This document shows positions 1 through 64,000 of a stretch of DNA of 64,000 nt, piece by piece. The first letter of the stretch is position 1. Every line of letters begins with the position of its first letter. Both the position numbers and the translations under genes were made by a program. The notes under the pieces are model-generated. The model was not told where the DNA came from, did not search any database, and was given only the letters and a program-made list of their open reading frames with translations. Origin of the DNA: Pseudomonas fluorescens (GTDB taxonomy: Bacteria; Pseudomonadota; Gammaproteobacteria; Pseudomonadales; Pseudomonadaceae); NCBI RefSeq assembly GCF_019212185.1, contig NZ_CP078138.1:6177501-6241500 (forward strand), in the 5' to 3' direction.

Positions 1-260
1 CTGTCCTTCATCGTCTTCATGCTCTCCTGCATGGCGGCGTGTCGCTCGGCAGGGGTCTTGGCGGCGGCTGCCTTGTCGTGTGCAGCCTGCATTTTTTGCA
101 TTTGCTCGGTCATGACAGTGTTTTGCATCGGCGTAGCTGCTTCGCTTGTCTGGGCGGGCGCGGTCGGCGTCTGCTCCGGGTGATGCTCATCGACTGCCGA
201 GGCCATGAGTGGGCTGCTCACGAGCAGGGTGGCGAGGATAAATTTCAGTGAGGCATGCAT
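1..260 (-). CDS. Partial small exported protein of the copper cluster
   Basis: This minus-strand frame runs off the left edge, so only the N-terminal 86 residues are visible. It starts at an ATG at 260 with a GGAGA ribosome site about six bases upstream. The first 25 or so residues form a signal peptide (MHASLKFILATLLVSSPLMA) and the rest is hydrophilic, helical and rich in Met, Gln, Ala and Lys. It has no Cys. I do not recognise a named family. Small Met-rich periplasmic proteins are common around copABCD loci, so a periplasmic role in copper handling is inferred from context only. Confidence 0.6.
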   Translation of the reverse strand, partial: MHASLKFILATLLVSSPLMASAVDEHHPEQTPTAPAQTSEAATPMQNTVMTEQMQKMQAAHDKAAAAKTPAERHAAMQESMKTMKD

Positions 261-359
261 GGCAATCTCCAAAGGGTGAGGACAACTCAGGTAATACCGA
301 GCCGCACCAGATTGGCGCAGTCAGACAATGCGCCGAAGATCGGCGCGCAGAAGGTCGGA

Positions 360-755
360 TTAATCGTTGAAACGGACGAAAATCAGGCGTGCAGGAGGTC
401 TGGCCGGTACAGGGCGCCGTAATGCAAGAAAGGCAAAAGCGGAGAGATTGGCGGGATACAAAATCAGCAGCGCTGGGATAAGGAGCAGAAACGTCCAACT
501 GAACAGATCAAATATTTGAAGATGGAGCGAAGGACTTACAGCTATCGCCGCATCGGCGCAGTGCTGAAGGCAGCCGAGGGCATGGGCGTCGTGGCTATCG
601 TGATCTTGCGCGGTGTTCAACGAGACATGCGTTGTAGCCGGATTGTGGCTGGGCTGTGCCAGACATCCCTGGGTCGCTGCCAGACCAAACGCTAACACCC
701 ACAGCACGATGGCCAGGCGTATGAACGATGGTTGACGATGGCGAAACCAGAACAT
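360..755 (-). CDS. Small membrane protein with His/Cys segment, copper cluster
   Basis: A 131-aa protein starting at the ATG at 755, which has a GGAGA site just upstream; the in-frame start further out has no such support. It opens with a signal or membrane segment (residues about 10-33). A His/Asp-rich stretch with CLQHC follows (about residues 55-70), then a second hydrophobic helix (about 85-110) and a basic tail. The layout resembles short DUF2946-like metal-locus proteins, but I cannot assign it firmly. It is divergent from the PtrA-like gene at 1041, and the spacer holds a likely CopR operator, so copper induction is plausible. Confidence 0.55.
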   Translation of the reverse strand: MFWFRHRQPSFIRLAIVLWVLAFGLAATQGCLAQPSHNPATTHVSLNTAQDHDSHDAHALGCLQHCADAAIAVSPSLHLQIFDLFSWTFLLLIPALLILYPANLSAFAFLALRRPVPARPPARLIFVRFND

Positions 756-918
756 GGAGAATCTCCGGTACTGATTAGCGGGTTTTGATTTATCAACATA
801 CAGCACATCGAAGTGCCAAGGTTGATCTACATCAATTTATGCAGCCGGCTGTCGGTTCTGTGGTGCAGTCAAATTTTATGACGCACGTCGATCTTTCAGA
901 TGTTGAGTTTCTCCGTGT

Positions 919-935
919 GCTGTCAAAAGTGTAAT
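919..935 (+). promoter_or_regulatory. Putative CopR operator upstream of the ptrA-like gene
   Basis: The 17 bases GCTGTCAAAAGTGTAAT match the layout of the site upstream of copA (GCTTACGGAAATGTAAT) and of two sites between the DUF411 gene and copR. It lies in the divergent spacer between the genes at 755 (minus) and 1041 (plus). Assignment to CopR is inferred from recurrence within one copper cluster that encodes CopR. Confidence 0.55.
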
Positions 936-1040
936 CACCGGCTAAGCGTGCTGACAGGTGCGTCCCCTCATCATCCTCATCGAGCTGACGCTCAAACTCT
1001 CTGGTTTCATCGAGAGTCAATTCCTTGAAGGAGATGCACT

Positions 1041-1250
1041 ATGAAAGCAACCAACGTTGTGATTCTTACACTCAGTTTGGCTATATCGTCCCTGGCCTTT
1101 GCCGAAGGTGGCGGCGACCGTGCGGTTGAGCGCATGGAACGAGCTCGCGAGACGGCAATGGCCACCACCAAACCCGTCCCACAAGCGCAAGTGCAAGAGG
1201 ATATTGCACAGGAAAAGCCCACGGCTGAAAAGCAGAAGCATCAATGCTGA
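1041..1250 (+). CDS. PtrA N-terminal-domain-like small exported protein
   Basis: A 69-aa protein with a strong ribosome site (GAAGGAGA) ahead of the ATG at 1041. Residues 1-21 are a typical signal peptide ending in FA|EGG. The mature part begins EGGGDRAVERMERARETAMA, the pattern I associate with the PtrA N-terminal domain of Pseudomonas. PtrA is a small copper-induced protein first described as a type III secretion repressor and linked to CopRS. The C-terminus is charged and ends KHQC, giving a single Cys and His. It sits just before copA, with CopR-like boxes on both sides. Periplasmic location is predicted; its biochemical role here is unknown. Confidence 0.65.
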   Translation: MKATNVVILTLSLAISSLAFAEGGGDRAVERMERARETAMATTKPVPQAQVQEDIAQEKPTAEKQKHQC

Positions 1251-1258
1251 ACCGCCCA

Positions 1259-1275
1259 GCTTACGGAAATGTAAT
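1259..1275 (+). promoter_or_regulatory. Putative CopR operator upstream of copA
   Basis: GCTTACGGAAATGTAAT, read on the other strand as ATTACATTTCCGTAAGC, differs at only one position from the site just upstream of copR (ATTACATTTGCGTAAGC). It lies about 125 bases before the copA start. The half-sites ATTAC and GTAAGC give partial dyad symmetry, as expected for an OmpR-family regulator. Confidence 0.65.
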
Positions 1276-1400
1276 CACCCCGTTTGCTGGCTTATGGCAT
1301 CTTCCAATGTATCAAGCGCACTAGCTATCCAAAGCGTGAACCCTCGGGAACACGCCAACGTGCGTGCACCTGACATCCGACTGACGGGACATGAATCGGT

Positions 1401-3266
1401 ATGCATTCCAAAACTTCTCGGCGCACCTTTGTGAAAGGTCTCACCGCAGGCGGGATTCTCGGTGGCTTAGGGCTTTGGCAGACGCCTATATGGGCGGCAC
1501 CTCGCTTGGGCGAAACCAATGTCCTGTCAGGCAGAGAGTTTGACCTATTTATTGGAGAAACCCCGGTAAATATCACTGGGAATGCCCGGACTGCTATGAC
1601 AATCAATGGTGGGATTCCGGGGCCTCAACTGCGCTGGCGTGAGGGCGATACCGTGACCTTGCGGGTCAAGAACCGCCTCAAGGATATGACATCAATCCAC
1701 TGGCACGGGATTATCCTCCCCGCGAATATGGACGGCGTGCCGGGCCTTAGCTTCCATGGGATCGAGCCTAACGGCACGTATGTCTATCAATTCAAGGTCA
1801 AGCAGAACGGAACGTACTGGTATCACAGTCACTCCGGCTTCCAAGAACAGGTAGGTGTATACGGCCCATTGGTAATCGACGCGAAAGAGGCCGAGCCATT
1901 TGAGTATGACCGTGACTACGTGGTGATGCTTACTGACTGGACGGATGAAGATCCGGCTTCGCTGATGAAAACATTGAAGAAGCAGTCTGACTACTACAAC
2001 ACCCACAAACGCACAGTCAGTGATTTCATCCATGACGTAGCTGAAAAAGGTTGGTCAGCCACCGTTGCTGACCGCAAGATGTGGGCCGAAATGAAGATGA
2101 ATCCCACTGACATTGCAGACGTCAGTGGCGCGACATACACCTACTTGATGAACGGCCACGCGCCGAACTCCAACTGGACGGGCACCTTCAAACCTGGCGA
2201 AAAGCTTAGGTTGAGGTTCATCAATGGTTCAGCCATGAGCTACTTTGATGTCCGTATTCCGGGTTTGAAGATGACTGTTGTGGCTGCCGATGGCCAGTAT
2301 GTTAAGCCCGTAAGCGTGGACGAGTTCAGGATCGCCACTGCCGAGACTTTCGATGTGATCGTCGAACCAACTCAGGACGCCTACACACTGTTTGCGCAGT
2401 CGATGGATCGGTCGGGGTACGCAAGAGGCACCTTGGCCGTCCGGCCTGGTCTGGCTGCCCCAGTACCTGAACTTGACCCTCGTCCACTCGTCACCATGGC
2501 CGACATGGGTATGGCCGGTATGGATCATGGGGCGATGGATGGTATGGGCGACATGGCTGGAATGGATCACAGCAAGATGGCCGGCATGGGAGACAGCTCA
2601 ATGCAGGGTATGTCAGGAATGGACGGCAGTGCCATGAAAGGTATGAATCATGGCGCTACGCAAGACATGTCCGGCATGGACAACATGGAAGGAATGGATC
2701 ACAGCAAAATGTCTATGGGCGGCATGAGTGGTATGGGAGAAATGCAGTCGCACCCAGCCACAGAATCCAACAATCCTCTCGTCGACATGCAGGCAATGTC
2801 GACGTCGCCAAAGCTTGATGATCCTGGCATGGGCCTTCGCGAGAATGGTCGAAAGGTGCTGACGTATTCCGACTTAAAGAGCACGTTTGAGGATCCAGAT
2901 GGCCGTGAGCCAAGTCGAACTATCGAACTGCACTTGACCGGGCATATGGAGAAATTTTCCTGGTCTTTCAACGGTGTGAAGTTTTCGGACGCCGAGCCTT
3001 TAAAACTGAAATACGGCGAGCGAGTCCGGATCGTTCTCGTCAACGACACCATGATGACTCATCCCATCCACTTGCATGGCATGTGGAGCGACCTTGAAGA
3101 TGAAAACGGACAATTCCTTGTCCGCAAACACACTATTGATATGCCGCCAGGGTCGAAGCGCAGCTACCGAGTGACAGCCGATGCGCTGGGCCGCTGGGCC
3201 TACCACTGCCATCTCCTGTATCACATGGAAATGGGGATGTTCCGCGAAGTGCGTGTAGAGGAATAA
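1401..3266 (+). CDS. copA: Periplasmic multicopper oxidase CopA (copper resistance)
   Basis: CopA/PcoA oxidises or sequesters copper in the periplasm. The 621-aa product has a Tat-type signal (SRRTFVKGL, residues 4-12). Blue-copper oxidase ligands are all present: HWHG near residue 100, WYHSHSG near 140, HPIHLHGMW near 555, and the C-terminal [13 protein letters not shown] that supplies type 1, 2 and 3 copper ligands. Between about residues 370 and 450 there is a Met-rich insert with many MDH, MAGM and MSGM motifs, typical of CopA copper binding. Length fits the family. It is followed 10 bases later by copB, and the ATG at 1401 places the twin Arg at the right depth. Confidence 0.95.
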
Positions 3267-3276
3267 GGAGTCGACT

Positions 3277-4311
3277 ATGAGCAATTATTTTTGCGGGACT
3301 CGCATGCACTCAGCTGTATTTACCGTCGCTCTAGCCACTGGTTTTGTCTTGCCAGCAGCCGCTGAAACAAGCCAGGGTACCGAAGACGGGCAGATGCAGA
3401 CCATGGATCACAGCCAAATGCCGGGCATGGATCACGGCAAGATGGAAGGTATGGATCACAGCCAGATGCAGGGTATGGATCACGGCAAAATGCAAGGCAT
3501 GGATCATAGCCAGATGCAGGGTATGGATCACAGCCAGATGCAGGGCATGGATCACAGCAAAATGGAGGGTATGCAGCCCGCCAAGCAACCACAAACTCAA
3601 AGCCGGACTCCGATACCACCGCTAACCGATGCTGACAGAGCTGGAGTCTATAAGTCCCCTGGTGGTCACCAAGTTCATGACACAGCCCTCAACTCATTTT
3701 TTATATTTGAGAAATTGGAATGGCAGGATGCTGACGATGGAAGCGCACTGAACTGGGAAGCCCAAGGTTGGATAGGGGGAGATGTTGATCGTCTATGGTT
3801 GCGCTCCGAAGGCGAGCGCACCAATGGGAAGACTGAAGAAGCTGAGGTTCAAGCTTTATGGGGACACGCCATCAGCCCTTGGTGGGATCTAGTCGGCGGC
3901 GTTCGTCAAGACTTCAAACCAGGCGACCCTCAAACGTGGGCGGCTTTAGGTATCCAGGGCTTGGCGCTCTACAATTTCGAGGCCCAGGCTACAGCTTATT
4001 TAGGTGAAGGCGGCCAGACCGCCGCGCGGCTGGAAGGGGACTACGACATTCTCCTAACCAATAAGCTGATTTTGCAACCAACGGCAGAATTCAATTTCTA
4101 TGGCAAAAACGATCCCAAACGTGGAGTCGGTTCAGGGTTGTCTGAGAGTGAAGTCGGTTTGCGGCTCCGATACGAAATCCGTCCTGAGTTCGCACCTTAT
4201 GTAGGCGTGACTTGGAATCGGGCTTATGGAAAGACCGCTGACTATGCCAGCGAGGAAGGCGAAGACAATAACGAAGCACGTCTGGTGCTCGGCGTCCGGG
4301 TGTGGTTCTAA
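3277..4311 (+). CDS. copB: Outer-membrane copper resistance protein CopB
   Basis: CopB is an outer-membrane beta-barrel that works with CopA. The 344-aa product starts at an ATG with AAGGAG upstream. It has a signal peptide ending near residue 30 and a Met/His repeat region of seven octapeptides (MDHSQMQG type, about residues 43-98). A C-terminal barrel domain follows, with alternating strands and a terminal aromatic (RVWF). The barrel part begins at the [19 protein letters not shown] stretch shared by CopB proteins. The spacing of 10 bases from copA indicates one transcript. Confidence 0.95.
3403..3570 (+). repeat. Seven tandem 24-bp units encoding MDH-type octapeptides in copB
   Basis: Seven in-frame units of the form ATGGATCACAGCCAGATGCA plus four bases encode MDH(S/G)(Q/K)M(Q/E/P)G. 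Units differ mainly at the S/G, Q/K and Q/E positions. They form a copper-binding array, and slippage could change the copy number between strains. Confidence 0.9.
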
Positions 4312-4380
4312 ACCACAGTTAGCGGCACCAAATAATTATATAACCTCATTACAACAGCTACGCGCTGTGAGGAGCCTTGC

Positions 4381-4767
4381 ATGTCTGTATTTAAATCCTG
4401 TGTTGTGGCCGTCGCTCTTTCATCCAGCCTTCTGCTCAGTGCAGTTGCCCAGGCTCACCCGAAGCTAGTCTCTTCAACTCCAGCTGAAGGCGCGAACGGC
4501 CCAGCCCCAGCAAAGATTGAGCTGCACTTTTCTGAAAACCTGGTTACCCAGTTTTCCGGAGCCAAGTTGATCATGACCGAAATGCCTGGCATGTCGTCGC
4601 ACTCTCCTATGGGTGTGAAAGCCAGCGTGGCCGGCAGTAACGACCCTAAAACCATGGTCTTGACCCCGGCCTCTCCTCTCACAGCTGGCACCTACAAAGT
4701 GGAATGGCGAGCGGTTTCCTCCGATACCCATCCGATTACCGGCAGCGTCACTTTCAAAGTGAAATAA
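4381..4767 (+). CDS. copC: Periplasmic copper-binding protein CopC
   Basis: A 128-aa CopC-domain protein. The signal peptide ends in AQA, so the mature protein begins HPKLVSSTPAEG, giving the N-terminal His ligand of CopC. A Met-rich loop (TEMPGMSSHSPMG, about residues 75-87) matches the Cu(I) site, and DTHPITGSVTF near the end supplies the C-terminal His. The ATG follows GAGGAG. copD begins two bases after its stop, so the pair is co-transcribed; CopC probably hands copper to CopD for import or distribution. Confidence 0.93.
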   Translation: MSVFKSCVVAVALSSSLLLSAVAQAHPKLVSSTPAEGANGPAPAKIELHFSENLVTQFSGAKLIMTEMPGMSSHSPMGVKASVAGSNDPKTMVLTPASPLTAGTYKVEWRAVSSDTHPITGSVTFKVK

Positions 4768-4769
4768 CC

Positions 4770-5705
4770 ATGAGCGACCCTTTGAATGTGGTACTGCGCC
4801 TCGCCCTTTACCTGGATCTGATGCTCCTGTTCGGTCTCGCTGTCTTTGGGCTGTACAGCCTTCGGGGAAAAGAGCGGGTATCGGGAACTGTGCTACATTT
4901 TGGGTCGCTACTGCCTGGCACCGCCGCTATAGGTATGCTTTTGTCCCTAGCAGCTTTCGCAGTCATGACAAAAAATATGAGCGGCGCATCCGACTGGGCG
5001 GAACTGCGAACTCACCTGGAAATGATGCTGTACGAGACAGAGATCGGCTACAGCTGGGTGACGCGCATGATCTCGCTAGCAGTGGTGATTTTTGTTGGAA
5101 GCCAGAGCAAGCGATGGCCAACGGGCAGTCTCTGGGTTGCTACCTTGGCTGGGAGCATTGCATTAGCGACACTCCCATGGACAGGTCACGGGGCGATGGA
5201 TGAAGGCGCCCTGCGATTCTGGCACTTTGCCGCTGATATTCTGCACCTACTTGCCGCTGGCGGCTGGATCGGAGCTCTCGCGGCGTTTGGTCTGATGTTG
5301 AGTATTAGGGGGGCTAATTCGGAGCAACTGGTACGAGTGCTATCGCGAGCGCTCAAGGGATTCGAAACAGCGGGCGCATTCATTGTTGGTACGATCATAG
5401 TTACTGGCGTCGCTAATTATCTCTTCATTGTCGGGCCGACAGTAATCGAAGTCGTAACCAGCACCTATGGCGCTCTCCTACTCGTGAAGATCATACTTTT
5501 CGTGGGAATGATCGGGCTAGCTACCCTCAATCGTTTCTACCTGAGCCCTTCACTAGAGCGGTCTGTGGTGGCCGGTGATTTTTCTCTAGCAGCAACTACT
5601 TTGAGAAAAAGTGTGGTGATCGAATCGACCTGTGCTGTCGTCATCGTTTGCTTGGTGGCTTGGCTAGGAACATTGAGCCCCTCAATCGAGATGGCTCAAG
5701 GGTGA
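4770..5705 (+). CDS. copD: Inner-membrane copper resistance protein CopD
   Basis: A 311-aa polytopic membrane protein with about eight predicted helices, typical of CopD. Conserved-looking His and Trp residues lie in TGHGAMDEG, WHFAADILHLLAAGGWIG and nearby. The ATG at 4770 directly follows the copC stop; in-frame starts further upstream would overlap copC and add a non-membrane tail. CopC and CopD together are thought to move copper across the inner membrane, possibly for enzyme loading. It ends the copABCD run. Confidence 0.92.
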   Translation: MSDPLNVVLRLALYLDLMLLFGLAVFGLYSLRGKERVSGTVLHFGSLLPGTAAIGMLLSLAAFAVMTKNMSGASDWAELRTHLEMMLYETEIGYSWVTRMISLAVVIFVGSQSKRWPTGSLWVATLAGSIALATLPWTGHGAMDEGALRFWHFAADILHLLAAGGWIGALAAFGLMLSIRGANSEQLVRVLSRALKGFETAGAFIVGTIIVTGVANYLFIVGPTVIEVVTSTYGALLLVKIILFVGMIGLATLNRFYLSPSLERSVVAGDFSLAATTLRKSVVIESTCAVVIVCLVAWLGTLSPSIEMAQG

Positions 5706-5756
5706 TCCAGGAGCTAGATCCGAGCGGCCCCAAGGGCGCTCAGATCTGAGCAACGA

Positions 5757-6203
5757 CTATCGGCTGATGGGGTAGTCAGCGACCACTTCTTGCGCACCTG
5801 CCTTGGTGAGCCCCAGGACTTGGTAAGGTTGATGATTCTGGCCGTAGTCCATACCAGGAGAACCTGCGGGCATGCCTGGCACTGCAATTCCTGCGAGGTC
5901 TGAACGACCATTCAGCTTCTTGATTTCATCGGCTGGGACATGACCCTCTACGAATTTGCCGTCAATCACAGCCGTATGGCATGAAGCGAGTCCCTGTGGC
6001 ACGCCCAGGTTCTGCTTGATAGCGCTCATATTACTTTCCACATGGTCTACTACCTTGAATCCATTCGATTCGAGGTGCTTGACCCATTCCTTGCAGCACC
6101 CGCAGTTCGCGTCCCGATGTACATCGATTGTGAGTGGCTCAGCTGCCTGCACAACCCCACAAATCATCAATCCCACAGCAAGCGATAGCTTTCGTTTGAA
6201 CAT
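5757..6203 (-). CDS. DUF411 periplasmic metal-binding protein
   Basis: A 148-aa protein with a signal peptide (residues 1-20) and a DUF411 domain. The metal-binding motif is NCGCCKEW near residues 33-40, followed by HLESNGFKVVDHVE and the conserved SCHTAVIDGKFVEGHVP segment. The ATG at 6203 has a GAGGTG site and places the signal peptide correctly; longer starts do not. It converges on copD and diverges from copR, with two CopR-like boxes in the shared spacer. DUF411 proteins recur in copper and silver clusters and probably chelate copper in the periplasm. Confidence 0.85.
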   Translation of the reverse strand: MFKRKLSLAVGLMICGVVQAAEPLTIDVHRDANCGCCKEWVKHLESNGFKVVDHVESNMSAIKQNLGVPQGLASCHTAVIDGKFVEGHVPADEIKKLNGRSDLAGIAVPGMPAGSPGMDYGQNHQPYQVLGLTKAGAQEVVADYPISR

Positions 6204-6321
6204 TCGATGCACCTCGTCACGTTTTAGTGTGCGGTTGCGCTGTATGCACTGGCCGTAGGCCAGGAGTCGTACTTCCGCACTGGATGGAAGGTAGGTTAAG
6301 CGCAAAAAGCTCAGATTGCCG

Positions 6322-6338
6322 ATTACGTTTTTGTAAGC
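6322..6338 (+). promoter_or_regulatory. Putative CopR operator, DUF411-proximal
   Basis: ATTACGTTTTTGTAAGC lies about 120 bases upstream of the DUF411 start. It shares the ATTAC-N6-GTAAGC form of the site at 6417 and the copA site. Confidence 0.6.
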
Positions 6339-6416
6339 TGCCGACTAGCTGCTCTCCCTCAATCCACCGCCCCCGACCCCGTCTTGCCTGGGAGCTATCC
6401 GTTTGCTGTTGGGGCA

Positions 6417-6433
6417 ATTACATTTGCGTAAGC
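6417..6433 (+). promoter_or_regulatory. Putative CopR operator, copR-proximal
   Basis: ATTACATTTGCGTAAGC lies about 60 bases before the copR start, consistent with autoregulation. It differs from the copA box at one position. Confidence 0.65.
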
Positions 6434-6491
6434 TTCCGCACAGTCGTCAGATTGGTAGCACACTAGAACACCGCAAAACCGGAGCCCCTGC

Positions 6492-7175
6492 ATGAAAATC
6501 TTGGTTGCAGAAGACGAACCCAAAATTGGAATGTACCTACAGCAAGGCCTCCTGGAAGCTGGCTTCAGTGTCGACCGGGTTGTGACGGGAACAGAGGCGC
6601 TGCACCAGGCGCAAAATGAGGCCTACGATCTTCTAATCCTGGACGTAATGATGCCGGGCCTGAATGGCTGGGAGGTCATTCGCTCTATCCGCACAGCCGG
6701 GAGCACTGTTCCTGTGCTGTTTCTGACGGCCAGGGACGGAGTTGACGACCGGGTCAAAGGTTTGGAATTAGGTGCAGACGATTATTTAGTCAAACCCTTC
6801 GCATTTTCCGAGTTGCTTGCTCGCGTCAGAAGCTTGCTTCGCCGTGGTGCCGCCGTACCCAACCAGACATCAATCAAGATCGGTGATCTAGAGGTCGATC
6901 TTCTGAAGCGACGGGCTTCGCGGTCAGGTCGACGTATTGACCTTACTGCCAAGGAATATTCGCTGCTAGAGCTGCTGATGCGCCGTCGGGGAGAAGTCTT
7001 GCCGAAATCACTGATCGCATCGCAGGTTTGGGACATGAATTTCGACAGTGATACCAACGTGATCGAAGTCGCGATTCGTCGGCTCCGGGCCAAAATCGAC
7101 GACGATTTCGACACCAAGATGATTCAGACCGCGAGGGGAATGGGATACATGCTAGATGCTCCGGATACAGAATGA
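6492..7175 (+). CDS. copR: Copper-responsive response regulator CopR
   Basis: A 227-aa OmpR-type regulator. The receiver domain (about 1-115) has the acidic pair EDE at residues 6-8, the phospho-acceptor Asp in LILDVMMPG, the Thr of FLTARD and the Lys of VKPF. A winged-helix DNA-binding domain (about 125-222) follows, with [12 protein letters not shown] and the recognition region [17 protein letters not shown]. It overlaps copS by four bases (ATGA). Paired with copS beside copABCD, it is assigned as the copper activator; the repeated 17-bp boxes are its probable targets. Confidence 0.93.
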
Positions 7176-8560
7176 AGCGCGCATCTCTTACCCTCCGTTT
7201 AAGCATGATGTTTGTCTGTGCCGTGGTCGCCGTGCTGGTAGTTGCAGGCTTTACTTTTGACGGATTCAGCCAACATCACTTCAAAGCTCTCGACCGTCAA
7301 GCGATGACGGAAAAGCTCGAATCCATTAGGCAAATAATGGATGGCGAAGCTGGCTCCGCAGACCCTTCAGAAGTTGTGTTGCAGCTACAAGCACTCCTTG
7401 GTGCTCACCAGGAACTCTCAGCCTCAATTATCGCGATGGGCGGGAAGACGTTCTTCGCAACTTCAAATGCAGTTGGACATCCTTCTTCCTCCTCTGGTGA
7501 CCCGAGGGAAGAGATGTGGGAGTGGACAGCTGGAAGCCATAAGTACCGAGGCATGAAAGCCCAAGTTCATTTGGCGAATGAAGCTGAGCCAATGACCGCG
7601 TGGCTGAGTCTAGACATCACAAGCCATATGCATTTCGTTGAAACTCTGCGCTGGTGGTTAGTGATCGGGCTGGCGATTAGCGCGTTGGTTAGCGCAGGTT
7701 TAGGGTGGTTGGTCGCGCTCAGCGGGCTGAAGCCGGTAGCACAAGTGACGAAAGTCGCGGCCTCGATGTCAGCCGGATCGCTGAAGGAGCGTATTCCGAT
7801 GGATTCTGTGCCCCGCGAGCTTGAGCTCCTTGTCACTTCGTTTAACGCTATGCTGGCTCGCCTTGAAGAGTCATTTGCTCGGTTGTCTAACTTTTCAGCC
7901 GATATCGCGCACGAGCTACGTACTCCTATCAGCAATCTGCGCACACATACCGAAGTCATCCTCACAAAGAAACGTGCACCAGAGGATTATGAAGAGAATC
8001 TTTATTCCAACCTGGAAGATCTGAACCGACTCTCCAGCATTATTGACGGCATGCTTTTCTTAGCAAAGTCGGACAACGGTCTGGTTCTACCTGCCAAAGA
8101 GAAAATCGAGTTGCGTTCGGTCGTCGAGAAATTGTTCGAGTATTACCAGCTTCTCGCAGACGACACAGGGGTAAAGCTGCAGGTCGTCGGGCACGGCGCG
8201 GTGAATGGTGACGGGACGATGCTGGATCGGACGATCTCGAATTTGCTGTCCAATGCGCTCAGGTATACCCCACCTGACTGTACGATCTCCGTGAAAATCG
8301 AGCCCCTTGGCGACATGATCAGCTTGTCAGTGGAAAACCCCGGCGAGGAGATAGCGGTAGAGCATCAGCCCCGGCTGTTTGACCGTTTTTACCGAGTCGA
8401 TCCCGCACGGAGAGAGAGCGCTACGAACCATGCGGGGTTAGGGCTGGCAATCGTCAAATCACTGGTCGACGCCCATGACGGCACCGTTGGATGTGTCTCC
8501 AGAGATGGCCATACGACCTTTATGATCAGCCTACCCGCGTGGCCTGCTGACCAAGGGTGA
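7172..8560 (+). CDS. copS: Heavy-metal sensor histidine kinase CopS
   Basis: A 462-aa sensor kinase with two membrane helices (about 10-30 and 165-185) enclosing a periplasmic domain. A HAMP segment follows, then a HisKA box with the phospho-acceptor His in [18 protein letters not shown], and an HATPase domain with N box [10 protein letters not shown] and G box [14 protein letters not shown]. The length fits the CopS/CusS/IrlB family of metal sensors. Its ATG overlaps the copR stop. It probably senses periplasmic copper and phosphorylates or dephosphorylates CopR. Confidence 0.92.
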
Positions 8561-8692
8561 AAGCAAAGAGATCGCCCGGCCCTGTCCACAAACATGGCAA
8601 CAACAAACGCGAGTACCACCGTCATTGTGAGTGTTCTGCTGAACATGACGTTCGGGTTTCAACTCGTCTTATCGTGTTTTGATACGTTTGAC

Positions 8693-8713
8693 CTATCCCC
8701 CCTGGGGGGATAG
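8693..8713 (+). promoter_or_regulatory. G-tract palindrome, likely RcnR-type operator
   Basis: A perfect 21-bp inverted repeat: arm CTATCCCCCC, a central T, and the complementary arm GGGGGGATAG. RcnR/FrmR/CsoR-family repressors recognise G/C tracts flanked by short AT inverted repeats. It lies 38 bases before the ATG of the adjacent RcnR-like gene, so autorepression of the metal-efflux operon is likely. Confidence 0.75.
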
Positions 8714-8751
8714 GATGCCGGCGTAATTCATTGAGGCCCGAGGCTCAAGCC

Positions 8752-9051
8752 ATGAGTGAGCAAGAACACCAACATAGCCATCCGCACACCCACCAAAGTC
8801 ACGAGGCGATCATCAAGCGCCTCAAGCGGGCTGATGGCCATTTGCGCGGCATCATCACCATGATCGAAGAGGGTCGTGAATGCGTGGACATTGCTCAGCA
8901 GTTGCACGCTGTCGAAAAAGCGGTCTGCCAGGCGAAGCGCACGCTCATCCAGGATCACATCGATCACTGCCTTGAGGACACCGTTTCGGCGTTAGGTAAT
9001 GGCGAGCGCGCACCGCTGGAAGCGTTCAAACAAATCACCAAGTACCTCTAG
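8752..9051 (+). CDS. RcnR/DmeR-like metal-sensing repressor (CsoR/FrmR family)
   Basis: A 99-aa all-helical repressor of the CsoR/RcnR/FrmR superfamily. The N-terminus is His-rich (HQHSHPHTHQSHE). The family core has RLKRADGHLRGIITMIEEGREC, with the metal-ligand Cys, and then the LHAVEKAV and DHIDHCLED segments that give His ligands. The ATG at 8752 is preferred; a TTG seven codons earlier is the alternative. Seven bases separate it from the NicO-type exporter, and the G-tract palindrome precedes it. By analogy it would release DNA on binding Ni, Co or a related metal. Confidence 0.88.
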   Translation: MSEQEHQHSHPHTHQSHEAIIKRLKRADGHLRGIITMIEEGRECVDIAQQLHAVEKAVCQAKRTLIQDHIDHCLEDTVSALGNGERAPLEAFKQITKYL

Positions 9052-9058
9052 GTCTGAA

Positions 9059-10195
9059 ATGCCCAATTTCGCTGAACTGCTGCAACAAGGCGGGGCCCAC
9101 GCCTGGCTGTATTTCCCGAGCGCTATTTTGCTCGGTGCCTTGCATGGCCTGGAGCCCGGCCACTCAAAGACCATGATGGCGGCGTTCATCGTGGCCATTC
9201 GTGGCTCGGTTAAACAGGCTGTGTTACTGGGCTTGGCCGCTACGCTTTCGCACACTGCCGTAGTGTGGCTAGTCGCTATCGGCGGGATGTATCTGGGCAA
9301 AGGCTTGGACGCACAAACCACTGAACCATACTTCCAGCTCGCGTCCTCTGCACTGATCATCGCAATTGCGCTTTGGATGCTGTGGCGTACCTGGCGCGGT
9401 GAGCAGATGTTCAAGTTCGAGCAAGGTGATGACCACCACCACGGCGAGCATGACCATGGACATCATGATGAAACCCACCGAATCGATACCGGCCACGGGC
9501 GCATCGAACTGTCGATTTTCGAACAAGGCATACCACCGCATTGGCGCCTGAAGACATTGACCGGACACTCCTGGGCGGCCTCGGATGTTCGCCTGATGAC
9601 TACCCGTCCAGACGGCAGCACCCAAGCGTTCTTATTTTCTGAGCGTGAAGGCTTCCTAGAATCGACAGTCGATATCCCGGAACCTCATGAGTTCAGTGCT
9701 CGCCTGAGTCTTGGGCATGCAGGCCACTCCCATGATTATGATCTGGACTACCAGGAGCATGATCACGGGCATGCGCATTCCGAACTGGAAGGTCTGGAGT
9801 TGTCGATTGACGGCTATCAGGATGCACACGAGCGCGCACATGCCAACGATATCCGTAAGCGCTTCACCAACCGCGAGGTCACCACGGGCCAGATCGTCGT
9901 GTTCGGTTTGACGGGCGGTTTGATTCCTTGTCCGGCTGCCATCACCGTTCTGTTGCTGTGTCTTCAGGTTAAAGAAGTGGCGCTGGGTGGCATGCTCGTC
10001 CTGTGCTTCAGCATCGGCTTGGCCCTTACCTTAGTCACGGTCGGTGCTGCGGCAGCCATCGGTGCTAAACAGGCCTCCAATCGCTGGCCGTGGCTGGGCA
10101 CCGTGGCTCGTCGTGCACCGTACCTATCCAGCGTGTTGATCATTGGTGTTGGTCTGTACGTGGGCTTCCATGGCTGGATGGGCCTGACCGCGTAA
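9059..10195 (+). CDS. NicO/RcnA-type nickel-cobalt efflux protein
   Basis: A 378-aa membrane exporter. The N-terminal part has GALHGLEPGHSKTMMAAF, the HX4D-like signature of RcnA/NicO transporters. The middle is a long cytoplasmic or periplasmic insert rich in His and Asp (DDHHHGEHDHGHHDE and later HAGHSHDYDL, EHDHGHAHSE). The C-terminal helices include LTGGLIPCPAAITVLL, another family signature. The ATG at 9059 follows the repressor gene closely; an in-frame TTG further upstream would overlap it. Expected to export Ni(II) or Co(II) across the inner membrane; exact metal unproven. Confidence 0.9.
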   Translation: MPNFAELLQQGGAHAWLYFPSAILLGALHGLEPGHSKTMMAAFIVAIRGSVKQAVLLGLAATLSHTAVVWLVAIGGMYLGKGLDAQTTEPYFQLASSALIIAIALWMLWRTWRGEQMFKFEQGDDHHHGEHDHGHHDETHRIDTGHGRIELSIFEQGIPPHWRLKTLTGHSWAASDVRLMTTRPDGSTQAFLFSEREGFLESTVDIPEPHEFSARLSLGHAGHSHDYDLDYQEHDHGHAHSELEGLELSIDGYQDAHERAHANDIRKRFTNREVTTGQIVVFGLTGGLIPCPAAITVLLLCLQVKEVALGGMLVLCFSIGLALTLVTVGAAAAIGAKQASNRWPWLGTVARRAPYLSSVLIIGVGLYVGFHGWMGLTA

Positions 10196-10207
10196 GGCGA
10201 TGTTTGA

Positions 10208-10645
10208 GTGTTCGAACTCACCAGCTACGTTGGTCTTTTTCTGGCGGCATTCGGTGCCGCTACGTTATTGCCAATGCAATCTGAAGCCGTGCTAGTCGCG
10301 ATGTTGCTCTCAGACCGGTACATCGCTTCGACGTTATTGACGGTCGCCACCTTCGGCAACGTTCTCGGTTCTACGCTGAATTGGGTGTTGGGTCGCTCCA
10401 TTGAGCGATTGCACCACAAGCGCTGGTTTCCGGTGAGCGAGAGCAAGCTCGAAAAGGCCGAGCAATTCTACTTGCGCTATGGGCGCTGGTCGTTATTGCT
10501 GAGCTGGGTGCCCATCATTGGCGATCCATTAACGGTCGTTGCTGGAGTGATGCGCGAGCCTATCTGGAGCTTCCTGCTGATAGTTACCCTGGCCAAGGGC
10601 ATTCGTTATCTCGTGCTGACCGCTGTCACCCTGGGTTGGGCTTGA
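10208..10645 (+). CDS. YqaA-family small membrane protein (DedA-like)
   Basis: A 145-aa membrane protein starting at GTG 10208. It has the SNARE-associated/DedA pattern of YqaA proteins: an N-terminal FAAFGAATLLPMQSEA-like segment, GNVLGSTLNWVLGR, then FYLRYGRWSLLLSWVPIIGDPLTVVAGVMR. It follows the metal exporter by 12 bases and is likely in the same operon. YqaA-like genes recur next to metal exporters in Pseudomonas islands, but the function is unknown. Confidence 0.85.
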   Translation: MFELTSYVGLFLAAFGAATLLPMQSEAVLVAMLLSDRYIASTLLTVATFGNVLGSTLNWVLGRSIERLHHKRWFPVSESKLEKAEQFYLRYGRWSLLLSWVPIIGDPLTVVAGVMREPIWSFLLIVTLAKGIRYLVLTAVTLGWA

Positions 10646-10649
10646 TGAT

Positions 10650-10976
10650 GGCTTATACGACCAACATATCTCGCTCAAGAGCCGAAGCAGCAGCCTGGAT
10701 CTGATCAAGTGGCTGGCGATGCTGACCATGGGTATCGACCATCTGCAGTAGGTAAAGCCGGAGATGGGCTATCTGTCCGTTCGGGGACGACTCTCTTTTC
10801 CGCTCTTCTGTAGCGCCATCGCGGCCAACGTATTGCGCTCCAAATCGCGCGAACTGCTGACGCCTGCTAATAGTCGTTGCCTCGCCTTGATGCCGTTGTT
10901 CGCCGCCATTTCAGAAGCGCCTTACCGCTATATCAGCACTTCCTCAGGGAGAATAAGGAACTCGCTTGCCCAATGA
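10650..10976 (+). pseudogene. TraX-family pseudogene (in-frame stop, truncated)
   Basis: The frame reads SLDLIKWLAMLTMGIDHLQ, then a TAG at 10749, then continues in the same frame as GYLSVRGRLSFPLFCSAIAANVLR and LMPLFAAISEAPYRY before ending at 10976. This is the N-terminal part of a TraX-family acyltransferase-like membrane protein (normally about 240 aa), known from F-plasmid pilin acetylation and common on Pseudomonas islands. The internal stop and the missing C-terminal half mark it as dead. It supports past plasmid or ICE ancestry for the island. Confidence 0.75.
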
Positions 10977-11049
10977 AGGCAATTAGCCATACGCTGCGAT
11001 GCGTGAGAGGTCTCACAAGTATAAAAAAATTAGCATGGAGCAAGCCCTG

Positions 11050-11181
11050 ATGAAACTGTCTGCCCTTTTGATCGCCGCTTTACTTTCGATTACATCCGTT
11101 GCTGCCTTCGCGCACAGCGGCGGTACTGATTCAAAAGGTTGCCATCGCAACCATAAAACGAACGACTACCACTGCCACTAA
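11050..11181 (+). CDS. Small YHYH-type exported protein
   Basis: A 43-aa protein with a signal peptide (MKLSALLIAALLSITSVAA, cleaved near FA|HSGG). The short Cys/His tail has SKGCHRN and NDYHCH and matches the C-terminal Cys/His motif of YHYH-domain proteins. Such short versions occur alone or fused to nuclease-like domains. Function unknown; the motif could bind a metal, which would fit the surrounding cargo. A hairpin follows the stop. Confidence 0.7.
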   Translation: MKLSALLIAALLSITSVAAFAHSGGTDSKGCHRNHKTNDYHCH

Positions 11182-11189
11182 ACGGCAAA

Positions 11190-11210
11190 AGCCCAGCTTG
11201 ATGCTGGGCT
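11190..11210 (+). terminator. Hairpin after the YHYH gene
   Basis: An eight-base stem AGCCCAGC / GCTGGGCT with loop TTGAT begins nine bases after the stop. The T run on the plus strand is poor, but AAAA precedes it, so it may act in either direction or only as an mRNA 3' end. Confidence 0.5.
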
Positions 11211-11371
11211 TGATGCAGCTGGCTTCTTCAGATTTGTGGAGGCCAGTTAGGCACCATCGAGCAAAACCGTAAAGGACAGCTAATGGCTGGGTCATAGCCC
11301 CAATACCTGCCCAATCTCGGGCACTCAGCACTATATGTGAGGGAGATCACTCCACTTTTGGGGAATTCTCC

Positions 11372-11482
11372 GTGAGGCAATATGAATCTACCGTCCTGAA
11401 GTGGCCATTCCATCGCCCACTCGTGGTGACCCTACCTACTGGCTTGGTAATTGCTCTCACGCTTGTACTCAATATTCGTTGA
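11372..11482 (+). CDS. Candidate 36-aa single-helix membrane protein
   Basis: A GTG start preceded by GGGGAA opens a 36-codon frame ending in TGA. The peptide has KWPFHRPL followed by a hydrophobic helix (VVTLPTGLVIALTLVLNIR). Three bases later a similar small frame begins. No family recognised. The main support is that both frames show the same K-x-x-RPL plus helix layout, so they may be duplicated small membrane proteins. Confidence 0.35.
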   Translation: MRQYESTVLKWPFHRPLVVTLPTGLVIALTLVLNIR

Positions 11483-11484
11483 GC

Positions 11485-11610
11485 ATGCGAAAACCGGAGG
11501 TTAGGGCCTTGTGGAAACGTCCTCTGCTTATCGGAGTTTTGCTTGGAATCGGAATCCTTACACTCGGTTTGGCAGTGAGTATCATCCTTATGCAATGGCA
11601 GCTGAGATAA
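11485..11610 (+). CDS. Candidate 41-aa single-helix membrane protein
   Basis: An ATG start (or a TTG at residue 9, which has a GGAGG site upstream) gives a short basic N-terminus, LWKRPLLIGV, and a hydrophobic helix ending ILMQWQLR. It follows the 36-codon frame almost directly and has the same basic-RPL-helix pattern. The product is unrecognised. It could also be the remnant of a longer membrane protein. Confidence 0.4.
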   Translation: MRKPEVRALWKRPLLIGVLLGIGILTLGLAVSIILMQWQLR

Positions 11611-11839
11611 CCTAGCCAAGCAGTTGCGTAGGCGAAATGATGCGTCTCGGCTGGATTGGCTTGAGTGATGCCTTGATCGTTTTTTAACCACTTGCAGATC
11701 TAGAAACTGCGTGTCAGAAACTTTATTTCGCGTCGGTAATGTTGGCTTAACTTAGGATTTGTTTTATCGCCTTTGGCAGGCCTATTGGGTCGACCGCTTC
11801 CATTTGTAAGAGCCATTTGCAGCGACTAGACTCCAGACC

Positions 11840-12181
11840 ATGAAACGCTATCTGCGGTTTTGCATCATCTTCATGATCAGCTTGGCGCTTCCCCTCAGCG
11901 GGATGGCGGGCGTTCAGGCACCGACAGAACCGTGCCCAATGAAGACGATGGGCATGGCGATGATGGACGATATGGGGATGGACTGCTGCAACGATATGAA
12001 AGGCCCTTCCGATCACGGCAAACCTTGTAAGCCGGGCCAGGAATGCAAGTCGGGCGGCATGCTGCAAGTCTCGATCTTAAAGCCTCCTGTAACCGTATTC
12101 AGCCCCGAAGTGATTTCATTCTTCAGCGATTCCTTGCCTGTAAAGACCTCGTCCTGGGTTTGGCGACCCCCTCGCGTTTGA
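11840..12181 (+). CDS. Small exported Met/Cys-rich protein upstream of cus genes
   Basis: A 113-aa protein with a signal peptide (residues 1-25, cleaved near GMAG). The mature N-terminal half is rich in Met, Cys and Asp (PCPMKTMGMAMMDDMGMDCC, then KPCKPGQECKSGGM). The second half is neutral and lacks Cys (LKPPVTVFSPEVISFF). I do not recognise a named domain, but proteins like this commonly precede czc/cus-type RND genes in Pseudomonas. Likely periplasmic and metal binding. The same stretch is open on the other strand, but signal peptide and context favour this one. Confidence 0.6.
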   Translation: MKRYLRFCIIFMISLALPLSGMAGVQAPTEPCPMKTMGMAMMDDMGMDCCNDMKGPSDHGKPCKPGQECKSGGMLQVSILKPPVTVFSPEVISFFSDSLPVKTSSWVWRPPRV

Positions 12182-12202
12182 TTCCTGTACCACACTGAGC
12201 CT

Positions 12203-12222
12203 CATTCCGCTTTAGCGGAATG
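12203..12222 (+). terminator. Short hairpin between the Met/Cys-rich gene and cusC
   Basis: Perfect eight-base stem CATTCCGC / GCGGAATG with loop TTTA, about 20 bases after the previous stop. No T run, so a 3'-end or mRNA-stability element is as likely as a true terminator. Confidence 0.4.
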
Positions 12223-12280
12223 GCATATCTGCGTGCATGTCTTATGAAGCGCGCAGTGGATCATCACAGGAATCGTGAAC

Positions 12281-13537
12281 ATGAACCCCAAGTGCTATTG
12301 CACAGGTTGGCCCCTCGTGGCCGGTTTGGCGGCAAGCGTACTGGCATTGCCGAGCTTCGCTGCCGCATTGACACTCGATGAAGCGTTGCGGCTGGCCGAA
12401 AACAATGCGCCGTCGCTGACCGCACAAGACGCGAAAATTCAGGCTGCCAGCAGTGCAGCCATCCCCGCTGGTGAATTACCCGATCCCAAGTTATTGGTGG
12501 GTGTGCAGAACTACCCCATTGGCGGCCCGGATCGATGGAGCATCGACCGGGACTTCATGACCATGCAAATGGTCGGGGTCAGACAAGAGATGCCCAACAG
12601 CGACAAGCGCAAAGCACGCATTGAGGTCGCCGATGCGGCCATTGATCGAGCTGCGGCAGAGCGTGGAGTCGAGCGCCTGAAGGTACGCCAGTCCACGGCG
12701 TTGGCCTGGATCAGCAGCTACTCGGTTGAGCGCAAAGATGCGCTGTTCCAGGACTTCTACAAAGAGAACCGCCTGCTGACCGATACCGTCCGGGCCCAGA
12801 TTGCCGGTGGCCGCGCTCAACCCGCCGATGCGGTGACACCCAAGCAAGAAGCGGCTCAACTGGAGGAGCAACAGGACGATCTGGTTCGCCAGCGCGTGCA
12901 GGCCCGAGCGGCCCTCAAACGCTGGATAGGCTCCGCCGCCAACGACAAGCCTGTGGGCAGCTTGCCTCAATGGCCTGTCGATCCATCAAGCTACGCCCAT
13001 AAACTGCAACACCATCCCGAGTTGGCAGCGTTTGCACCGATGACCCGTGAAGCGCAAGCCAAGGTTCGTGAAGCCGTGTCGGAGAAGCAGTCGGACTGGA
13101 GCTGGGAACTGGATTACCAGCGCCGTGGCCGTGAGTTTGGCGACATGGTAAGTGTGCAATTTTCCTGGGATCTACCGCTGTTTCCTGACTCTCGGCAAAA
13201 TCCCAAAATCGCAGCCAAACAGGCTGAACTCAGTCAGCTTGAGGCTGAGCGCGATGCTCTGTCACGCGAGCACACTCAGCAACTGGAAAACGAACTGGCT
13301 GACTATGAGCGCTTGAATCGTGCGGTAAGTCGCAACCAGGAAAGCCTGTTGCCGCTGGCCAGGGAAAAGGTCGAACTCAGCATGGCCAGCTACCGTGTCG
13401 GCAAAGGTGATTTAAACGCCGTTATTGCCGCCCGACGTGAACTCATCGAAGCCCGCCTCAAACAGATCGACGTGGAGGAGCAACGAGCGCTGACCAGTGC
13501 GCGTCTGTATTTTGCTTATTGGGAGGCCAGTCAATGA
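12281..13537 (+). CDS. cusC: Outer-membrane channel of Cu/Ag RND efflux (CusC-like)
   Basis: A 418-aa TolC-family outer-membrane efflux protein. It has an N-terminal signal peptide, then LTLDEALRLAENN, and long heptad-rich helices (DAVTPKQEAAQLEEQQDDLVRQR region; SQLEAERDALSREHTQQLENEL region) typical of OEP domains. The ATG at 12281 has AGGA at good spacing; a GTG two codons earlier is possible. The stop overlaps the cusB start (ATGA). It forms the outer-membrane exit of a tripartite metal pump. The symbol is assigned by partnership with the Cu/Ag-type CusA; CzcC-like naming is equally used. Confidence 0.88.
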   Translation: MNPKCYCTGWPLVAGLAASVLALPSFAAALTLDEALRLAENNAPSLTAQDAKIQAASSAAIPAGELPDPKLLVGVQNYPIGGPDRWSIDRDFMTMQMVGVRQEMPNSDKRKARIEVADAAIDRAAAERGVERLKVRQSTALAWISSYSVERKDALFQDFYKENRLLTDTVRAQIAGGRAQPADAVTPKQEAAQLEEQQDDLVRQRVQARAALKRWIGSAANDKPVGSLPQWPVDPSSYAHKLQHHPELAAFAPMTREAQAKVREAVSEKQSDWSWELDYQRRGREFGDMVSVQFSWDLPLFPDSRQNPKIAAKQAELSQLEAERDALSREHTQQLENELADYERLNRAVSRNQESLLPLAREKVELSMASYRVGKGDLNAVIAARRELIEARLKQIDVEEQRALTSARLYFAYWEASQ

Positions 13538-15015
13538 ACCTTAAATGGAATGGGGCATTGCTGGTTGGCATCTCGCTGGCATTCGGTATTGCCGGAGGTT
13601 ACTGGTTCGCTCAACAGCGCATGAATGGGGTATCCAGTTCTGCCCAGGAGCAGAGCCACGATTCACCTGACGAACGCAAGGCTCTGTATTGGTATGACCC
13701 CATGTACCCGCAGCAAAAGTTCGATAAGCCGGGTAAGTCCCCCTTCATGGACATGCAACTTATTCCTAAGTACGCCGGTGGCGCAGGGGATCGTGCGACT
13801 GTCAGTATCGATCCGAGTCTTACCCAGAATCTCGGTCTGCGTTTTGCAACTGTCACCCGTGGGATCTTTGATTCCAGTCTCGACGTCACAGGAGTCTTGG
13901 GATTCAACGAGCGCGATGTCGCGGTGATTCAGGCCCGCACCACTGGCTTTGTGGAGAGGGTCTATGCCCACGCTCCCGGCGATGTACTCAAAGCCAACGC
14001 GGCGTTGGCGGATATCCTGGTGCCCGAGTGGACATCCGCCCAGACAGAGTTCCTTGCGCTGAAGCGCAATGGGGATGCTGACCTGTTGGCTGCGGCCCGC
14101 CAGCGATTGCGGCTCACAGGGATGCCGGCAACACTGATTACTCAGGTAGAGCGTGGCGGTAAGGTTCAGCCTTACCTGACGCTCACCAGCCCTATTGGTG
14201 GTGTGCTGCAAGAATTGAATGTTCGTGCGGGCATGACCGTGGCGACTGGCGACACTCTGGCACGCGTCAATGGCTTGAGCAGTGTCTGGCTAGCCGTGGC
14301 CGTTCCAGAATCGGATTCCGGAGCTATCGCCGTGGGGCAGGCGGTCGAAGCGCGTCTGCCAGCCTTCCCAGGAATAACACTCAGTGGCAAGGTCGGCGCG
14401 ATTTTGCCCGAGACAAATCCGGACAGTCGCACCCTTCGGGTACGTGTGGAGTTACCCAATCCGGACGGGCGCCTCAGACCGGGTTTGACGGCGCAGGTAC
14501 GCCTGAATCGTTCGACCGAGCAAAGTGTATTGTGGGTGCCGAGTGAGGCGGTGATTCGAACTGGCCGACGAGCCCTGGTGATGCTCGCCGAAGACGCTGG
14601 TCGCTACCGTCCCGTGGAGGTACACCTCGGGCAGGAAAGCGATGGCAAAACGGCGATATTGAAGGGTCTGGAAGAAGGCCAGAAGGTGGTTACCTCTGGT
14701 CAGTTCCTGCTCGACTCGGAGGCCAGTCTTAAGGGCATTGTTGCAAGCTCGGAGGAACAGTCACCACCCAGCGCAGCAGCCTCCAGCTTTCATGAAGCGG
14801 ATGGGCAGATCGTTGAGATCAACGATAAAGAAGTCACGCTTGCCCACGGCCCCTTCAAGACACTCGGCATGCCTGGCATGACGATGACGTTTCCACTCGC
14901 CAATCCGTCGCTGATGCAGGGTCTCAAAGCGGGTGACAAGGTTCGTATCGCGGTGAGCCAGTCCGATGATGGTTTGCGTGTTGAGCGCCTGGATAAATCG
15001 GGGAGCCAGCCATGA
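13534..15015 (+). CDS. cusB: Periplasmic adaptor CusB with HMBD and fused CusF domain
   Basis: A 493-aa membrane-fusion protein. After an N-terminal membrane anchor comes a heavy-metal-binding domain ([20 protein letters not shown], near residues 50-70). Barrel-sandwich, hairpin and beta-barrel parts follow ([36 protein letters not shown]). The last 80 residues are a CusF-like domain ([18 protein letters not shown], then [10 protein letters not shown]), so a metal chaperone fold is fused to the adaptor. It overlaps cusC and cusA by four bases on each side. It links pump and channel and likely delivers Cu(I) or Ag(I). Confidence 0.9.
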
Positions 15016-18000
15016 TTGCTGCCCTCATTCGTTGGTCAGTGGCCAACCGATTCCTGGTGCTACTGGCGACGCTGTTTGTCACGGCTTGGGGCATTTGGTC
15101 GGTACAGAGCACGCCCATCGATGCACTGCCGGATCTCTCCGATGTTCAGGTGATCATCCGCACCCCTTATCCGGGGCAAGCGCCGCAGATTGTCGAGAAC
15201 CAGGTGACCTATCCGTTGGCCACCACCATGCTCTCGGTGCCGGGCGCTAAGACGGTACGCGGTTATTCCTTCTTCGGAGATAGCTTCGTGTACGTGTTGT
15301 TCGAAGACGGCACTGACTTGTATTGGGCTCGCTCGCGGGTGTTGGAGTACCTGAGTCAGATACAAAGCCGCTTGCCGGCCAGCGCCAAGCCGGCGTTGGG
15401 GCCGGATGCGACGGGGGTGGGTTGGATCTATCAGTACGCACTGGTGGATCGCAGTGGCGGGCACGATTTGGCACAGCTCCGCGCTCTTCAGGACTGGTTC
15501 CTCAAGTTTGAACTCAAGACCCTGCCGAACGTTGCGGAAGTGGCCACCGTGGGTGGCATGGTTAAGCAGTACCAAGTGCAGCTCGATCCGCTGAAATTGG
15601 CCAGCCTCGGTATCACTCAGGCTGAGGTGACCGACGCCATCGGTAAGGCCAATCAGGAAACCGGTGGTGCCGTGCTGGAGATGGCAGAGACCGAGTTCAT
15701 CGTGCGCGCTTCGGGCTATCTGAAGACGCTCAATGACTTCCGGGCGATCCCGCTTAAGTTGGGTGCGGGTGGTGTGCCGGTAACCCTTGGCGATGTCGCC
15801 ACGATTCAATTGGGGCCGGAAATGCGGCGGGGCATTACAGAACTCGACGGCGAAGGCGAGACCGTCGGCGGTGTGGTGATTTTGCGCAGCGGCAAGAATG
15901 CTCGCGAGACCATTGCGGCGGTCAAGACCAAACTCGACGAACTGAAAAGCAGTCTGCCGACCGGGGTGGAAATCGTCACCACCTACGACCGCAGCAAGCT
16001 GATTGACCGCGCTGTTGAAAACCTCAGCCACAAGCTGATCGAAGAGTTCATCGTCGTCGCGTTGGTCTGTGGAATCTTTCTCTGGCACTTGCGCTCATCG
16101 CTGGTGGCGATTATCTCGCTGCCAGTTGGGGTGCTGATTGCCTTCATCGTCATGCGCTACCAAGGGATCAATGCCAACATCATGTCCTTGGGCGGGATTG
16201 CCATCGCCATCGGCGCGATGGTCGATGCCGCCGTGGTGATGATCGAGAACGCCCACAAGAAGGTTGAGGCCTGGCACGCGGCCAATCCTGGGGAGGAACT
16301 GAAGGGTGAGCGTCATTGGCACGTGATGACCGAAGCAGCGGCAGAGGTAGGCCCGGCACTGTTCTTCTGTTTATTGATCATCACCCTCTCGTTCATTCCG
16401 GTTTTTACCCTGGAAGCGCAGGAAGGGCGATTGTTCGGCCCATTAGCTTTCACCAAGACCTACGCCATGGCCGCAGCGGCAGGATTGTCAGTGACCTTGG
16501 TGCCAGTGCTGATGGGCTATTGGATTCGGGGTCGAATCCCCACTGAGCAACATAACCCGCTAAACCGTTGGCTGATCCGGATCTACCAGCCAGCTCTGGA
16601 CGCGGTCTTGCGTCGACCAAAGATCACGCTGCTTGTCGCGTTGCTGGTCTTTGTCAGCGCGCTATGGCCAATGTCGCGCTTGGGCGGCGAGTTTCTCCCC
16701 CCGTTGGACGAGGGCGATCTGCTCTATATGCCTTCAGCCCTGCCGGGATTGTCGGCGCAGAAAGCGGCGCAATTGCTGCAACAAACAGACCGCCTGATCA
16801 AGACTGTTCCAGAGGTCGAACATGTCTTCGGTAAAGCTGGACGTGCTGAAACTGCAACCGACCCGGCGCCGCTGGAAATGTTTGAAACCACGATCCAGTT
16901 CAAACCACAGGAGCAATGGCGCCCAGGCATGACACAGGAAAAATTAGTGGAGGAACTGGATCGAGTGGTACGAGTCCCTGGCCTTACGAATATATGGATA
17001 CCACCGATTCGCAACCGTATCGATATGTTGGCTACGGGCATCAAAAGCCCTATTGGAGTAAAGGTCGCCGGCACCAATTTGACGGAAATTGATGCCGTCA
17101 CCCAAGCGGTCGAGCGGGTGGCCAAAGACGTGCCCGGTGTCAGTTCGGCTCTTGCCGAGCGACTGACTGGTGGCCGCTACATTGACGTGGATATCGACCG
17201 AAAGGCTGCCGCTCGCTATGGATTGAACATCTCTGATGTGCAGTCCATCATGGCCGGCGCTATCGGCGGTGAAAACGTCGGGGAGACCATTGAAGGTCTC
17301 GCACGCTTTCCGATTAACGTGCGTTACCCACGTGAGTGGCGTGACTCGGTCGGCAGCCTGGAGCGATTACCGATTTACACTCCGTTAGGCAGCCAGATCA
17401 CCCTCGGCACTGTGGCGAAGGTCAAGGTCAGCGACGGGCCGCCAATGCTCAAGAGCGAGAACGCACGGCCTTCAGGCTGGGTGTATATCGATGTGCGTGG
17501 TCGGGACATTGCTTCTGTGGTCGCCGATCTACGCCAGGTCGTCAATGAGCAGGTCAAGTTGCAGCCCGGCATGAGCCTGAGTTACTCAGGGCAGTTCGAA
17601 TTTCTGGAACGGGCTAACGCACGCCTCAAACTGGTGGTGCCTGCCACGCTGTTGATCATCTTCGTGCTGCTCTACCTGACTTTTGCCCGATTCGATGAGG
17701 CGTTGTTGATCATGGCCACGTTGCCATTCGCACTGACTGGCGGGGCATGGTTCCTCTATCTGTTGGGGTTCAACCTGTCGGTAGCCACCGGAGTCGGCTT
17801 TATCGCACTGGCCGGTGTTTCTGCCGAATTTGGCGTGATCATGCTGCTCTACCTGAAGAACGCCTGGGCCGAGCGTGAAGACCTCGGCGACAACACTGAG
17901 CGTGGGCTGGTTGCGGCCATTCGCGAAGGCGCTGTGCAGCGCGTTCGACCCAAGGCCATGACCGTTGCCGTGATCATTGCCGGCCTTTTACCCATTTTGT

Positions 18001-18170
18001 TGGGCAGCGGTACTGGTAGCGAAGTGATGAGCCGCATCGCCGCGCCTATGGTCGGCGGCATGATCACGGCCCCATTGCTTTCCCTGTTTGTCATTCCGGC
18101 AGCCTATCGCCTGATGCGTCGCCGGCACCTCATAGTTGAACCCATCAACCCTCAAGGAAAAGTCGTATGA
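15012..18170 (+). CDS. cusA: Cu(I)/Ag(I) RND efflux pump CusA
   Basis: A 1052-aa heavy-metal RND pump with 12 membrane helices and two large periplasmic loops. The segments that carry the three-Met site of CusA are present: [19 protein letters not shown] and [26 protein letters not shown] also matches CusA more than CzcA. The proton relay region reads [16 protein letters not shown]. Length fits. It overlaps cusB and the downstream cusF by four bases. It would pump Cu(I)/Ag(I) from the periplasm or cytoplasm through CusC. Confidence 0.93.
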
Positions 18171-18508
18171 AACTGACCATGATTGCAGTTGCAAGCACCG
18201 TATTTGCGCTTTCACTTTCTGTCCATGCTGAGGACATGCCGGGCATGAAAATGGAGGGTATGGAAATGAAGCAAGAAACAAAGCAAGCTCCAGTAGCCAC
18301 CGTCGACGGAACGATCAAGGCTATCGATCCTACGAAGCATACCGTGACCATTGCCCATGGCGCTGTTCCATCAGTGCAATGGCCACCGATGACTATGGCT
18401 TTTTCCGCGACAGAGGATCAGTTGACAGGGCTGGCAGCCGGAGATCGCGTCTCGTTTTCCTTTCGCCTAGAGGGTGGCAAAGCCACAATTGTTTCTATAA
18501 GGAAATGA
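18167..18508 (+). CDS. cusF: Periplasmic Cu(I)/Ag(I) chaperone CusF-like
   Basis: A 113-aa exported protein with a signal peptide ending VHA|EDMPG and a Met-rich linker ([10 protein letters not shown]). The CusF OB fold carries the ligand set in [16 protein letters not shown]: the His, the Trp that stacks on the metal, and the two Met. It overlaps the cusA stop by four bases and ends the operon ahead of a terminator. With the fused copy at the end of CusB, the system has two CusF domains. Confidence 0.9.
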
Positions 18509-18524
18509 GCCTGCGGTGATAAAA

Positions 18525-18550
18525 AACCGGCACGGTTCATCGTGTCGGTT
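18525..18550 (+). terminator. Terminator after cusCBAF
   Basis: A stem AACCGGCACG / CGTGTCGGTT (one G-T pair) with loop GTTCAT, followed by TGTCTC and preceded by A6. It starts 17 bases after the cusF stop and could work in both directions, although the next minus-strand gene ends 108 bases further on. Confidence 0.75.
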
Positions 18551-18658
18551 TGTCTCTTCAGAATCCCTCTTTGCTATGCGGACGCTCGATATACCTCTGA
18601 GACTTTTGCGTTATTAGGTCTCGATGGCAGCTTTCTTCCCCCACGCGTCTTGATTCGC

Positions 18659-19093
18659 CTAGGAGCAGCAACCGGAGCGCGTCCCGGCAGCGGGTTCGAA
18701 CAAGGACTCTACAATCGTGCAATCTGGGGTGTTTGAACCCAAGCAAGTTGATTCACACGTGCCAGCCATGGAAAGCAGTTCTCCCCGGATCTGCTGCAGC
18801 TTAGCGACCTTAGACTCTACTTCTGCCAAGTGTTTCTTGACCACGGACAGTGCGTCAGCACACGGACGATCAGCATCTGCTGCGAGCGCGATGAGTTCTC
18901 GTATATCGTCGAGGGGAAATCCTAACTCACGATTCTGACGGATGAACACGAGTCTTGAACGATGCTTCTCTGTGTAGATTCGGTGCCTGCCGGTCGACCG
19001 CAGGGCCGGCGGTAAAAGGCCTATTTTCTCGTAGTAGCGAATCGTCTCAATGTGGCAACCCGTTGATTTAGACAACGCCCCAATTCCTGACAT
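18659..19093 (-). CDS. MerR-family metal-responsive regulator
   Basis: A 144-aa MerR regulator. The N-terminal winged helix has GALSKSTGCHIETIRYYEKIGLLPP. The dimer helix and metal-site region have a Cys in DRPCADAL, then CESTC and NTPDC in the metal-binding loop, and a CCS end. The Cys pattern fits the ZntR/PbrR/CadR side of the family rather than CueR, which carries a different loop. It is divergent from the transporter at 19186, whose promoter has the long spacer that MerR proteins act on. Confidence 0.85.
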   Translation of the reverse strand: MSGIGALSKSTGCHIETIRYYEKIGLLPPALRSTGRHRIYTEKHRSRLVFIRQNRELGFPLDDIRELIALAADADRPCADALSVVKKHLAEVESKVAKLQQIRGELLSMAGTCESTCLGSNTPDCTIVESLFEPAAGTRSGCCS

Positions 19094-19114
19094 GCGAATT
19101 CCCCAAGCATTTCC

Positions 19115-19145
19115 TTGAACCTGTAGTGGCTACAGATATTACCCT
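19115..19145 (+). promoter_or_regulatory. MerR-type promoter with 19-bp spacer
   Basis: TTGAAC (-35) and TACCCT (-10) are 19 bases apart. The spacer holds the dyad CTGTAG-TGG-CTACAG. MerR activators untwist such long spacers. It points at the transporter gene starting at 19186. Confidence 0.75.
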
Positions 19146-19185
19146 GCTCAATCGAAAATTGATTTCACGCGTTTAAGGGCATTTC

Positions 19186-20148
19186 GTGGACAGAGAACAG
19201 CTAGAGAAGAACCAGATTCCCGTCTACTTCGTCGCGATCATTGTCGCTGCTATCGGAGGTCTGCTCGCACCTAATGCTTCTCAAGCGTTAGGTGCGTTGG
19301 TGACACCAGCCATCGCTGTGCTGATGTACGCCATGTTTCTACAGATCCCATTCCTGGATCTCCGTGAAGGGCTCGCAAACAAGCGTTTCATGACGGCGCT
19401 GCTCACAGCCAACTTCGTCGCGATCCCCCTGTTGGTTTGGGCGTTGACCATGGGCATAACGGATCACCCCGCGATTCTGGTGGGTGCACTGTTGGTCTTG
19501 CTGACGCCTTGTATCGACTATGTGGTGGTGTTTACCCATATCGGTAAGGGCGACTCCAAACTGACTCTGGCAGCAACGCCATTACTACTCTTGCTACAGC
19601 TTGTTCTACTGCCCCTGTATCTGGCCTTAATGCTGGGTAATGACTCGGCAGTGGTTATATCTGTCCGCCCATTTGTTGAGGCCTTCGTAGTGCTGATCGC
19701 TTTGCCCTTGGTCTTGGCGGTAGCAACAGCTGCCGGTGCAGAAAGGTCACGCGTCGTTGAGGGTTGGAACAATGCTTGGGCTTGGATGCCTGTACCGGCT
19801 ATGGCGGCTGTATTGGTCGTAGTGATCGGCTCTCAGATTTCAGCGGTGGTCAGAGACATGGACAAGCTGCTGCCCGTCATTCCTGTCTACGTTGGCTTCA
19901 TGCTCTTGGCACCATTGGTTGGTGCGCTGGTTGCGCGAGCATTCAAATTGCCGGCCATCACTGCAAGATCAGTAGCGTTCAGTAGCTCGACACGCAACTC
20001 ATTGGTGGTTCTGCCCCTGGCACTGGCTTTGCCCGAAGAAATCAGAGGGCTCGCTGCGGCAGCAGTTATCACTCAAACGCTGATTGAGTTGGTCAGCGAG
20101 CTAATTTACATCCGAGTAATTCCTGCATTGGTTTGGCGAAAAGCGTAG
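19186..20148 (+). CDS. ACR3/bile-acid-symporter-type transporter
   Basis: A 320-aa membrane protein with about ten helices of the BASS/ACR3 superfamily. The signature LLTPCIDYVVVFTHIGKGD resembles the ACR3 helix-4 Cys motif, and SVAFSSSTRNSLVVLPLAL matches the second discontinuous-helix region. It starts at a GTG 40 bases after the -10 element of the divergent MerR promoter. NCBI often names relatives arsenic resistance protein, but the MerR regulator and lack of ArsR, ArsC or ArsH here leave the substrate open. It could export arsenite, antimonite or another metal species. Confidence 0.8.
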   Translation: MDREQLEKNQIPVYFVAIIVAAIGGLLAPNASQALGALVTPAIAVLMYAMFLQIPFLDLREGLANKRFMTALLTANFVAIPLLVWALTMGITDHPAILVGALLVLLTPCIDYVVVFTHIGKGDSKLTLAATPLLLLLQLVLLPLYLALMLGNDSAVVISVRPFVEAFVVLIALPLVLAVATAAGAERSRVVEGWNNAWAWMPVPAMAAVLVVVIGSQISAVVRDMDKLLPVIPVYVGFMLLAPLVGALVARAFKLPAITARSVAFSSSTRNSLVVLPLALALPEEIRGLAAAAVITQTLIELVSELIYIRVIPALVWRKA

Positions 20149-20404
20149 CGTCAACCACCACTTGGTGGGGGCGAAGTGGGCCGAAATACCGCCGAGCAGC
20201 GCCCCAAGAAGCCCTCCTGTGCCATTTTTTAGACAGCCACTGATCATTAAAAAATCACGGCTGTTCGGGCTTGGTGGTTTTCAAATACCAAAGAACAGTC
20301 GCTTCAGAAAGTTTTAACCTTCTACCCCTCGGGTTCTACAGTGACTTGTCGGCGGACTATCTGAAAATACATTGCACTTGTCCGACCTAAACTTGAGGCG
20401 TGTG

Positions 20405-20740
20405 CTACATCGATTTAACGGATTCCACTTCCACGTATTTGTATTTCTTCCTTGCAGCCCTCACAGCCTCTTGCTCAGCAAGCAACGAGCTCAACGTGTC
20501 GGCCTCGTGGATCAACTCATGCATCTTTCCTTCGAATTCGTTTCCGACGCGTAGCGTAACCTTGAGCCTTGGCGTAAAGGCTTTCGCCGCTTTCTTCTTG
20601 GCTATTGGAGCCTCTGCTGGCTTTGTTAAAGCGATCTCTGGCACAGGCTCCTGCACTAGCGGAGTAGAAACTTGCTCCTCTGGCTGAGGCGTACCAAAAA
20701 GGGCACGACGCATTTCTTCTTCAGTTAAATCAGAGTTCAT
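20405..20740 (-). CDS. Unrecognised island protein with coiled-coil C-terminus
   Basis: An 111-aa protein. The ATG at 20740 is chosen because the following MNSDLTEEEMRRALFG is a normal cytoplasmic start; a longer frame exists without support. It has a Pro/Glu-rich linker (about 20-45), a Lys/Ala-rich stretch, then LKVTLRVGNEFEGKMHELIHEADTLSSLLAEQ, a likely helix. There is no signal peptide. I do not recognise its function. It sits in a run of island genes and may be a small nucleoid or plasmid-maintenance type protein, which is a guess. Confidence 0.55.
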   Translation of the reverse strand: MNSDLTEEEMRRALFGTPQPEEQVSTPLVQEPVPEIALTKPAEAPIAKKKAAKAFTPRLKVTLRVGNEFEGKMHELIHEADTLSSLLAEQEAVRAARKKYKYVEVESVKSM

Positions 20741-20823
20741 AGAACATCTCAAAGGGACGCATTTCGCTGGGCAAGTTTTAATAAGATTGTTGCTGACTGG
20801 TGTTCGAGGAGCCTGCGCGGACG

Positions 20824-21189
20824 TCAAATACCCAGTTCGATTTCAAGACAAGAGCCTCGTAAGGCTGGCGAAAGCTTCACCTTTGGCAGCAGTGTAATGA
20901 GCCCGTCAACTAAGTTGCTAGCGTGACGTGCGTACAGCGTGACTGTGCCTGCATCAGGCGTTCGACCTGGCACGATGGCACCTACCCGCTGCTGGGCAAT
21001 TTTCAGTATGCTCAAGACGTCCTGACTCACCTGATTGATGGACAGGTGCTCAACCAATGGTCTGGGCGGAGGCGCGGCGCGGCTCCACATTTCGATGACC
21101 GCTTGGAGGAGTCCGTCTGAGCCAAGATGCTCGAGGGCCATTTCCCATAGCTGACCTTCCTGCGCCATATCCAGGCGAGCCCTAGCCAT
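20824..21189 (-). CDS. Unrecognised 121-aa island protein
   Basis: A 121-aa soluble protein starting at an ATG at 1189 bases past 20 kb and reading MARARLDMAQEGQLWEMALE. Helical N-terminus, a central INQVSQDVLSILKIAQQR stretch and a hydrophobic end (ITLLPKVKLSPAL). No domain recognised. It is divergent from the exonuclease-like gene with only 17 bases between the two start codons, so the pair probably shares overlapping promoters. Confidence 0.5.
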   Translation of the reverse strand: MARARLDMAQEGQLWEMALEHLGSDGLLQAVIEMWSRAAPPPRPLVEHLSINQVSQDVLSILKIAQQRVGAIVPGRTPDAGTVTLYARHASNLVDGLITLLPKVKLSPALRGSCLEIELGI

Positions 21190-21206
21190 TGCGGAGTTCT
21201 GACAAT

Positions 21207-21686
21207 ATGAGGCTCTTTCTTGATTGCGAGTTTACCCATCTATCAGCAGCAGCGAAGCTGATATCACTCGCATTGGTGGCTGAGGATGGGCGCGAATTCT
21301 ACGTCGAATTGCTCGATACTTGGCAAGAAGAAGACTGCAGTGATTTCGTAAAGGAAATCGTGCTTCCCCAGCTGTGGGGTGGGAGCTACGCATTGCCCAT
21401 TGTTGAAGCCAGGATGTCGCTGCTCAGGTTTCTGACGTCGTTCAAAAAGGAGGTCGAGATCGTCACTGATGCCCCTCAGTACGATTGGGAGCTTTTTTGC
21501 GACCTGGTATATGAGGGCGGACGATGGCCCAGAATCGTTCGTAATTTCCCTACTGACGCAACGACCCTTTCTCCGACTAGCGAGGGTGAAGAGCTGCCTC
21601 ACCACGCGTTGCTCGACGCTAGGATTATCGCCGGCATGTTTGCATCCGTGAGCCGAGGGAATCCCGATGGAGCTTGGGCGGGTTAG
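21207..21686 (+). CDS. DEDD-type 3'-5' exonuclease-like protein
   Basis: A 159-aa protein. RLFLDCEFTHL near the start gives the D-x-E of a DEDD nuclease. The internal Asp region is DAPQYDWELFCDL, and the C-terminal HHALLDARII provides the H-x4-D motif of the RNase T/DnaQ superfamily, so all four acidic positions can be placed. Length fits the Rv2179c-like exoribonuclease family. The ATG at 21207 is preferred over a TTG six codons upstream. It might act on RNA or DNA, perhaps in a defence or maintenance role; that is inference. Confidence 0.7.
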   Translation: MRLFLDCEFTHLSAAAKLISLALVAEDGREFYVELLDTWQEEDCSDFVKEIVLPQLWGGSYALPIVEARMSLLRFLTSFKKEVEIVTDAPQYDWELFCDLVYEGGRWPRIVRNFPTDATTLSPTSEGEELPHHALLDARIIAGMFASVSRGNPDGAWAG

Positions 21687-22228
21687 ACGGAGCTATGCCT
21701 CTTGCTGATTCGCTGGACTTTTTTGATCTCTGATCACAACAGATCTCGTACAGACCACAAAAAAGTAAGCTTAAAAACTCGGCTTTGTTGGCAAAAACGA
21801 GCCGGGGCCTGCGGCCCCAAATTGACGAGCAGGTTACAAGGTGCGGAGGGGCACCCCTAAGCGATGGTATCTGCTTGGGAGTGAGCTAAAAAAGCTATCA
21901 GATCGAAAGGATCAAATGAAAAAAGCGACCAGCAAACCAGCCTGATTTCCAAAGTGAAAAACAGGTAGGCACAGGCAAAGCTGCTTTTCTTTTGAGTTCA
22001 AAATATACATCTCCGGTTTTTAAAAATGGTTTCAAGGGAGAACATTTTATATGGTCGCAAAACCGACACAAATGTCGCCTGAATATAAATATTCCACATA
22101 CTCAACCGGTGCAGCCGACCAGCCAGAGCAATCAGTGCGCGGAGCTCCCGACTTGGGCTGGAGTGTCTGCCCTCCCTGGAGCGTGGCATCCAGTTAAGGC
22201 ACTTATATATGATTGGGACGCAAGCCAG
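21687..22228. other. Non-coding stretch, no gene recognised
   Basis: About 540 bases with low coding signal. A six-base GGGGCC/GGCCCC hairpin with loop TGC lies at 21804-21818, without a T run. Some short frames are open, but none has a convincing start, ribosome site or composition. It may be leader or decayed DNA. Confidence 0.5.
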
Positions 22229-22623
22229 TCAGCCTGCAGTCTTCGAGCCACCGCTGCCGTCATGAGTCGCGCACAGTGTGCTTACCCATGCACCGCCGAG
22301 CTGCTTTCCAGGCGCTCCGCAGTATGAGCAGGTTTTCGTCGAAAGTTTGATCGCTACGTCTACTGCGCACCTGCAGTAGGCATCGCCCCCGTCATAGAAA
22401 AAATGCAGCTCTCCAAATTTGGATTTGATCTGCGCGACGGTTAAAGGGGTGACCTCTGGATGTCGCCTCAGGTAGACCTGAAGAATATCGCAGAGAGCAA
22501 TTAGGAGGTTCCTCCACCCATGATCGCAATAAATCTCGTCAACTGCTGGGTCTACATATGCGAGTAGCGCTCTCGAAACTCCTCAATGTCGATCTCAGGC
22601 AGGGACTCGGTGTGCTGATCCAT
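22229..22623 (-). pseudogene. Frameshifted CxxCG-type small protein gene
   Basis: On the minus strand an ATG at 22623 opens MDQHTESLPEIDIEEFRERY and stops at 22555-22553. An overlapping frame, open from 22582 to 22229 but with no good start, continues with YVDPAVDEIYCDHGWRNLL, IKSKFGELHFFYDGGDAYC, CSYCGAPGKQ and STLCATHDG. This C-terminal pattern (KFG-L-F-Y-GGD, then CxxCG-PG and a TLC end) is one I associate with small conserved bacterial proteins of unknown function. A single frameshift between 22556 and 22582 would join the two parts. Confidence 0.55.
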
Positions 22624-22684
22624 AGTGTCCGGACTCATCAGTGGTTGAAAGCCGCCGCATGAGCTTAGCAATGAAGATCGCAAG

Positions 22685-22801
22685 CCGAGCGCGCCAGCTT
22701 TAGATGGGCGAGAGGCCTGAGGGTGAAAGCCCGCCAGGGCCAAAATCCGGCTCGTCCAGGGCTTGGTTCACGACACCCTTCCCCGAAGGCGGGGCAAGCC
22801 C
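22685..22801 (+). ncRNA. Structured repeat, copy 1 (radC-RNA-like)
   Basis: First of three related segments in the island. Common features: GAGCGCGC, then TGAGGRTGRAAGCCC, a short loop, GGGCC, and GGTTCACGAC followed by a C/G hairpin (here CCCC-GAAGG-CGGGG type). The pairs AAGCCC and GGGC(C) and the final hairpin are kept while loops vary, which suggests RNA structure. I believe it matches the radC RNA motif found in Pseudomonas integrative elements; this is from memory. Confidence 0.55.
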
Positions 22802-22819
22802 AAAACAAGGATCAAGATG

Positions 22820-23209
22820 CTACTGGAGGCGATCAGGCGTTGGCATATATCTGTCGCCCGCAATACGCATGAACTCTCGCAGGCTACGCCGTCCAACATC
22901 ACGCCTGAACGTCGCAATGACGTACTTGGAGTTGACAGTGGTGAGTACCCAGAACCTACCTTCCTTCTTCACAGATTGAATATCCGACGTCCGGATCAGA
23001 CGGCCATCCGCAAGTCGCTGATGTGGCCCAGGGCAAAGGTGACCAAAGACGACGCCGACTGCACTGCACGAGTGGATATGTACGTTCACGAGATAAGCGG
23101 TGATCAGGCCTTCGTAGTCTTGGTTCACAGCCCTAGCAATGCGAAGAAGGTCAAAGTCTGAGTAGCGCTTCACGTGCAAATCGACCGCGACGGTGTTGAT
23201 CTCTGACAT
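22820..23209 (-). CDS. Unrecognised island protein (129 aa)
   Basis: A soluble 129-aa protein, MSEINTVAVDLHVKRYSDF at the N-terminus. It lies two bases after the stop of the gene upstream (23212-23685), so the pair is an operon. Contains VHIHSCSAVGVVFGHLC and a basic FRRDVGRRSLREFMR segment near the end. No domain or catalytic motif recognised. Confidence 0.5.
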   Translation of the reverse strand: MSEINTVAVDLHVKRYSDFDLLRIARAVNQDYEGLITAYLVNVHIHSCSAVGVVFGHLCPGPHQRLADGRLIRTSDIQSVKKEGRFWVLTTVNSKYVIATFRRDVGRRSLREFMRIAGDRYMPTPDRLQ

Positions 23210-23211
23210 GG

Positions 23212-23685
23212 TTACACAGTCCCAAATACGGAAGGTTCTTGGGTGGTTGCAACACTGCGGCGATACAGCTCCTTCAACCCAACGAGGGAGTCAATATCGA
23301 GGTCACGCTGGTGAGTATTGACGTACACATCACCACTCTCGACCTGCAGAACGCAGATCGGTACTTCCACCTGATTGAACCCCATGGACAAGGAGGTCAG
23401 CTTTTCCATTTTCCAGCTCGAACCTTTGTTCATCCAGGCTGGGGTGACGACCTGGACTTCCTTAATGACCATGCTTTCGTCTTGGGAGATCAGTAGCTCC
23501 ACGAGGCGAGGCTCATCGCTGACCATCTCCTCATAAGCCATGAATCTTTCATCGTGCCGGCGCTTGAGACTGACGTGATACCAATGCGTTGCGAGAGATC
23601 GTGACACGGCGTGAAAATGAGCGAGACCGTCCCCAAACATTCCCACCGGGCCAGCCTGGTCTTGCATGCTAATCCTGAACATCAT
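23212..23685 (-). CDS. Unrecognised island protein (157 aa)
   Basis: A 157-aa soluble protein with two adjacent start codons and a GAGATAC site. It reads FRISMQDQAGPVGMFGDGLAH, then YHVSLKRRHDERFMAYEEM, LTSLSMGFNQVEVPICVLQ and VYVNTHQRDLDIDSLVGLKE. The pattern is mostly beta with charged loops. No family recognised. It is first in a two-gene unit with the 129-aa gene. Confidence 0.5.
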   Translation of the reverse strand: MMFRISMQDQAGPVGMFGDGLAHFHAVSRSLATHWYHVSLKRRHDERFMAYEEMVSDEPRLVELLISQDESMVIKEVQVVTPAWMNKGSSWKMEKLTSLSMGFNQVEVPICVLQVESGDVYVNTHQRDLDIDSLVGLKELYRRSVATTQEPSVFGTV

Positions 23686-23724
23686 GTATCTCGTTTGAAG
23701 CAGGCCCGCTCAGCGCACCTGCAA

Positions 23725-24120
23725 TTAACATAAGCCGAATATTGTCTTCAGCGAGGCCTTCATCTCGCGTCCCTGACCCACCAGCACATAGATCGTGTTT
23801 CGCGTCTCGAACAGGCAAACGCCATCGAATGATTTGCATAGGGTCGAGCGCACCCACCCTCCAGGTGGGAACCGTCCGTGCCCGTCGTAGATGACGCAAT
23901 GCGAGTACATGAACATCGGCTCAAGGCCTATTGCACGAACTCGGGCAAGCGACTCAGCAGGTTCGTCCACGTGGAAGATGAGCCAATCTTCGACTGTGCA
24001 GTACGCCTTGCGGGGAAAGCGCTCTGCCACTAATGCCTCTATCTCGCCTTGGGATAGCGACGTACCAGCTGACGAAATCCAGCCTTCCTGCAGCAGCTCG
24101 TGCTCAGGAGAATTAGCCAT
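23725..24120 (-). CDS. Small DUF6957-like island protein
   Basis: A 131-aa soluble protein starting MANSPEHELLQEGWISSAG. Features include KAYCTVEDWLIFHVDEP, HCVIYDGHGRFPPGGWVRSTL and ETRNTIYVLVGQGREMKA. The Gly/Trp/Arg pattern around PPGGWVRST recalls DUF6957, a small family common in Pseudomonas accessory DNA, but this is memory only. It lies 39 bases upstream of the two-gene unit and may be co-transcribed with it. Confidence 0.55.
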   Translation of the reverse strand: MANSPEHELLQEGWISSAGTSLSQGEIEALVAERFPRKAYCTVEDWLIFHVDEPAESLARVRAIGLEPMFMYSHCVIYDGHGRFPPGGWVRSTLCKSFDGVCLFETRNTIYVLVGQGREMKASLKTIFGLC

Positions 24121-24198
24121 AAATTGTTAGCCCTCACGACGACAACAAAAAACCAGGCGTTGCGCATCCACAAAATGGCAGGGCAACACGCCTTAAAT

Positions 24199-24230
24199 CC
24201 CATGCAAATGATTATATGCATTTGTGTGGG
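24199..24230 (+). promoter_or_regulatory. Inverted repeat upstream of a dual-HTH regulator
   Basis: Arms CCCATGCAAATG and CATTTGTGTGGG (10 of 12 positions pair) around ATTATATG. It lies 48 bases before the regulator start, and about 80 bases before the divergent gene at 24120. A likely operator for the adjacent XRE-type protein. Confidence 0.5.
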
Positions 24231-24277
24231 ATCCATCAAACGCGGCATACCGTCTCTTTTTTGGAGAGGTGGGCTGG

Positions 24278-24733
24278 ATGTCCTTGCGTAAGGCGTATGC
24301 GGCAACGCTACAGTGGCTGAGGGTTCGACGTGGCTTATCGCAAGCAGACCTCCGACATCAGGCTGATCAAGCTCACATCAGCCGTTTGGAGGCAGCTACG
24401 ACGTCAGCAACAATTGATCTCAGTGCTGACCTGGCTCAGGCGCTAGGCTTAACTCCCCTGTCGCTCCTCACTCTGGTGGCAGCTGCCGATGAAGGCAAGA
24501 CCGCACGCTCAGTATTGAATGACACCTTAATAGAACTCATGCAGTTGGGAGTTCTTGACGCAGCGCTACCTGCCGAACCCCAAAAGATCACTACACCACA
24601 GAGAATCGCTGCCGCAGGAAGGCTCAAAGCGGTACGCGAACTCAAGGCAGCAGGCCTTTCCCAGGCTGAGATCTGCCGGCAGTTAGAGTTGCCCAAAAGC
24701 ACTGTTGGGCGCCTTTGGCACATTGATGGTTGA
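24278..24733 (+). CDS. XRE-type regulator with a second C-terminal HTH
   Basis: A 151-aa protein from the ATG at 24278 (SLRKAYAATLQWLRVRRGLS). The N-terminal half is a Cro/C1 HTH (GLSQADLRHQADQAHISRLE). The C-terminal half has a second, resolvase/Hin-like HTH (GLSQAEICRQLELPKSTVGR). The protein at 30878-31345 has the same two-HTH build. An upstream inverted repeat suggests autoregulation. The target genes are unknown; the neighbouring unrecognised genes are candidates. Confidence 0.7.
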   Translation: MSLRKAYAATLQWLRVRRGLSQADLRHQADQAHISRLEAATTSATIDLSADLAQALGLTPLSLLTLVAAADEGKTARSVLNDTLIELMQLGVLDAALPAEPQKITTPQRIAAAGRLKAVRELKAAGLSQAEICRQLELPKSTVGRLWHIDG

Positions 24734-25061
24734 GAAAGCCTGCTCACCTGCTACTGAATTTCGTTGTGCGGTTGCTTTTCGATACGTCCGGGTACGATTC
24801 GTTGTCACTAAGCAGTAGACCTGCTGCATTGCTCACTGAATCTGATCATTTACGTCCGACACATCGCTGCTGGAAGGCCGAGTCTTTCAATAACTAAAAA
24901 GTCCGCACATGGTCAGCGGCCCAGCGTGGAGAAAGGAAACCTTCACTTCCTAGAGGGTGTCTATCTCACAACACCCGTAACACAAACACGCCGACCTCTT
25001 TTCGAGAGCGTGATAGGTCTCAGGCGCACACATACGCGGGAATTGGCCGTAGCCGAAGCGA
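24734..25061. other. Intergenic stretch with no recognised gene
   Basis: About 330 bases after the dual-HTH gene. No supported frame, hairpin or repeat was seen. The right part leads into a decayed monooxygenase remnant, so it may be gene-remnant DNA. Confidence 0.45.
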
Positions 25062-25358
25062 GAACTCGTAGGCTTTGAAGAGAGCGAGGTCACTTCAAAA
25101 GTCACGGCAGCTATCAGCTCACCCGAGACATTAAGTGGTGCACCCATCGCCGAGTACAAACCAGAGCAACTTGTCCGAGGCAACCTGGCGATTCTCGGTG
25201 ACGCTGCCCATGTTATCTGGCCTATGACAGGTCGAGGTCTTTTGACTGGAATGGAAGACGCGTCAATATTGGCACAGCTACTGGAAACCCGTAATCCAAA
25301 AGACTCGTTTGCATCAGTGCTGAGTAGTTACGAGCAAGCACGACTGCCCTTCATTTAG
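25062..25358 (+). pseudogene. C-terminal remnant of an FAD-dependent monooxygenase
   Basis: The frame reads KRELVGFEESEVTSKV, then APIAEYKPEQLVRGNLAILG, DAAHVIWPMTGRG, MEDASILAQLL and YEQARLPFI before TAG. This is the second FAD/ribityl-binding motif (GDAAH, P-x-x-GRG) of class A flavoprotein monooxygenases, which are about 380-400 aa. The N-terminal Rossmann part is missing and stops lie just upstream, so it is a fragment left by a deletion. Confidence 0.75.
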
Positions 25359-25499
25359 GGCCGGGTAATCCATTCTATGAGCATCAGTACAGGGTATCGC
25401 AGGCTTGCTGTAGTAGAGAGGAAGAGAGTTGAACACGACAGGCCAGGCATTCCTCCCACTTCCCAATCGTAAAGAGCCTCACGCAAACGGAATGAATGG

Positions 25500-26366
25500 T
25501 TATCCCGTCACGCTCATGAATTCTTCTGCCCAAGTGATGTATTCATTCGGAGAGGTGTATCGGTGGGACAACTCCGAGGGAGTCAGATTGTCCTTGTCGG
25601 CAATCTCACGCTGTGCCCGTAAGCTATCGTAGGTTGCTTTGATCGCAGCAAAACAAGCAGCATGCCCGTTCACCACAATGCGCACGCCAAGTTGGCTGAG
25701 GCGTTGCTGGTCGCGCAATGCGGCATTGCCGTAGGTAACCAGCATCAGCGGTATCCGCAGACCCTCGGCAATCGCTTCGAGATGCTCGAAGTCCCGCACG
25801 CCAACCAAACAAATTCCATCAGCCCCCGCATCTTGATAGGCCCCAATACGCTTGATGACTTCGGTGAGCGGTTGCGCGCTGGCGTGGGTACGAGCGATCA
25901 GGGCCAATTCAGCATCTTGACGAGCTCGCTGAGCGGCTCGCAGTTTGCCGATGCCTTCCTCTATGCTAATAAGAGAAAAGGCTGGGCCTCCGAATGGAGC
26001 TGGCAGGAGAGTATCTTCCAAGGTCAATGCAGCAATGCCGACGCGCTCCAGCTCCGTTACGGTACGCATGACGTTAAGGGCGTTGCCGTACCCGTGATCG
26101 GCATCGGCAATCACTGGCAGCTGGGCGACCCGACCGATACGCCTTGCCTGCTCAACAAATTCGCTCAACGTGATCAGCGCGATATCGGGGGCACCAAGCA
26201 CATGCAGCGAGGCAACCGAACCGCCAAGGATACCGACCTCAAAGCCGAGATCGGCAGCTATACGGGCTGACAGAGGATCGAAGACGGAGGCGGTTGTGAG
26301 TGACTTCTGGCCGGCAAGGAGGGCTCGGAAAATTTTGCGCAGTTCGTGAGGACTGGTTTTATGCAT
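25500..26366 (-). CDS. Oxaloacetate decarboxylase (PEP mutase/isocitrate lyase family)
   Basis: A 288-aa protein closely resembling P. aeruginosa PA4872, a biotin-independent oxaloacetate decarboxylase of the PEP mutase superfamily. Signatures: [48 protein letters not shown] (Mg-binding Asp), [14 protein letters not shown] and IARTHA. Length matches. It lies downstream of ttdB on the same strand, with 134 bases between. In context it would convert the oxaloacetate made from L-tartrate into pyruvate and CO2, completing the route. It could have its own promoter in the gap. Confidence 0.85.
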
Positions 26367-26500
26367 GGCAATCTCTGTAGTTTACATTGAGGTACGCCGT
26401 GCAACTACCTGGAGGGCAATGCGCTCGTCGTTGCGACGGCGGTGCAAACTGTCGGGCGAGTGCCAGGCCAAAGCGTGATCGCTATGGCCGGGCAACTGGT

Positions 26501-27109
26501 TCACTTAATGAAGCGCACCTGACTGTTGATCTTCTCGATCACCGCGCCTTTACGTTCGTTGAAGCGCAGTTTGTTTTGCTCGAACAAATTGTTGCCCTTG
26601 GTATCGATGGAGATGATCAGCGGGCCGAATTCGCGTACTCGGTTCACCCATAGAGTCTCCGGCATACCAAGGTCTTGCCATTCCGCTCGAACAATTTCCT
26701 CGACCTGAGTCGCCGCCAGTACCGCGCAGCCGCCGGGGAAAACAGCATGCACCGCTTTGTTCTCCAGGCAGCCTGTGGTCGTTTCCGGCCCCATCCCGCC
26801 CTTACCAACGATCAACTTTACGCCGGTTTGCTCAATAAACTCTTTCTCGAACTTTTCCATCCGCATGCTGGTGGTCGGGCCGATGGAGACCATCTCGAAA
26901 CTGCCATCGTCTTTTTTGCGAACAATTGGCCCCGCGTGGAAGATCGCCCCACCACGCAGATCTACCGGCAACTCGCGCTTGAGCTCGATCAAGCGGCGGT
27001 GCGCGACGTCACGGCAGGTCACCAACTGGCCGGTCAGGTAAACCACATCGCCAACGTTCAGGTCAGCCAGATCCTCGTCCTTGATTGGCGTATTCAGTAT
27101 CTTCTTCAC
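26501..27109 (-). CDS. ttdB: L(+)-tartrate dehydratase beta subunit
   Basis: A 202-aa protein very close to E. coli TtdB in length and sequence: [63 protein letters not shown] and [13 protein letters not shown]. It starts at a GTG overlapping the ttdA stop (GTGA) with AAGGAG upstream, so it is translationally coupled. TtdAB dehydrates L-tartrate to oxaloacetate with an iron-sulfur cluster. Fumarase class I C-terminal domains are related, but the separate small subunit beside TtdA points to tartrate. Confidence 0.92.
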
Positions 27110-28005
27110 AGAACTACTCCTTCATGGGAGAGGATGTCGTAGGACAAGTCGGCGTTGATTCGGATCTTGCCGCGACGGTGGGCCCAGCAACCAGTGGATA
27201 CGGCCACACCGATGGTCGAAGGGTGGCGCGCCGAAGACTCGATGTTTACCCCCATTACGCTACTGTTGCCGGTCAAACCCTGCGGGCCAATACCGATTTC
27301 ATTGAGGCCATCCTCCAGCAGCTTCTCCATCATCGCAGCGCTTTCGTTCGGATGGCTGGAGTCCACTGGACGCAGGATCGCCAGCTTAGATAGACGCGCG
27401 GCGGTTTCCACCGAGGTGGACACGCCCACGCCGACCAACAGTGGTGGGCAAGCATTGATACCCCGCGAGGTGATCACATCGAAGACGAACTCGGTCACGC
27501 CTTCATAGCCTTGGCCGGGCATCAGAACCTTGGCCGAGCCTGGCAAGGTGCAACCGCCGCCAGCCATGTACACATCAATGATCGCGTGGTCGGCGTCAGG
27601 AATGATTTGCCAGTCCAACCATGGAATCTTCGAACCAGTATTGGTACCGGTGTTTTTCTCGATAAAGGTCTCCACGGCGTTATGACGCAGGGGGCCCTTA
27701 ATAGTCGCCTCCTTTGTCGCATTCTCCAGGATGCCCTCCAGGTCACTCAGTAGTGGGAACTGGGCTCCAGCAGAGATGAAATACTGAATCACACCAGTGT
27801 CCTGGCAGCTGGGACGATTCAGCTTGTCGGCGTACTCCTGGTTGTCAGCCATCGAGTCGTAGACAGCAATGGCCAACGGATTAGTTTCCGCTGCCCGCAA
27901 CTTCGCAGTCTTCTCCTTCACGTCCTTTGGCAAGCGCTTGCCGATGTACGCGGTGAACTTCGCCATCACGTCGGTTAGTGATTCAACAGCTGCTTCTTTA
28001 TCCAC
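27106..28005 (-). CDS. ttdA: L(+)-tartrate dehydratase alpha subunit
   Basis: A 299-aa protein that aligns with TtdA (about 300 aa): the Cys of NRPSCQDTG, then [37 protein letters not shown] and [20 protein letters not shown] supply the three cluster cysteines of this family. GTG start with AGGAGAG upstream. It overlaps ttdB and lies 19 bases after dctA on the same strand, so dctA-ttdA-ttdB form an operon. Oxygen-sensitive [4Fe-4S] enzyme in the cytoplasm. Confidence 0.92.
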
Positions 28006-28024
28006 GATTACTCTCCTAACTGCA

Positions 28025-29353
28025 TCACAAGGCTGATTTGACCGGACTAGACATATTGAGCGGCGATGCTTCCTGTACCTGGTTTTGCTCAGGCACGATC
28101 CCGCCGTCTAATACGAAGTCCACTCTTTTCTTATCGAGAGCACCAACCCACTTGGCGATTGCCATGGTGCCGACTGCGTTACCGATGGTGTTGGTGATGG
28201 CCCGTGCTTCGGACATGAAGCGGTCGACGCCCAGCAGGAGCACCATGCCGGCTACCGGAATGTTGTCCATCGTTGCCAGAGTGGCAGCCAACGTGATGAA
28301 ACCCGAGCCTGTCACGCCCGCCGAGCCCTTGGAGGTCAGTAACAGGACGCCCAGAACGATCAACTGATCCATTAAAGTCAATGGGGTGTTTGTAGCCTGA
28401 GCAATGAAAATGGCCGCCATGGTGTAGTAGATGCACTGACCATCAGGGTTGAAGGTCAAGCCGGACGGGATAACCAGGCCTACTACCGGCTTGGATACAC
28501 CAACTCTCTCAAGCTTGGTCATCAACTGCGGTACCACCGACTCCGAGGAACTGGTGCCCAGTACGGTGAACAGTTCTTCCTTTATGTACTTGAGAAACTT
28601 CCAGAGACTAAAGCCCGACAAGCGCGAGATGAAACCGAGAATGATCACCACGAACAGGAAGCAGGTGATGTACATGGTCGCCATCAGTTTACCGAGCGAA
28701 ACGATGGAGCCTAGACCGTACTTGCCGACAGTGAAGGCCATCGCGCCACATGCAGCCAACGGAGCGACTCGCATGATCATGCCGACGATGTGGAACATGC
28801 CGTGGGAAAAGGCTTCAAGCACATCGACTACGGGTTTACCGCGTGGGCCAAGATGGGACAGCGCGATGCCGAAGAGGGTTGAGAAAAGCAGGATCGGCAG
28901 AATCTGGTTCTTCGCGAAGGCGTCAGTAATGCTGGCCGGGATCACACTCATCAGGAAGTCGGTGAATCCGCCCGAGTTGCTTGCAGCGGAGGTGTAGGTA
29001 GAAATGCTCGCAATGTCGAGTGTGGAAGGATCGACGTTCATTCCCTCGCCAGGCTTCACGAGATTCACCACAATTAGGCCCAGCACCAGCGCGAAGGTGG
29101 ACAGAATTTCAAAGTAGATAAGGGCCCGTACCCCGACTCTACCGAGCTCTTTCATGTTCTCCATTTTGGCGATGCCGAGCACCACCGTGGCAAAAATGAT
29201 CGGTGCGAACACCATCTTGATGAGTTTGATGAAGGCGTCGCCCAAGGGTTTGAGGTCGATGCCGATCTGGGGCCAAAAAACACCGAGCAGGATGCCGACG
29301 GTAACGCCGATCAAAACCTGGACGTAGAGCTTCCCAAGGTATCGCATAGCCAT
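28025..29353 (-). CDS. dctA: C4-dicarboxylate transporter DctA
   Basis: A 442-aa Na+/H+-coupled dicarboxylate symporter. Family signatures include [33 protein letters not shown] (serine-rich re-entrant loop), [17 protein letters not shown] and [15 protein letters not shown]. Length and eight-helix layout fit. It heads the tartrate operon (ATG at 29353 with GGAGA upstream), so here it likely imports tartrate; the chromosome usually has another dctA for succinate. It diverges from a LysR regulator. Confidence 0.92.
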
Positions 29354-29496
29354 TTATCTCCGCTTTATTTTTGTGAGTCGGATTTTTTATTGGCATCTGC
29401 GGGCTCTATCCATAGCTAGGAACGGCTACGTGGCAGTAGAGAGCGCAGGTGTGTCATAGGTAATCACCCCTATAAATTAATGGTTTTTTCAGAAAG

Positions 29497-29507
29497 GTGT
29501 AATACAC
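29497..29507 (+). promoter_or_regulatory. Palindrome in the dctA / LysR divergent spacer
   Basis: Perfect GTGTA-A-TACAC palindrome 35 bases before the LysR start. A possible part of the binding site of that regulator; no experimental support. Confidence 0.4.
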
Positions 29508-29541
29508 TGAAATTAACTACATTGTTTACTTTGAGTTAATT

Positions 29542-30456
29542 ATGAGTCCTATATCGGAGCTGGCTTTTTTCACTCTGCTTATGAGGGTCGGAAGCCTGGC
29601 AGCTGCTGCCCGCGAGATGAACCTGACACCACCAGCTGTCTCCAAACGGCTCAACCTTCTGGAAAGCCGGCTCGGGGTTCGATTGCTCAATCGCACCACT
29701 CGTAGCATTAGCCTTACAGCGGAGGGCGAACTCTATTTGATGAGCGCTCAACGGATCCTCGACGAAATTAACGAAATGGAACGCCAGGTTTCCAGCAGCC
29801 GTGCCGAACCGAAAGGCCTGCTGCGCGTGAATGCGCCTTTGGGCTTTGGCCGTACCCATGTTGGGCCTGCAATCTCGTCATTCGCTAAGCGCTATCGCGA
29901 TATCGAAGTGCAGCTGCACCTAACCGACCGCCCGATCAACCTGCCGGATGACGCTATTGACGTCGCCATTCGCTTTGGTGAACTTCCCGACTCGCGATTG
30001 ATTGCCCGCAAGATTGCAACGAATCGGCGGCGACTGTGCGCTACCCCGGCTTATTTGGAGGCCTTTGGTTATCCGGAAAAGCCTAAAGACTTGGCGCAGC
30101 ACTCATGCATTGTGTTGCGCCAGAATGACGCGGCGTTTGGTAGTTGGCGGTTCAACCGTGGCAAGTTGACCGAAACAGTCAAGGTCGGGGGAAGCCTTAG
30201 CACCAATGATGGTGAGGTGGCACTCAAGTGGGCTCTTGACAGTCATGGCATTCTGATGCGCGCTGAGTGGAACCTCGCGGGACACTTGCGCTCTGGGCGT
30301 TTGGTGGAGGTGCTGAGTGATTACGAAACTCCGTCTGCGGATATCTATGCGGTGTACCTGGAGCGGCTCAATCTATCTGCTAAAGTGTCGTTCTTTATCG
30401 AGCACCTGCGCGAGTTTTTTCGGAGCAAGTCTGACAGTTCAGAGGCATGGCCATAG
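29542..30456 (+). CDS. LysR-family regulator of the tartrate operon
   Basis: A 304-aa LTTR. The N-terminal HTH reads GSLAAAAREMNLTPPAVSKRLNLLESRLG; the C-terminal co-inducer domain (about 90-295) follows, with LRVNAPLGFGRTHVGPAI. Divergent from dctA-ttdAB, which matches the position of TtdR in tartrate loci, so it is probably the L-tartrate activator. The ligand is inferred, not shown. Confidence 0.85.
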   Translation: MSPISELAFFTLLMRVGSLAAAAREMNLTPPAVSKRLNLLESRLGVRLLNRTTRSISLTAEGELYLMSAQRILDEINEMERQVSSSRAEPKGLLRVNAPLGFGRTHVGPAISSFAKRYRDIEVQLHLTDRPINLPDDAIDVAIRFGELPDSRLIARKIATNRRRLCATPAYLEAFGYPEKPKDLAQHSCIVLRQNDAAFGSWRFNRGKLTETVKVGGSLSTNDGEVALKWALDSHGILMRAEWNLAGHLRSGRLVEVLSDYETPSADIYAVYLERLNLSAKVSFFIEHLREFFRSKSDSSEAWP

Positions 30457-30717
30457 AGCCATCTTTTGTAATGGTCAGGCGGTGGATTATGGGCGGGGTC
30501 TCAATCCTAGCCTGCTGTCAGCACCATAGACATTTAACGATTGTGCTGAAGAAATCAGAAAGATTCGTTGTGCCATAACCCAATAAAAGATGCCTTCAGA
30601 TTGGTGTTAATTCTCAAGAGATCTATTGCGCCTTCAACTTTAGTAGACATTATTACCCGCGACCGGGGCGCGCAGGCCTATACCGAGTTTCATTCGTCGA
30701 TGGAAATAACCAGAGCA

Positions 30718-30829
30718 AGCGGAGCGCGCAGGCCAGAAAGGCCGGAGGCGCGAGGATGGAAGCCCAAAGGGCCATGACTTGGCGTTAGCCATGGCATGGT
30801 TTACGACAGCCGACCCGATAGGGCGCGCC
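30718..30829 (+). ncRNA. Structured repeat, copy 2 (radC-RNA-like)
   Basis: Second copy: GGAGCGCGCAGGCC, GAGGATGGAAGCCC, GGGCC, GGTTTACGACAGCC and the closing hairpin GACCCGATAGGGC type. It lies in a 420-base gap without a gene (30457-30877), downstream of the LysR gene and upstream of the 3' end of the second dual-HTH regulator. Nothing else was recognised in that gap. Confidence 0.55.
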
Positions 30830-30877
30830 ATAAACCGCGATTTGATTAGATTGCAGGATTGCTGATGTTCTGCAGAC

Positions 30878-31345
30878 TTATGTATTCCAATATTTTTGGA
30901 CTGTGCTTCTGGCAATGCCTAGCTTTTCAGCGATTGTTTTCCTGTCGAAACCTTGCGCTTTCAAGGCTCGAATGTATTCCGCATTAAGCGGCTGCTTAGG
31001 CTTTCCCTGGGAGCGCTTGATGAGCTTTCCATCACTGAATTGCTCCTCTACCAACTGCCACCCTCCGGACATCTCGAATTCCCTGATTTGCAAGGCAGTA
31101 CGTTGCAAAACCTCCGAAGGGAGTTCCTCACCTTGGGCCGCTATGGCTAGGGTGACCATGGTCAGCAGATCGAGACCGAGGTGGTCAGCGATTTCATCGA
31201 GCTTCTCCAACGTCGGATTCGCTCGTGCCTGCTCCAGCATACCGACATACGTCCTATGGGTTGCCCCTGCCAGTTCGTCGTAGTTCAGCCCCTGGTGGGC
31301 TCGAGCTCCGCGCAATGCCCCTGCCAGCGCTTCTTTCAGATGCAT
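30878..31345 (-). CDS. Second dual-HTH regulator (XRE N-term, HTH C-term)
   Basis: A 155-aa protein from the ATG at 31345, which has GAGGATC upstream; a much longer in-frame start lacks support. The N-terminal HTH contains GLNYDELAGATHRTYVGMLEQ. The C-terminal HTH is ALKAQGFDRKTIAEKLGIAR followed by STVQKYW. It has the same build as the gene at 24278 with low identity, so they are distant paralogues. The middle (about 70-110) lacks a recognised domain. Regulatory target unknown. Confidence 0.7.
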   Translation of the reverse strand: MHLKEALAGALRGARAHQGLNYDELAGATHRTYVGMLEQARANPTLEKLDEIADHLGLDLLTMVTLAIAAQGEELPSEVLQRTALQIREFEMSGGWQLVEEQFSDGKLIKRSQGKPKQPLNAEYIRALKAQGFDRKTIAEKLGIARSTVQKYWNT

Positions 31346-31729
31346 GAGTCGGATCCTCAAAAGCGAGGATAGAGCCATGCGATGTGCATTCCGATAAACA
31401 GAGCATACTGATATTATCGTGGCGCACAGCCAAATTGCATGTCTCTGCTCGGGCACTGCTAGGTCGGGTTTGCCTGATGGGGGTGGAGCACAGGAGGGCT
31501 TTAGTGTTTGTGGGCGCGGAGACAGAACGACGCCTCTGTTCACATCGAAGACTAAGGAGCGGAAGCGATAGGCGAGTTGGATGAACTAAGACTCGGAGCT
31601 GTGTTTCCTGAGTGTTTCAGCACCGACAGCAAAAGCCCGATGTGATTTAGGCGACTCTGAGTGCCCTGCGCATTCATGTTGCCTGCAGTAATGCACGGAG
31701 TAATTTTTCTAATAGGAGATTTAGAAAAT
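31346..31729. other. Non-coding stretch between two island genes
   Basis: About 380 bases between the divergent starts at 31345 (minus) and 31730 (plus). Presumably holds both promoters. AT content rises towards 31730. No clear operator, repeat or RNA gene was recognised. Confidence 0.45.
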
Positions 31730-32284
31730 ATGTTTGTAGATTGTCTAAAAATGTCTGGGAACCTTGAAGATATTCGTGTCTTCAAGCAAAACAGTGACGA
31801 TATTGAAGTTATTATGAAGATTGACGGCGTCGTAATTCCTAACATAATCGTCCCTATTTCCCTTTTCGAGGAGATTGAGAAAGGACGGCACTGGGAGTTT
31901 TATGGCATCTTCAAAAAGTCAAAGGATAAAGTGAAGAACAAAGGGATAATTTACGCGATTAAGCCAGCTGGCGGCAGTATCAAGTCCGTAACAAAACTCC
32001 GCTTCACTGTGCCGGGAATGATGGCCTTCGGTGCAATCCTCGCTTATGCACTTACTTATATTCTCACCTGGGCTGTAGCCATCATGCCGATGGCCGCTAA
32101 AGCCGATAATATTCCCGAAGCATTCGGACATATACACGACTTGGCTTTGCTCGTTGCGATGCTTCCTGTCCTGTTCTTCTTGAGTTGCGCCGTGAATTTC
32201 ATACGTAAAACTGGGAATCTCGAAGCGTGGCCTGCTACTGCGCCAAGTGTCGTCATTGAGCGATTCAGTAAACTCCATAAATAA
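31730..32284 (+). CDS. Unrecognised two-helix membrane protein
   Basis: A 184-aa protein; the ATG at 31730 has AGGAGA upstream. The N-terminal 95 residues are soluble and beta-rich (DIRVFKQNSDDIEVIMKID, IIVPISLFEEIEKGRHWEFY). Two membrane helices follow (MMAFGAILAYALTYILTW and ALLVAMLPVLFFLSCAV), then a short tail. The gene is AT-rich compared with its neighbours, suggesting separate acquisition. No family recognised. A membrane effector or sensor role is possible but unsupported. Confidence 0.6.
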   Translation: MFVDCLKMSGNLEDIRVFKQNSDDIEVIMKIDGVVIPNIIVPISLFEEIEKGRHWEFYGIFKKSKDKVKNKGIIYAIKPAGGSIKSVTKLRFTVPGMMAFGAILAYALTYILTWAVAIMPMAAKADNIPEAFGHIHDLALLVAMLPVLFFLSCAVNFIRKTGNLEAWPATAPSVVIERFSKLHK

Positions 32285-32375
32285 TGCAGCATGTGGCGCA
32301 TAGGTGCCACTTGTATGTGCTTCAAGGACGCGTTGGTTTGCCCTCCACCCCATCTGCAGCGCCAGTAGTGGGTGC

Positions 32376-32488
32376 GAGCGGAGCGCGCAAGCCGGCACGG
32401 CTGAAGGCGTGAGGATGAAAGCCCGTAGGGCCGAAACGTGGCTTGCCACGGTTCGGTTCACGACAGCCCTCCGCCAGCGGCGGCACGC
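32376..32488 (+). ncRNA. Structured repeat, copy 3 (radC-RNA-like)
   Basis: Third copy: GGAGCGCGCAAGCCGG, GTGAGGATGAAAGCCC, GGGCC, GGTTCACGACAGCC and a hairpin of the CCGCC-AGC-GGCGG type. It ends 42 bases before the start of the 32531 gene, so it may be part of that gene's leader. This copy is closest to the consensus that I remember. Confidence 0.6.
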
Positions 32489-32530
32489 CACTACCGCAGC
32501 CCAGCCTCAACCGACCTGAAAGAGACTGAA

Positions 32531-32938
32531 ATGACCCACGATGAACTCCGAAAGCTTGAGCGCACTAGGCGGAGAGCGCTATGGGAGATTGCCAGATTCC
32601 TTCCAGGTGACCCCGAGGCAGCTGACGCCTTAGCCATCCTTGATGACCTCGACGACCAGCAGCGAAGCGGCACGCCTACAATGGGTGAGTCACTCGAACT
32701 CAATGAAGTTCGTGCCTCTGTCCCGGTGCAGCATCACAACTGCGGCATCGATATCGTCTTGGAAATAACCATTCCTCAGCCATGGAGGGAGCGTTTCCAG
32801 CAGGCGAGCATCGGTTCGACACGGGTGGTCGAAGGGCCTTACGCCACGGACTGGGATAAATTCCTGGCTAGGTGGGAAGCAGAGATGCGGCACCTGGAGC
32901 AGCATAGAGCCGTGAGAAAAAAACCTGGAACAGATTGA
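32531..32938 (+). CDS. Unrecognised 135-aa island protein
   Basis: A soluble 135-aa protein starting MTHDELRKLERTRRRALWE. Helical, basic N-terminus, then FLPGDPEAADALAILDDLDD and a more beta C-terminal part (GIDIVLEITIPQPWRERFQQ). No signal peptide. The structured repeat lies just upstream. No domain recognised. Confidence 0.5.
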   Translation: MTHDELRKLERTRRRALWEIARFLPGDPEAADALAILDDLDDQQRSGTPTMGESLELNEVRASVPVQHHNCGIDIVLEITIPQPWRERFQQASIGSTRVVEGPYATDWDKFLARWEAEMRHLEQHRAVRKKPGTD

Positions 32939-32951
32939 GGGGGCTACAGGC

Positions 32952-33158
32952 ATGGTAGAAGACGACGATGACACTGTGTATTGCGACATTCAGATGCCAT
33001 TGGCCCAAGGAAGAGAGCTGCTGGAGTTAGTGAACGCGTTGCGAGAATCGAAAGCACATCCTCGTCTCGATAAAGTCTTCGAGCACATGCAATACGAACT
33101 CAGTACCTCAATCGATATCATTGAGAACCCGCCAACTTGGGGGCCTTGGTGCCAGTGA
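32952..33158 (+). CDS. Unrecognised 68-aa island protein
   Basis: A short acidic protein (MVEDDDDTVYCDIQMPLAQG, then helical LVNALRESKAHPRLDKVFEH) starting 13 bases after the stop of the 135-aa gene. Probably co-transcribed with it. Its tail converges on the minus-strand gene ending at 33174. Function unknown. Confidence 0.45.
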   Translation: MVEDDDDTVYCDIQMPLAQGRELLELVNALRESKAHPRLDKVFEHMQYELSTSIDIIENPPTWGPWCQ

Positions 33159-33173
33159 GCCGAACTACGCCGC

Positions 33174-33608
33174 TTACAACCCCAGATCAGCCTCAACCTT
33201 CATACCGCGAAGCTTTCTAGGAAGGGCATTCGGCGGGCACCACTCAAGTGCTTTGGAGATGCACAGATGCCAGATCTCAACCTGGACATAAAGGACATCA
33301 TCAGACGTGTCCAGAGGCATCAACCCACGCGGCTTCAGCACCTGCTTAAGAACGTTGATGACGCCCCGAGGGTAACGACCGCGCCCTTGAGCATCTGAAA
33401 CTGCGGCGTACCGGAAGCGACCGGCATCGCGATAGCCATCAGCGACCATTTTCAGCCGTTTTCGTAGTTCCTTTTTGCTCATTCTAGGCGCGACTGTCCA
33501 CCAGATGAGTTCCACCTCTTCTAGATCCACTCCCTCTGGAGGGATGTCACCGTAATCTTCGTACTGCTCAAGCGGAACCGGACGAGCCTTTCTGTTTTGT
33601 AGGGACAT
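33174..33608 (-). CDS. Unrecognised 144-aa island protein
   Basis: A soluble basic protein from the ATG at 33608, which shares one base with the stop of the upstream gene (TGATG), so the two are coupled. It contains VELIWWTVAPRMSKKELRKR, YRDAGRFRYAAVSDAQGRGR and a C-terminal KLRGMKVEADLGL. A nucleic-acid-binding role would fit the basic helix but is unproven. No family recognised. Confidence 0.5.
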   Translation of the reverse strand: MSLQNRKARPVPLEQYEDYGDIPPEGVDLEEVELIWWTVAPRMSKKELRKRLKMVADGYRDAGRFRYAAVSDAQGRGRYPRGVINVLKQVLKPRGLMPLDTSDDVLYVQVEIWHLCISKALEWCPPNALPRKLRGMKVEADLGL

Positions 33609-34228
33609 CAAAGCGCTGCGTCCCAGGCATCCATCGCCTCAGCCACAGTCGCGTACCAGTCGAGCTCACTGTTTTGTAGGGCGCAAGCGACCTGCCTGTT
33701 TGTACTGCCGTCGACCCAAGGCGGAAGACTCTCCGTCCCCTCAGAGAACAAGCCGGCTGCCGCGACAGCGAATCGACCTGTGCTCACGCACTTCAGGCAC
33801 GTGTAACGCACAGCTGCACCGCTGGGTAACCGACGCCAGGCAACCACCTCAATACAGTCCAGGACGCCCTGTCGAGCCTCTACAAGCGAATCCGACTCCT
33901 GTGCCACCTCAGAGTCAGTGATTACTTTCAACGGTGCGCTGGGGGCTACTGGCTTGCGAACCAAATGCTTGAGCTGCTCACGTGATGCGATTATCTGCTC
34001 GCGAATCTCTTCGGGATCGATGGACATGCCACCTCGGTCGGTCACTGAAAGGGTCTTCAGCTTGTTCGCAGTAGCGATGAAGTCACGCTCTCGCATTTTC
34101 TCCCAGTCGGGGCGGCGGTCGGGGCTGATGAGGTTCCAAAGGCTTGTGAGGAGCTTCAAGGCATTACCTACACTGAGGAAGTGACTGCAGTAGCTGCGAT
34201 TATACGGCAGCCTCCGATTGTACTTCAC
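33608..34228 (-). CDS. Unrecognised 206-aa island protein, start uncertain
   Basis: The frame opens at a GTG at 34228; a later start near the LKLLTSLWNLI segment is possible. It has a basic helical region (SPDRRPDWEKMRERDFIATANKLK), a central EQIIASREQLKHLVRKP stretch, and a C-terminal domain with CIEVVAWRRLPSGAAVRYTC and CVSTGRFAVAAAGLFSEG, giving two Cys pairs. It is the first gene of a coupled pair. Function unknown. Confidence 0.5.
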   Translation of the reverse strand: MKYNRRLPYNRSYCSHFLSVGNALKLLTSLWNLISPDRRPDWEKMRERDFIATANKLKTLSVTDRGGMSIDPEEIREQIIASREQLKHLVRKPVAPSAPLKVITDSEVAQESDSLVEARQGVLDCIEVVAWRRLPSGAAVRYTCLKCVSTGRFAVAAAGLFSEGTESLPPWVDGSTNRQVACALQNSELDWYATVAEAMDAWDAAL

Positions 34229-34358
34229 ACGCCATCACAGCAGCATGCATTCCAACCAACCATCCTGATGAACCCAAAATGGACGCCGCTCTCCGGCAAA
34301 GAGCATCCGACAAAATGCCAGGCGTTGGTTATCGGAGATCTCTCGTTGAGCGAACGTA

Positions 34359-34382
34359 AAAAAACCGGCCCTGAGGCCGGTC
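34359..34382 (-). terminator. Rho-independent terminator after the island thyA
   Basis: Read on the minus strand: ACCGGCC-TCA-GGGCCGGT-type stem followed by seven T. It lies about 22 bases after the thyA stop (34405) and closes the five-gene mobility operon. Confidence 0.85.
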
Positions 34383-34404
34383 TCCCATTGGGTGTCGCTG
34401 AAGA

Positions 34405-35238
34405 TCAGACTGATACAGGTGCAGAGATATGCGGGTGCGGATCGTAGCCCACCACTTCAAAATCTTCGAACTTGTAGTCGTAGATGGATGCAGGCTTACG
34501 AAGCAGCTTCAGTTCAGGCAACTGGCGTGGCTCGCGAGCAATCTGAGTCTTCACCTGCTCCATGTGATTCGCGTAGATGTGGACGTCACTGAGCGAGATA
34601 ACGATCTCACCAACGTCGAGATCACACTGCTGGGCGAGCATGTGCGTCAGGCATGCCAGGGATGCCGTGTTGTACGGGAGCCCCAAGAAGCTATCTGACG
34701 AACGAATAAACAGGTGCGAGGACAGCTTGTTATTCACGACATAGAACTGATAAAGCAGGTGGCACGGCGGCAGCGCCATCTTGCCTTGGCGGGCATTTTC
34801 CTGAGGGCTTACCTTCTCGTCCGGCAGGTACTCCACGTTCCAGCCATGGAACAGAATTCGCCGGCTATTTGGATTGGTCTTCAGGGCGTTAACGACGTAG
34901 TCAATCTGGTTGATTGTGCCGCCATCTTTGGTTGGCCAGGCAGTCCACTGCTTACCGTACACAGGCCCAAGGTCACCTTCTTCGGTGGCCCACTCGTTCC
35001 AAATCTTAACGCCATTCTCATTGAGCCATTTAACGTTAGTATCGCCGCCAAGAAACCAAATAAGCTCATTAACAATACTTTTAAAGTGCAACTTCTTCGT
35101 TGTAAGCAAAGGAAAGCCTTTCGACAGGTCGTGTCGATACTGCCTCCCAAAGACACTAATAGTACCGGTGCCGGTTCGGTCACCTTTGACCGCACCATTC
35201 TCAAGAACATCAGTCAGTAAGTCCAGATAGCTTTTCAT
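34405..35238 (-). CDS. thyA: Complete thymidylate synthase carried by the island
   Basis: A 277-aa ThyA of the short E. coli/phage type. It makes dTMP from dUMP using methylene-tetrahydrofolate. Active-site features are complete: [11 protein letters not shown], the catalytic Cys 159 in [10 protein letters not shown], the dUMP-binding [12 protein letters not shown], and the C-terminal [11 protein letters not shown] and [10 protein letters not shown]. It overlaps the stop of the 170-aa mobility gene (ATGA), so it belongs to the recombinase operon. The resident copy at 41534 is longer in type, clearly different in sequence and broken; this copy probably restores function. Confidence 0.95.
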
Positions 35239-35747
35239 GCAATTTTCTCCGCCTGGGCTGCTTCCAGGATACTGATCACTTGCTTGAGTTTATCAATTTC
35301 TTTTTGAGAGTCCAAGAGCCGCTTGTTGGCATCAGCCAAAAGGCTTTTATAGGTATCTCTTGAACCAATCATATCTTGATACTTCTGCTCATTAGTCTGA
35401 GCAGCATCGTCAGCTATTTTAGCCTCCGTAAACCAGTGAAGAACCTCGACCCTAGCAGCTTCCAACTTATCAGTAAGCACTACAAGAGGATCAACTGGCT
35501 TCTTGTTTGAGACCTTCTTGCGCAAAAATTCGATTCGACGATTCTCCTTGATAATTTCAAGGCGCTCCAAAGGCCAAACACGCATGCGGATAGTATTGCG
35601 ATGCATACCAGTCATACGGCTAAGCTCAGCAACAGTCGCCTTCATAGAGTCGTCCGCTGCGATATTAAGAAGCGCTTCGGCCAACAACTCTGTGTACTGA
35701 TCAAAATCTTCTTTATTCTTCTGATCGAATGCCCGTGGATCAGACAT
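35235..35747 (-). CDS. HTH plus coiled-coil accessory protein of the mobility module
   Basis: A 170-aa protein. The N-terminal half has an HTH ([20 protein letters not shown]); the C-terminal half is a long coiled coil (about 95-165) ending [20 protein letters not shown]. The ATG follows the 697-aa gene stop by one base, with GAGGAG upstream, and its own stop overlaps thyA. Position and build recall TnpC of Tn554 and GmtX of Gamma-Mobile-Trio islands (from memory). It probably helps the recombinases bind DNA or choose orientation. Confidence 0.7.
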
Positions 35748-35748
35748 C

Positions 35749-37842
35749 TCAGAGCTCCTCTTCCAGCAACTGAAGGACGCCATAAGCTTCCTCCATCGCG
35801 GCTTTGTTCTGCGCATGTGTGTGTGCATACGCTGGATTGCCGAGCATCGCCTTGTTCTGGTAATAAACGTCTCGCCAAGCCGGCGCGTTGGCCTTGCTGA
35901 CGATGGCATTCTGGCAACGGTTAGGGTTACAACGAAGCCCGCCAATGCAAGGTAGGGAACTGTCGAACTCATCCGCGCCGCCACCATAACAGAAGCCAGA
36001 GCCCACGTTGATAACCGCAATGTGCTGGTCGAGCATAGCCTCAAAAATATCGTCCTTGGTGTGCCCAGAGGCCATGTAACCTCGGAAAACCTTCCTGAGG
36101 CTTTCCCTATGGGCCTCAGCATTCACGCCTGCGTAGCTGCCGTCAGGGTCGAAGCGCTGTTGAATGCTTTCAATTTCCGCATCCTGACGAAGCGACCTAC
36201 CTTTCGTCTTCCGGGCACCACCACCCTTGGATATTCGGTCGGCAATCTCGCCATAGAGCAGGGTGGTCTTACTAAACCCGCGATCTGAATGCCCCACACC
36301 TACGATCTCACCGAAGTGCTTAAGCTGGTGAGAGATAAACGGCAGACCCAAGTCGGCACGATAAAGCTGATAAGCCAAGGTATGGCGCATCATGTAGGCG
36401 TTGAAGTCAAGCTCCTCAAAAGTCTCCGGCGGCAAGATACGCTCGAAAAATTTTTCCAGTGTGAGCTTGGTTGCGCCGGCAGAAAATGGCTTCCCTTGCT
36501 CCCCAAAAGCGACCGTATCCACATTCGAAAAGATATAGTCGTTGTTCTTGTATTTACTGATTAACTGACACACCCGAACAGCATCACGAACAATGGGGAT
36601 GGCGAGCCAAAAATCATCAAACAACTCAACAAGATTGTCCTGGTGCTTGCTCACATTGCTTGCCAACACCCAGTAGCGGCCATCAGGGCGAAGGCTAGAA
36701 CTAGCGAGCAGCTCTGCATATTCAGACGGACGCATCCCTGTGTACTGGCCAATAATGTAGAGGCACGAATAGTTGACGAAATTCATATACAACCTGAATT
36801 CATCATTAAATGGCGAGCCGGTGATTTTTGCATATTGCCTAACCGCATAGTTAGCATTCATCGAGAACAGGTTGCTTGAACCCATGACATCACTGTCCAA
36901 TAACCTAGAGGCTTCCTCCTTCGAGAAGCCCTTATTCACCAGCCGATTATAGACATACAGGTTAAATTTCAGCGGGTTCAACCCATTCATTTGCGCAGGA
37001 AAATAATCTTTTGCGTTGCGGCGTTTGAGGCTGGCAGTATCAATTACGTTCTCACCCATAGCATCCAAAAAGTCGACAATGGATAGCGAGGCCATTTGAG
37101 ATGAAATTTCGAAGACGGTGTTTGGTAATACTTGGGACTTTTTTTCAGCATCCTTTGCAGGGCGATGTTTACCACCAAGGACTTTCCACTTTAACTTGGT
37201 AAAGTCCACGAGTGGTAGGTTTGCACCGAACACGTTCGCTTGCAGATAGCCTGACTTTAGTAGCTTGAAAAGCTTTTCAGTGTTCCCATCGTATACATAA
37301 TCAAAATCCTCCGCAGCTGCTGCATAAAAATGCGCAGATAAACATTGAATTGAGATCAGCTCACGATCAACGTGCTCTTTTCCAAGTTCAATAGCAGCGA
37401 CGGAATAAACCTTATCCAAAAACCGAAGCCCGCACTCATAGTCAGTGATCAACGAATTGGGCTTTGGCGGTTTCTTGTTTGCACTGACGGATTGACCCTC
37501 CGCTGGAACTCCACTCAGCGCCTTGAGAATGATCATGAACGCAGCTTTAAGCTCAAGGATCGCCAACTCTGGAATGTTGGGGTACTTCGTAAAATCAATC
37601 CGAAGCTTGGATCCACGAATATAACGGGATGCATTTGGGTAATCCGCATTGAAGTCCCAGACCCCGTCCAGGAATTCAGAGAGTTCAGATACCTGCAAGG
37701 CATTGAGATAGGCCAGAAAAGCCAAGGCTTCCTGCTGCTCGCTCTCTTCTTCAGAAGCAATAGCCGCTCCCTGTAGCAAAGACAAGCTAAAGCGAAACTT
37801 CGAAAACGTTAACAGGGTGGAGAAATTCGTTTGTTCCATCAT
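35749..37842 (-). CDS. Large recombinase-like protein, third of the trio
   Basis: A 697-aa protein starting at an ATG within the stop of the upstream gene (TGATG); a GTG one codon earlier is possible. The last third has tyrosine-recombinase marks: the first Arg in GQYTGMRPSEYAELL, MMRHTLAYQLY for the H/R box, and LKHFGE followed by TTLLYGE for the final His and Tyr. The C-terminus carries a Cys cluster (FCYGGG, LPCIGGLRCNPNRCQN), likely zinc binding. The N-terminal 300 residues are unrecognised. It may act with the other two recombinases in integration and excision. Confidence 0.75.
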   Translation of the reverse strand: MMEQTNFSTLLTFSKFRFSLSLLQGAAIASEEESEQQEALAFLAYLNALQVSELSEFLDGVWDFNADYPNASRYIRGSKLRIDFTKYPNIPELAILELKAAFMIILKALSGVPAEGQSVSANKKPPKPNSLITDYECGLRFLDKVYSVAAIELGKEHVDRELISIQCLSAHFYAAAAEDFDYVYDGNTEKLFKLLKSGYLQANVFGANLPLVDFTKLKWKVLGGKHRPAKDAEKKSQVLPNTVFEISSQMASLSIVDFLDAMGENVIDTASLKRRNAKDYFPAQMNGLNPLKFNLYVYNRLVNKGFSKEEASRLLDSDVMGSSNLFSMNANYAVRQYAKITGSPFNDEFRLYMNFVNYSCLYIIGQYTGMRPSEYAELLASSSLRPDGRYWVLASNVSKHQDNLVELFDDFWLAIPIVRDAVRVCQLISKYKNNDYIFSNVDTVAFGEQGKPFSAGATKLTLEKFFERILPPETFEELDFNAYMMRHTLAYQLYRADLGLPFISHQLKHFGEIVGVGHSDRGFSKTTLLYGEIADRISKGGGARKTKGRSLRQDAEIESIQQRFDPDGSYAGVNAEAHRESLRKVFRGYMASGHTKDDIFEAMLDQHIAVINVGSGFCYGGGADEFDSSLPCIGGLRCNPNRCQNAIVSKANAPAWRDVYYQNKAMLGNPAYAHTHAQNKAAMEEAYGVLQLLEEEL

Positions 37843-40217
37843 CACATCCCCACCCCATCAACCAGCACAGTTGTATCTACAAACTCGGAAAGACGACGGC
37901 CTTCGGCCAATTCCTTAGGAGTAAAATCAGAGTTTGAGTTGAGGATGCCATCCAACAGAGCCAAGTTTTCGCGCACTACGCGGCCATAGGGTGTGTCCAT
38001 GATCCGAGATACCTCCATAAGCTTAAGGTAGTCCCGCTCCATCGCGAACAGCTCCGGCAAACTAGACGCAGTGAGCAAAACGTTCTCACATCCTAGGCAC
38101 ATGTTGTACAGCGCACATGGGCTACCAGGTACATAGGTACTCAGTTTTTTGATGAACTCTGGCGGGTTGAAAATATTACGACAGCTCGCCAGCGGCGTTT
38201 TGAAAACTACCTGAGGCCCATCGAGATTCACGACGTCGATCAGGTTGGCCTCAGCATCCTTGTTCGGGCCCTGATCAAACGCCTCGGCTGCCGACTCATG
38301 GAGTTCCCTGAGCGCCACATCCAGTTTGGAGCGTGCGATGTGGTTGAAGTCCATACGATCCAGGTAGGCTAGGGTAGTCTCGATATGTTTGTGGCCCAAA
38401 ATCAGCTGGATCTCGCGGACGGGTACGTCCCGCTCCACCAGTTCGCTGATGAAGCTAGGGCGCAGCCGGGAAGGCGAAAGGCTCAACGGCTGACCAGAGC
38501 TGTCCAGTAGGGCTTTACGCTTAGAATATGCTGCGAAGACTACCCCCAAGGCCCCGTCCTTCGCAGTTGCAAAAGATTTGATCTCAAGAAAGCTGATCCG
38601 CGCACTGGACTGCCAGATGAATAGCTTGTCGCGCACGGCCTCGGGAGCAGACTCGCGCAGCGAAGCTGTCAGTGCTTTAACGTCTTCAAACACTTTGGCA
38701 ACAGCCCTGGATTGAGCAGTGGTAAGCCAGGTGATATCAGCCTCAAAAATATCAAGGTGCATCACCTTTCCACCCTCGGAGCGCTCTTTCCAGTACCTCA
38801 GGCAGGGGCGACCGGTAAGCGGGTGCCTAGGCTCATAATCATCCACATCAAGAAGCTTGATTGAGTCAGCGTTCAACCCGGTGACTTGGGCGAGCTTAAT
38901 GGCATACGGAGCAATAACGGTCGAATCGATTCGGTAGTGAGCACCCCAACCTTCCACCACCTCCCGCAGGCTGACGCCAGAACGCTTAACGAGTCGAAGA
39001 AAACCTAAAACATAAGGATCGTCACTATCCTTCTGATCGTAGCCAGCATGAGAACAGCTCAGCTTGTTCTCAAAAATCCAACGAGCACTGTCGAGGGTGT
39101 TGAGGCCTGGCTTCAAGCGCCCATCCTTGCAGAGAGGATCCTCACCAATGCCGCTCTTCTGATACGGCTGAGAAAGGGTGTTGTAGTGCAGGATATCCTC
39201 TTCAACGCTCTCAGAAATACGAACACGCTCGGCGCTCGAATAGGGACGGTACTGATCAGTGACGCGGTCAGCATCGAATCCTTGGCAGTTGATGAAATCT
39301 GATCCCGTGTAACCTTTGATGTTTTTAATGGTCGTCAAGGTGATCCGGGCGGCGCTAATCAAGGTATTGGCGGAGACTGGAGAAAGGTCACCCGCAACAA
39401 TCTGCCGCTCAAGGTACGAGCGAAACAGAGGGAGGATAAATGGATCAAGAAACTCAGTCAGCGGCTCCATTCCCCTGAAGCCACGCCCAACAAGGAGCTT
39501 GGTGAACCATCTAAACCCCTCATGGTAATTGCTAGCTCCTGAGTCGCTGGTAGTCCCCAGAGAAGCGGTCGCAAACGCATGTTTCAGATCGTTGAATGGC
39601 CTATCTTCAGAAGATTTCTCGAGGTCGTCCAAGGTAGCGAAATCAAGCATTTTGAGGCGTTTGAAATCCACAAGAGCACTCTCCTGCGGCACAAACTCTT
39701 CCTTGGACTCAATTCGTTCCTTAACGGTCATGTAATCCGTTGAGGCCACGCCCAGGAATTGAAGATCCAGATTGATTTCATCGTACGCAAGACGGACGCC
39801 TTCATACTGACTGAAGCCATGCTTGATCGACTCAAGCCCCACAATCGGCTCAACAGCCTTTGTGAGACTAAGTTTGTTGCCGTAAATGGGCAACTCGAGC
39901 TTTTCTTCTTGGGAAAGAGACTTGTACCAGCCCAACAACTTCAAACGCCAGTTGCAGCCAGCAGCGGTTTCTCCCTGGTGAATAACACCATCAATGAGCA
40001 TGTTAAGGATGAGTTTCTGCTCTGCAAGCTCGAACATCTCGATTGATGGATCGAGATCCTTACTAGCAATATAGGACTCACTCAGCATGAGTGGAGCGTA
40101 CTTCCCACTGGAATCGTCGGCGAGCTCGACTTGGTAGTAATTGAGCGGATTTTCTTCCAGCTCTCTAAGCCACCTGATGATCTTGCCACTTTCAACTGCA
40201 CGTACTGAAATATTCAT
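37842..40217 (-). CDS. Large tyrosine-recombinase-family protein, second of the trio
   Basis: A 791-aa protein with its ATG overlapping the upstream stop (ATGA). The C-terminal catalytic region (about 460-660) has SPSRLRPSFISELV and LGHKHIETTLAYLDRMD, with the final Tyr. The usual first Arg (G-L-R) reads GLNADS, so one catalytic residue may be lost or moved. A Cys cluster (PCALYNMCLGCENVL) follows near residue 710. Size and layout recall Tn554 TnpB and GmtZ-type integrases; memory based. The N-terminal region is unrecognised. Confidence 0.75.
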   Translation of the reverse strand: MNISVRAVESGKIIRWLRELEENPLNYYQVELADDSSGKYAPLMLSESYIASKDLDPSIEMFELAEQKLILNMLIDGVIHQGETAAGCNWRLKLLGWYKSLSQEEKLELPIYGNKLSLTKAVEPIVGLESIKHGFSQYEGVRLAYDEINLDLQFLGVASTDYMTVKERIESKEEFVPQESALVDFKRLKMLDFATLDDLEKSSEDRPFNDLKHAFATASLGTTSDSGASNYHEGFRWFTKLLVGRGFRGMEPLTEFLDPFILPLFRSYLERQIVAGDLSPVSANTLISAARITLTTIKNIKGYTGSDFINCQGFDADRVTDQYRPYSSAERVRISESVEEDILHYNTLSQPYQKSGIGEDPLCKDGRLKPGLNTLDSARWIFENKLSCSHAGYDQKDSDDPYVLGFLRLVKRSGVSLREVVEGWGAHYRIDSTVIAPYAIKLAQVTGLNADSIKLLDVDDYEPRHPLTGRPCLRYWKERSEGGKVMHLDIFEADITWLTTAQSRAVAKVFEDVKALTASLRESAPEAVRDKLFIWQSSARISFLEIKSFATAKDGALGVVFAAYSKRKALLDSSGQPLSLSPSRLRPSFISELVERDVPVREIQLILGHKHIETTLAYLDRMDFNHIARSKLDVALRELHESAAEAFDQGPNKDAEANLIDVVNLDGPQVVFKTPLASCRNIFNPPEFIKKLSTYVPGSPCALYNMCLGCENVLLTASSLPELFAMERDYLKLMEVSRIMDTPYGRVVRENLALLDGILNSNSDFTPKELAEGRRLSEFVDTTVLVDGVGM

Positions 40218-41446
40218 TTCTTATCTCCCAACCTGATCTTCAATGTCGTCTGCGCAGCAAGATCCGCCATGCTTTTTGCCTTGGTCGAAACTTCTCCCGT
40301 GTTCGGGCAAACCAGATGAAAAATATCCTGTGGCAACCTGGTATAAATCCCTGTCGTGGATGCGTCTTCGTGGCCGAGGGATTTCTGCGCCATTAGAAGT
40401 TTGTCGAGGTAGTTATCGCCAAAGTCTGGGCTAGTCAAAATCGCATACGCATGGCCATGACGAAGCTTATGTGGCGAGACCATACGCTCAAGTCGCTTGC
40501 TCTTAACGGCACGCTTAGAAAGTCGCTCAAGCAGTTTGCTAATAGCGTCAGGATTGAAAGGTCGTCCCTCTGAATTGAAGAAGCAGGGAGTTACATCCGC
40601 ACTTTCGTAACGGCGAGCGTGCTTCTTGAATAAAGGAGAAGCGTGGTAACGCTTAATACGCTCGAGCACAGCTCGACTCACGATTGAGTATCGCGGTTTG
40701 AACTCCTTACCACGCCCCTTGCTTCCATCAATATACAGCGGGCAATAATCAGGATGCACCCAATCAAGTGCGTCATCTGGAACAAAGTTAGCTTGAGCGA
40801 ACCCCAAAGCCTTATTCACGGCCCCTAGGGTGACCCTACCAACTTCACTTCGACGCAAGCCCACATCAAAGATAGTTTGGATTAGGCAACGCTCCCTCTC
40901 GCTACTGGCATACTCAATAAGCGCTTTGAGCTCCCGCATGGAACAGGGATATACCAAATCTTTCTTCGGAGGCGGCGAAAGAAATCCACCGGCATAAGGA
41001 TTGTCCTCCCGCACAGCAGATCGTTGTTTACCTGCAACACACAAGAAATCGTTGAACAGGGCCATATAACAAGCATCCCTGTTACGGATAGTAGTTGAGG
41101 TCAAACTATCAACTTCGCGCAAGTGGGAATAGTAGCGCTGAATGTTGTGCTTACTTACGGCAAGAAGTATTTCGTCATAGGACGAGCTTTTGAAAGTAGG
41201 CGTGCCTTTCATGTGCTCGAGAAGGTAACCAATGTTACGCCCGTACGTCTCGGCGGACAGGGCCGCTAGGTTGGCACTGCGTACTGCGTAGGTCAGGTAC
41301 TCGCTTACAAGCGGGACTAACCTCTCTTCTGAATCGAACAGCCCCACCGCAGTCACAGACACCTGGTCTGCCACTGTAGGCCCATCCTCGTTGAGCATCG
41401 ACCCACCCAGGTCGAGCAACTGCTTCTCTTTGACTACAACCTTCAC
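40214..41446 (-). CDS. Tyrosine recombinase, first gene of the mobility operon
   Basis: A 410-aa integrase with a complete catalytic set: Arg in IFDVGLRRSEVGRVTLG, SPHKLRHGHAYAIL for H-x-x-R, and LGHEDASTTGIYTRLP for the last His and the nucleophile Tyr. The N-terminal core-binding part (about 50-160) contains YLTYAVRSANLAALSAETYG. It starts at a GTG with AGGGG upstream, about 135 bases from the island-thyA junction. Position and size recall Tn554 TnpA or GmtY. It is the likely strand-exchange enzyme for insertion into thyA. Confidence 0.88.
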   Translation of the reverse strand: MKVVVKEKQLLDLGGSMLNEDGPTVADQVSVTAVGLFDSEERLVPLVSEYLTYAVRSANLAALSAETYGRNIGYLLEHMKGTPTFKSSSYDEILLAVSKHNIQRYYSHLREVDSLTSTTIRNRDACYMALFNDFLCVAGKQRSAVREDNPYAGGFLSPPPKKDLVYPCSMRELKALIEYASSERERCLIQTIFDVGLRRSEVGRVTLGAVNKALGFAQANFVPDDALDWVHPDYCPLYIDGSKGRGKEFKPRYSIVSRAVLERIKRYHASPLFKKHARRYESADVTPCFFNSEGRPFNPDAISKLLERLSKRAVKSKRLERMVSPHKLRHGHAYAILTSPDFGDNYLDKLLMAQKSLGHEDASTTGIYTRLPQDIFHLVCPNTGEVSTKAKSMADLAAQTTLKIRLGDKK

Positions 41447-41580
41447 CGACTACCCCTTTTTGAAGGCCGCCCATCCTATGCAGAATGTGCAGCTTGTCAA
41501 GGTCAAGATGAAGTCGCATGAAAGACAAATTTTTTAGGCTAGGAACACGTACTGTGCGCTTTTTCCTACGTCCGATAAAA
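41447..41580. mobile_element. Right terminus of the island and operon leader
   Basis: The 134 bases between the recombinase GTG and the thyA junction. They must hold the operon promoter and the recombinase binding sites. The last bases on the island side (TTTTCCTACGTCCGATAAAA) abut GGCCCAGGTC of thyA. CGTA and TACG half-elements lie on either side of CTGTGCGCTTTTTCC, a possible but weak inverted pair. No attachment repeat can be confirmed without the left end. Confidence 0.6.
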
Positions 41581-42238
41581 GGCCCAGGTCGTTGGAGCGA
41601 ATGTAGAGCGTCAGGGAAATCTCTTTGGTCTCGACGTTCGGGTGGAATTGGTACAGCAGGTGGCACGGCGGCAGGGCCATTTCATCGAGTTGGGCGACGT
41701 TCCAGCCGTGGAACAGGATGCGCCGGCTACCCGGGTCCTTGATGATGGTGTCGAGGCATTGGCGGATCTGATCGATGGCCTTGTACAACACCACGTAGGC
41801 CTGGCCGTCTTCCTCGCCTTCGGCAATCTGCCGGTAGCCCTGGTTGAGGGTCTGCTCGATGGCCGCCGGGTTGCTCAGCGGGATCTGCTTGTAGGCCGGC
41901 CACTTGCGCCATTGCACGCCGTAGATTTCGCCCAGGTCGTCTTCACCCTGGCGGAACGGGTTGGCCAGCCATTGCGCGTTTTCGTTGGCGTTCTGGTCCC
42001 AGACTTTGCAGCCCAGGGCGCGGAATTCGGCGGCGTTGTTGACGCCACGGAGGAAACCGCACATCTCGCCGATGGCCGATTTGAAGGCCATCTTGCGCGT
42101 GGTGATGGCCGGAAAACCATCCTGCAGGTCATAACGCAGCATCGCGCCGGGAAAGCTGATGGTGTTCACACCGGTGCGGTTGGCTTGCTTGGTGCCGTTC
42201 TTGATGACGTGGGCGACCAGATCGAGATATTGCTTCAT
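41534..42238 (-). pseudogene. thyA: Resident thyA truncated by island insertion
   Basis: The frame of 234 codons has about 219 native residues of the long-type Pseudomonas ThyA ([20 protein letters not shown] at the start; Cys 192 in [10 protein letters not shown]). After [10 protein letters not shown] it changes to a 15-residue tail encoded by island DNA and stops at 41534. The missing C-terminal quarter holds residues needed for dUMP and folate binding (the P-x-N, DxHxYxNH and terminal segments). The product is almost certainly inactive. It follows lgt, as in other pseudomonads. Confidence 0.92.
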
Positions 42239-42256
42239 GTATTACCTGTGTCCTTG

Positions 42257-42279
42257 AATCCCGGGGATCGCCCGGGATT
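42257..42279. repeat. Hairpin between lgt and thyA
   Basis: Perfect nine-base arms AATCCCGGG / CCCGGGATT around GATCG in the 59-base spacer. No T run, so it is more likely an mRNA-processing or REP-like element than a terminator. Confidence 0.55.
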
Positions 42280-42297
42280 CCAATGTAGAGCGGCGTG

Positions 42298-43113
42298 TCA
42301 GGCAGCCGGGGTAACCGGCGCCGCCGGGGCGCGATGATAAGCCAGCCAGATCAGGAACAGCCCGCCGACGATCATCGGCACGCACAGCACTTGGCCCATG
42401 GTCAGCCAGTTCCAGGCCAGGTAGCCCAGTTGCGCGTCCGGCACGCGAACGAATTCGACGATAAAGCGGAAGATCCCGTAGAACAGCGCGAACATCCCGG
42501 ACACCGCCATGGTCGGCCGCGGCTTGCGCGAGAACAACCAGAGGATGACGAACAGCGCCACGCCTTCGAGGGCAAACTGGTACAGCTGTGAGGGGTGACG
42601 CGGCAATTGCGCCGGGTCGCTGAACGCCGGGAAGACCATGGCCCACGGCACGTCGGTGGCCTTGCCCCACAATTCGGCGTTGATGAAGTTGCCGATACGC
42701 CCGGCGCCCAGGCCAATCGGCACCATCGGTGCGACGAAGTCCATCAGTTGGAAGAATGACTTGCCGTTCTTCTTGCCGAACCACAACGCCGCCAGCATCA
42801 CCCCGATGAAGCCGCCGTGGAACGACATGCCACCCTTCCACACCTCGAAAATCAGCGTCGGGTTGGCCAGGTAGGCGCTCAGGTCGTAGAACAGCACATA
42901 GCCCAGGCGGCCACCGACAATCACCCCCATGGACATCCAGAACACCATGTCGGAGAGCTTCTCTTTGGTCCAGGTCGGATCAAAGCGGTTCAACCTGCGC
43001 GACGCCAACAGCCAGGCTCCGCCAATGCCAACCAGGTACATCAGGCCGTACCAATGGATTTTCAGCGGGCCAATGGCCAGGGCCACCGGGTCAATCTGCG
43101 GGTAAGGCAGCAT
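42298..43113 (-). CDS. lgt: Prolipoprotein diacylglyceryl transferase
   Basis: A 271-aa seven-helix inner-membrane enzyme that attaches diacylglycerol to the lipobox Cys of prelipoproteins. Signatures: [20 protein letters not shown] at the N-terminus, [13 protein letters not shown], the Lgt motif [17 protein letters not shown] and [16 protein letters not shown] has GAGGAG upstream. Length normal. It is upstream of thyA on the same strand, the usual order, and is intact although the island begins 700 bases away. Confidence 0.96.
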
Positions 43114-43195
43114 TGCGACTCCTCGTTAGAGTTGAAACCTAAAATTCCTGGCGCGAACTTGCCACGCCGGGATTAAGCCAGGATTGCGCCGCGTG

Positions 43196-43978
43196 TCAGA
43201 GCAGGAAGCTCAAGCCCACGCACAACAGCAAAGCGGCAAACAGTCTTTTCAGCAAACGCGGCGACAGCTTGTGGGCCAATCGCGCGCCAAAGCGGGCGAA
43301 CACCATGCTGGTCAGGGCAATGCCCAGCAGCGCCGGCAGATAGATGAAACCCAGACTATGAGCGGGCAACAGCGGATCATGCCAGCCCAGAATCATGAAA
43401 CTTAATGCACTTGCCAAAGCGATCGGCAGGCCGCAGGCGGACGAGGTCGCCACTGCCTGCTGCATCGGCACGCTGCGCCAGGTCAGGAACGGCACAGTCA
43501 ACGAACCACCGCCAATCCCGAAAATCGCCGAGGCCCAGCCGATCACACTGCCGGCCAGGGTCAGGCCGACTTTGCCGGGCACCGTTCGGCTGGCCTTGGG
43601 TTTGAGCTCCAGGGCCATTTGCACGGCGATCACCAGGGCGAACACACCGATGATTTTCTGCAGATTGGGCCCGGAGATCGCTTCGGCCGTCAACGCGCCG
43701 AAACCGGCGCCGAGCAGGATGCCCAGGGTCATCCAGGCAAAGATCGGCCAGCGCACCGCGCCTTTGCGCTGGTGTTCGCGGACCGCGTTGATCGAGGTAA
43801 AGATGATGGTGGCCAACGAAGTGCCCACCGCCAGGTGAGTCAGTACCGAAGGGTCGAAGCCCTGCAAGGTGAAACTGAACACCAGAACCGGCACGATGAT
43901 GATCCCGCCACCGACCCCAAACAACCCCGCCAATACGCCCGCACAGGCGCCCAACAGCAGATAGAGCAGAAATTCCAT
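43196..43978 (-). CDS. TauE/SafE-family (TSUP) membrane permease
   Basis: A 260-aa membrane protein with about eight helices. The duplicated TSUP motif is clear: GACAGVLAGLFGVGGGIIIV near the N-terminus and IGWASAIFGIGGGSLTVPFL in the second half. The ATG at 43978 begins MEFLLYLLLG; longer frames extend into unrelated sequence. Family members export sulfite or other organosulfur or carboxylate anions; the substrate here is unknown. It precedes lgt on the same strand with an 82-base gap. Confidence 0.88.
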   Translation of the reverse strand: MEFLLYLLLGACAGVLAGLFGVGGGIIIVPVLVFSFTLQGFDPSVLTHLAVGTSLATIIFTSINAVREHQRKGAVRWPIFAWMTLGILLGAGFGALTAEAISGPNLQKIIGVFALVIAVQMALELKPKASRTVPGKVGLTLAGSVIGWASAIFGIGGGSLTVPFLTWRSVPMQQAVATSSACGLPIALASALSFMILGWHDPLLPAHSLGFIYLPALLGIALTSMVFARFGARLAHKLSPRLLKRLFAALLLCVGLSFLL

Positions 43979-44103
43979 GCCTGCACCCCCGAAATAAGAG
44001 CGGCATGGTAACGGATGCAGACCCCAACCCTCCACTGCGTATGCCGATGGATCGACGGGCGATGTCTGGGTACAGTGAACAAAAAACACCCAAGGACCCT
44101 TTC

Positions 44104-44850
44104 ATGTGCCTGATTGTTTTTGCCTGGCGCCCGGATCACGCCACCCCCTTGGTGGTCGCCGCCAACCGTGACGAGTTCTACGCCCGCCCCAGCCTGCCGC
44201 TGGCATCCTGGCCGGAATCGCCGCAGGTGCACGCCGGGCGCGACCTGGAAGCCGGCGGCACCTGGCTGGGTATTGGTGCCGACGGGCGCTTTGCCGCGCT
44301 GACCAATATCCGCAATCCGCACCAGCCGCCGGCGCGCAAGTCACGGGGTGAACTGGTGGCGCGTTTTCTCACCGGTGATCTGTCGATCGCCGACTATTTG
44401 TCCGACGTTGTCAGCAGATCGGTTGAATATGCCGGCTTCAACCTGCTGATCGGCAATCGTCGCGAACTCTGGCATTACAACGCTGAGCAGAGCGAGGCGC
44501 GGGAGCTGAAGCCAGGGATCTACGGCGTATCGAATGCCGGACTGGATACACCTTGGCCCAAGTTGCTCAAGGCACGGGCCGCGCTGACTGAAGTCCTCGA
44601 CGACCCGCAGCCGCAGGCGCTGCTGGCTCTGCTGGGCGATCCGCAGACCGCGCCGTTCGCCGATCTGCCGGATACCGGCGTGGGCCTGGCCACCGAGAGT
44701 CTGCTATCGAGCGTGTTTATTGCCAGCCAGAGCTATGGCACCCGAGCGAGTACCGCATTGATCGTGCAGGCGGATGGTTCGCGGTGGATGGTGGAGCGCA
44801 GTTTTGGGCCGTTTGGCGGGCATTTGGGGGAGGTTGAGATCAGGGTTTGA
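44104..44850 (+). CDS. NRDE-family protein (TANGO2-like)
   Basis: A 248-aa protein beginning MCLIVFAWRPDHATPLVVAA, with N-R-D-E following (NRDEFYARP), the family signature, then GGTWLGIGADGRFAALTNIR and ESLLSSVFI near the end. Shares the Ntn-like fold with Cys 2 exposed after Met removal, although no enzyme activity is established for this family. The TANGO2 relatives have been linked to haem or lipid handling. Divergent from the TauE/SafE gene. Confidence 0.88.
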   Translation: MCLIVFAWRPDHATPLVVAANRDEFYARPSLPLASWPESPQVHAGRDLEAGGTWLGIGADGRFAALTNIRNPHQPPARKSRGELVARFLTGDLSIADYLSDVVSRSVEYAGFNLLIGNRRELWHYNAEQSEARELKPGIYGVSNAGLDTPWPKLLKARAALTEVLDDPQPQALLALLGDPQTAPFADLPDTGVGLATESLLSSVFIASQSYGTRASTALIVQADGSRWMVERSFGPFGGHLGEVEIRV

Positions 44851-44862
44851 GGTCGGCCTTAC

Positions 44863-44905
44863 CGCGAGCAGGCTCTCTCCTGTAGGAGCGAGCCTGCTCG
44901 CGAAT
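44863..44905. repeat. Pseudomonas REP-type inverted repeat
   Basis: GCGAGCAGGCT and AGCCTGCTCGC face each other around TCTCCTGTAGGAGCG in the convergent spacer between the NRDE gene and ptsP. The core matches the common fluorescens-group REP family. Confidence 0.7.
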
Positions 44906-44919
44906 GTCGCAACGCCGAT

Positions 44920-47199
44920 TTACGAAACCTTCACCGAAGCCGGATTAACCATCCGCGCCAGCCCGAGGTTTTTCAGGGCCAACTGCAGCGAGCTGTGGAT
45001 AACTTGCGGGTTATCAATGGTCATCAGTTCCGCCAGCAAATCCTTCGCCCAATCGAGATTGATCTGGCGCAGCATCCACTTCACTTTCGGCAGGTTGGTG
45101 GCGTTCATCGACAAGCTGTCAAAACCCATCGCCGTCAACAGCACCGCAGCGGCCGGATCGCCAGCCATCTCGCCGCAGATACTCACCGGTTTGCCTTCGG
45201 CGTGAGCGTCGCGCACCACCGTTTGCAAGGCTTGCAGCACGGCTGGATGCAGGTAGTCGTAAAGGTCGGCCACCCGAGGGTTGTTCCGGTCCACGGCCAA
45301 CAGATACTGAGTCAGGTCGTTGGAGCCCACCGACAGGAAGTCCACCTGGCGCGCCAGCTCTTTGGTCTGGTAAACCGCTGCCGGAATCTCGATCATCACC
45401 CCGACCGGAGGCATCGGCACATCGGTGCCTTCGTCGCGCACTTCGCCCCAGGCCCGGTGGATCAGGTGCAGGGCCTCTTCCAGCTCATGAATGCCGGAAA
45501 TCATCGGCAGCAGGATGCGCAGGTTGTTCAGGCCTTCGCTGGCCTTGAGCATGGCGCGGGTCTGTACCAGGAAGATTTCCGGGTGGTCGAGGGTGACGCG
45601 GATCCCGCGCCAGCCGAGGAACGGGTTGTCTTCCTTGATCGGGAAATACGACAGGGCCTTGTCGCCGCCGATGTCCAGGCTGCGCATGGTCACCGGTTGC
45701 GGGTGAAAGGCCGCGAGCTGTTCGCGATAGATCGCCAACTGCTCCTTTTCACTGGGGAAGCGCTGGTTGATCATGAACGGCACTTCGGTGCGGTACAGGC
45801 CCACCCCTTCGGCGCCGCGCTTTTGCGCCCGTGCGACATCGGCCAGCAGACCGGTGTTGACCCACAGCGGCATGCGGTGACCGTCGACAGTCACACACGG
45901 CAAGTCGCGCAGTGCGTCGAGGCCCAGGGCCAGTTGTTTCTCTTCTTCCACCACTTCGGCGAACTGCTTGCGCAGCACGTCGCTGGGGTTGGTGTAGACC
46001 TCACCCTTGGTGCCATCGACGATCAAGTCGATGCCATCGACCTTGGCGTACGGCAAATCCACCAGACCCATGACCGTCGGGATGCCCATGGCCCGCGCAA
46101 GGATCGCCACGTGGGAGTTACCCGAACCCAATACCGAGACCAGGCCGACCAGCGTACCTTCGGGCACCTCGCCGAGCATCGCCGGGGTCAGCTCTTCACT
46201 GACCAAAATGGTTTTTTCCGGGTAGACCAGGTTTTGCTGGCGCTCTTCCTGCAAATAGGCGAGCAGGCGCCGGCCAAGGTCCTTGACGTCCGATGCACGC
46301 TCGCGCAGGTAGGCGTCGTCCATCAGTTCGAAGCGGTTGACGTGATCGGTGACCACTTGACGCAAGGCGCCCTGGGCCCACTGGCCGGTCTTGATCACGG
46401 CGGTAATTTCGCTGCCCAGCGAGGCATCGTCGAGCATCATCAGGTAGACGTCGAACAAGGCCCGCTCTTCCGGGCGCAGCTGGGTGGCGAGCTTGGCCGA
46501 CAACGCGCGCATGTCGGCGCGCACGCCTTCAATGGCGGTCTTGAACAGGGCCAGTTCGGCGTCGATATCGGTGATGCTCTTGTCGGGCACCACATCCAGG
46601 TCTGCCGGCGGCAGCATGACCACTGCAGTACCGACTGCGGCGCCCGGCGAACCCGGCACGCCGACAAACTTGGCTTCCTGGATACCTTTGCCCTGACGCC
46701 CCAGCCCACGGATCGAGCCAGTGGCTTCGGCATGGGCGATAACACCGGCGAGCTGGGCGCTCATGGTCACGAGAAAGGCTTCTTCACCTTCATCGAACTG
46801 ACGGCGTTCTTTTTGCTGGATAACCAACACGCCGACGACGCGGCGGTGGTGAATGATCGGCGCGCCGAGGAAGGAGGCGAAGCGCTCTTCACCGGTTTCG
46901 GCGAAGTAGCGGTAGCGCGGGTGGTCGGCGGCGTTTTCCAGGTTCAGCGGTTCTTCGCGCGTACCGACCAGGCCAACCAGACCTTCGTTGGGTGCCATGC
47001 TGACCTTGCCGATCGAGCGCTTGTTCAAGCCCTCGGTGGCCATCAGCACGAAGCGGTTGGTCTCGGGGTCGAGCAGATAGACCGAGCAGACCTGGCTGCC
47101 CATGGCCTCTTTGACGCGCAATACAATAATGCCCAACGCCGCCTTGAGATCCTTGGCGGAGTTAACTTCCTGGACGATCTTGCGCAGCGTATTGAGCAT
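44920..47199 (-). CDS. ptsP: PEP-protein phosphotransferase PtsP (nitrogen PTS enzyme I)
   Basis: A 759-aa enzyme. The N-terminal GAF domain (about 1-160) starts LNTLRKIVQEVNSAKDLKAA. Then come the EI N-domain with the phospho-His in GSGNSHVAILARAMGIPTVM, and the PEP-binding TIM barrel with MINQRFPSEKEQ, DIGGDKALSYFP and SVGSNDLTQYLLAVDRNN. It passes phosphate from PEP to NPr and then to PtsN. It lies 22 bases after rppH, so the two share an operon. Length normal. Confidence 0.96.
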   Translation of the reverse strand: MLNTLRKIVQEVNSAKDLKAALGIIVLRVKEAMGSQVCSVYLLDPETNRFVLMATEGLNKRSIGKVSMAPNEGLVGLVGTREEPLNLENAADHPRYRYFAETGEERFASFLGAPIIHHRRVVGVLVIQQKERRQFDEGEEAFLVTMSAQLAGVIAHAEATGSIRGLGRQGKGIQEAKFVGVPGSPGAAVGTAVVMLPPADLDVVPDKSITDIDAELALFKTAIEGVRADMRALSAKLATQLRPEERALFDVYLMMLDDASLGSEITAVIKTGQWAQGALRQVVTDHVNRFELMDDAYLRERASDVKDLGRRLLAYLQEERQQNLVYPEKTILVSEELTPAMLGEVPEGTLVGLVSVLGSGNSHVAILARAMGIPTVMGLVDLPYAKVDGIDLIVDGTKGEVYTNPSDVLRKQFAEVVEEEKQLALGLDALRDLPCVTVDGHRMPLWVNTGLLADVARAQKRGAEGVGLYRTEVPFMINQRFPSEKEQLAIYREQLAAFHPQPVTMRSLDIGGDKALSYFPIKEDNPFLGWRGIRVTLDHPEIFLVQTRAMLKASEGLNNLRILLPMISGIHELEEALHLIHRAWGEVRDEGTDVPMPPVGVMIEIPAAVYQTKELARQVDFLSVGSNDLTQYLLAVDRNNPRVADLYDYLHPAVLQALQTVVRDAHAEGKPVSICGEMAGDPAAAVLLTAMGFDSLSMNATNLPKVKWMLRQINLDWAKDLLAELMTIDNPQVIHSSLQLALKNLGLARMVNPASVKVS

Positions 47200-47221
47200 G
47201 GCTCGGGGTCGAACTCCGTCG

Positions 47222-47701
47222 TCAGTCGCGCGCTAAAAGGCGCGGGGCAAGCTCTTTGAGAGCGCGTCGATACACCTCGCGCTTGAATGTCACCACCTGG
47301 CCCAACGGATACCAATAGCTGACCCAGCGCCAGCCATCGAATTCCGGTTTACCGGTCAAATCCATCCGCACCCGCTGCTCATTGGAGATCAGGCGCAGAA
47401 GAAACCATTTCTGTTTCTGGCCGATGCACAGCGGTTGGCTGTGGGTACGGACCAGACGTTGCGGCAAACGATAGCGCAACCAGCCACGCGTGCAGGCGAG
47501 AATTTCAACATCTTCGCGCTCCAGGCCGACTTCTTCGTTTAACTCGCGGTACAGAGCGTCTTCCGGCGTTTCCTGAGGGTTGATACCACCTTGAGGAAAC
47601 TGCCAGGCATCTTGATTGATACGGCGAGCCCATAGCACCTGGCCAGCATCATTCGTCAGAATGATCCCCACATTGGGGCGGAAACCATCGGGGTCGATCA
47701 C
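47222..47701 (-). CDS. rppH: RNA pyrophosphohydrolase
   Basis: A 159-aa Nudix hydrolase that removes pyrophosphate from mRNA 5' ends and so triggers decay. The Nudix box is [20 protein letters not shown] followed by [19 protein letters not shown] follows the start and [15 protein letters not shown] is near the end. The GTG at 47701 gives the usual Pseudomonas length and start (IDPDGFRPN); longer frames add non-conserved residues. Operon with ptsP. Confidence 0.95.
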
Positions 47702-47844
47702 GGCAACAACCTCGCAAACGCATGTCGCCGCATTGTTCCACAAAGATTGTCAGGGCGGCAACGAAGCTTCCTACCTTATGTGCACTCTTGTGAAAAGACC
47801 GTATTCTTATCGCCTTTTTACAGACTAATCAGCGGGTAACTGCA

Positions 47845-48501
47845 ATGCGCCTGGCTTTATTCGACCTCGACAATACGCTTTTGGGCGGCGACAGCGATCA
47901 CGCATGGGGCGACTACCTGTGCGAACGAGAGATCCTCGACCCCATCGCCTACAAAGCGCGCAACGATGAGTTCTACCAGGACTACCTGGCCGGCAAGCTG
48001 GACAACGCCGAGTACCTGAACTTCTGCCTGGAAATCCTCGGCCGTACCGAGATGGCCCAACTCGATGAATGGCACCGCGACTTCATGCGCGACTGCATTG
48101 AGCCGCTGATGCTGCCCAAGGCCGTGGAATTGCTGGCCAAGCATCGCGACGCTGGCGACAAGCTGGTGATCATCACCGCCACCAACCGCTTCGTCACCGG
48201 GCCGATTGCCGAGCTATTGGGCGTGGACACCTTGATCGCCACCGAATGCGAAATGCATGAAGGTCGCTACACCGGACGCAGCACCGACGTGCCGTGCTTC
48301 CGTGAAGGTAAGGTGACGCGTCTGAATCGTTGGCTGGAAGAAACCGGCTTGTCGCTCGAAGGCAGCTTCTTTTACAGCGATTCGATGAACGATCTGCCGC
48401 TGCTGGAGCAGGTGGCGAATCCGGTGGCGGTGGATCCTGATCCGAATCTGCGGGCTGAGGCTGAGCGGCGTGGGTGGCCGGTGATCAGTCTGCGTGGCTG
48501 A
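47845..48501 (+). CDS. HAD-family phosphatase (PA0335-like)
   Basis: A 218-aa HAD subfamily IB phosphatase. The nucleophile motif is [14 protein letters not shown], motif II ITATN, then the Lys of REGKV and motif [14 protein letters not shown]. From memory the P. aeruginosa PA0335 orthologue was reported to be the missing histidinol-phosphate phosphatase; if so this is a histidine-biosynthesis enzyme far from the his genes. Divergent from rppH. Confidence 0.85.
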
Positions 48502-48508
48502 TAATGTC

Positions 48509-48556
48509 TTCGCGAGCAGCGGAACGCCGCCCGGGCGGCGTTCCGCTGCTCGCGAA
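48509..48556. repeat. Perfect 48-bp palindrome
   Basis: Two 24-base arms with no loop, starting TTCGCGAGCAGCGGAACG and mirrored exactly. It sits in the 78-base convergent spacer between the HAD gene and the DUF2269 gene and probably serves as a two-way transcript end. The outer TTCGCGAGCAG matches the local REP core. Confidence 0.85.
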
Positions 48557-48579
48557 TGGGGTCGACGCGGTCTAAAACC

Positions 48580-49005
48580 TTAAACCGGCTTGGCCCCCAT
48601 TAACCCGGCAATTGCGATAAAGCAGACAAAGCTGACCAGCGCCAAGGCAAAGCTGAACTTGCCCACACTGCCCGGCGCCTTGCGCAGCTTGTTCAGGCGC
48701 ACCAGCAGCCAGAACCAGGCCAACGCCGCCACGGTGTACAACACGCTGGAGGCCAGCAGCCAGGTTTGTCCCAGCGGCCAGCCAACCAGGTGCACCATCC
48801 ACCAGCCGGTGAACGGCATGCTCAACAAAGCCAGGCCCATCAGCAACCAGACAAACACCCGTGGCCGTTGCAAGGTACGGCCGCCCGCCGTCGTGTCACC
48901 TTTGCGCCGCGCCAGAAAAACCCAGATGCCCAGCCCCAACGCGCCGGCCAGCAAGACCACAGTGGCGACCATGTGCGCCATTTTCAGGGCGGTTAACGTT
49001 TCCAT
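48580..49005 (-). CDS. DUF2269 integral membrane protein
   Basis: A 141-aa protein with four membrane helices: LKMAHMVATVVLLAGALGLG, VWLLMGLALLSMPFTGWWMV, a third helix around TWLLASSVLYTVAALAWFW and a fourth near the end. This is the DUF2269 pattern. Function unknown. It is downstream of ilvA on the same strand with a 39-base gap, matching its position in other pseudomonads. Confidence 0.85.
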   Translation of the reverse strand: METLTALKMAHMVATVVLLAGALGLGIWVFLARRKGDTTAGGRTLQRPRVFVWLLMGLALLSMPFTGWWMVHLVGWPLGQTWLLASSVLYTVAALAWFWLLVRLNKLRKAPGSVGKFSFALALVSFVCFIAIAGLMGAKPV

Positions 49006-49044
49006 TGTCTGATTTCCTTATTTCCTGCCCATCAGCGTAGCCGT

Positions 49045-50559
49045 TCAGCCAAGAAACAGCTGATAGGCCGGGTTGTCGCTTTCGTCCCAGTACGGATAAC
49101 CGATCTGCTCCAGAGCTGCCGGCACCAGGTGACGCTCGTCATGGGGCACTTGCAGGCCCGCGACCACACGGCCATCAGCGGCACCGTGGTTGCGGTAGTG
49201 GAACATCGAGATATTCCAGCGCCCGCCGAGCTTGTGCAGGAAGTTGAACAAGGCACCCGGACGCTCAGGGAATTCGAAGCGCAGCACCACTTCATCGACC
49301 ACCTGGGCCGCACGTCCGCCGACCATGTGGCGAATGTGCAGCTTGGCCAATTCGTTGTCAGTCAGGTCGAGCACCGGGAATCCCTGCTCAGTCAGACTGG
49401 CGATCAGCCCACTGCGCGGGTCGTTTTCCGGATGGGTCTGCACGCCAACGAAAATATGCGCTTCGCTACCAGTGCTGTAGCGATAGTTGAATTCAGTGAT
49501 CTGCCGCTTGCCAATGGCCTCGCAAAACGCCTTGAAGCTGCCCGGTTTCTCGGGGATGGTCACGGCGATGATCGCTTCACGGCCCTCACCCAATTCCGCG
49601 CGCTCGGCGACATGGCGCAGGCGGTCGAAGTTGACGTTGGCACCAGAGTCGATGGCCACCAGGGTCTGCCCGGTGACGCCGCGCTGCTCCACGTACCTCT
49701 TGATCCCGGCCACGCCCAGGGCGCCGGCCGGCTCGGTGATCGACCGGGTGTCGTCGTAGATGTCCTTGATCGCCGCACAGATTTCGTCAGTGCTGACGGT
49801 GATCACTTCGTCGACATAATCCTTGCAGATATCGAAGGTGTGCTGACCGATCTGCCCCACTGCCACGCCATCGGCGAAGATGCCCACGGTCGGCAGCACC
49901 ACGCGCTCACCAGCAGCCATGGCCGCTTGCAGGCAGTTGGAGTCGTCCGGCTCGACGCCGATGATTTTGATCTCCGGGCGCAGGTACTTCACGTAGGCCG
50001 CGATACCGGCGATCAGGCCACCACCGCCGACCGGCACGAAGATCGCGTCCAGCGGCCCCGGGTGCTGACGAAGAATCTCCATCGCCACCGTGCCCTGCCC
50101 GGCAATGGTGTGCGGATCATCGTAAGGGTGAATGTAGACGTAGCCCTTTTCGTCGACCAGTTTCAGCGAATAGGCCAGGGCCTCCGGGAAAGAGTCGCCG
50201 TGCAGCACCACTTTGCCGCCACGGGAGCGTACACCTTCGACCTTGATTTCCGGAGTGGTCTTGGGCATCACGATGGTGGCCTTGACCCCCAGCACCTTGG
50301 CGGCTAGCGCCAAGCCCTGGGCATGGTTGCCCGCCGAGGCCGTGACCACGCCACGGGAGCGTTCTTCATCGCTCAGTTGGGTGAGCTTGTTGTAAGCCCC
50401 GCGAATCTTGAACGAGTACACCGGCTGCAAGTCTTCGCGCTTGAGCCAAATCGTGTTGCCCAGCCGCTCGGAGAGCTGGCGAGCAGTCTGCAAAGGGGTT
50501 TCTACGGCAACGTCATAAACGCGCGAGGTGAGGATCTTTTTGACGTACTGTTCAAGCAT
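49045..50559 (-). CDS. ilvA: Biosynthetic threonine ammonia-lyase
   Basis: A 504-aa PLP enzyme that makes 2-oxobutanoate for isoleucine synthesis. The catalytic domain (about 1-320) has the PLP lysine in YSFKIRGAYNKL, ASAGNHAQGLALAAK and the GGGGLIAGIAAYVK phosphate loop. Two ACT-like regulatory domains follow (about 330-500; PEKPGSFKAFCEAIG and PERPGALFNFLHKLG), which bind isoleucine and valine. Full length. Confidence 0.96.
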   Translation of the reverse strand: MLEQYVKKILTSRVYDVAVETPLQTARQLSERLGNTIWLKREDLQPVYSFKIRGAYNKLTQLSDEERSRGVVTASAGNHAQGLALAAKVLGVKATIVMPKTTPEIKVEGVRSRGGKVVLHGDSFPEALAYSLKLVDEKGYVYIHPYDDPHTIAGQGTVAMEILRQHPGPLDAIFVPVGGGGLIAGIAAYVKYLRPEIKIIGVEPDDSNCLQAAMAAGERVVLPTVGIFADGVAVGQIGQHTFDICKDYVDEVITVSTDEICAAIKDIYDDTRSITEPAGALGVAGIKRYVEQRGVTGQTLVAIDSGANVNFDRLRHVAERAELGEGREAIIAVTIPEKPGSFKAFCEAIGKRQITEFNYRYSTGSEAHIFVGVQTHPENDPRSGLIASLTEQGFPVLDLTDNELAKLHIRHMVGGRAAQVVDEVVLRFEFPERPGALFNFLHKLGGRWNISMFHYRNHGAADGRVVAGLQVPHDERHLVPAALEQIGYPYWDESDNPAYQLFLG

Positions 50560-50770
50560 CGGAAGGCATCACTGAGCGGGTTGGGCAGGACCAAGGAGTC
50601 TAACCCGGCTTTTGCCCGGGCGACCACACCAAACCGGTGGCTTTAAGCCCCGGGATGAAGCATTGCGCGCCCAGACACACTGTCGCACCCGCCAATCGGG
50701 CAATGACCTTGCCCGCAGCGAGGCCTATAATGCCGGCCTTTCAACCCTACTTCGGCACTTCGGAGCCCGC

Positions 50771-51445
50771 ATGACCCAGGATCAACTCAAACAGGCAGTG
50801 GCACAGGCCGCCGTCGATTTCATCCTTCCCAAACTCGACGACAAGAGCATCGTCGGGGTCGGCACCGGCTCCACCGCCAACTGCTTCATCGACGCCCTGG
50901 CCCAGCACAAGGGCGCGTTCGACGGCGCGGTCGCCAGCTCCGAAGCCACTGCCGCACGCCTAAAGGGTCACGGCATTCCGGTGTATGAACTCAATACCGT
51001 CAGCGACCTGGAGTTCTACGTCGACGGTGCCGATGAAAGCGACGAGCACCTGAACCTGATCAAGGGCGGCGGCGCAGCCCTGACCCGCGAGAAGATCGTC
51101 GCCGCCGTGGCCAAGACCTTCATCTGCATTGCCGACGCCAGCAAACTGGTACCAGTCCTGGGTACTTTCCCGCTGCCGGTCGAAGTCATCCCGATGGCCC
51201 GCAGCCACGTGGCCCGTGAACTGGTCAAGCTGGGCGGCGACCCGGTGTACCGTGAAGGCGTGTTGACCGACAACGGCAACATCATCCTTGATGTGTTCAA
51301 CATGCAGATCACCAACCCGGTGGAGCTGGAGAAGCAGATCAACGCCATCGTCGGCGTGGTCACCAACGGCCTGTTTGCCGCCCGCCCGGCGGACCTGCTG
51401 TTGCTGGGGACCAGTGAGGGTGTGAAGAGCCTGACGGCCAAGTAA
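50771..51445 (+). CDS. rpiA: Ribose-5-phosphate isomerase A
   Basis: A 224-aa enzyme interconverting ribose-5-phosphate and ribulose-5-phosphate. Signatures: [46 protein letters not shown] and [11 protein letters not shown]. The ATG at 50771 gives the family length, with GGAG upstream; the frame is open further upstream but non-coding in character. Divergent from ilvA. Confidence 0.96.
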
Positions 51446-51469
51446 TTCACATTTCTGCCGACCCATGAA

Positions 51470-51565
51470 CACCCGCAGGAGCGGGCTTGCCGGCGAAGGC
51501 GGTGTGTCAGTCAGCCTATGTATTGACGCAAAGACCGCCCTCGCCAGCCAGCTGGCTCCTGCAAT
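51470..51565. repeat. REP pair between rpiA and the SdiA-regulated gene
   Basis: CAGGAGCGGGCTTGCCGGCG and the facing CGCCAGCCAGCTGGCTCCTG lie at the two ends of about 95 bases in the convergent spacer. Typical of Pseudomonas REP doublets (REPIN-like). Confidence 0.7.
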
Positions 51566-51582
51566 GGTTTTTGTGGTGTCGG

Positions 51583-52500
51583 TTAGGGCTGAGATGGCTT
51601 CCTGAACACATAAAACAGGTTCGGCTCGCTCACCAGGTACAGCGTCCCCTCGTCATCCATGGCGATCCCTTCTGCTTGCGGCACGGTCTTCTGCAGGCCA
51701 TGTTGACCTTTACGCAATGACATTGTGCTTAGCGGCCGACCGTCGATATCCAGCTCCAGCACCAGAAACGACTCATCCGACAGTGCCAGCAAGTGGCCGC
51801 TGCGCTCATCGTATTGCAGACTCGACAGGTCGCGCACAAACAACCCGGCATCCCGCTTGGGGTTGTTGATCACGTGCACGGCGTAGGATTTTTCCGGGTT
51901 GTAATGCGGGAAGCCCTGCACTTCGTAGATCAGCATCGGGTCGCGCTCCTTGGCGACGAACAGACGCTTGCCCTTGGAGTCGTAGGCCAGGCCCTCGAAG
52001 CCCTTGTTGCGGGTCATGTGCATGCCCAGGGTCATCTGCTCGGCATCGGCGGCATCGAGGAAGGTCGTGCCCTCCTCCAGGTGAATCTTGATCAAACGCT
52101 GCTGACGCTCATCGCTGATCACATAAGTGTCAGCACTGATGAACTCCACAGCCTCTGGATCACCAAAGCCGATCAGCGCAATCCGCCGCAGGATGCGCCC
52201 ATCGAGGGACATTTCGATCAGCTCGGAATTCTGGTTGGTCACGGTGAACAGGCTGTTGCGCACTGGATCGAAGGTCAACGCCGAGACGTCGTCGTCCAGG
52301 CCGTCAATCACCTTGGCTTCGATCACCACTCGGTAATCATTGAGCGCCATCGACTGCTCGGAGAGCGGGTGCAGCCAGCTTTGCAGATTGAACCAGGCGC
52401 GCTCGTAGAGACGGTAATACTGGCCCGCCACGCCCAGCGCCAGCACGACGGCGACCAACAGAATCAAGGCAAGCGGTTTGGGACGGGCAAGTCGGCGCAT
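51583..52500 (-). CDS. SdiA-regulated-domain protein (YjiK-like)
   Basis: A 305-aa protein with one N-terminal membrane anchor (residues 9-25) and a periplasmic beta-propeller of the SdiA-regulated family: ALTFDPVRNSLFTVTNQNSE, GFGDPEAVEF, GFEGLAYDSKGKRLFVAKE and QAEGIAMDDEGTLYLVSEPN. These repeats resemble NHL-like propeller blades. The family name comes from E. coli expression studies; biochemical function unknown. Confidence 0.85.
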   Translation of the reverse strand: MRRLARPKPLALILLVAVVLALGVAGQYYRLYERAWFNLQSWLHPLSEQSMALNDYRVVIEAKVIDGLDDDVSALTFDPVRNSLFTVTNQNSELIEMSLDGRILRRIALIGFGDPEAVEFISADTYVISDERQQRLIKIHLEEGTTFLDAADAEQMTLGMHMTRNKGFEGLAYDSKGKRLFVAKERDPMLIYEVQGFPHYNPEKSYAVHVINNPKRDAGLFVRDLSSLQYDERSGHLLALSDESFLVLELDIDGRPLSTMSLRKGQHGLQKTVPQAEGIAMDDEGTLYLVSEPNLFYVFRKPSQP

Positions 52501-52598
52501 TCAGGCGGGCTCAAAAGCGAAACGGGCGGATGAAATATCACGCCTGGATGAATTCAAGCTTAATAGCCGTAGGCCATTGCCTACAACCTTGCAGGAAA

Positions 52599-52702
52599 AC
52601 ACCCTGTAGCTGGCTTGCCAGCGAAAAACGTCAACGATGCCCAGTCCACCCCCGATGAAACGCGGTGTCCTGGCTATCTTCGCTGGCAAGCCAGGTCCTA
52701 CA
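52599..52702. repeat. REP doublet between the propeller and FAH genes
   Basis: TGTAGCTGGCTTGCCAGCGA and its facing partner TTCGCTGGCAAGCCAGGTCC (then TACA) sit about 60 bases apart. The two can pair along about 20 bases, forming a REPIN-type element in a 223-base spacer that has no gene. Confidence 0.75.
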
Positions 52703-52723
52703 AGGGTTCCGTTCAGGCTGGAT

Positions 52724-53389
52724 TTAGCGAACGCTACTGGTAAAACGACTGGCACCCGGCAGTTCCAGCACCAACTCATCACCCACGTTCAGCGGACCGA
52801 CACCCACCGGGGTGCCGGTGAGGATCACGTCGCCGGCCTGCAGCGAGAAGCAACCGGCCATGTGCTGGATCATCGGCACGATCGGGTTGAGCATGGCGCT
52901 GCTGTTGCCGTCCTGGCGCACTTCACCGTTGATGGTCAGGCGAATGCCGATGTCGGTCAGGTCGGCAAAGGTGCTGCCGACCACGAACGGTGCGATTACC
53001 GCCGCACCGTCAAAGGACTTGGCGATTTCCCACGGCAGGCCCTTGGATTTCAGCTCGGCCTGCTTGTCCCGCAGGGTCAGGTCCAGGGCCGGGGCGAAGC
53101 CGGAGATCGCGTCCAGCACTTCCTCGACGCTCGGTTTGGTCGACAAGGGCTTGCCGATCAACACAGCGATTTCCGCCTCGTAATGCACCGAGCCACGCTC
53201 AGTAGGAATTGCGAAACCGCCTTCCAGCGGCACCACGCAACTGCCCGGCTTGATGAACAGCAGCGGCTCGGTCGGCACCGGGTTATCCAGTTCCTTGGCG
53301 TGTTCGGCGTAGTTACGCCCGATGCACACCACTTTCCCGAGCGGGAAATGAATGCGGGTACCGTCGACATACTGGTGCTGATAGCTCAT
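52724..53389 (-). CDS. Fumarylacetoacetate-hydrolase-family protein
   Basis: A 221-aa FAH-domain protein. CIGRNYAEHAKELDNPVPTE and FIKPGSCVVPLEG open it; HYEAEIAVLIGKPLS supplies acidic metal ligands (E-x-E), followed by IAKSFDGAAVIAPFV and TGTPVGVGPL. The ATG at 53389 has GGAGG upstream. Relatives include acylpyruvate hydrolases and oxaloacetate tautomerase/decarboxylase-type enzymes; exact substrate unknown. It follows the D2HG dehydrogenase gene by 25 bases, so they are co-transcribed. Confidence 0.88.
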   Translation of the reverse strand: MSYQHQYVDGTRIHFPLGKVVCIGRNYAEHAKELDNPVPTEPLLFIKPGSCVVPLEGGFAIPTERGSVHYEAEIAVLIGKPLSTKPSVEEVLDAISGFAPALDLTLRDKQAELKSKGLPWEIAKSFDGAAVIAPFVVGSTFADLTDIGIRLTINGEVRQDGNSSAMLNPIVPMIQHMAGCFSLQAGDVILTGTPVGVGPLNVGDELVLELPGASRFTSSVR

Positions 53390-53414
53390 TACCGCCTCCT
53401 GCCTCAAGGTTTGT

Positions 53415-54809
53415 TCAAACGGCGAAGATCTTGCCCGGGTTCATGATGCCGTTCGGGTCGAATACCGCTTTTACTGCTTTCATATATTCAATTTCAACCG
53501 GCGAACGGCTGTAGGTCAGGTAATCGCGCTTAGTCATACCGACGCCGTGCTCGGCAGAAATCGAACCGTTGTACTTCTCGACGGTTTCGAACACCCACTT
53601 GTTCACGGTCGCGCACTTGGCAAAGAACTCGTCCTTGCTGAGGTTTTCCGGCTTGAGGATGTTCAGGTGCAGGTTGCCGTCGCCAATGTGGCCGAACCAG
53701 ACGATTTCGAAATCCGGGTAGTGTTCGCCGACGATCGCGTCGATTTCCTTGAGGAAGGCCGGGACTTTCGACACGGTCACCGAAATGTCGTTCTTGTACG
53801 GGGTCCAGTGGGAAATGGTCTCGGAGATGTACTCGCGCAGTTTCCACAGGTTGTGCAGCTGGGTTTCGCTCTGGCTCATCACGCCGTCCAGCACCCAACC
53901 CTGCTCCACGCAGTGCTCGAAGGTTTCCAGGGCGTGGTTGGCCACTTCTTCGGTGGTCGCTTCGAATTCCAGCAGCGCGTAGAACGGGCAGTCGGATTCG
54001 AACGGCGCCGGTACGTCGCCGCGATCGAGGACTTTGGCTAGGGCCTTGTCGGAGAAAAACTCGAAGGCAGTCAGGTCCAGCTTGCTCTGGAAGGCGTGCA
54101 GCACCGGCATGATCGAGTCGAAATCAGCGGTGCCGAGCACCATCGCGGTGAGATTTTTCGGCGCGCGATCCAGGCGCATGGTCGCCTCGACCACGAAGCC
54201 CAGGGTGCCTTCGGCGCCGATGAACAGCTGGCGCATGTCATAGCCGGTGGCGTTCTTGATCAGGTCGCGATTCAGTTCCAGCACATCACCCTTGCCGGTG
54301 ACGACTTTCATGCCGGCCACCCAGTTGCGGGTCATGCCGTAGCGAATCACCTTGATCCCGCCGGCATTGGTGCCGATATTGCCGCCAATCTGGCTGGAAC
54401 CCGACGAAGCGAAGTCCACCGGGTAGTACAGACCCTTTTCTTCCGCAACGTTCTGCAATTGCTTGGTGACCACACCTGGCTGGCATATGGCCGTGCGGTC
54501 GGTCAGGTTCACCTCGAGGACCTGGTTCATGTAGTCGAACGACACCACCACTTCGCCATTGGCCGCCACCGCAGCGGCGGACAGCCCGGTACGACCACCG
54601 GACGGCACCAGCGCCACTTTGTGTTTGTTGGCCCACAGGACGATGGCCTGGACCTGCTCGGTGGTCTTGGGGAACACGATGGCAGTCGGGGCCGGGGCGA
54701 AATGCTTGGTCCAATCCTTACCGTAAGCATTCAGGGAGTCGGCGTCGGTCAGCACCTTGCCAGGCTCAACCAGGGTCTTCAGCTCATCAATCAGGGCAGG
54801 ATTGGTCAT
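53415..54809 (-). CDS. D-2-hydroxyglutarate dehydrogenase (FAD-linked)
   Basis: A 464-aa VAO-type flavoprotein. The FAD domain contains PSGGRTGLSAAAVAANGEVV and ASSGSSQIGGNIGTNAGGIK. The cap and C-terminal part include WFGHIGDGNLHLNI (metal His residues) and SISAEHGVGMTKRDYL. In Pseudomonas the gene beside serA is known to oxidise the D-2-hydroxyglutarate that SerA produces, pulling serine synthesis forward. It is divergent from serA here, which supports this over a D-lactate role. The ATG at 54809 gives the usual start. Confidence 0.88.
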   Translation of the reverse strand: MTNPALIDELKTLVEPGKVLTDADSLNAYGKDWTKHFAPAPTAIVFPKTTEQVQAIVLWANKHKVALVPSGGRTGLSAAAVAANGEVVVSFDYMNQVLEVNLTDRTAICQPGVVTKQLQNVAEEKGLYYPVDFASSGSSQIGGNIGTNAGGIKVIRYGMTRNWVAGMKVVTGKGDVLELNRDLIKNATGYDMRQLFIGAEGTLGFVVEATMRLDRAPKNLTAMVLGTADFDSIMPVLHAFQSKLDLTAFEFFSDKALAKVLDRGDVPAPFESDCPFYALLEFEATTEEVANHALETFEHCVEQGWVLDGVMSQSETQLHNLWKLREYISETISHWTPYKNDISVTVSKVPAFLKEIDAIVGEHYPDFEIVWFGHIGDGNLHLNILKPENLSKDEFFAKCATVNKWVFETVEKYNGSISAEHGVGMTKRDYLTYSRSPVEIEYMKAVKAVFDPNGIMNPGKIFAV

Positions 54810-55013
54810 CGACAGAACTCTCGAACAATTCATGGTCATCCTGAGAACGCTTCACGTCGCAGGAATGAGTGTTTAGCGGGGCGCATATGCTAGCATACCG
54901 ACCCCGCAGCATAGTGCCCAAAGGCTGTTCTGCGGCGACGGCTTTCCTGCCGTCCGGGTCAGCATCTGCTGGCTATCTCCTGCCATTTTTCTCCGGGATA
55001 CAGGTTTACGCAG

Positions 55014-56243
55014 ATGAGCAAGACTTCTCTCGATAAGAGCAAGATCAAGTTCCTTCTTCTCGAAGGCGTCCACCAATCGGCTGTCGACGTCCTCAAGGCG
55101 GCGGGCTACACCAGCATCGAGTACCTCACAGGTTCTCTGCCGGAAGCCCAGCTCAAGGAAAAGATCGCTGATGCGCACTTCATCGGCATTCGCTCCCGTA
55201 CTCAACTGACCGAAGAGATCTTCGATCACGCGAAGAAGCTGGTGGCTGTCGGCTGTTTCTGCATCGGCACCAACCAGGTGGACCTCAACGCCGCCCGCGA
55301 GCGCGGTATTGCCGTGTTCAACGCGCCGTACTCCAACACCCGCTCCGTTGCCGAGTTGGTGCTGGCCGAAGCGATTCTGCTGCTGCGTGGCATCCCCGAG
55401 AAGAACGCTTCCTGCCACCGTGGCGGCTGGATCAAGAGCGCGGCCAACTCCTTCGAAATCCGTGGCAAGAAGCTGGGTATCGTCGGTTATGGCTCGATCG
55501 GTACTCAACTGTCGGTCCTGGCTGAAGGCCTGGGCATGCAGGTGTACTTCTACGACACCGTGACCAAGCTGCCACTGGGTAACGCCACCCAGGTCGGCAA
55601 CCTGCACGAGCTGTTGGGCATGTCCGACATCGTCACCCTGCACGTACCGGAAACCGCTGCGACCCAGTGGATGATCGGCGAGAAGGAAATCCGCGCAATC
55701 AAGAAAGGCGGGATCCTGATCAACGCCGCGCGCGGCACCGTGGTCGAGTTGGACCACCTGGCCGCTGCGATCAAGGACAAGCACCTGATCGGCGCTGCCA
55801 TCGACGTGTTCCCGGTCGAGCCACGCTCCAACGACGAAGAGTTCGAGAGCCCGCTGCGTGGCCTGGACAACGTGATCCTGACCCCGCACATCGGTGGCTC
55901 CACCGCTGAAGCGCAAGCCAACATCGGCCTGGAAGTCGCTGAGAAGCTGGTGAAGTACAGCGACAACGGTACTTCGGTATCGTCCGTGAACTTCCCGGAA
56001 GTGGCCTTGCCGGCTCACCCTGGCAAGCACCGTCTGCTGCACATCCACGAGAACATCCCGGGTGTGATGAGCGAGATCAACAAGGTCTTCGCCGAAAACG
56101 GCATCAACATTTCCGGTCAGTTCCTGCAGACCAACGAGAAAGTCGGCTACGTCGTGATCGACGTCGACGCCGAGTACTCGGACCTGGCGCAAGAGAAGCT
56201 GCAGCACATCAACGGCACTATTCGTTGCCGCGTGCTGTTCTAA
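55014..56243 (+). CDS. serA: D-3-phosphoglycerate dehydrogenase
   Basis: A 409-aa enzyme, the first step of serine synthesis. The catalytic domain begins TSLDKSKIKFLLLEGVHQSA; the NAD site is KKLGIVGYGSIGTQLSVLAE, the catalytic Arg-Glu-His region includes NAARGTVVELDHLAAAI and LTPHIGGSTAEAQ, and the C-terminal ACT domain (about 335-409) is the serine-feedback site. It also reduces 2-oxoglutarate to D-2-hydroxyglutarate. A strong terminator follows. Confidence 0.96.
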   Translation: MSKTSLDKSKIKFLLLEGVHQSAVDVLKAAGYTSIEYLTGSLPEAQLKEKIADAHFIGIRSRTQLTEEIFDHAKKLVAVGCFCIGTNQVDLNAARERGIAVFNAPYSNTRSVAELVLAEAILLLRGIPEKNASCHRGGWIKSAANSFEIRGKKLGIVGYGSIGTQLSVLAEGLGMQVYFYDTVTKLPLGNATQVGNLHELLGMSDIVTLHVPETAATQWMIGEKEIRAIKKGGILINAARGTVVELDHLAAAIKDKHLIGAAIDVFPVEPRSNDEEFESPLRGLDNVILTPHIGGSTAEAQANIGLEVAEKLVKYSDNGTSVSSVNFPEVALPAHPGKHRLLHIHENIPGVMSEINKVFAENGINISGQFLQTNEKVGYVVIDVDAEYSDLAQEKLQHINGTIRCRVLF

Positions 56244-56263
56244 CGCTCAAGCGTCAATAAAAA

Positions 56264-56291
56264 GGGAGCTCCGCGGAGCTCCCTTTTTTTT
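56264..56291 (+). terminator. Strong terminator after serA
   Basis: A perfect ten-base stem GGGAGCTCCG / CGGAGCTCCC with no loop spacer, then eight T; AAA precedes it. It ends 12 bases before the stop of the converging DUF4399 gene and may serve both. Confidence 0.93.
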
Positions 56292-56302
56292 GCCTGGACG
56301 TT

Positions 56303-56725
56303 TTACTTAACCGTGATGGTGATCTTTTCCGAAAGGATAGGCGGGTCGAACGCCATGTGGTTCTTGTCGCCCAGCTCCAGTTGCAGGGTGTGCTCGCCAG
56401 GGGTCAGGGTCAGTTCGCCCTGGGTTTGCGCCTTGCCGAAATGCACGTGGTTGGCATCGGCCGGGATCACTTTGCCAGCGGCAATCGGGGCGGTATCAAT
56501 CAGCACGTGGTGGTGACCGGAATTGGGGGTGGCATCACCTGCCGGGGCCAGGGAGACATCTTCGACAGCGAACTTGATCTGGAAGGTCTGCGGCACGGTG
56601 CCGCCATCTGTCGGCGAAACAATGGAGACCTTAGCGCCCTCCGGAGCAGGCGTCGCGGCGCTGGCCAGCATCGAAGCACCGAGCAGCATCCCTGCAAAAA
56701 CAGCACGTGACATAAAGGTTTTCAT
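56303..56725 (-). CDS. DUF4399 periplasmic protein
   Basis: A 140-aa exported protein with a signal peptide ending ASA|ATPAP. The DUF4399 domain has VSIVSPTDGGTVPQTFQIKF, SGHHHVLIDT, ANHVHFGKAQTQGELTLTPG and GDKNHMAFDPPI. The His-rich turns could bind a metal, but no function is known. Converges on serA. Confidence 0.9.
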   Translation of the reverse strand: MKTFMSRAVFAGMLLGASMLASAATPAPEGAKVSIVSPTDGGTVPQTFQIKFAVEDVSLAPAGDATPNSGHHHVLIDTAPIAAGKVIPADANHVHFGKAQTQGELTLTPGEHTLQLELGDKNHMAFDPPILSEKITITVK

Positions 56726-56856
56726 TCTTTTCTCCAGTTTTATGCTTAATCTTTATGAATGTGACAACTTCGTAGCAATTTGTTGTCGAAGGACCTCAAC
56801 ACCATAGCAAAGCGCGCCGAAGCAGCGCGTCGCACATAACGAATCAAGGAGAGACC

Positions 56857-57630
56857 ATGCGCTTTTTGCCTGGCCTGATGCTGTTGCTGCCCCTTCTGAG
56901 CCCCCTTGCTCACGCTGAACTGATCGACGACGTCAACGATCGCGGTGAACTGCGCATCGCCCTGGAAGCCAATACTCCGCCCTTCAACTATAAGGACGAC
57001 GGCAAACTTACCGGCTTCGAAGTCGAGCTAGGCCAACTACTGGCCAGCGAGCTGGATGTACGCGCCGACTTCGTGGTGACCGACTCCACCGACCTACTGC
57101 CCGGTGTCGAGAGCGGCCGCTACGATATCGCCATCAACCACATAGCACTGACCCCGGAACTCAAGGATCGTTTCGATATCAGCGAACCTTACAGCTATTC
57201 AAGCGCACAATTGATCGTGCGCCAGGAAGAACAACGTCCGCTGGGCTCGTTACCGGCGCTCAATGGCAAGGTGCTGGGCGTGGCCCAGGGCAGTCAGTTT
57301 GTCGATCAAGCGCGCAGTGTCGAAGGCGTCGACCTGCGCAGTTACCCGGATGCGCAACAGCCGCTCAAGGAAGTGGCGGACAAACAATTGGACGCGGCCA
57401 TCAGCGATCGCCTGCTGATTCCCTACGCAATCCGCGACAGCCGATTGCCGGTGAAGGAAGGGGCAAAAATCGGCCCGACGCTGAGCCTGGTGATCCCGTT
57501 CCAGAAAGGCAACCCGGCATTCCAGGCGACCCTCGCCGGGGCTTTGGAGCGAATCAAGAAAGACGGACGCCTGATGGCCTTGTCCGAGAAGTGGTTCGGC
57601 ATGGATGCAACCCAGCCACCGAAGCCTTGA
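56857..57630 (+). CDS. Periplasmic amino-acid-type solute-binding protein
   Basis: A 257-aa SBP family 3 protein with a signal peptide ending AHA|ELIDD. Signatures: ANTPPFNYKDDGKLTGFEVE, GRYDIAINHIALTPELKDRF, SEPYSYSSAQLIV and LNGKVLGVAQGS. In P. aeruginosa the equivalent gene (PA0314) is followed by ABC permease and ATPase genes for a cystine-like system; here they do not follow, because the next gene is convergent. It may therefore be an orphan or serve a distant transporter. Confidence 0.85.
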   Translation: MRFLPGLMLLLPLLSPLAHAELIDDVNDRGELRIALEANTPPFNYKDDGKLTGFEVELGQLLASELDVRADFVVTDSTDLLPGVESGRYDIAINHIALTPELKDRFDISEPYSYSSAQLIVRQEEQRPLGSLPALNGKVLGVAQGSQFVDQARSVEGVDLRSYPDAQQPLKEVADKQLDAAISDRLLIPYAIRDSRLPVKEGAKIGPTLSLVIPFQKGNPAFQATLAGALERIKKDGRLMALSEKWFGMDATQPPKP

Positions 57631-57642
57631 CCAGGCCGGCCC

Positions 57643-58128
57643 TCAGTCCAGCGCTGCCAGGGCGCTGGCCGCTTCGGCCAGTTGCGATTCGTTGAACACC
57701 CGGACCCCGTGACGGCTCAACAAGGCGGCGGTGACGCCCTCACCGCTGACCTTGACCCCGCTGAACGTGCCGTCATAGGTCAGCAGGTTGCCGCATGAAG
57801 GGCTGTTGGCCTTGAGCACGGCGATGTGGATGCCATGTTGCTGCACCAGCGCCAGAGCCTGCCGCGCACCGGACAGGAACTCGGCACTGACATCTTCACC
57901 CTCGGTGGTGATGACCCGGGCACTGCCGTCGAGCACCTCGACACCCTGTCCGCCCGGAATCTCAGCCGCCGCCCGAGGGGTAGGCAAGCCGCCCGCCACT
58001 TCAGGGCACAACGGCACCACCCGACCTTCGGCGATCCACTGCTGCAGCTGATCGAATGGTCCGCTGGCGCCGCCGTCGTAGCGCACGCGATGGCCCAACA
58101 GGCAGCGGCTGACGAGAATTTTCTGCAT
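57643..58128 (-). CDS. DUF523 protein (TudS-like)
   Basis: A 161-aa protein beginning QKILVSRCLLGHRVRYDG, then VPLCPEVAGGLPTPRAAAEI and LKANSPSCGNLLTYDGTFSG. The three Cys (RCLLG, LCPE, SPSCG) are those of DUF523 proteins, some of which bind a [4Fe-4S] cluster and desulfurate thiouracils. The ATG at 58128 is three bases from the upstream gene's stop, so they form an operon with the 2OG oxygenase. Confidence 0.88.
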   Translation of the reverse strand: MQKILVSRCLLGHRVRYDGGASGPFDQLQQWIAEGRVVPLCPEVAGGLPTPRAAAEIPGGQGVEVLDGSARVITTEGEDVSAEFLSGARQALALVQQHGIHIAVLKANSPSCGNLLTYDGTFSGVKVSGEGVTAALLSRHGVRVFNESQLAEAASALAALD

Positions 58129-58130
58129 GC

Positions 58131-58763
58131 TCAAAATGGATCGTTGCCGCGACGGCGAAACCAGCCGGTCAACGACAAGCGTTCGCGGGTTGCCGGCAAT
58201 ACCTCATGGGGCACCTGGCCCGAAAGAAACACCACCAGGCAGCCGCCCACAGGGTCCACATCGTGTGCCGCGTCGTCCTCCAGGTACATACGCAGTTGAC
58301 CGCCATGCTCCGGCATCCAGGCATCGTTGAGATAGATCACCGCCGAGACCATGCGCCGATCGTCGTCGCGAAAGCGGTCAACGTGGCGGCGGTAGAAGGC
58401 GCCGGGCGGGTACAGGGCGAAGTGGCTTTCGAAGTCCTCGAGACCGAGGAACAGGCCACGGTTGAGCGCCTCGCGCAGGCTGTCCATCAAGCTCAGATAG
58501 CTATCGCAGGCATCGGCCTGGCCGGGCTCCAGCCATTGAATATGATCGCCGCGAATACCCTCGCGAACCTCCGAAGCGGGGCCACGGCCCACCGCCGCCG
58601 GCGCCAGTTCGCCCTCGGCCGCACGTTTACGGCACTCGGCCGCCAGCTCCCCGGTCAAAGACAGAGGCAGGAACAGGTTCTGCTGCGACCAGCCGTGAGT
58701 GGCGAGGTCGTCAACGATACGCAGCAATAGCGGGTGATCAGAGGGTATGGGCATGGCGCGCAT
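58131..58763 (-). CDS. 2OG-Fe(II) dioxygenase-family protein
   Basis: A 210-aa protein of the prolyl-4-hydroxylase-like superfamily. The iron-binding H-x-D is in YRRHVDRFRDDDRRMV; the distal His and 2-oxoglutarate Arg lie in FLSGQVPHEVLPATRERLSL. GDHIQWLEPGQADAC fits PHYHD-type enzymes. The substrate is unknown; some relatives hydroxylate a translation factor in Pseudomonas. Operon with DUF523. Confidence 0.88.
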   Translation of the reverse strand: MRAMPIPSDHPLLLRIVDDLATHGWSQQNLFLPLSLTGELAAECRKRAAEGELAPAAVGRGPASEVREGIRGDHIQWLEPGQADACDSYLSLMDSLREALNRGLFLGLEDFESHFALYPPGAFYRRHVDRFRDDDRRMVSAVIYLNDAWMPEHGGQLRMYLEDDAAHDVDPVGGCLVVFLSGQVPHEVLPATRERLSLTGWFRRRGNDPF

Positions 58764-58895
58764 AGTATTCCTGCGCCAGCAAATCCGACAGTGCCGGATA
58801 GCGGAGGATCGTCGGATATGCAGGTGAACCTGATACGAATTCTCGACAACCTGTGTCTGGCCCCGGAGAATAGTCGACTGCCGACAGGAGTCCTT

Positions 58896-59648
58896 ATGCG
58901 CCGTTTGCTTTTTTCACTGTTGATGCTCTGTACTTTCCCCTCCTGGGCAGACGGCTACGACCAGTTGTACAAGGTCGCTGGCTGGCCGGACCAGCGCGCG
59001 CATTTCAGCGATGCCCTCACTGCCGCCCAACAACGCTACCAAAACAGTCTGCCGCCGGCGGTGTTCCAGGCGTTGGTCAACAACAGCAACCAGCGCTTTG
59101 CGCCACAGGCTGTGGATCAGCGCGCGCAGGCACAATTGCGCAAGAATCTCGCCGACCCGAAGCCGGCGCTGGCGTTTTTCCAGTCGGCGCTGGGGCGCAA
59201 GATCATTGCCGCTGAGTTGCTGGCGACGCGCCGCGATCAGTTGGCGAAGAATGCCAAGGGCTTGCCTAAGATCGAAGCCAGCGACACCCGCCAGTTGATC
59301 GTCGGCCACCTGGCCCAGGCGCTGCCAGCCCGCGAAGCCGGCGCCGAAGTCAGCCTGGCGATTGCCGGTGTGGCGGCGGACAGCCTGAGCCAGATGATTC
59401 CCGGCCTGCTCGGCGGCGGCCAGGCCCAGAGCATGCTCAACGGCCAGCGCCAGCGCCTGATGGAACAGATCGGCAGCGACCTCAACAACACCCTGCTGTA
59501 CGTCTATCGCGACCTGTCGGATGCCGAGCTTGAGGAGTTTGCCAACTTCGCTGAATCCACCGAAGGCAAGGCTTATTACCAAGCGGCGCTGGCGGCGATT
59601 CGGGCGGGGTTGGCGGTGGGGCAAAGTGCTTCGAGTCTGGCTCCGTAA
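58896..59648 (+). CDS. DUF2059-like exported protein
   Basis: A 250-aa protein with a signal peptide (MRRLLFSLLMLCTFPSWA). The ATG at 58896 has AGGAG at good spacing, which decides the start over a longer frame. It is mostly helical: LYKVAGWPDQRAHFSDALTA, LAFFQSALGRKIIAAELLAT and DAELEEFANFAESTEGKAYY. The last segment (ELEEFANFAESTEGKAYY) is the DUF2059 pattern. Likely periplasmic; function unknown. Confidence 0.78.
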   Translation: MRRLLFSLLMLCTFPSWADGYDQLYKVAGWPDQRAHFSDALTAAQQRYQNSLPPAVFQALVNNSNQRFAPQAVDQRAQAQLRKNLADPKPALAFFQSALGRKIIAAELLATRRDQLAKNAKGLPKIEASDTRQLIVGHLAQALPAREAGAEVSLAIAGVAADSLSQMIPGLLGGGQAQSMLNGQRQRLMEQIGSDLNNTLLYVYRDLSDAELEEFANFAESTEGKAYYQAALAAIRAGLAVGQSASSLAP

Positions 59649-59656
59649 TTTACGCG

Positions 59657-59706
59657 GTCTGTTAAACCGCTATCGCGAGCCTGCTCGCGATAGCGGTTTA
59701 ACAGAC
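59657..59706. repeat. Perfect inverted repeat, 24-base arms
   Basis: Arms begin GTCTGTTAAACCGCTATCGC and mirror exactly around a two-base CT loop. It lies between convergent genes (stops at 59648 and 59708), as the 48-bp palindrome does. The inner CGCGAGC is a REP core. Probably a two-way terminator or REP derivative. Confidence 0.85.
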
Positions 59707-59707
59707 A

Positions 59708-60655
59708 CTACAAATTCCGGCCCTTGATCCGCCGACTCAAAAACCCAAAATACTCCTCCCGCAATGCCGCCGTTTCATTCGCCAAATGATGCCGCGCCTC
59801 CGGCAACTTCAGCACCTGCGGCCGATCGAACTTGGCCGCCAGCACCTGCAGATTGTGCTGCCAATCCACAGTCATGTCGGCCATCCCCTGAATGATCAAC
59901 GGACGCCGCGGGCTCGCCGGCGCTGCTTCGATGCGCTTGATCCAGCGCGCCAGCGCCCCCACCCAGGCGGTCGGCAGGCGCAATGGTTGCAGCGGATCGG
60001 CCTGCAGGAACGGCAGGAACGCCGGGTCGTTGGAGTTCTCACTGAAGCGCCGGGCAATGCCTTTGACGAAAGGCCGCAGCAGGTAATAACTCAGGTGCGA
60101 CCACCCCCAGGCACGTGGCCGCACCAGCGGCGATAACAGCAGTACCTGGCCTTGTGCCGGGCTGTCGACGCCCTGGTTGAGCACGTGGTCGATGACGATC
60201 GCCCCGCCGGTACTCTGCCCGCACAGGTGCCAGGGCTGGGGCAGGTCGATTGAGCGCGCCTCGGCGAACAGGCCTTGCAGGGTGTCCTGGTATTCGGCGA
60301 AATCGCGAATGCTCGCACGCTCGCCACTGGACAGGCCGTGCCCCGGCAAATCACAGGCAATCACTGCGAAACCCTGCTCCAGCGCCCATTCGATGACGTG
60401 CCGATAGAGCCCGGTGTGATCGTAGAAACCGTGAAACAGGAACAGCGTGGCTTTCGCCCGTTCAGGCCACCAAAGCTGGCTGACGACCTCGTAGCCATCG
60501 ACCTCGAAACGTCCGAGGCCACGACGCAGCGTGCGTTGCGCGAAATCCAGGCCATAGAAGCGTTGATAGGCCTGCGCCTCGTCCGAGAGCGGCTGCGCAC
60601 AAGCCAACGGCTGCAAGCTGGCGCGCAAATGATCGGCATTGAAGGTCACAGCCAT
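59708..60655 (-). CDS. Alpha/beta hydrolase (monoacylglycerol-lipase-like)
   Basis: A 315-aa serine hydrolase. The oxyanion and nucleophile elbows are LFLFHGFYDHTGLYRHV and HLCGQSTGGAIVID (Ser in GQSTG). DLPGHGLSSGERASIRDFAE matches the lysophospholipase/MGL clan; the Asp lies near DMTVDWQ and the His in EARHHLANE. Substrate unknown. No signal peptide, so likely cytoplasmic. Confidence 0.85.
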   Translation of the reverse strand: MAVTFNADHLRASLQPLACAQPLSDEAQAYQRFYGLDFAQRTLRRGLGRFEVDGYEVVSQLWWPERAKATLFLFHGFYDHTGLYRHVIEWALEQGFAVIACDLPGHGLSSGERASIRDFAEYQDTLQGLFAEARSIDLPQPWHLCGQSTGGAIVIDHVLNQGVDSPAQGQVLLLSPLVRPRAWGWSHLSYYLLRPFVKGIARRFSENSNDPAFLPFLQADPLQPLRLPTAWVGALARWIKRIEAAPASPRRPLIIQGMADMTVDWQHNLQVLAAKFDRPQVLKLPEARHHLANETAALREEYFGFLSRRIKGRNL

Positions 60656-60764
60656 GAGGAGATTCCAGAGCAGGCGCAGCGCGCGAAACAGACTTTATGG
60701 GCCTGCGATATTCTTCTGTCGTGGCAAGCATGGCAAGCTACGCGACCGCCAAGGATGCTTTCAC

Positions 60765-61343
60765 ATGCGCCCCCACACCCGCACGACATTGTTTGCCACC
60801 CTGATCGCACTGATCTGCGCCGGCGTGCTGTGGGCGGCCTACGACTGGTTCCAGGGCCGCTACCTGCGCGCCTTCAGCGAGCACACCGCCGTATTTTCCG
60901 GCGATCCGCTGCGCCTGCCCGAGCACCTCGCCGGTCCCGGCTCGATCCGCGTCGTACACTTCTGGGACCCGTCCTGCCCGTGCAACGTCGGCAACCAGCA
61001 GCACCTCGCCGAACTGCTCGAACACTACGGGCCCCAGGGCGTGCAATTCTTCGCCGTGCAAAAACCCGGCAGCCAGGGCCAGTTGCCCAACACCCTCAGT
61101 GGCCTGAAAACCCTCGACGTCCTCCCCGGCTCCACCCAGATCCCCGCCAGCCCGGCCGTCGCCATCTGGGACCGCAGCGGCAAACTCGCCTACTTCGGCC
61201 CCTACAGCGAAGGCCTGACTTGCAATTCCAGCAACAGCTTCATTGAGCCGATTTTGCAGGCGCTGAGCGAGGGTCGTCCGGTCAATGCCACCAACACTCT
61301 GGCGGTGGGGTGTTATTGCCCGTGGGCCAGTGAAACACCCTAG
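60765..61343 (+). CDS. DUF6436 thioredoxin-like membrane-anchored protein
   Basis: A 192-aa protein with an N-terminal anchor (TTLFATLIALICAGVLWAAY) and a thioredoxin-like fold facing the periplasm: VVHFWDPSCPCNVGNQQHL has C-P-C in place of C-x-x-C, then IPASPAVAIWDRSGKLAYFG. A further Cys pair (GCYCPW) is near the end. This fits DUF6436. A redox or copper-related role is possible; not proven. Confidence 0.8.
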   Translation: MRPHTRTTLFATLIALICAGVLWAAYDWFQGRYLRAFSEHTAVFSGDPLRLPEHLAGPGSIRVVHFWDPSCPCNVGNQQHLAELLEHYGPQGVQFFAVQKPGSQGQLPNTLSGLKTLDVLPGSTQIPASPAVAIWDRSGKLAYFGPYSEGLTCNSSNSFIEPILQALSEGRPVNATNTLAVGCYCPWASETP

Positions 61344-61446
61344 GGCATTCCGGACTTTTCAAGGTCGGACATCCCCGGCGGGCAAGGGCTGTGCTACATC
61401 TTGACCGCCCCGACAGGCGGCATTCCAAAAAGAACAAGGAGTCTCC

Positions 61447-63846
61447 ATGAAGCGCGTCATGACCCTGCTGGCCTTGCTGCTCGTCCTGCTCGCCGCAGGC
61501 GCCGGCTGGTATGTGTATAGCAAACAACCCACCCGCCAGGGCCAGGTGCAGTTGCAACACCTCGAAGGCGCGGTGACGGTGCGTTATGACGAGCGTGGGG
61601 TGCCGCACATTCGGGCCACCAACGAGACCGACCTGTATCGGGCTCTTGGCTATGTGCAGGCTCAAGACCGCTTGTTTCAGATGGAAATTATGCGCCGCCT
61701 GGCTCGCGGTGAGTTGGCGGAGGTGTTGGGGCCGAAGCTGGTCGACACCGACAAGCTGTTCCGCAGCCTGCGCATCCGCGAGCGTGCCGAAACCTACGTG
61801 GCCGCGCTCGACAAGCAATCCCCAGAGTGGAAGGCCCTGCAGGCTTATCTGGACGGGATCAACCAGTATCAAGACAGCCACGCCGCACCGGTGGAGTTCG
61901 ACGTGTTGGGGATCCGCAAGCGGCCGTTCACCGCCCAGGACAGCATCAGCGCCGCCGGCTACATGGCCTACAGCTTTGCCGCAGCCTTTCGTACCGAGCC
62001 GGTGCTGACCTATGTCCGTGATCAACTGGGCAGCGACTACCTGAACATCTTCGATCTCGACTGGCAGCCCAAGGGCGTGCTTGTCGAGAAACCCGGCTCC
62101 GCGCCGGCCCTCAGCGCCGCCGACTGGAAGGACCTCAACGCCTTGGCCCGCCTCAGTGAGCAGGCGCTGGCCGAGCACGGCCTGCCGCAGTTCGAGGGCA
62201 GCAATGCCTGGGCGATTGCCGGCAGTCGCACCCAAAGTGGCAAACCGCTGCTGGCCGGTGACCCGCACATTCGTTTCTCGGCCCCGGCAGTTTGGTACGA
62301 GGCGCAACTGTCGGCGCCCGGCTTTGAACTGTACGGCCACCACCAGGCGCTGGTGCCGTTCGCCTTCCTCGGCCACAACATGGATTTCGGCTGGAGCCTG
62401 ACCATGTTCCAGAACGATGACCTCGACCTGATCGCCGAGAAGGTCAATCCGGACAATGCCAATCAAGTCTGGTATCGCGGGCAATGGGTGGACCTGGTCA
62501 GCACCGAGCAGCAGATCGCGGTGAAGGGTCAGGAGCCGGTGAACCTGACCCTGCGTCAGTCGCCCCACGGGCCGATCATCAACGACGTACTGGGCGCCAC
62601 CGCCGGCAAGACACCGATTGCCATGTGGTGGGCGTTTCTCGAGACGCAAAACCCGATCCTCGAAGGTTTCTACCAGCTCAACCGCGCCGACACCCTGGCC
62701 AAGGCCCGCACCGCCTCCTCCAAGGTCCAGGCACCGGGCCTGAACATCGTCTGGGCCAATGCCAAAGGGGACATCGGCTGGTGGGCCGCCGCGCAATTGC
62801 CCAAGCGTCCGGCCGGGGTCAAGCCGGAGTTCATTCTCGACGGCAGCAGCAACCAGGCGGACAAGGACGGTTTCTACCCGTTCAGCGCCAACCCCCAGGA
62901 AGAAAACCCGGCACGCGGTTACATCGTTTCCGCCAACTTCCAGCCGCTGTCGCCCACCGGCATGGAGATTCCCGGCTACTACAACCTGGCGGATCGTGGC
63001 CAGAAACTGAACCAGCAGTTGAGCGACAACAGCGTGAAGTGGGACGTCGAAGGCACGCAGAAACTGCAACTGGGCACCACTACCCACTATGGTCCGCGCA
63101 CACTCGCACCGCTGTTACCGGTATTGCGTGAAGTGGTCAGTGATTCCGCGGAGCTGAAACTGCTGGAACAACTGGCGGCGTGGAAAGGTGACTACCCGCT
63201 GGATTCCACCAGCGCCACGTTGTTCAACCAGTTCCTCTACGACCTGGCGTATGGCGCGCTGCACGACGAACTGGGCGACAGCTTCTTCGACACCCTGCTC
63301 TCGACTCGGGTCATCGATGCCGCCCTGCCCCGGCTGGCCGCCAACGCCGACTCACCCTGGTGGAACAACCGCAGCAGCGGCACCGCGCAAACCCGTGCTG
63401 ATGTCGTCAAGGCCGCCTGGAACGCCAGCCTCGCCCACCTCAAGGGCACCCTCGGGACAGACAGCACGCAGTGGCAATGGGGCAAGGCCCACACCCTGAC
63501 TCACGGCCATCCGCTGGGCATGCAAAAGCCGCTGGACCGGATCTTCAACATCGGGCCATTCGAGGCGCCGGGTAGCCATGAAGTGCCGAACAACCTCACC
63601 GCAAAAATCGGCCCGGCACCCTGGCCTGTGACCTACGGCCCTTCAACCCGCCGCATCATCGACTTCGCCGACCCGGCCCATGCCCTGACCATCAACCCGA
63701 TCGGGCAAAGCGGCGTGCCGTTCAACACGCATTATGAGGATCAGGCGGAGGCCTACATCGAAGGGATCTACCATCAGGCGCATTTCAGCGAAGAGGAAGT
63801 GGCCGCCAACACCCGCAGCACCTTGAAGCTGTTGCCGGCCCGCTGA
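61447..63846 (+). CDS. Penicillin-acylase-family AHL acylase (HacB-like)
   Basis: A 799-aa Ntn hydrolase made as one precursor and cut into alpha and beta chains. A signal anchor (residues 5-20) is followed by the alpha-chain part (HLEGAVTVRYDERGVPHIRA). The self-cleavage site is Gly-Ser in QFEGSNAWAIAGSRTQSGKP, which frees the nucleophile Ser. Beta-chain features include GDPHIRFSAP and LGHNMDFGWSLTMFQNDDLD. The position corresponds, from memory, to PA0305 (hacB), an acyl-homoserine lactone acylase; cephalosporin or penicillin acylases share the fold. Confidence 0.88.
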   Translation: MKRVMTLLALLLVLLAAGAGWYVYSKQPTRQGQVQLQHLEGAVTVRYDERGVPHIRATNETDLYRALGYVQAQDRLFQMEIMRRLARGELAEVLGPKLVDTDKLFRSLRIRERAETYVAALDKQSPEWKALQAYLDGINQYQDSHAAPVEFDVLGIRKRPFTAQDSISAAGYMAYSFAAAFRTEPVLTYVRDQLGSDYLNIFDLDWQPKGVLVEKPGSAPALSAADWKDLNALARLSEQALAEHGLPQFEGSNAWAIAGSRTQSGKPLLAGDPHIRFSAPAVWYEAQLSAPGFELYGHHQALVPFAFLGHNMDFGWSLTMFQNDDLDLIAEKVNPDNANQVWYRGQWVDLVSTEQQIAVKGQEPVNLTLRQSPHGPIINDVLGATAGKTPIAMWWAFLETQNPILEGFYQLNRADTLAKARTASSKVQAPGLNIVWANAKGDIGWWAAAQLPKRPAGVKPEFILDGSSNQADKDGFYPFSANPQEENPARGYIVSANFQPLSPTGMEIPGYYNLADRGQKLNQQLSDNSVKWDVEGTQKLQLGTTTHYGPRTLAPLLPVLREVVSDSAELKLLEQLAAWKGDYPLDSTSATLFNQFLYDLAYGALHDELGDSFFDTLLSTRVIDAALPRLAANADSPWWNNRSSGTAQTRADVVKAAWNASLAHLKGTLGTDSTQWQWGKAHTLTHGHPLGMQKPLDRIFNIGPFEAPGSHEVPNNLTAKIGPAPWPVTYGPSTRRIIDFADPAHALTINPIGQSGVPFNTHYEDQAEAYIEGIYHQAHFSEEEVAANTRSTLKLLPAR

Positions 63847-63856
63847 CACTCGGCAC

Positions 63857-64000
63857 CTACAGGCTCTGGCGCACCCGCCCCGGGGCCTCGCCGTAAGTGT
63901 CCTTGAACTTCTTGCTGAACGCTGCCTGGGATTGATAACCAACCTGGGCGGCGATGTCGTTCAGGCTCAGGCCGGACTGCCCTAAGAGGCTGTACGCCAA
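63857..64000 (-). CDS. Partial AraC-family regulator (C-terminal HTH)
   Basis: Only the last 47 residues are in the window, ending in TAG at 63857-63859. The sequence LNDIAAQVGYQSQAAFSKKF followed by KDTYGEAPGRVRQ is the second HTH of an AraC/XylS regulator. The remainder lies to the right. Convergent with the acylase gene, ten bases from its stop. Confidence 0.9.
   Translation of the reverse strand: MAYSLLGQSGLSLNDIAAQVGYQSQAAFSKKFKDTYGEAPGRVRQSL

Follow-up and report, generated by a model that had tools for sequence, protein, structure and literature searches.

GInts (Genomic Islands with three Integrases) were described by Bardaji et al. in 2017 (PMC5385486) as site-specific elements of tens of kb that occur in Pseudomonas, carry large cargo and bear at one end an operon of three recombinase-like genes plus a gene for a small protein. 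The published members lie in an ABC transporter gene, at the ends of ssb and at the end of a duplicated nrdA, and their insertion probably occurs without complete inactivation of the targets (PMC5385486); the words 'thyA' and 'thymidyl' are absent from the main text of that paper. The principle that an element replaces the gene that it breaks has precedents in SE-6283 with bcp, Tn552-II with tgl and the tmk island of Pseudomonas putida KT2440. In the last case experiments reported in the available part of PMC10653934 demonstrated that the dNMPK PP_1964 supplies the lost function, and for Tn552-II a rescue role of tgl was suggested by the authors in the available part of PMC12486829.

An island sharing the traits listed above for GInts interrupts the thymidylate synthase gene thyA of Pseudomonas fluorescens. 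It spans genome positions 6149539 to 6219079 (69,541 bp, ∼69.5 kb; ends uncertain by a few bases), and the window, that is, the whole analysed stretch of 64,000 nucleotides, covers it only as positions 1 to 41579, the other end lying about 28 kb outside, at genome 6149539. All genes and sites located below are on the minus strand. The gin operon sits at one island end, where ginA adjoins attL (41569 to 41587), in which the thyA codons ...CTGGGCC(T) are joined to the element left end TTTATCGGACG. The minus-strand junction reads CTGGGCC followed by TTTTATCGGACG, and the resident thyA frame enters island DNA and is closed by a tail read from the island sequence (41534 to 41579), with its stop at 41534. 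A tentative promoter-like site (TTGACA-16-TAGGAT, 41473 to 41500; one found versus 0.5 expected from shuffles, which is weak evidence) precedes ginA (40214 to 41446), which encodes a tyrosine recombinase of 410 aa (PF00589, E 4.4e-12). It is followed by ginB (37842 to 40217), for a large tyrosine recombinase of 791 aa with its PF00589 match (E 6.5e-7) in the C-terminal part; by ginC (35749 to 37845), for a third recombinase-like protein of 698 aa (PF00589, E 8.2e-7) with four Cys near the C terminus that are invariant across 11 aligned sequences; and by ginD (35235 to 35747), for a small protein of 170 aa that occupies the same position in relatives and gave no match in a Pfam and NCBIfam profile search. 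By its gene order (ginABCD, with three genes for recombinase-like products and then one for a small protein), sizes and Pfam matches, the operon would be that of a GInt, an assignment that rests on gene order, sizes and the published description and not on sequence comparison with published GinABCD. GInts are further characterized by flanking imperfect direct repeats of at least 10 nt, by a circular form and by the requirement of all four gin genes for excision and integration. Here both junctions, read without a matching empty strain, have the target codons and a 6-bp footprint in common; a search for inverted repeats at the island ends gave nothing useful.

The sequence-only reading of this locus held that the resident thyA keeps about 219 codons before running into island DNA. 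This was confirmed, with the junction at 41579/41580: the 5' fragment (41580 to 42238) matches residues 1 to 221 of NF010393, the model of the 323-aa long-type ThyA, and ends ...RSNDLGL. A 3' fragment beyond the left boundary had also been anticipated, next to folA-like genes. The fragment was found outside the window, at genome 6149221 to 6149538, on the same strand as the 5' piece; it begins GTPFNLTEGAALL... and is open to its natural end, but its neighbours are instead a merR-type regulator gene and a P-type ATPase gene (the latter named by eye). The gene order is lgt-thyA-merR in 6/6 relatives whose long-type thyA is intact; here the host gene lgt (42298 to 43113; PF01790), upstream of thyA and outside the island, flanks the 5' piece, and the merR-type gene flanks the 3' piece.

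The gin operon ends, again as had been read, in a complete and dissimilar short-type thyA of 277 aa (34405 to 35238; PF00303 residues 1 to 266), its fifth gene, which overlaps ginD by ATGA. Over its full length the product aligns with thymidylate synthase chains of the E. coli type (E 1.1e-106); it retains the residues that we take to be catalytic, and the gene is probably expressed and functional. Its identity to the resident ThyA is 29 to 60%, varying with the piece aligned. A PF00303 search of the 6.34 Mb single-contig genome returned three matches, of which only the island 277-aa copy is complete; no intact resident thyA was thus found elsewhere, and the earlier reading holds on this point. 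An origin as a recent phage gene was rejected, the best phage relatives being 61% identical.

A search of other genomes for similar recombinase operons that interrupt thyA and carry their own copy had been suggested, and such operons were encountered there. Among 398 Pseudomonas genomes, the present one included, 27 have a GinA relative, and in 20 of these the cut in thyA falls at the same codons, the sole intact thyA adjoining ginC/ginD. Each of the 20 has both thyA remnants, the 5' one next to ginA, and a single intact thyA. The 5' junction falls at the same codons in every one, and the 3' junction in 18 by the first pattern, the remaining two (G078 and G270) having been read separately. Target specificity is high: the same thyA codons are used in 20/20 thyA islands of the Pseudomonas sample, and one plasmid copy lies elsewhere. 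In a set of named genomes, 63 GInt-like loci were recognized, in 44 of which a 5' piece of thyA adjoins ginA; an intact thyA is present in the same locus in 34 of the 44 and elsewhere in the genome for 9 of the other 10, and in L171, an incomplete MAG, no intact replacement was found. As judged from the sequences, the carried thyA is of another type than the resident one or diverged from it; thus, three betaproteobacterial islands inserted in a short-type thyA carry the long type (L166, L168 and L170). Disruption of thyA together with its replacement is therefore a repeated trait of this element family and not an accident of a single genome.

The same break-and-replace pattern was observed on targets other than thyA. 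The nadE gene is cut in 5 of the 27 GinA-bearing Pseudomonas genomes, with a glutamine-type nadE beside the nadE 3' piece in 5/5. Islands of the bcp type are accompanied by a second, intact bcp in 7/7 genomes; in four it lies by ginD in the same locus, and in the other three its position inside the island is not established. For DUF808 islands an intact replacement was present in two of three distinct isolate genomes, and none was found for the G272 island. The bcp and DUF808 genes are probably dispensable. The commoner theme is the repair of landing-site damage, seen also on these two kinds of gene.

Taken together, these observations make it very probable that the island is a GInt specific for thyA, which it breaks and also rescues. 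The GinABCD machinery would insert the element at the ThyA active-site codons, in the same direction as thyA, and the insertion would destroy the resident ThyA enzyme. The element's distinct thyA, the last gene of the recombinase operon, would then take over, so that the cell would keep thymidylate synthesis, and a conserved vital gene would become a safe, ever-present landing site across species. As a secondary effect, partial deletion of the island would be expected to cause thymidine auxotrophy and to favour retention of the island, which may thus be selected.

The sequence-only reading had added that the element thereby makes its own loss costly, like an addiction system without a toxin. 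As a rival explanation, the island thyA would be selected mainly to punish loss of the island; we regard this as unlikely, albeit worth weighing. The island copy is the sole intact thyA in 20/20 genomes, and clean restoration may be rare, as no empty site was detectable for SEs in the available part of PMC10214605 or for some GInts (PMC5385486). The host pieces, however, are not decayed. The 3' pieces are open to their natural end in 16/20 genomes, and in the other four (G309, G352, G136 and G302; short-type and outside the pattern used) no stop was seen; what looked like a break in the 5' piece of G377 is an assembly stretch of N, and the stops within the match in G142 fall in element DNA. 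Precise excision should therefore rejoin thyA, and clean loss of the island need not hurt; harm would be expected where the deletion is partial or where no empty site remains on excision. Moreover, islands arranged in this way on bcp and DUF808 genes would inflict little punishment. Thus, the site-specific disruption of thyA and the carriage of a complete copy stand, whereas costly loss as the purpose of the arrangement does not follow while the host pieces are still open.

According to a second alternative, a generalist island hit thyA, and the lineages now visible are those in which the cargo happened to include a spare thyA. Cargo in GInts is indeed varied (PMC5385486), and an essential target would select such survivors; since only compensated insertions survive there, thyA and nadE alone cannot tell strategy from survivorship. 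The occurrence of the same pairing on bcp and DUF808 helps in this respect and argues against survivorship, as do several features of the thyA elements, so that this account is already disfavoured and very improbable. First, thyA keeps its place after ginD in Pseudomonas although GinA identity ranges from 100% to about 46%. Second, on a P. putida megaplasmid ginABCD-thyA occurs with no thyA-like stretch adjoining, which indicates that thyA travels with the element. Third, thyA is co-inherited with ginA. Mantel tests were run on the 19 Pseudomonas/Stutzerimonas loci among 29 with usable GinA, replacement ThyA and lgt (the 10 omitted lie outside these genera); replacement ThyA correlated with GinA (rho 0.75, p 2e-4) and not with host lgt (rho -0.09, p 0.75). 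With all 29 loci, the correlation with GinA was 0.82 for ThyA and 0.60 for lgt. The history of the replacement thus follows GinA and not host lgt, and the gene therefore belongs to the element. Horizontal movement is also evident: L125 and L158 have identical replacement ThyA and lgt 19% different. In P. poae L134 replacement ThyA differs by 2 to 4% from that of other clades and GinA by about 53%, a mismatch indicating that thyA has also been swapped between elements.

Duplication or capture of the host's own resident gene is a highly improbable source of the second thyA. In some hosts the short-type resident is about 75 to 79% like the island copy, but the island and resident genes here are of different types, and within the window's clade the island ThyA copies are 94 to 98% identical to the window's copy in hosts with long-type (L113, L114, L117 and L118) and short-type (L115, L116 and L119) residents alike, as judged from identities and not from a tree. 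Finally, an assembly or pseudogene artefact, with the thyA pieces as unrelated debris, can be set aside: nothing was found in its favour, the genome is a single 6.34 Mb contig, the junction codons agree in 20/20 genomes, and the pieces are flanked by the host genes lgt on one side and merR on the other.

The insertion point falls in codons of the strongly conserved ThyA active-site motif D-x-x-LG-x-P-F/Y-N, at which replacement thyA genes encode LGNPYN or LGWPYN or use synonymous codons; within the clade of the window itself the amino acids at att, LGLPYN, are the ordinary ones. Similarly, replacement bcp has GRENMGVVR or GRESMGVVR versus GKEYDGIHR, replacement nadE has GNKSEMAV versus GTDHAAEAV, and the DUF808 replacement differs by synonymous codons. 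Being of the other ThyA type, or changed or recoded at att, the replacement should not be an att site for its own recombinase, and being dissimilar or recoded it should not readily recombine with the host gene. The different att sequence may thus confer self-immunity. Dissimilarity at att follows partly from the overall dissimilarity of the copies; at the one bcp locus compared, identity in the att window was 37.5% versus 61.7% overall, a mildly low value (17th percentile).

A wider reading, which we favour with some reserve, is that multi-recombinase islands (GInts and their kin) are natural home-and-rescue elements. Independent lineages would each pair one conserved target (thyA, nadE, bcp, DUF808 or, in a sister system, tmk) with a substitute that is diverged and lacks att, and repeated rounds would swap core metabolic genes among lineages of bacteria. 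P. helleri (L125), with a long-type thyA stump, then a short-type stump and then the current island with a third thyA, would represent serial replacement at one locus, and 6-bp footprints fitting the other thyA type suggest transfers between hosts that differ in this type. The arrangement is reminiscent of synthetic home-and-rescue gene drives. If true, this reading would explain how large islands land in conserved vital genes without harm to the host and would provide a mechanism for the horizontal replacement of thyA, nadE and similar core genes; a core gene annotated as a pseudogene can then be the mark of a replaced function.

With an element inside a gene and an intact substitute present, the island is a candidate target-replacing element like SE-6283 and the tmk island, a class in which the substitute has to work. 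Identification as a Tn554-type element was rejected, since Tn554-family members have tnpA-tnpB-tnpC without a third recombinase-like gene and the island has three such genes, of 410, 791 and 698 aa. Within that family, Tn552-II likewise lies in a target gene and carries the target homolog tgl, but it is staphylococcal, with a 7-bp site, a yolD-like target and tnpABC genes (PMC12486829, available part). Tn7360/Tn7361 of Aeromonas, likened by description only, are also reported to lie within thyA, with 6-bp direct repeats, and the available part of PMC10229833 mentions no replacement thyA. The tmk island of KT2440, of 65 kb, similarly cuts a core nucleotide gene, its replacement being a different kind of kinase (PMC10653934, available part). 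Membership of tmk-type islands in the GInts was rejected in a comparison that used L226 and L228, not KT2440: among the four neighbours of dNMPK no gene matched GinC, and GinA was matched once, weakly. A PF21448 search for tmk-type islands in 249 genomes gave matches in 16; judged by eye, with a Pfam scan of L228 only, eleven of the stretches are prophage-like and in five a holB-like gene adjoins dNMPK. SE-6283, a strand-biased circularizing integrative element, shares the 6-bp footprint (PMC9345347), but its recombinase module, intA-tfp-intB-srap, differs from the gin module. The second gene of SEs is non-catalytic, and the island was rejected as an SE because its second gene, ginB, has a PF00589 match and because a small fourth gene comes after the third one for a recombinase-like protein. 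The present bcp islands, likened to SE-6283 by description only, interrupt the same kind of gene but bear gin genes. For their part, published GInts often lie at gene ends or between genes (PMC5385486), so break-and-replace is not universal in GInts, whereas the present island interrupts its target in the middle and brings a replacement; regular use of the rescue principle by GInts on thyA and nadE appears to be new.

The genome holding the window is a single contig of 6.34 Mb, in which the resident long-type thyA (∼323 aa) is cut after ∼219 codons, at window position 41579/41580, and its 3' part lies outside the window, at genome positions 6149221 to 6149538. The ∼69.5-kb island between the two pieces is flanked by lgt on one side and by a merR-type gene on the other, and intact long-type thyA was likewise flanked by lgt and a merR-type gene in 6 of 6 relatives. 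A PF00303 search of the genome gave three thyA matches, the sole complete one being the island copy. The sequence-only reading, according to which the island disrupts the resident thyA and brings a complete one of its own, was borne out by the pieces at both ends, including the 3' fragment beyond the island, and by the genome-wide search, which found no other intact thyA.

Four consecutive genes at the island start encode two recombinases (410 and 791 aa), a divergent, recombinase-like 698-aa protein, and a protein of 170 aa. The fifth gene, a short-type thyA (277 aa), overlaps the last of them, ginD, by ATGA; its product aligned along its entire length with E. coli-type thymidylate synthases of solved structure and keeps the expected catalytic residues. 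Gene order and sizes fit the ginABCD operon of the GInts (genomic islands with three integrases), the likeness being to the published description (PMC5385486). Copper resistance genes occupy window positions 1401 to 18170 (a multicopper oxidase, CopB, CopD, a CusS-like sensor, and CusB/AcrB-type efflux genes), and a gene for an Avs2-type anti-phage protein of 1578 aa (PADLOC Avs2, 2590 bits; fetched stretch L008:6630-11366, genome 6149629-6154365) sits directly inside the island's far end.

Of 398 Pseudomonas genomes, 27, among them that of the window, contained relatives of the tyrosine recombinase GinA (E up to 1e-30); the islands target thyA (20), nadE (5), or a DUF808 gene (2). In all 20 thyA islands the thyA 5' piece adjoins ginA, the 5' junction falls at identical thyA codons, and the 3' piece begins at the codon matching that junction (the 5' match of genome G377 is interrupted by a run of N). 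In 18 of the 20 stretches read, ginD is immediately followed by the intact thyA; the contigs of G376 and G388 stop short, and there the intact gene sits next to ginC on a different contig. Every one of the 20 genomes has a single intact thyA together with a 3' piece, plus an additional piece in G292 and G056. None of the 3' pieces is decayed: 16 read open to the natural end, and the remaining four match without stops.

A scan of named genomes yielded 86 relatives; the best 80 were kept, and 63 of these (loci L113 to L175) had a GinA match with E below 1e-25. The other 17 were dropped as weak integrase matches. Some of these loci belong to genomes of the 398-genome sample, and the two counts are not additive. 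The thyA 5' piece adjoins ginA in 44 of the 63, and in three others (L173, plus L161 and L162 from a single genome) a replacement thyA follows the gin genes but ginA has no 5' piece as its immediate neighbor, the piece in the L173 genome lying ∼18.5 kb further up. The remaining loci target bcp (seven), nadE (six), and DUF808 (three). Intact thyA lay within the fetched locus in 34 of the 44, and nine of the other ten have one elsewhere in the genome, none being found in that of L171, an incomplete MAG. Sole-copy status of the intact thyA applies to the 20 Pseudomonas genomes, the 34 loci having been read at the locus only; G402 (L167) has a second complete thyA match elsewhere. The replacement thyA is inverted, after ginD, in the Psychrobacter and Acinetobacter islands and adjoins the 3' piece in G402, G403, and G404. 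In Herbaspirillum (L169, G403), thyA is cut at a different place. In the betaproteobacterial loci L166, L168, and L170, the target is short-type and the carried copy long-type. In the P. sagittaria genome G412 (L161 and L162), two thyA copies of the island type score equally, and a third intact gene and several pieces are also present.

For 19 Pseudomonas/Stutzerimonas loci, distances between replacement ThyA proteins followed those between GinA proteins (Spearman 0.75; permutation p 2e-4) and not those between host lgt genes (-0.09; p 0.75); for all 29 loci the values were 0.82 and 0.60, respectively. Between P. helleri L125 and S. stutzeri L158, replacement ThyA is identical and GinA differs by 0.5%, against 19% for lgt. 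On such comparisons, the replacement thyA is an element-borne trait. Among 72,556 plasmid records (E up to 1e-30), ginABCD-thyA was present in one, that of a 603-kb plasmid from P. putida (L337, NZ_CP061724.1); the left end is of the usual kind, and no thyA-like stretch was found beside the element. This plasmid is a possible transfer vehicle.

As for the other targets, 5' piece, 3' piece, and an intact NadE with a GNKSE motif, encoded within ∼1.5 kb of the 3' piece, were found in 5 of 5 nadE genomes; NadE measured 565 to 607 aa in the three read, and the one scanned has a carbon-nitrogen hydrolase domain. The nadE pieces of G333 lie ∼790 kb apart, which suggests that this locus was rearranged after insertion. 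All seven bcp genomes contain a 5' piece and an intact bcp (83 to 100% identical to the L143 copy), and four a 3' piece. In four genomes no more than 10 kb separates the intact copy from the 5' piece; in two the distance is 25 to 38 kb along one contig, and in one the copy is on another contig. In these last three, the copy may lie inside or outside the island. For DUF808, an intact copy lies next to the pieces or between them in G106 (whose assembly is also that of L164) and in G425; in G272 both pieces are present and no intact copy was found, and the MAG G423 yielded the 5' piece only.

The left ends have (T/A)TTAT and then ...GCACA in common, and right ends show mostly GTGC (GGGC in G376 and G377), a variable 6-bp footprint, and then GGC or GGT/GGG. 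The footprint of the long-type hosts G368 and G311, TTCCTG, is near the short-type core TTCCTC, and that of the short-type host G302, GGGTTC, is near the long-type codons. Footprints of strand-biased circularizing integrative elements (SEs) and Tn554 relatives are reported to be brought from the donor site (PMC10214605, PMC12486829). If the same holds here, these three footprints would be traces of previous residence in thyA of the other type. At the insertion codons, replacement thyA reads LGNPYN or LGWPYN against LG(L/V/T)P(F/Y)N in the target, differing in the window's clade only by synonymous and flanking changes. The corresponding pairs are GRENMGVVR or GRESMGVVR against GKEYDGIHR for bcp and GNKSEMAV against GTDHAAEAV for nadE; replacement DUF808 has synonymous codons. 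These differences would fit immunity to self-insertion but are no proof of it, because the copies are divergent anyway.

In locus L125 the current island is preceded by two thyA stumps, a long-type one of 195 codons and then a short-type one; the nesting in L121 is comparable. Such nested stumps point to serial replacement of thyA. Pseudomonas lgt is followed by three resident thyA types of ∼264, 277, and 323 aa (L250, L251, L256, L257-L262); the L256 type, with 75% likeness to the island copy, could be a replacement that has settled.

The best reading is that the island rescues the target gene broken by its own insertion. The sequence-only reading had further proposed an insertion strategy making loss of the island costly, like an addiction system without a toxin; of this, rescue is the better supported part, and addiction is a possible consequence with less support.

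In two further loci, L226 and L228, dNMPK adjoins a holB-like gene, after which come four genes that the GinC model did not recognize, two of them with recombinase domains in L228; these are possibly a KT2440 tmk-type element, a second replacement system. The stretches of L224, L225, and L227, in which dNMPK also adjoins a holB-like gene, showed no recombinase gene, resembling the standalone dNMPK copies described in the KT2440 paper (PMC10653934).

Copies of the target are reported to be carried by SE-6283 (bcp; PMC9345347) and Tn552-II (tgl; PMC12486829), the substitute enzyme was demonstrated experimentally for KT2440 tmk (PMC10653934), and Aeromonas elements integrated within thyA are already published (PMC10229833). 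Among the matches listed, which cover the main texts of papers outside subscription, none described a GInt that sits in thyA or nadE and carries a replacement. The GInt family and, through these precedents, the principle of replacement are already known; new are the regularity with which GInts pair target and replacement across several targets, the use of the other ThyA type, and the possible record of jumps in the footprints.
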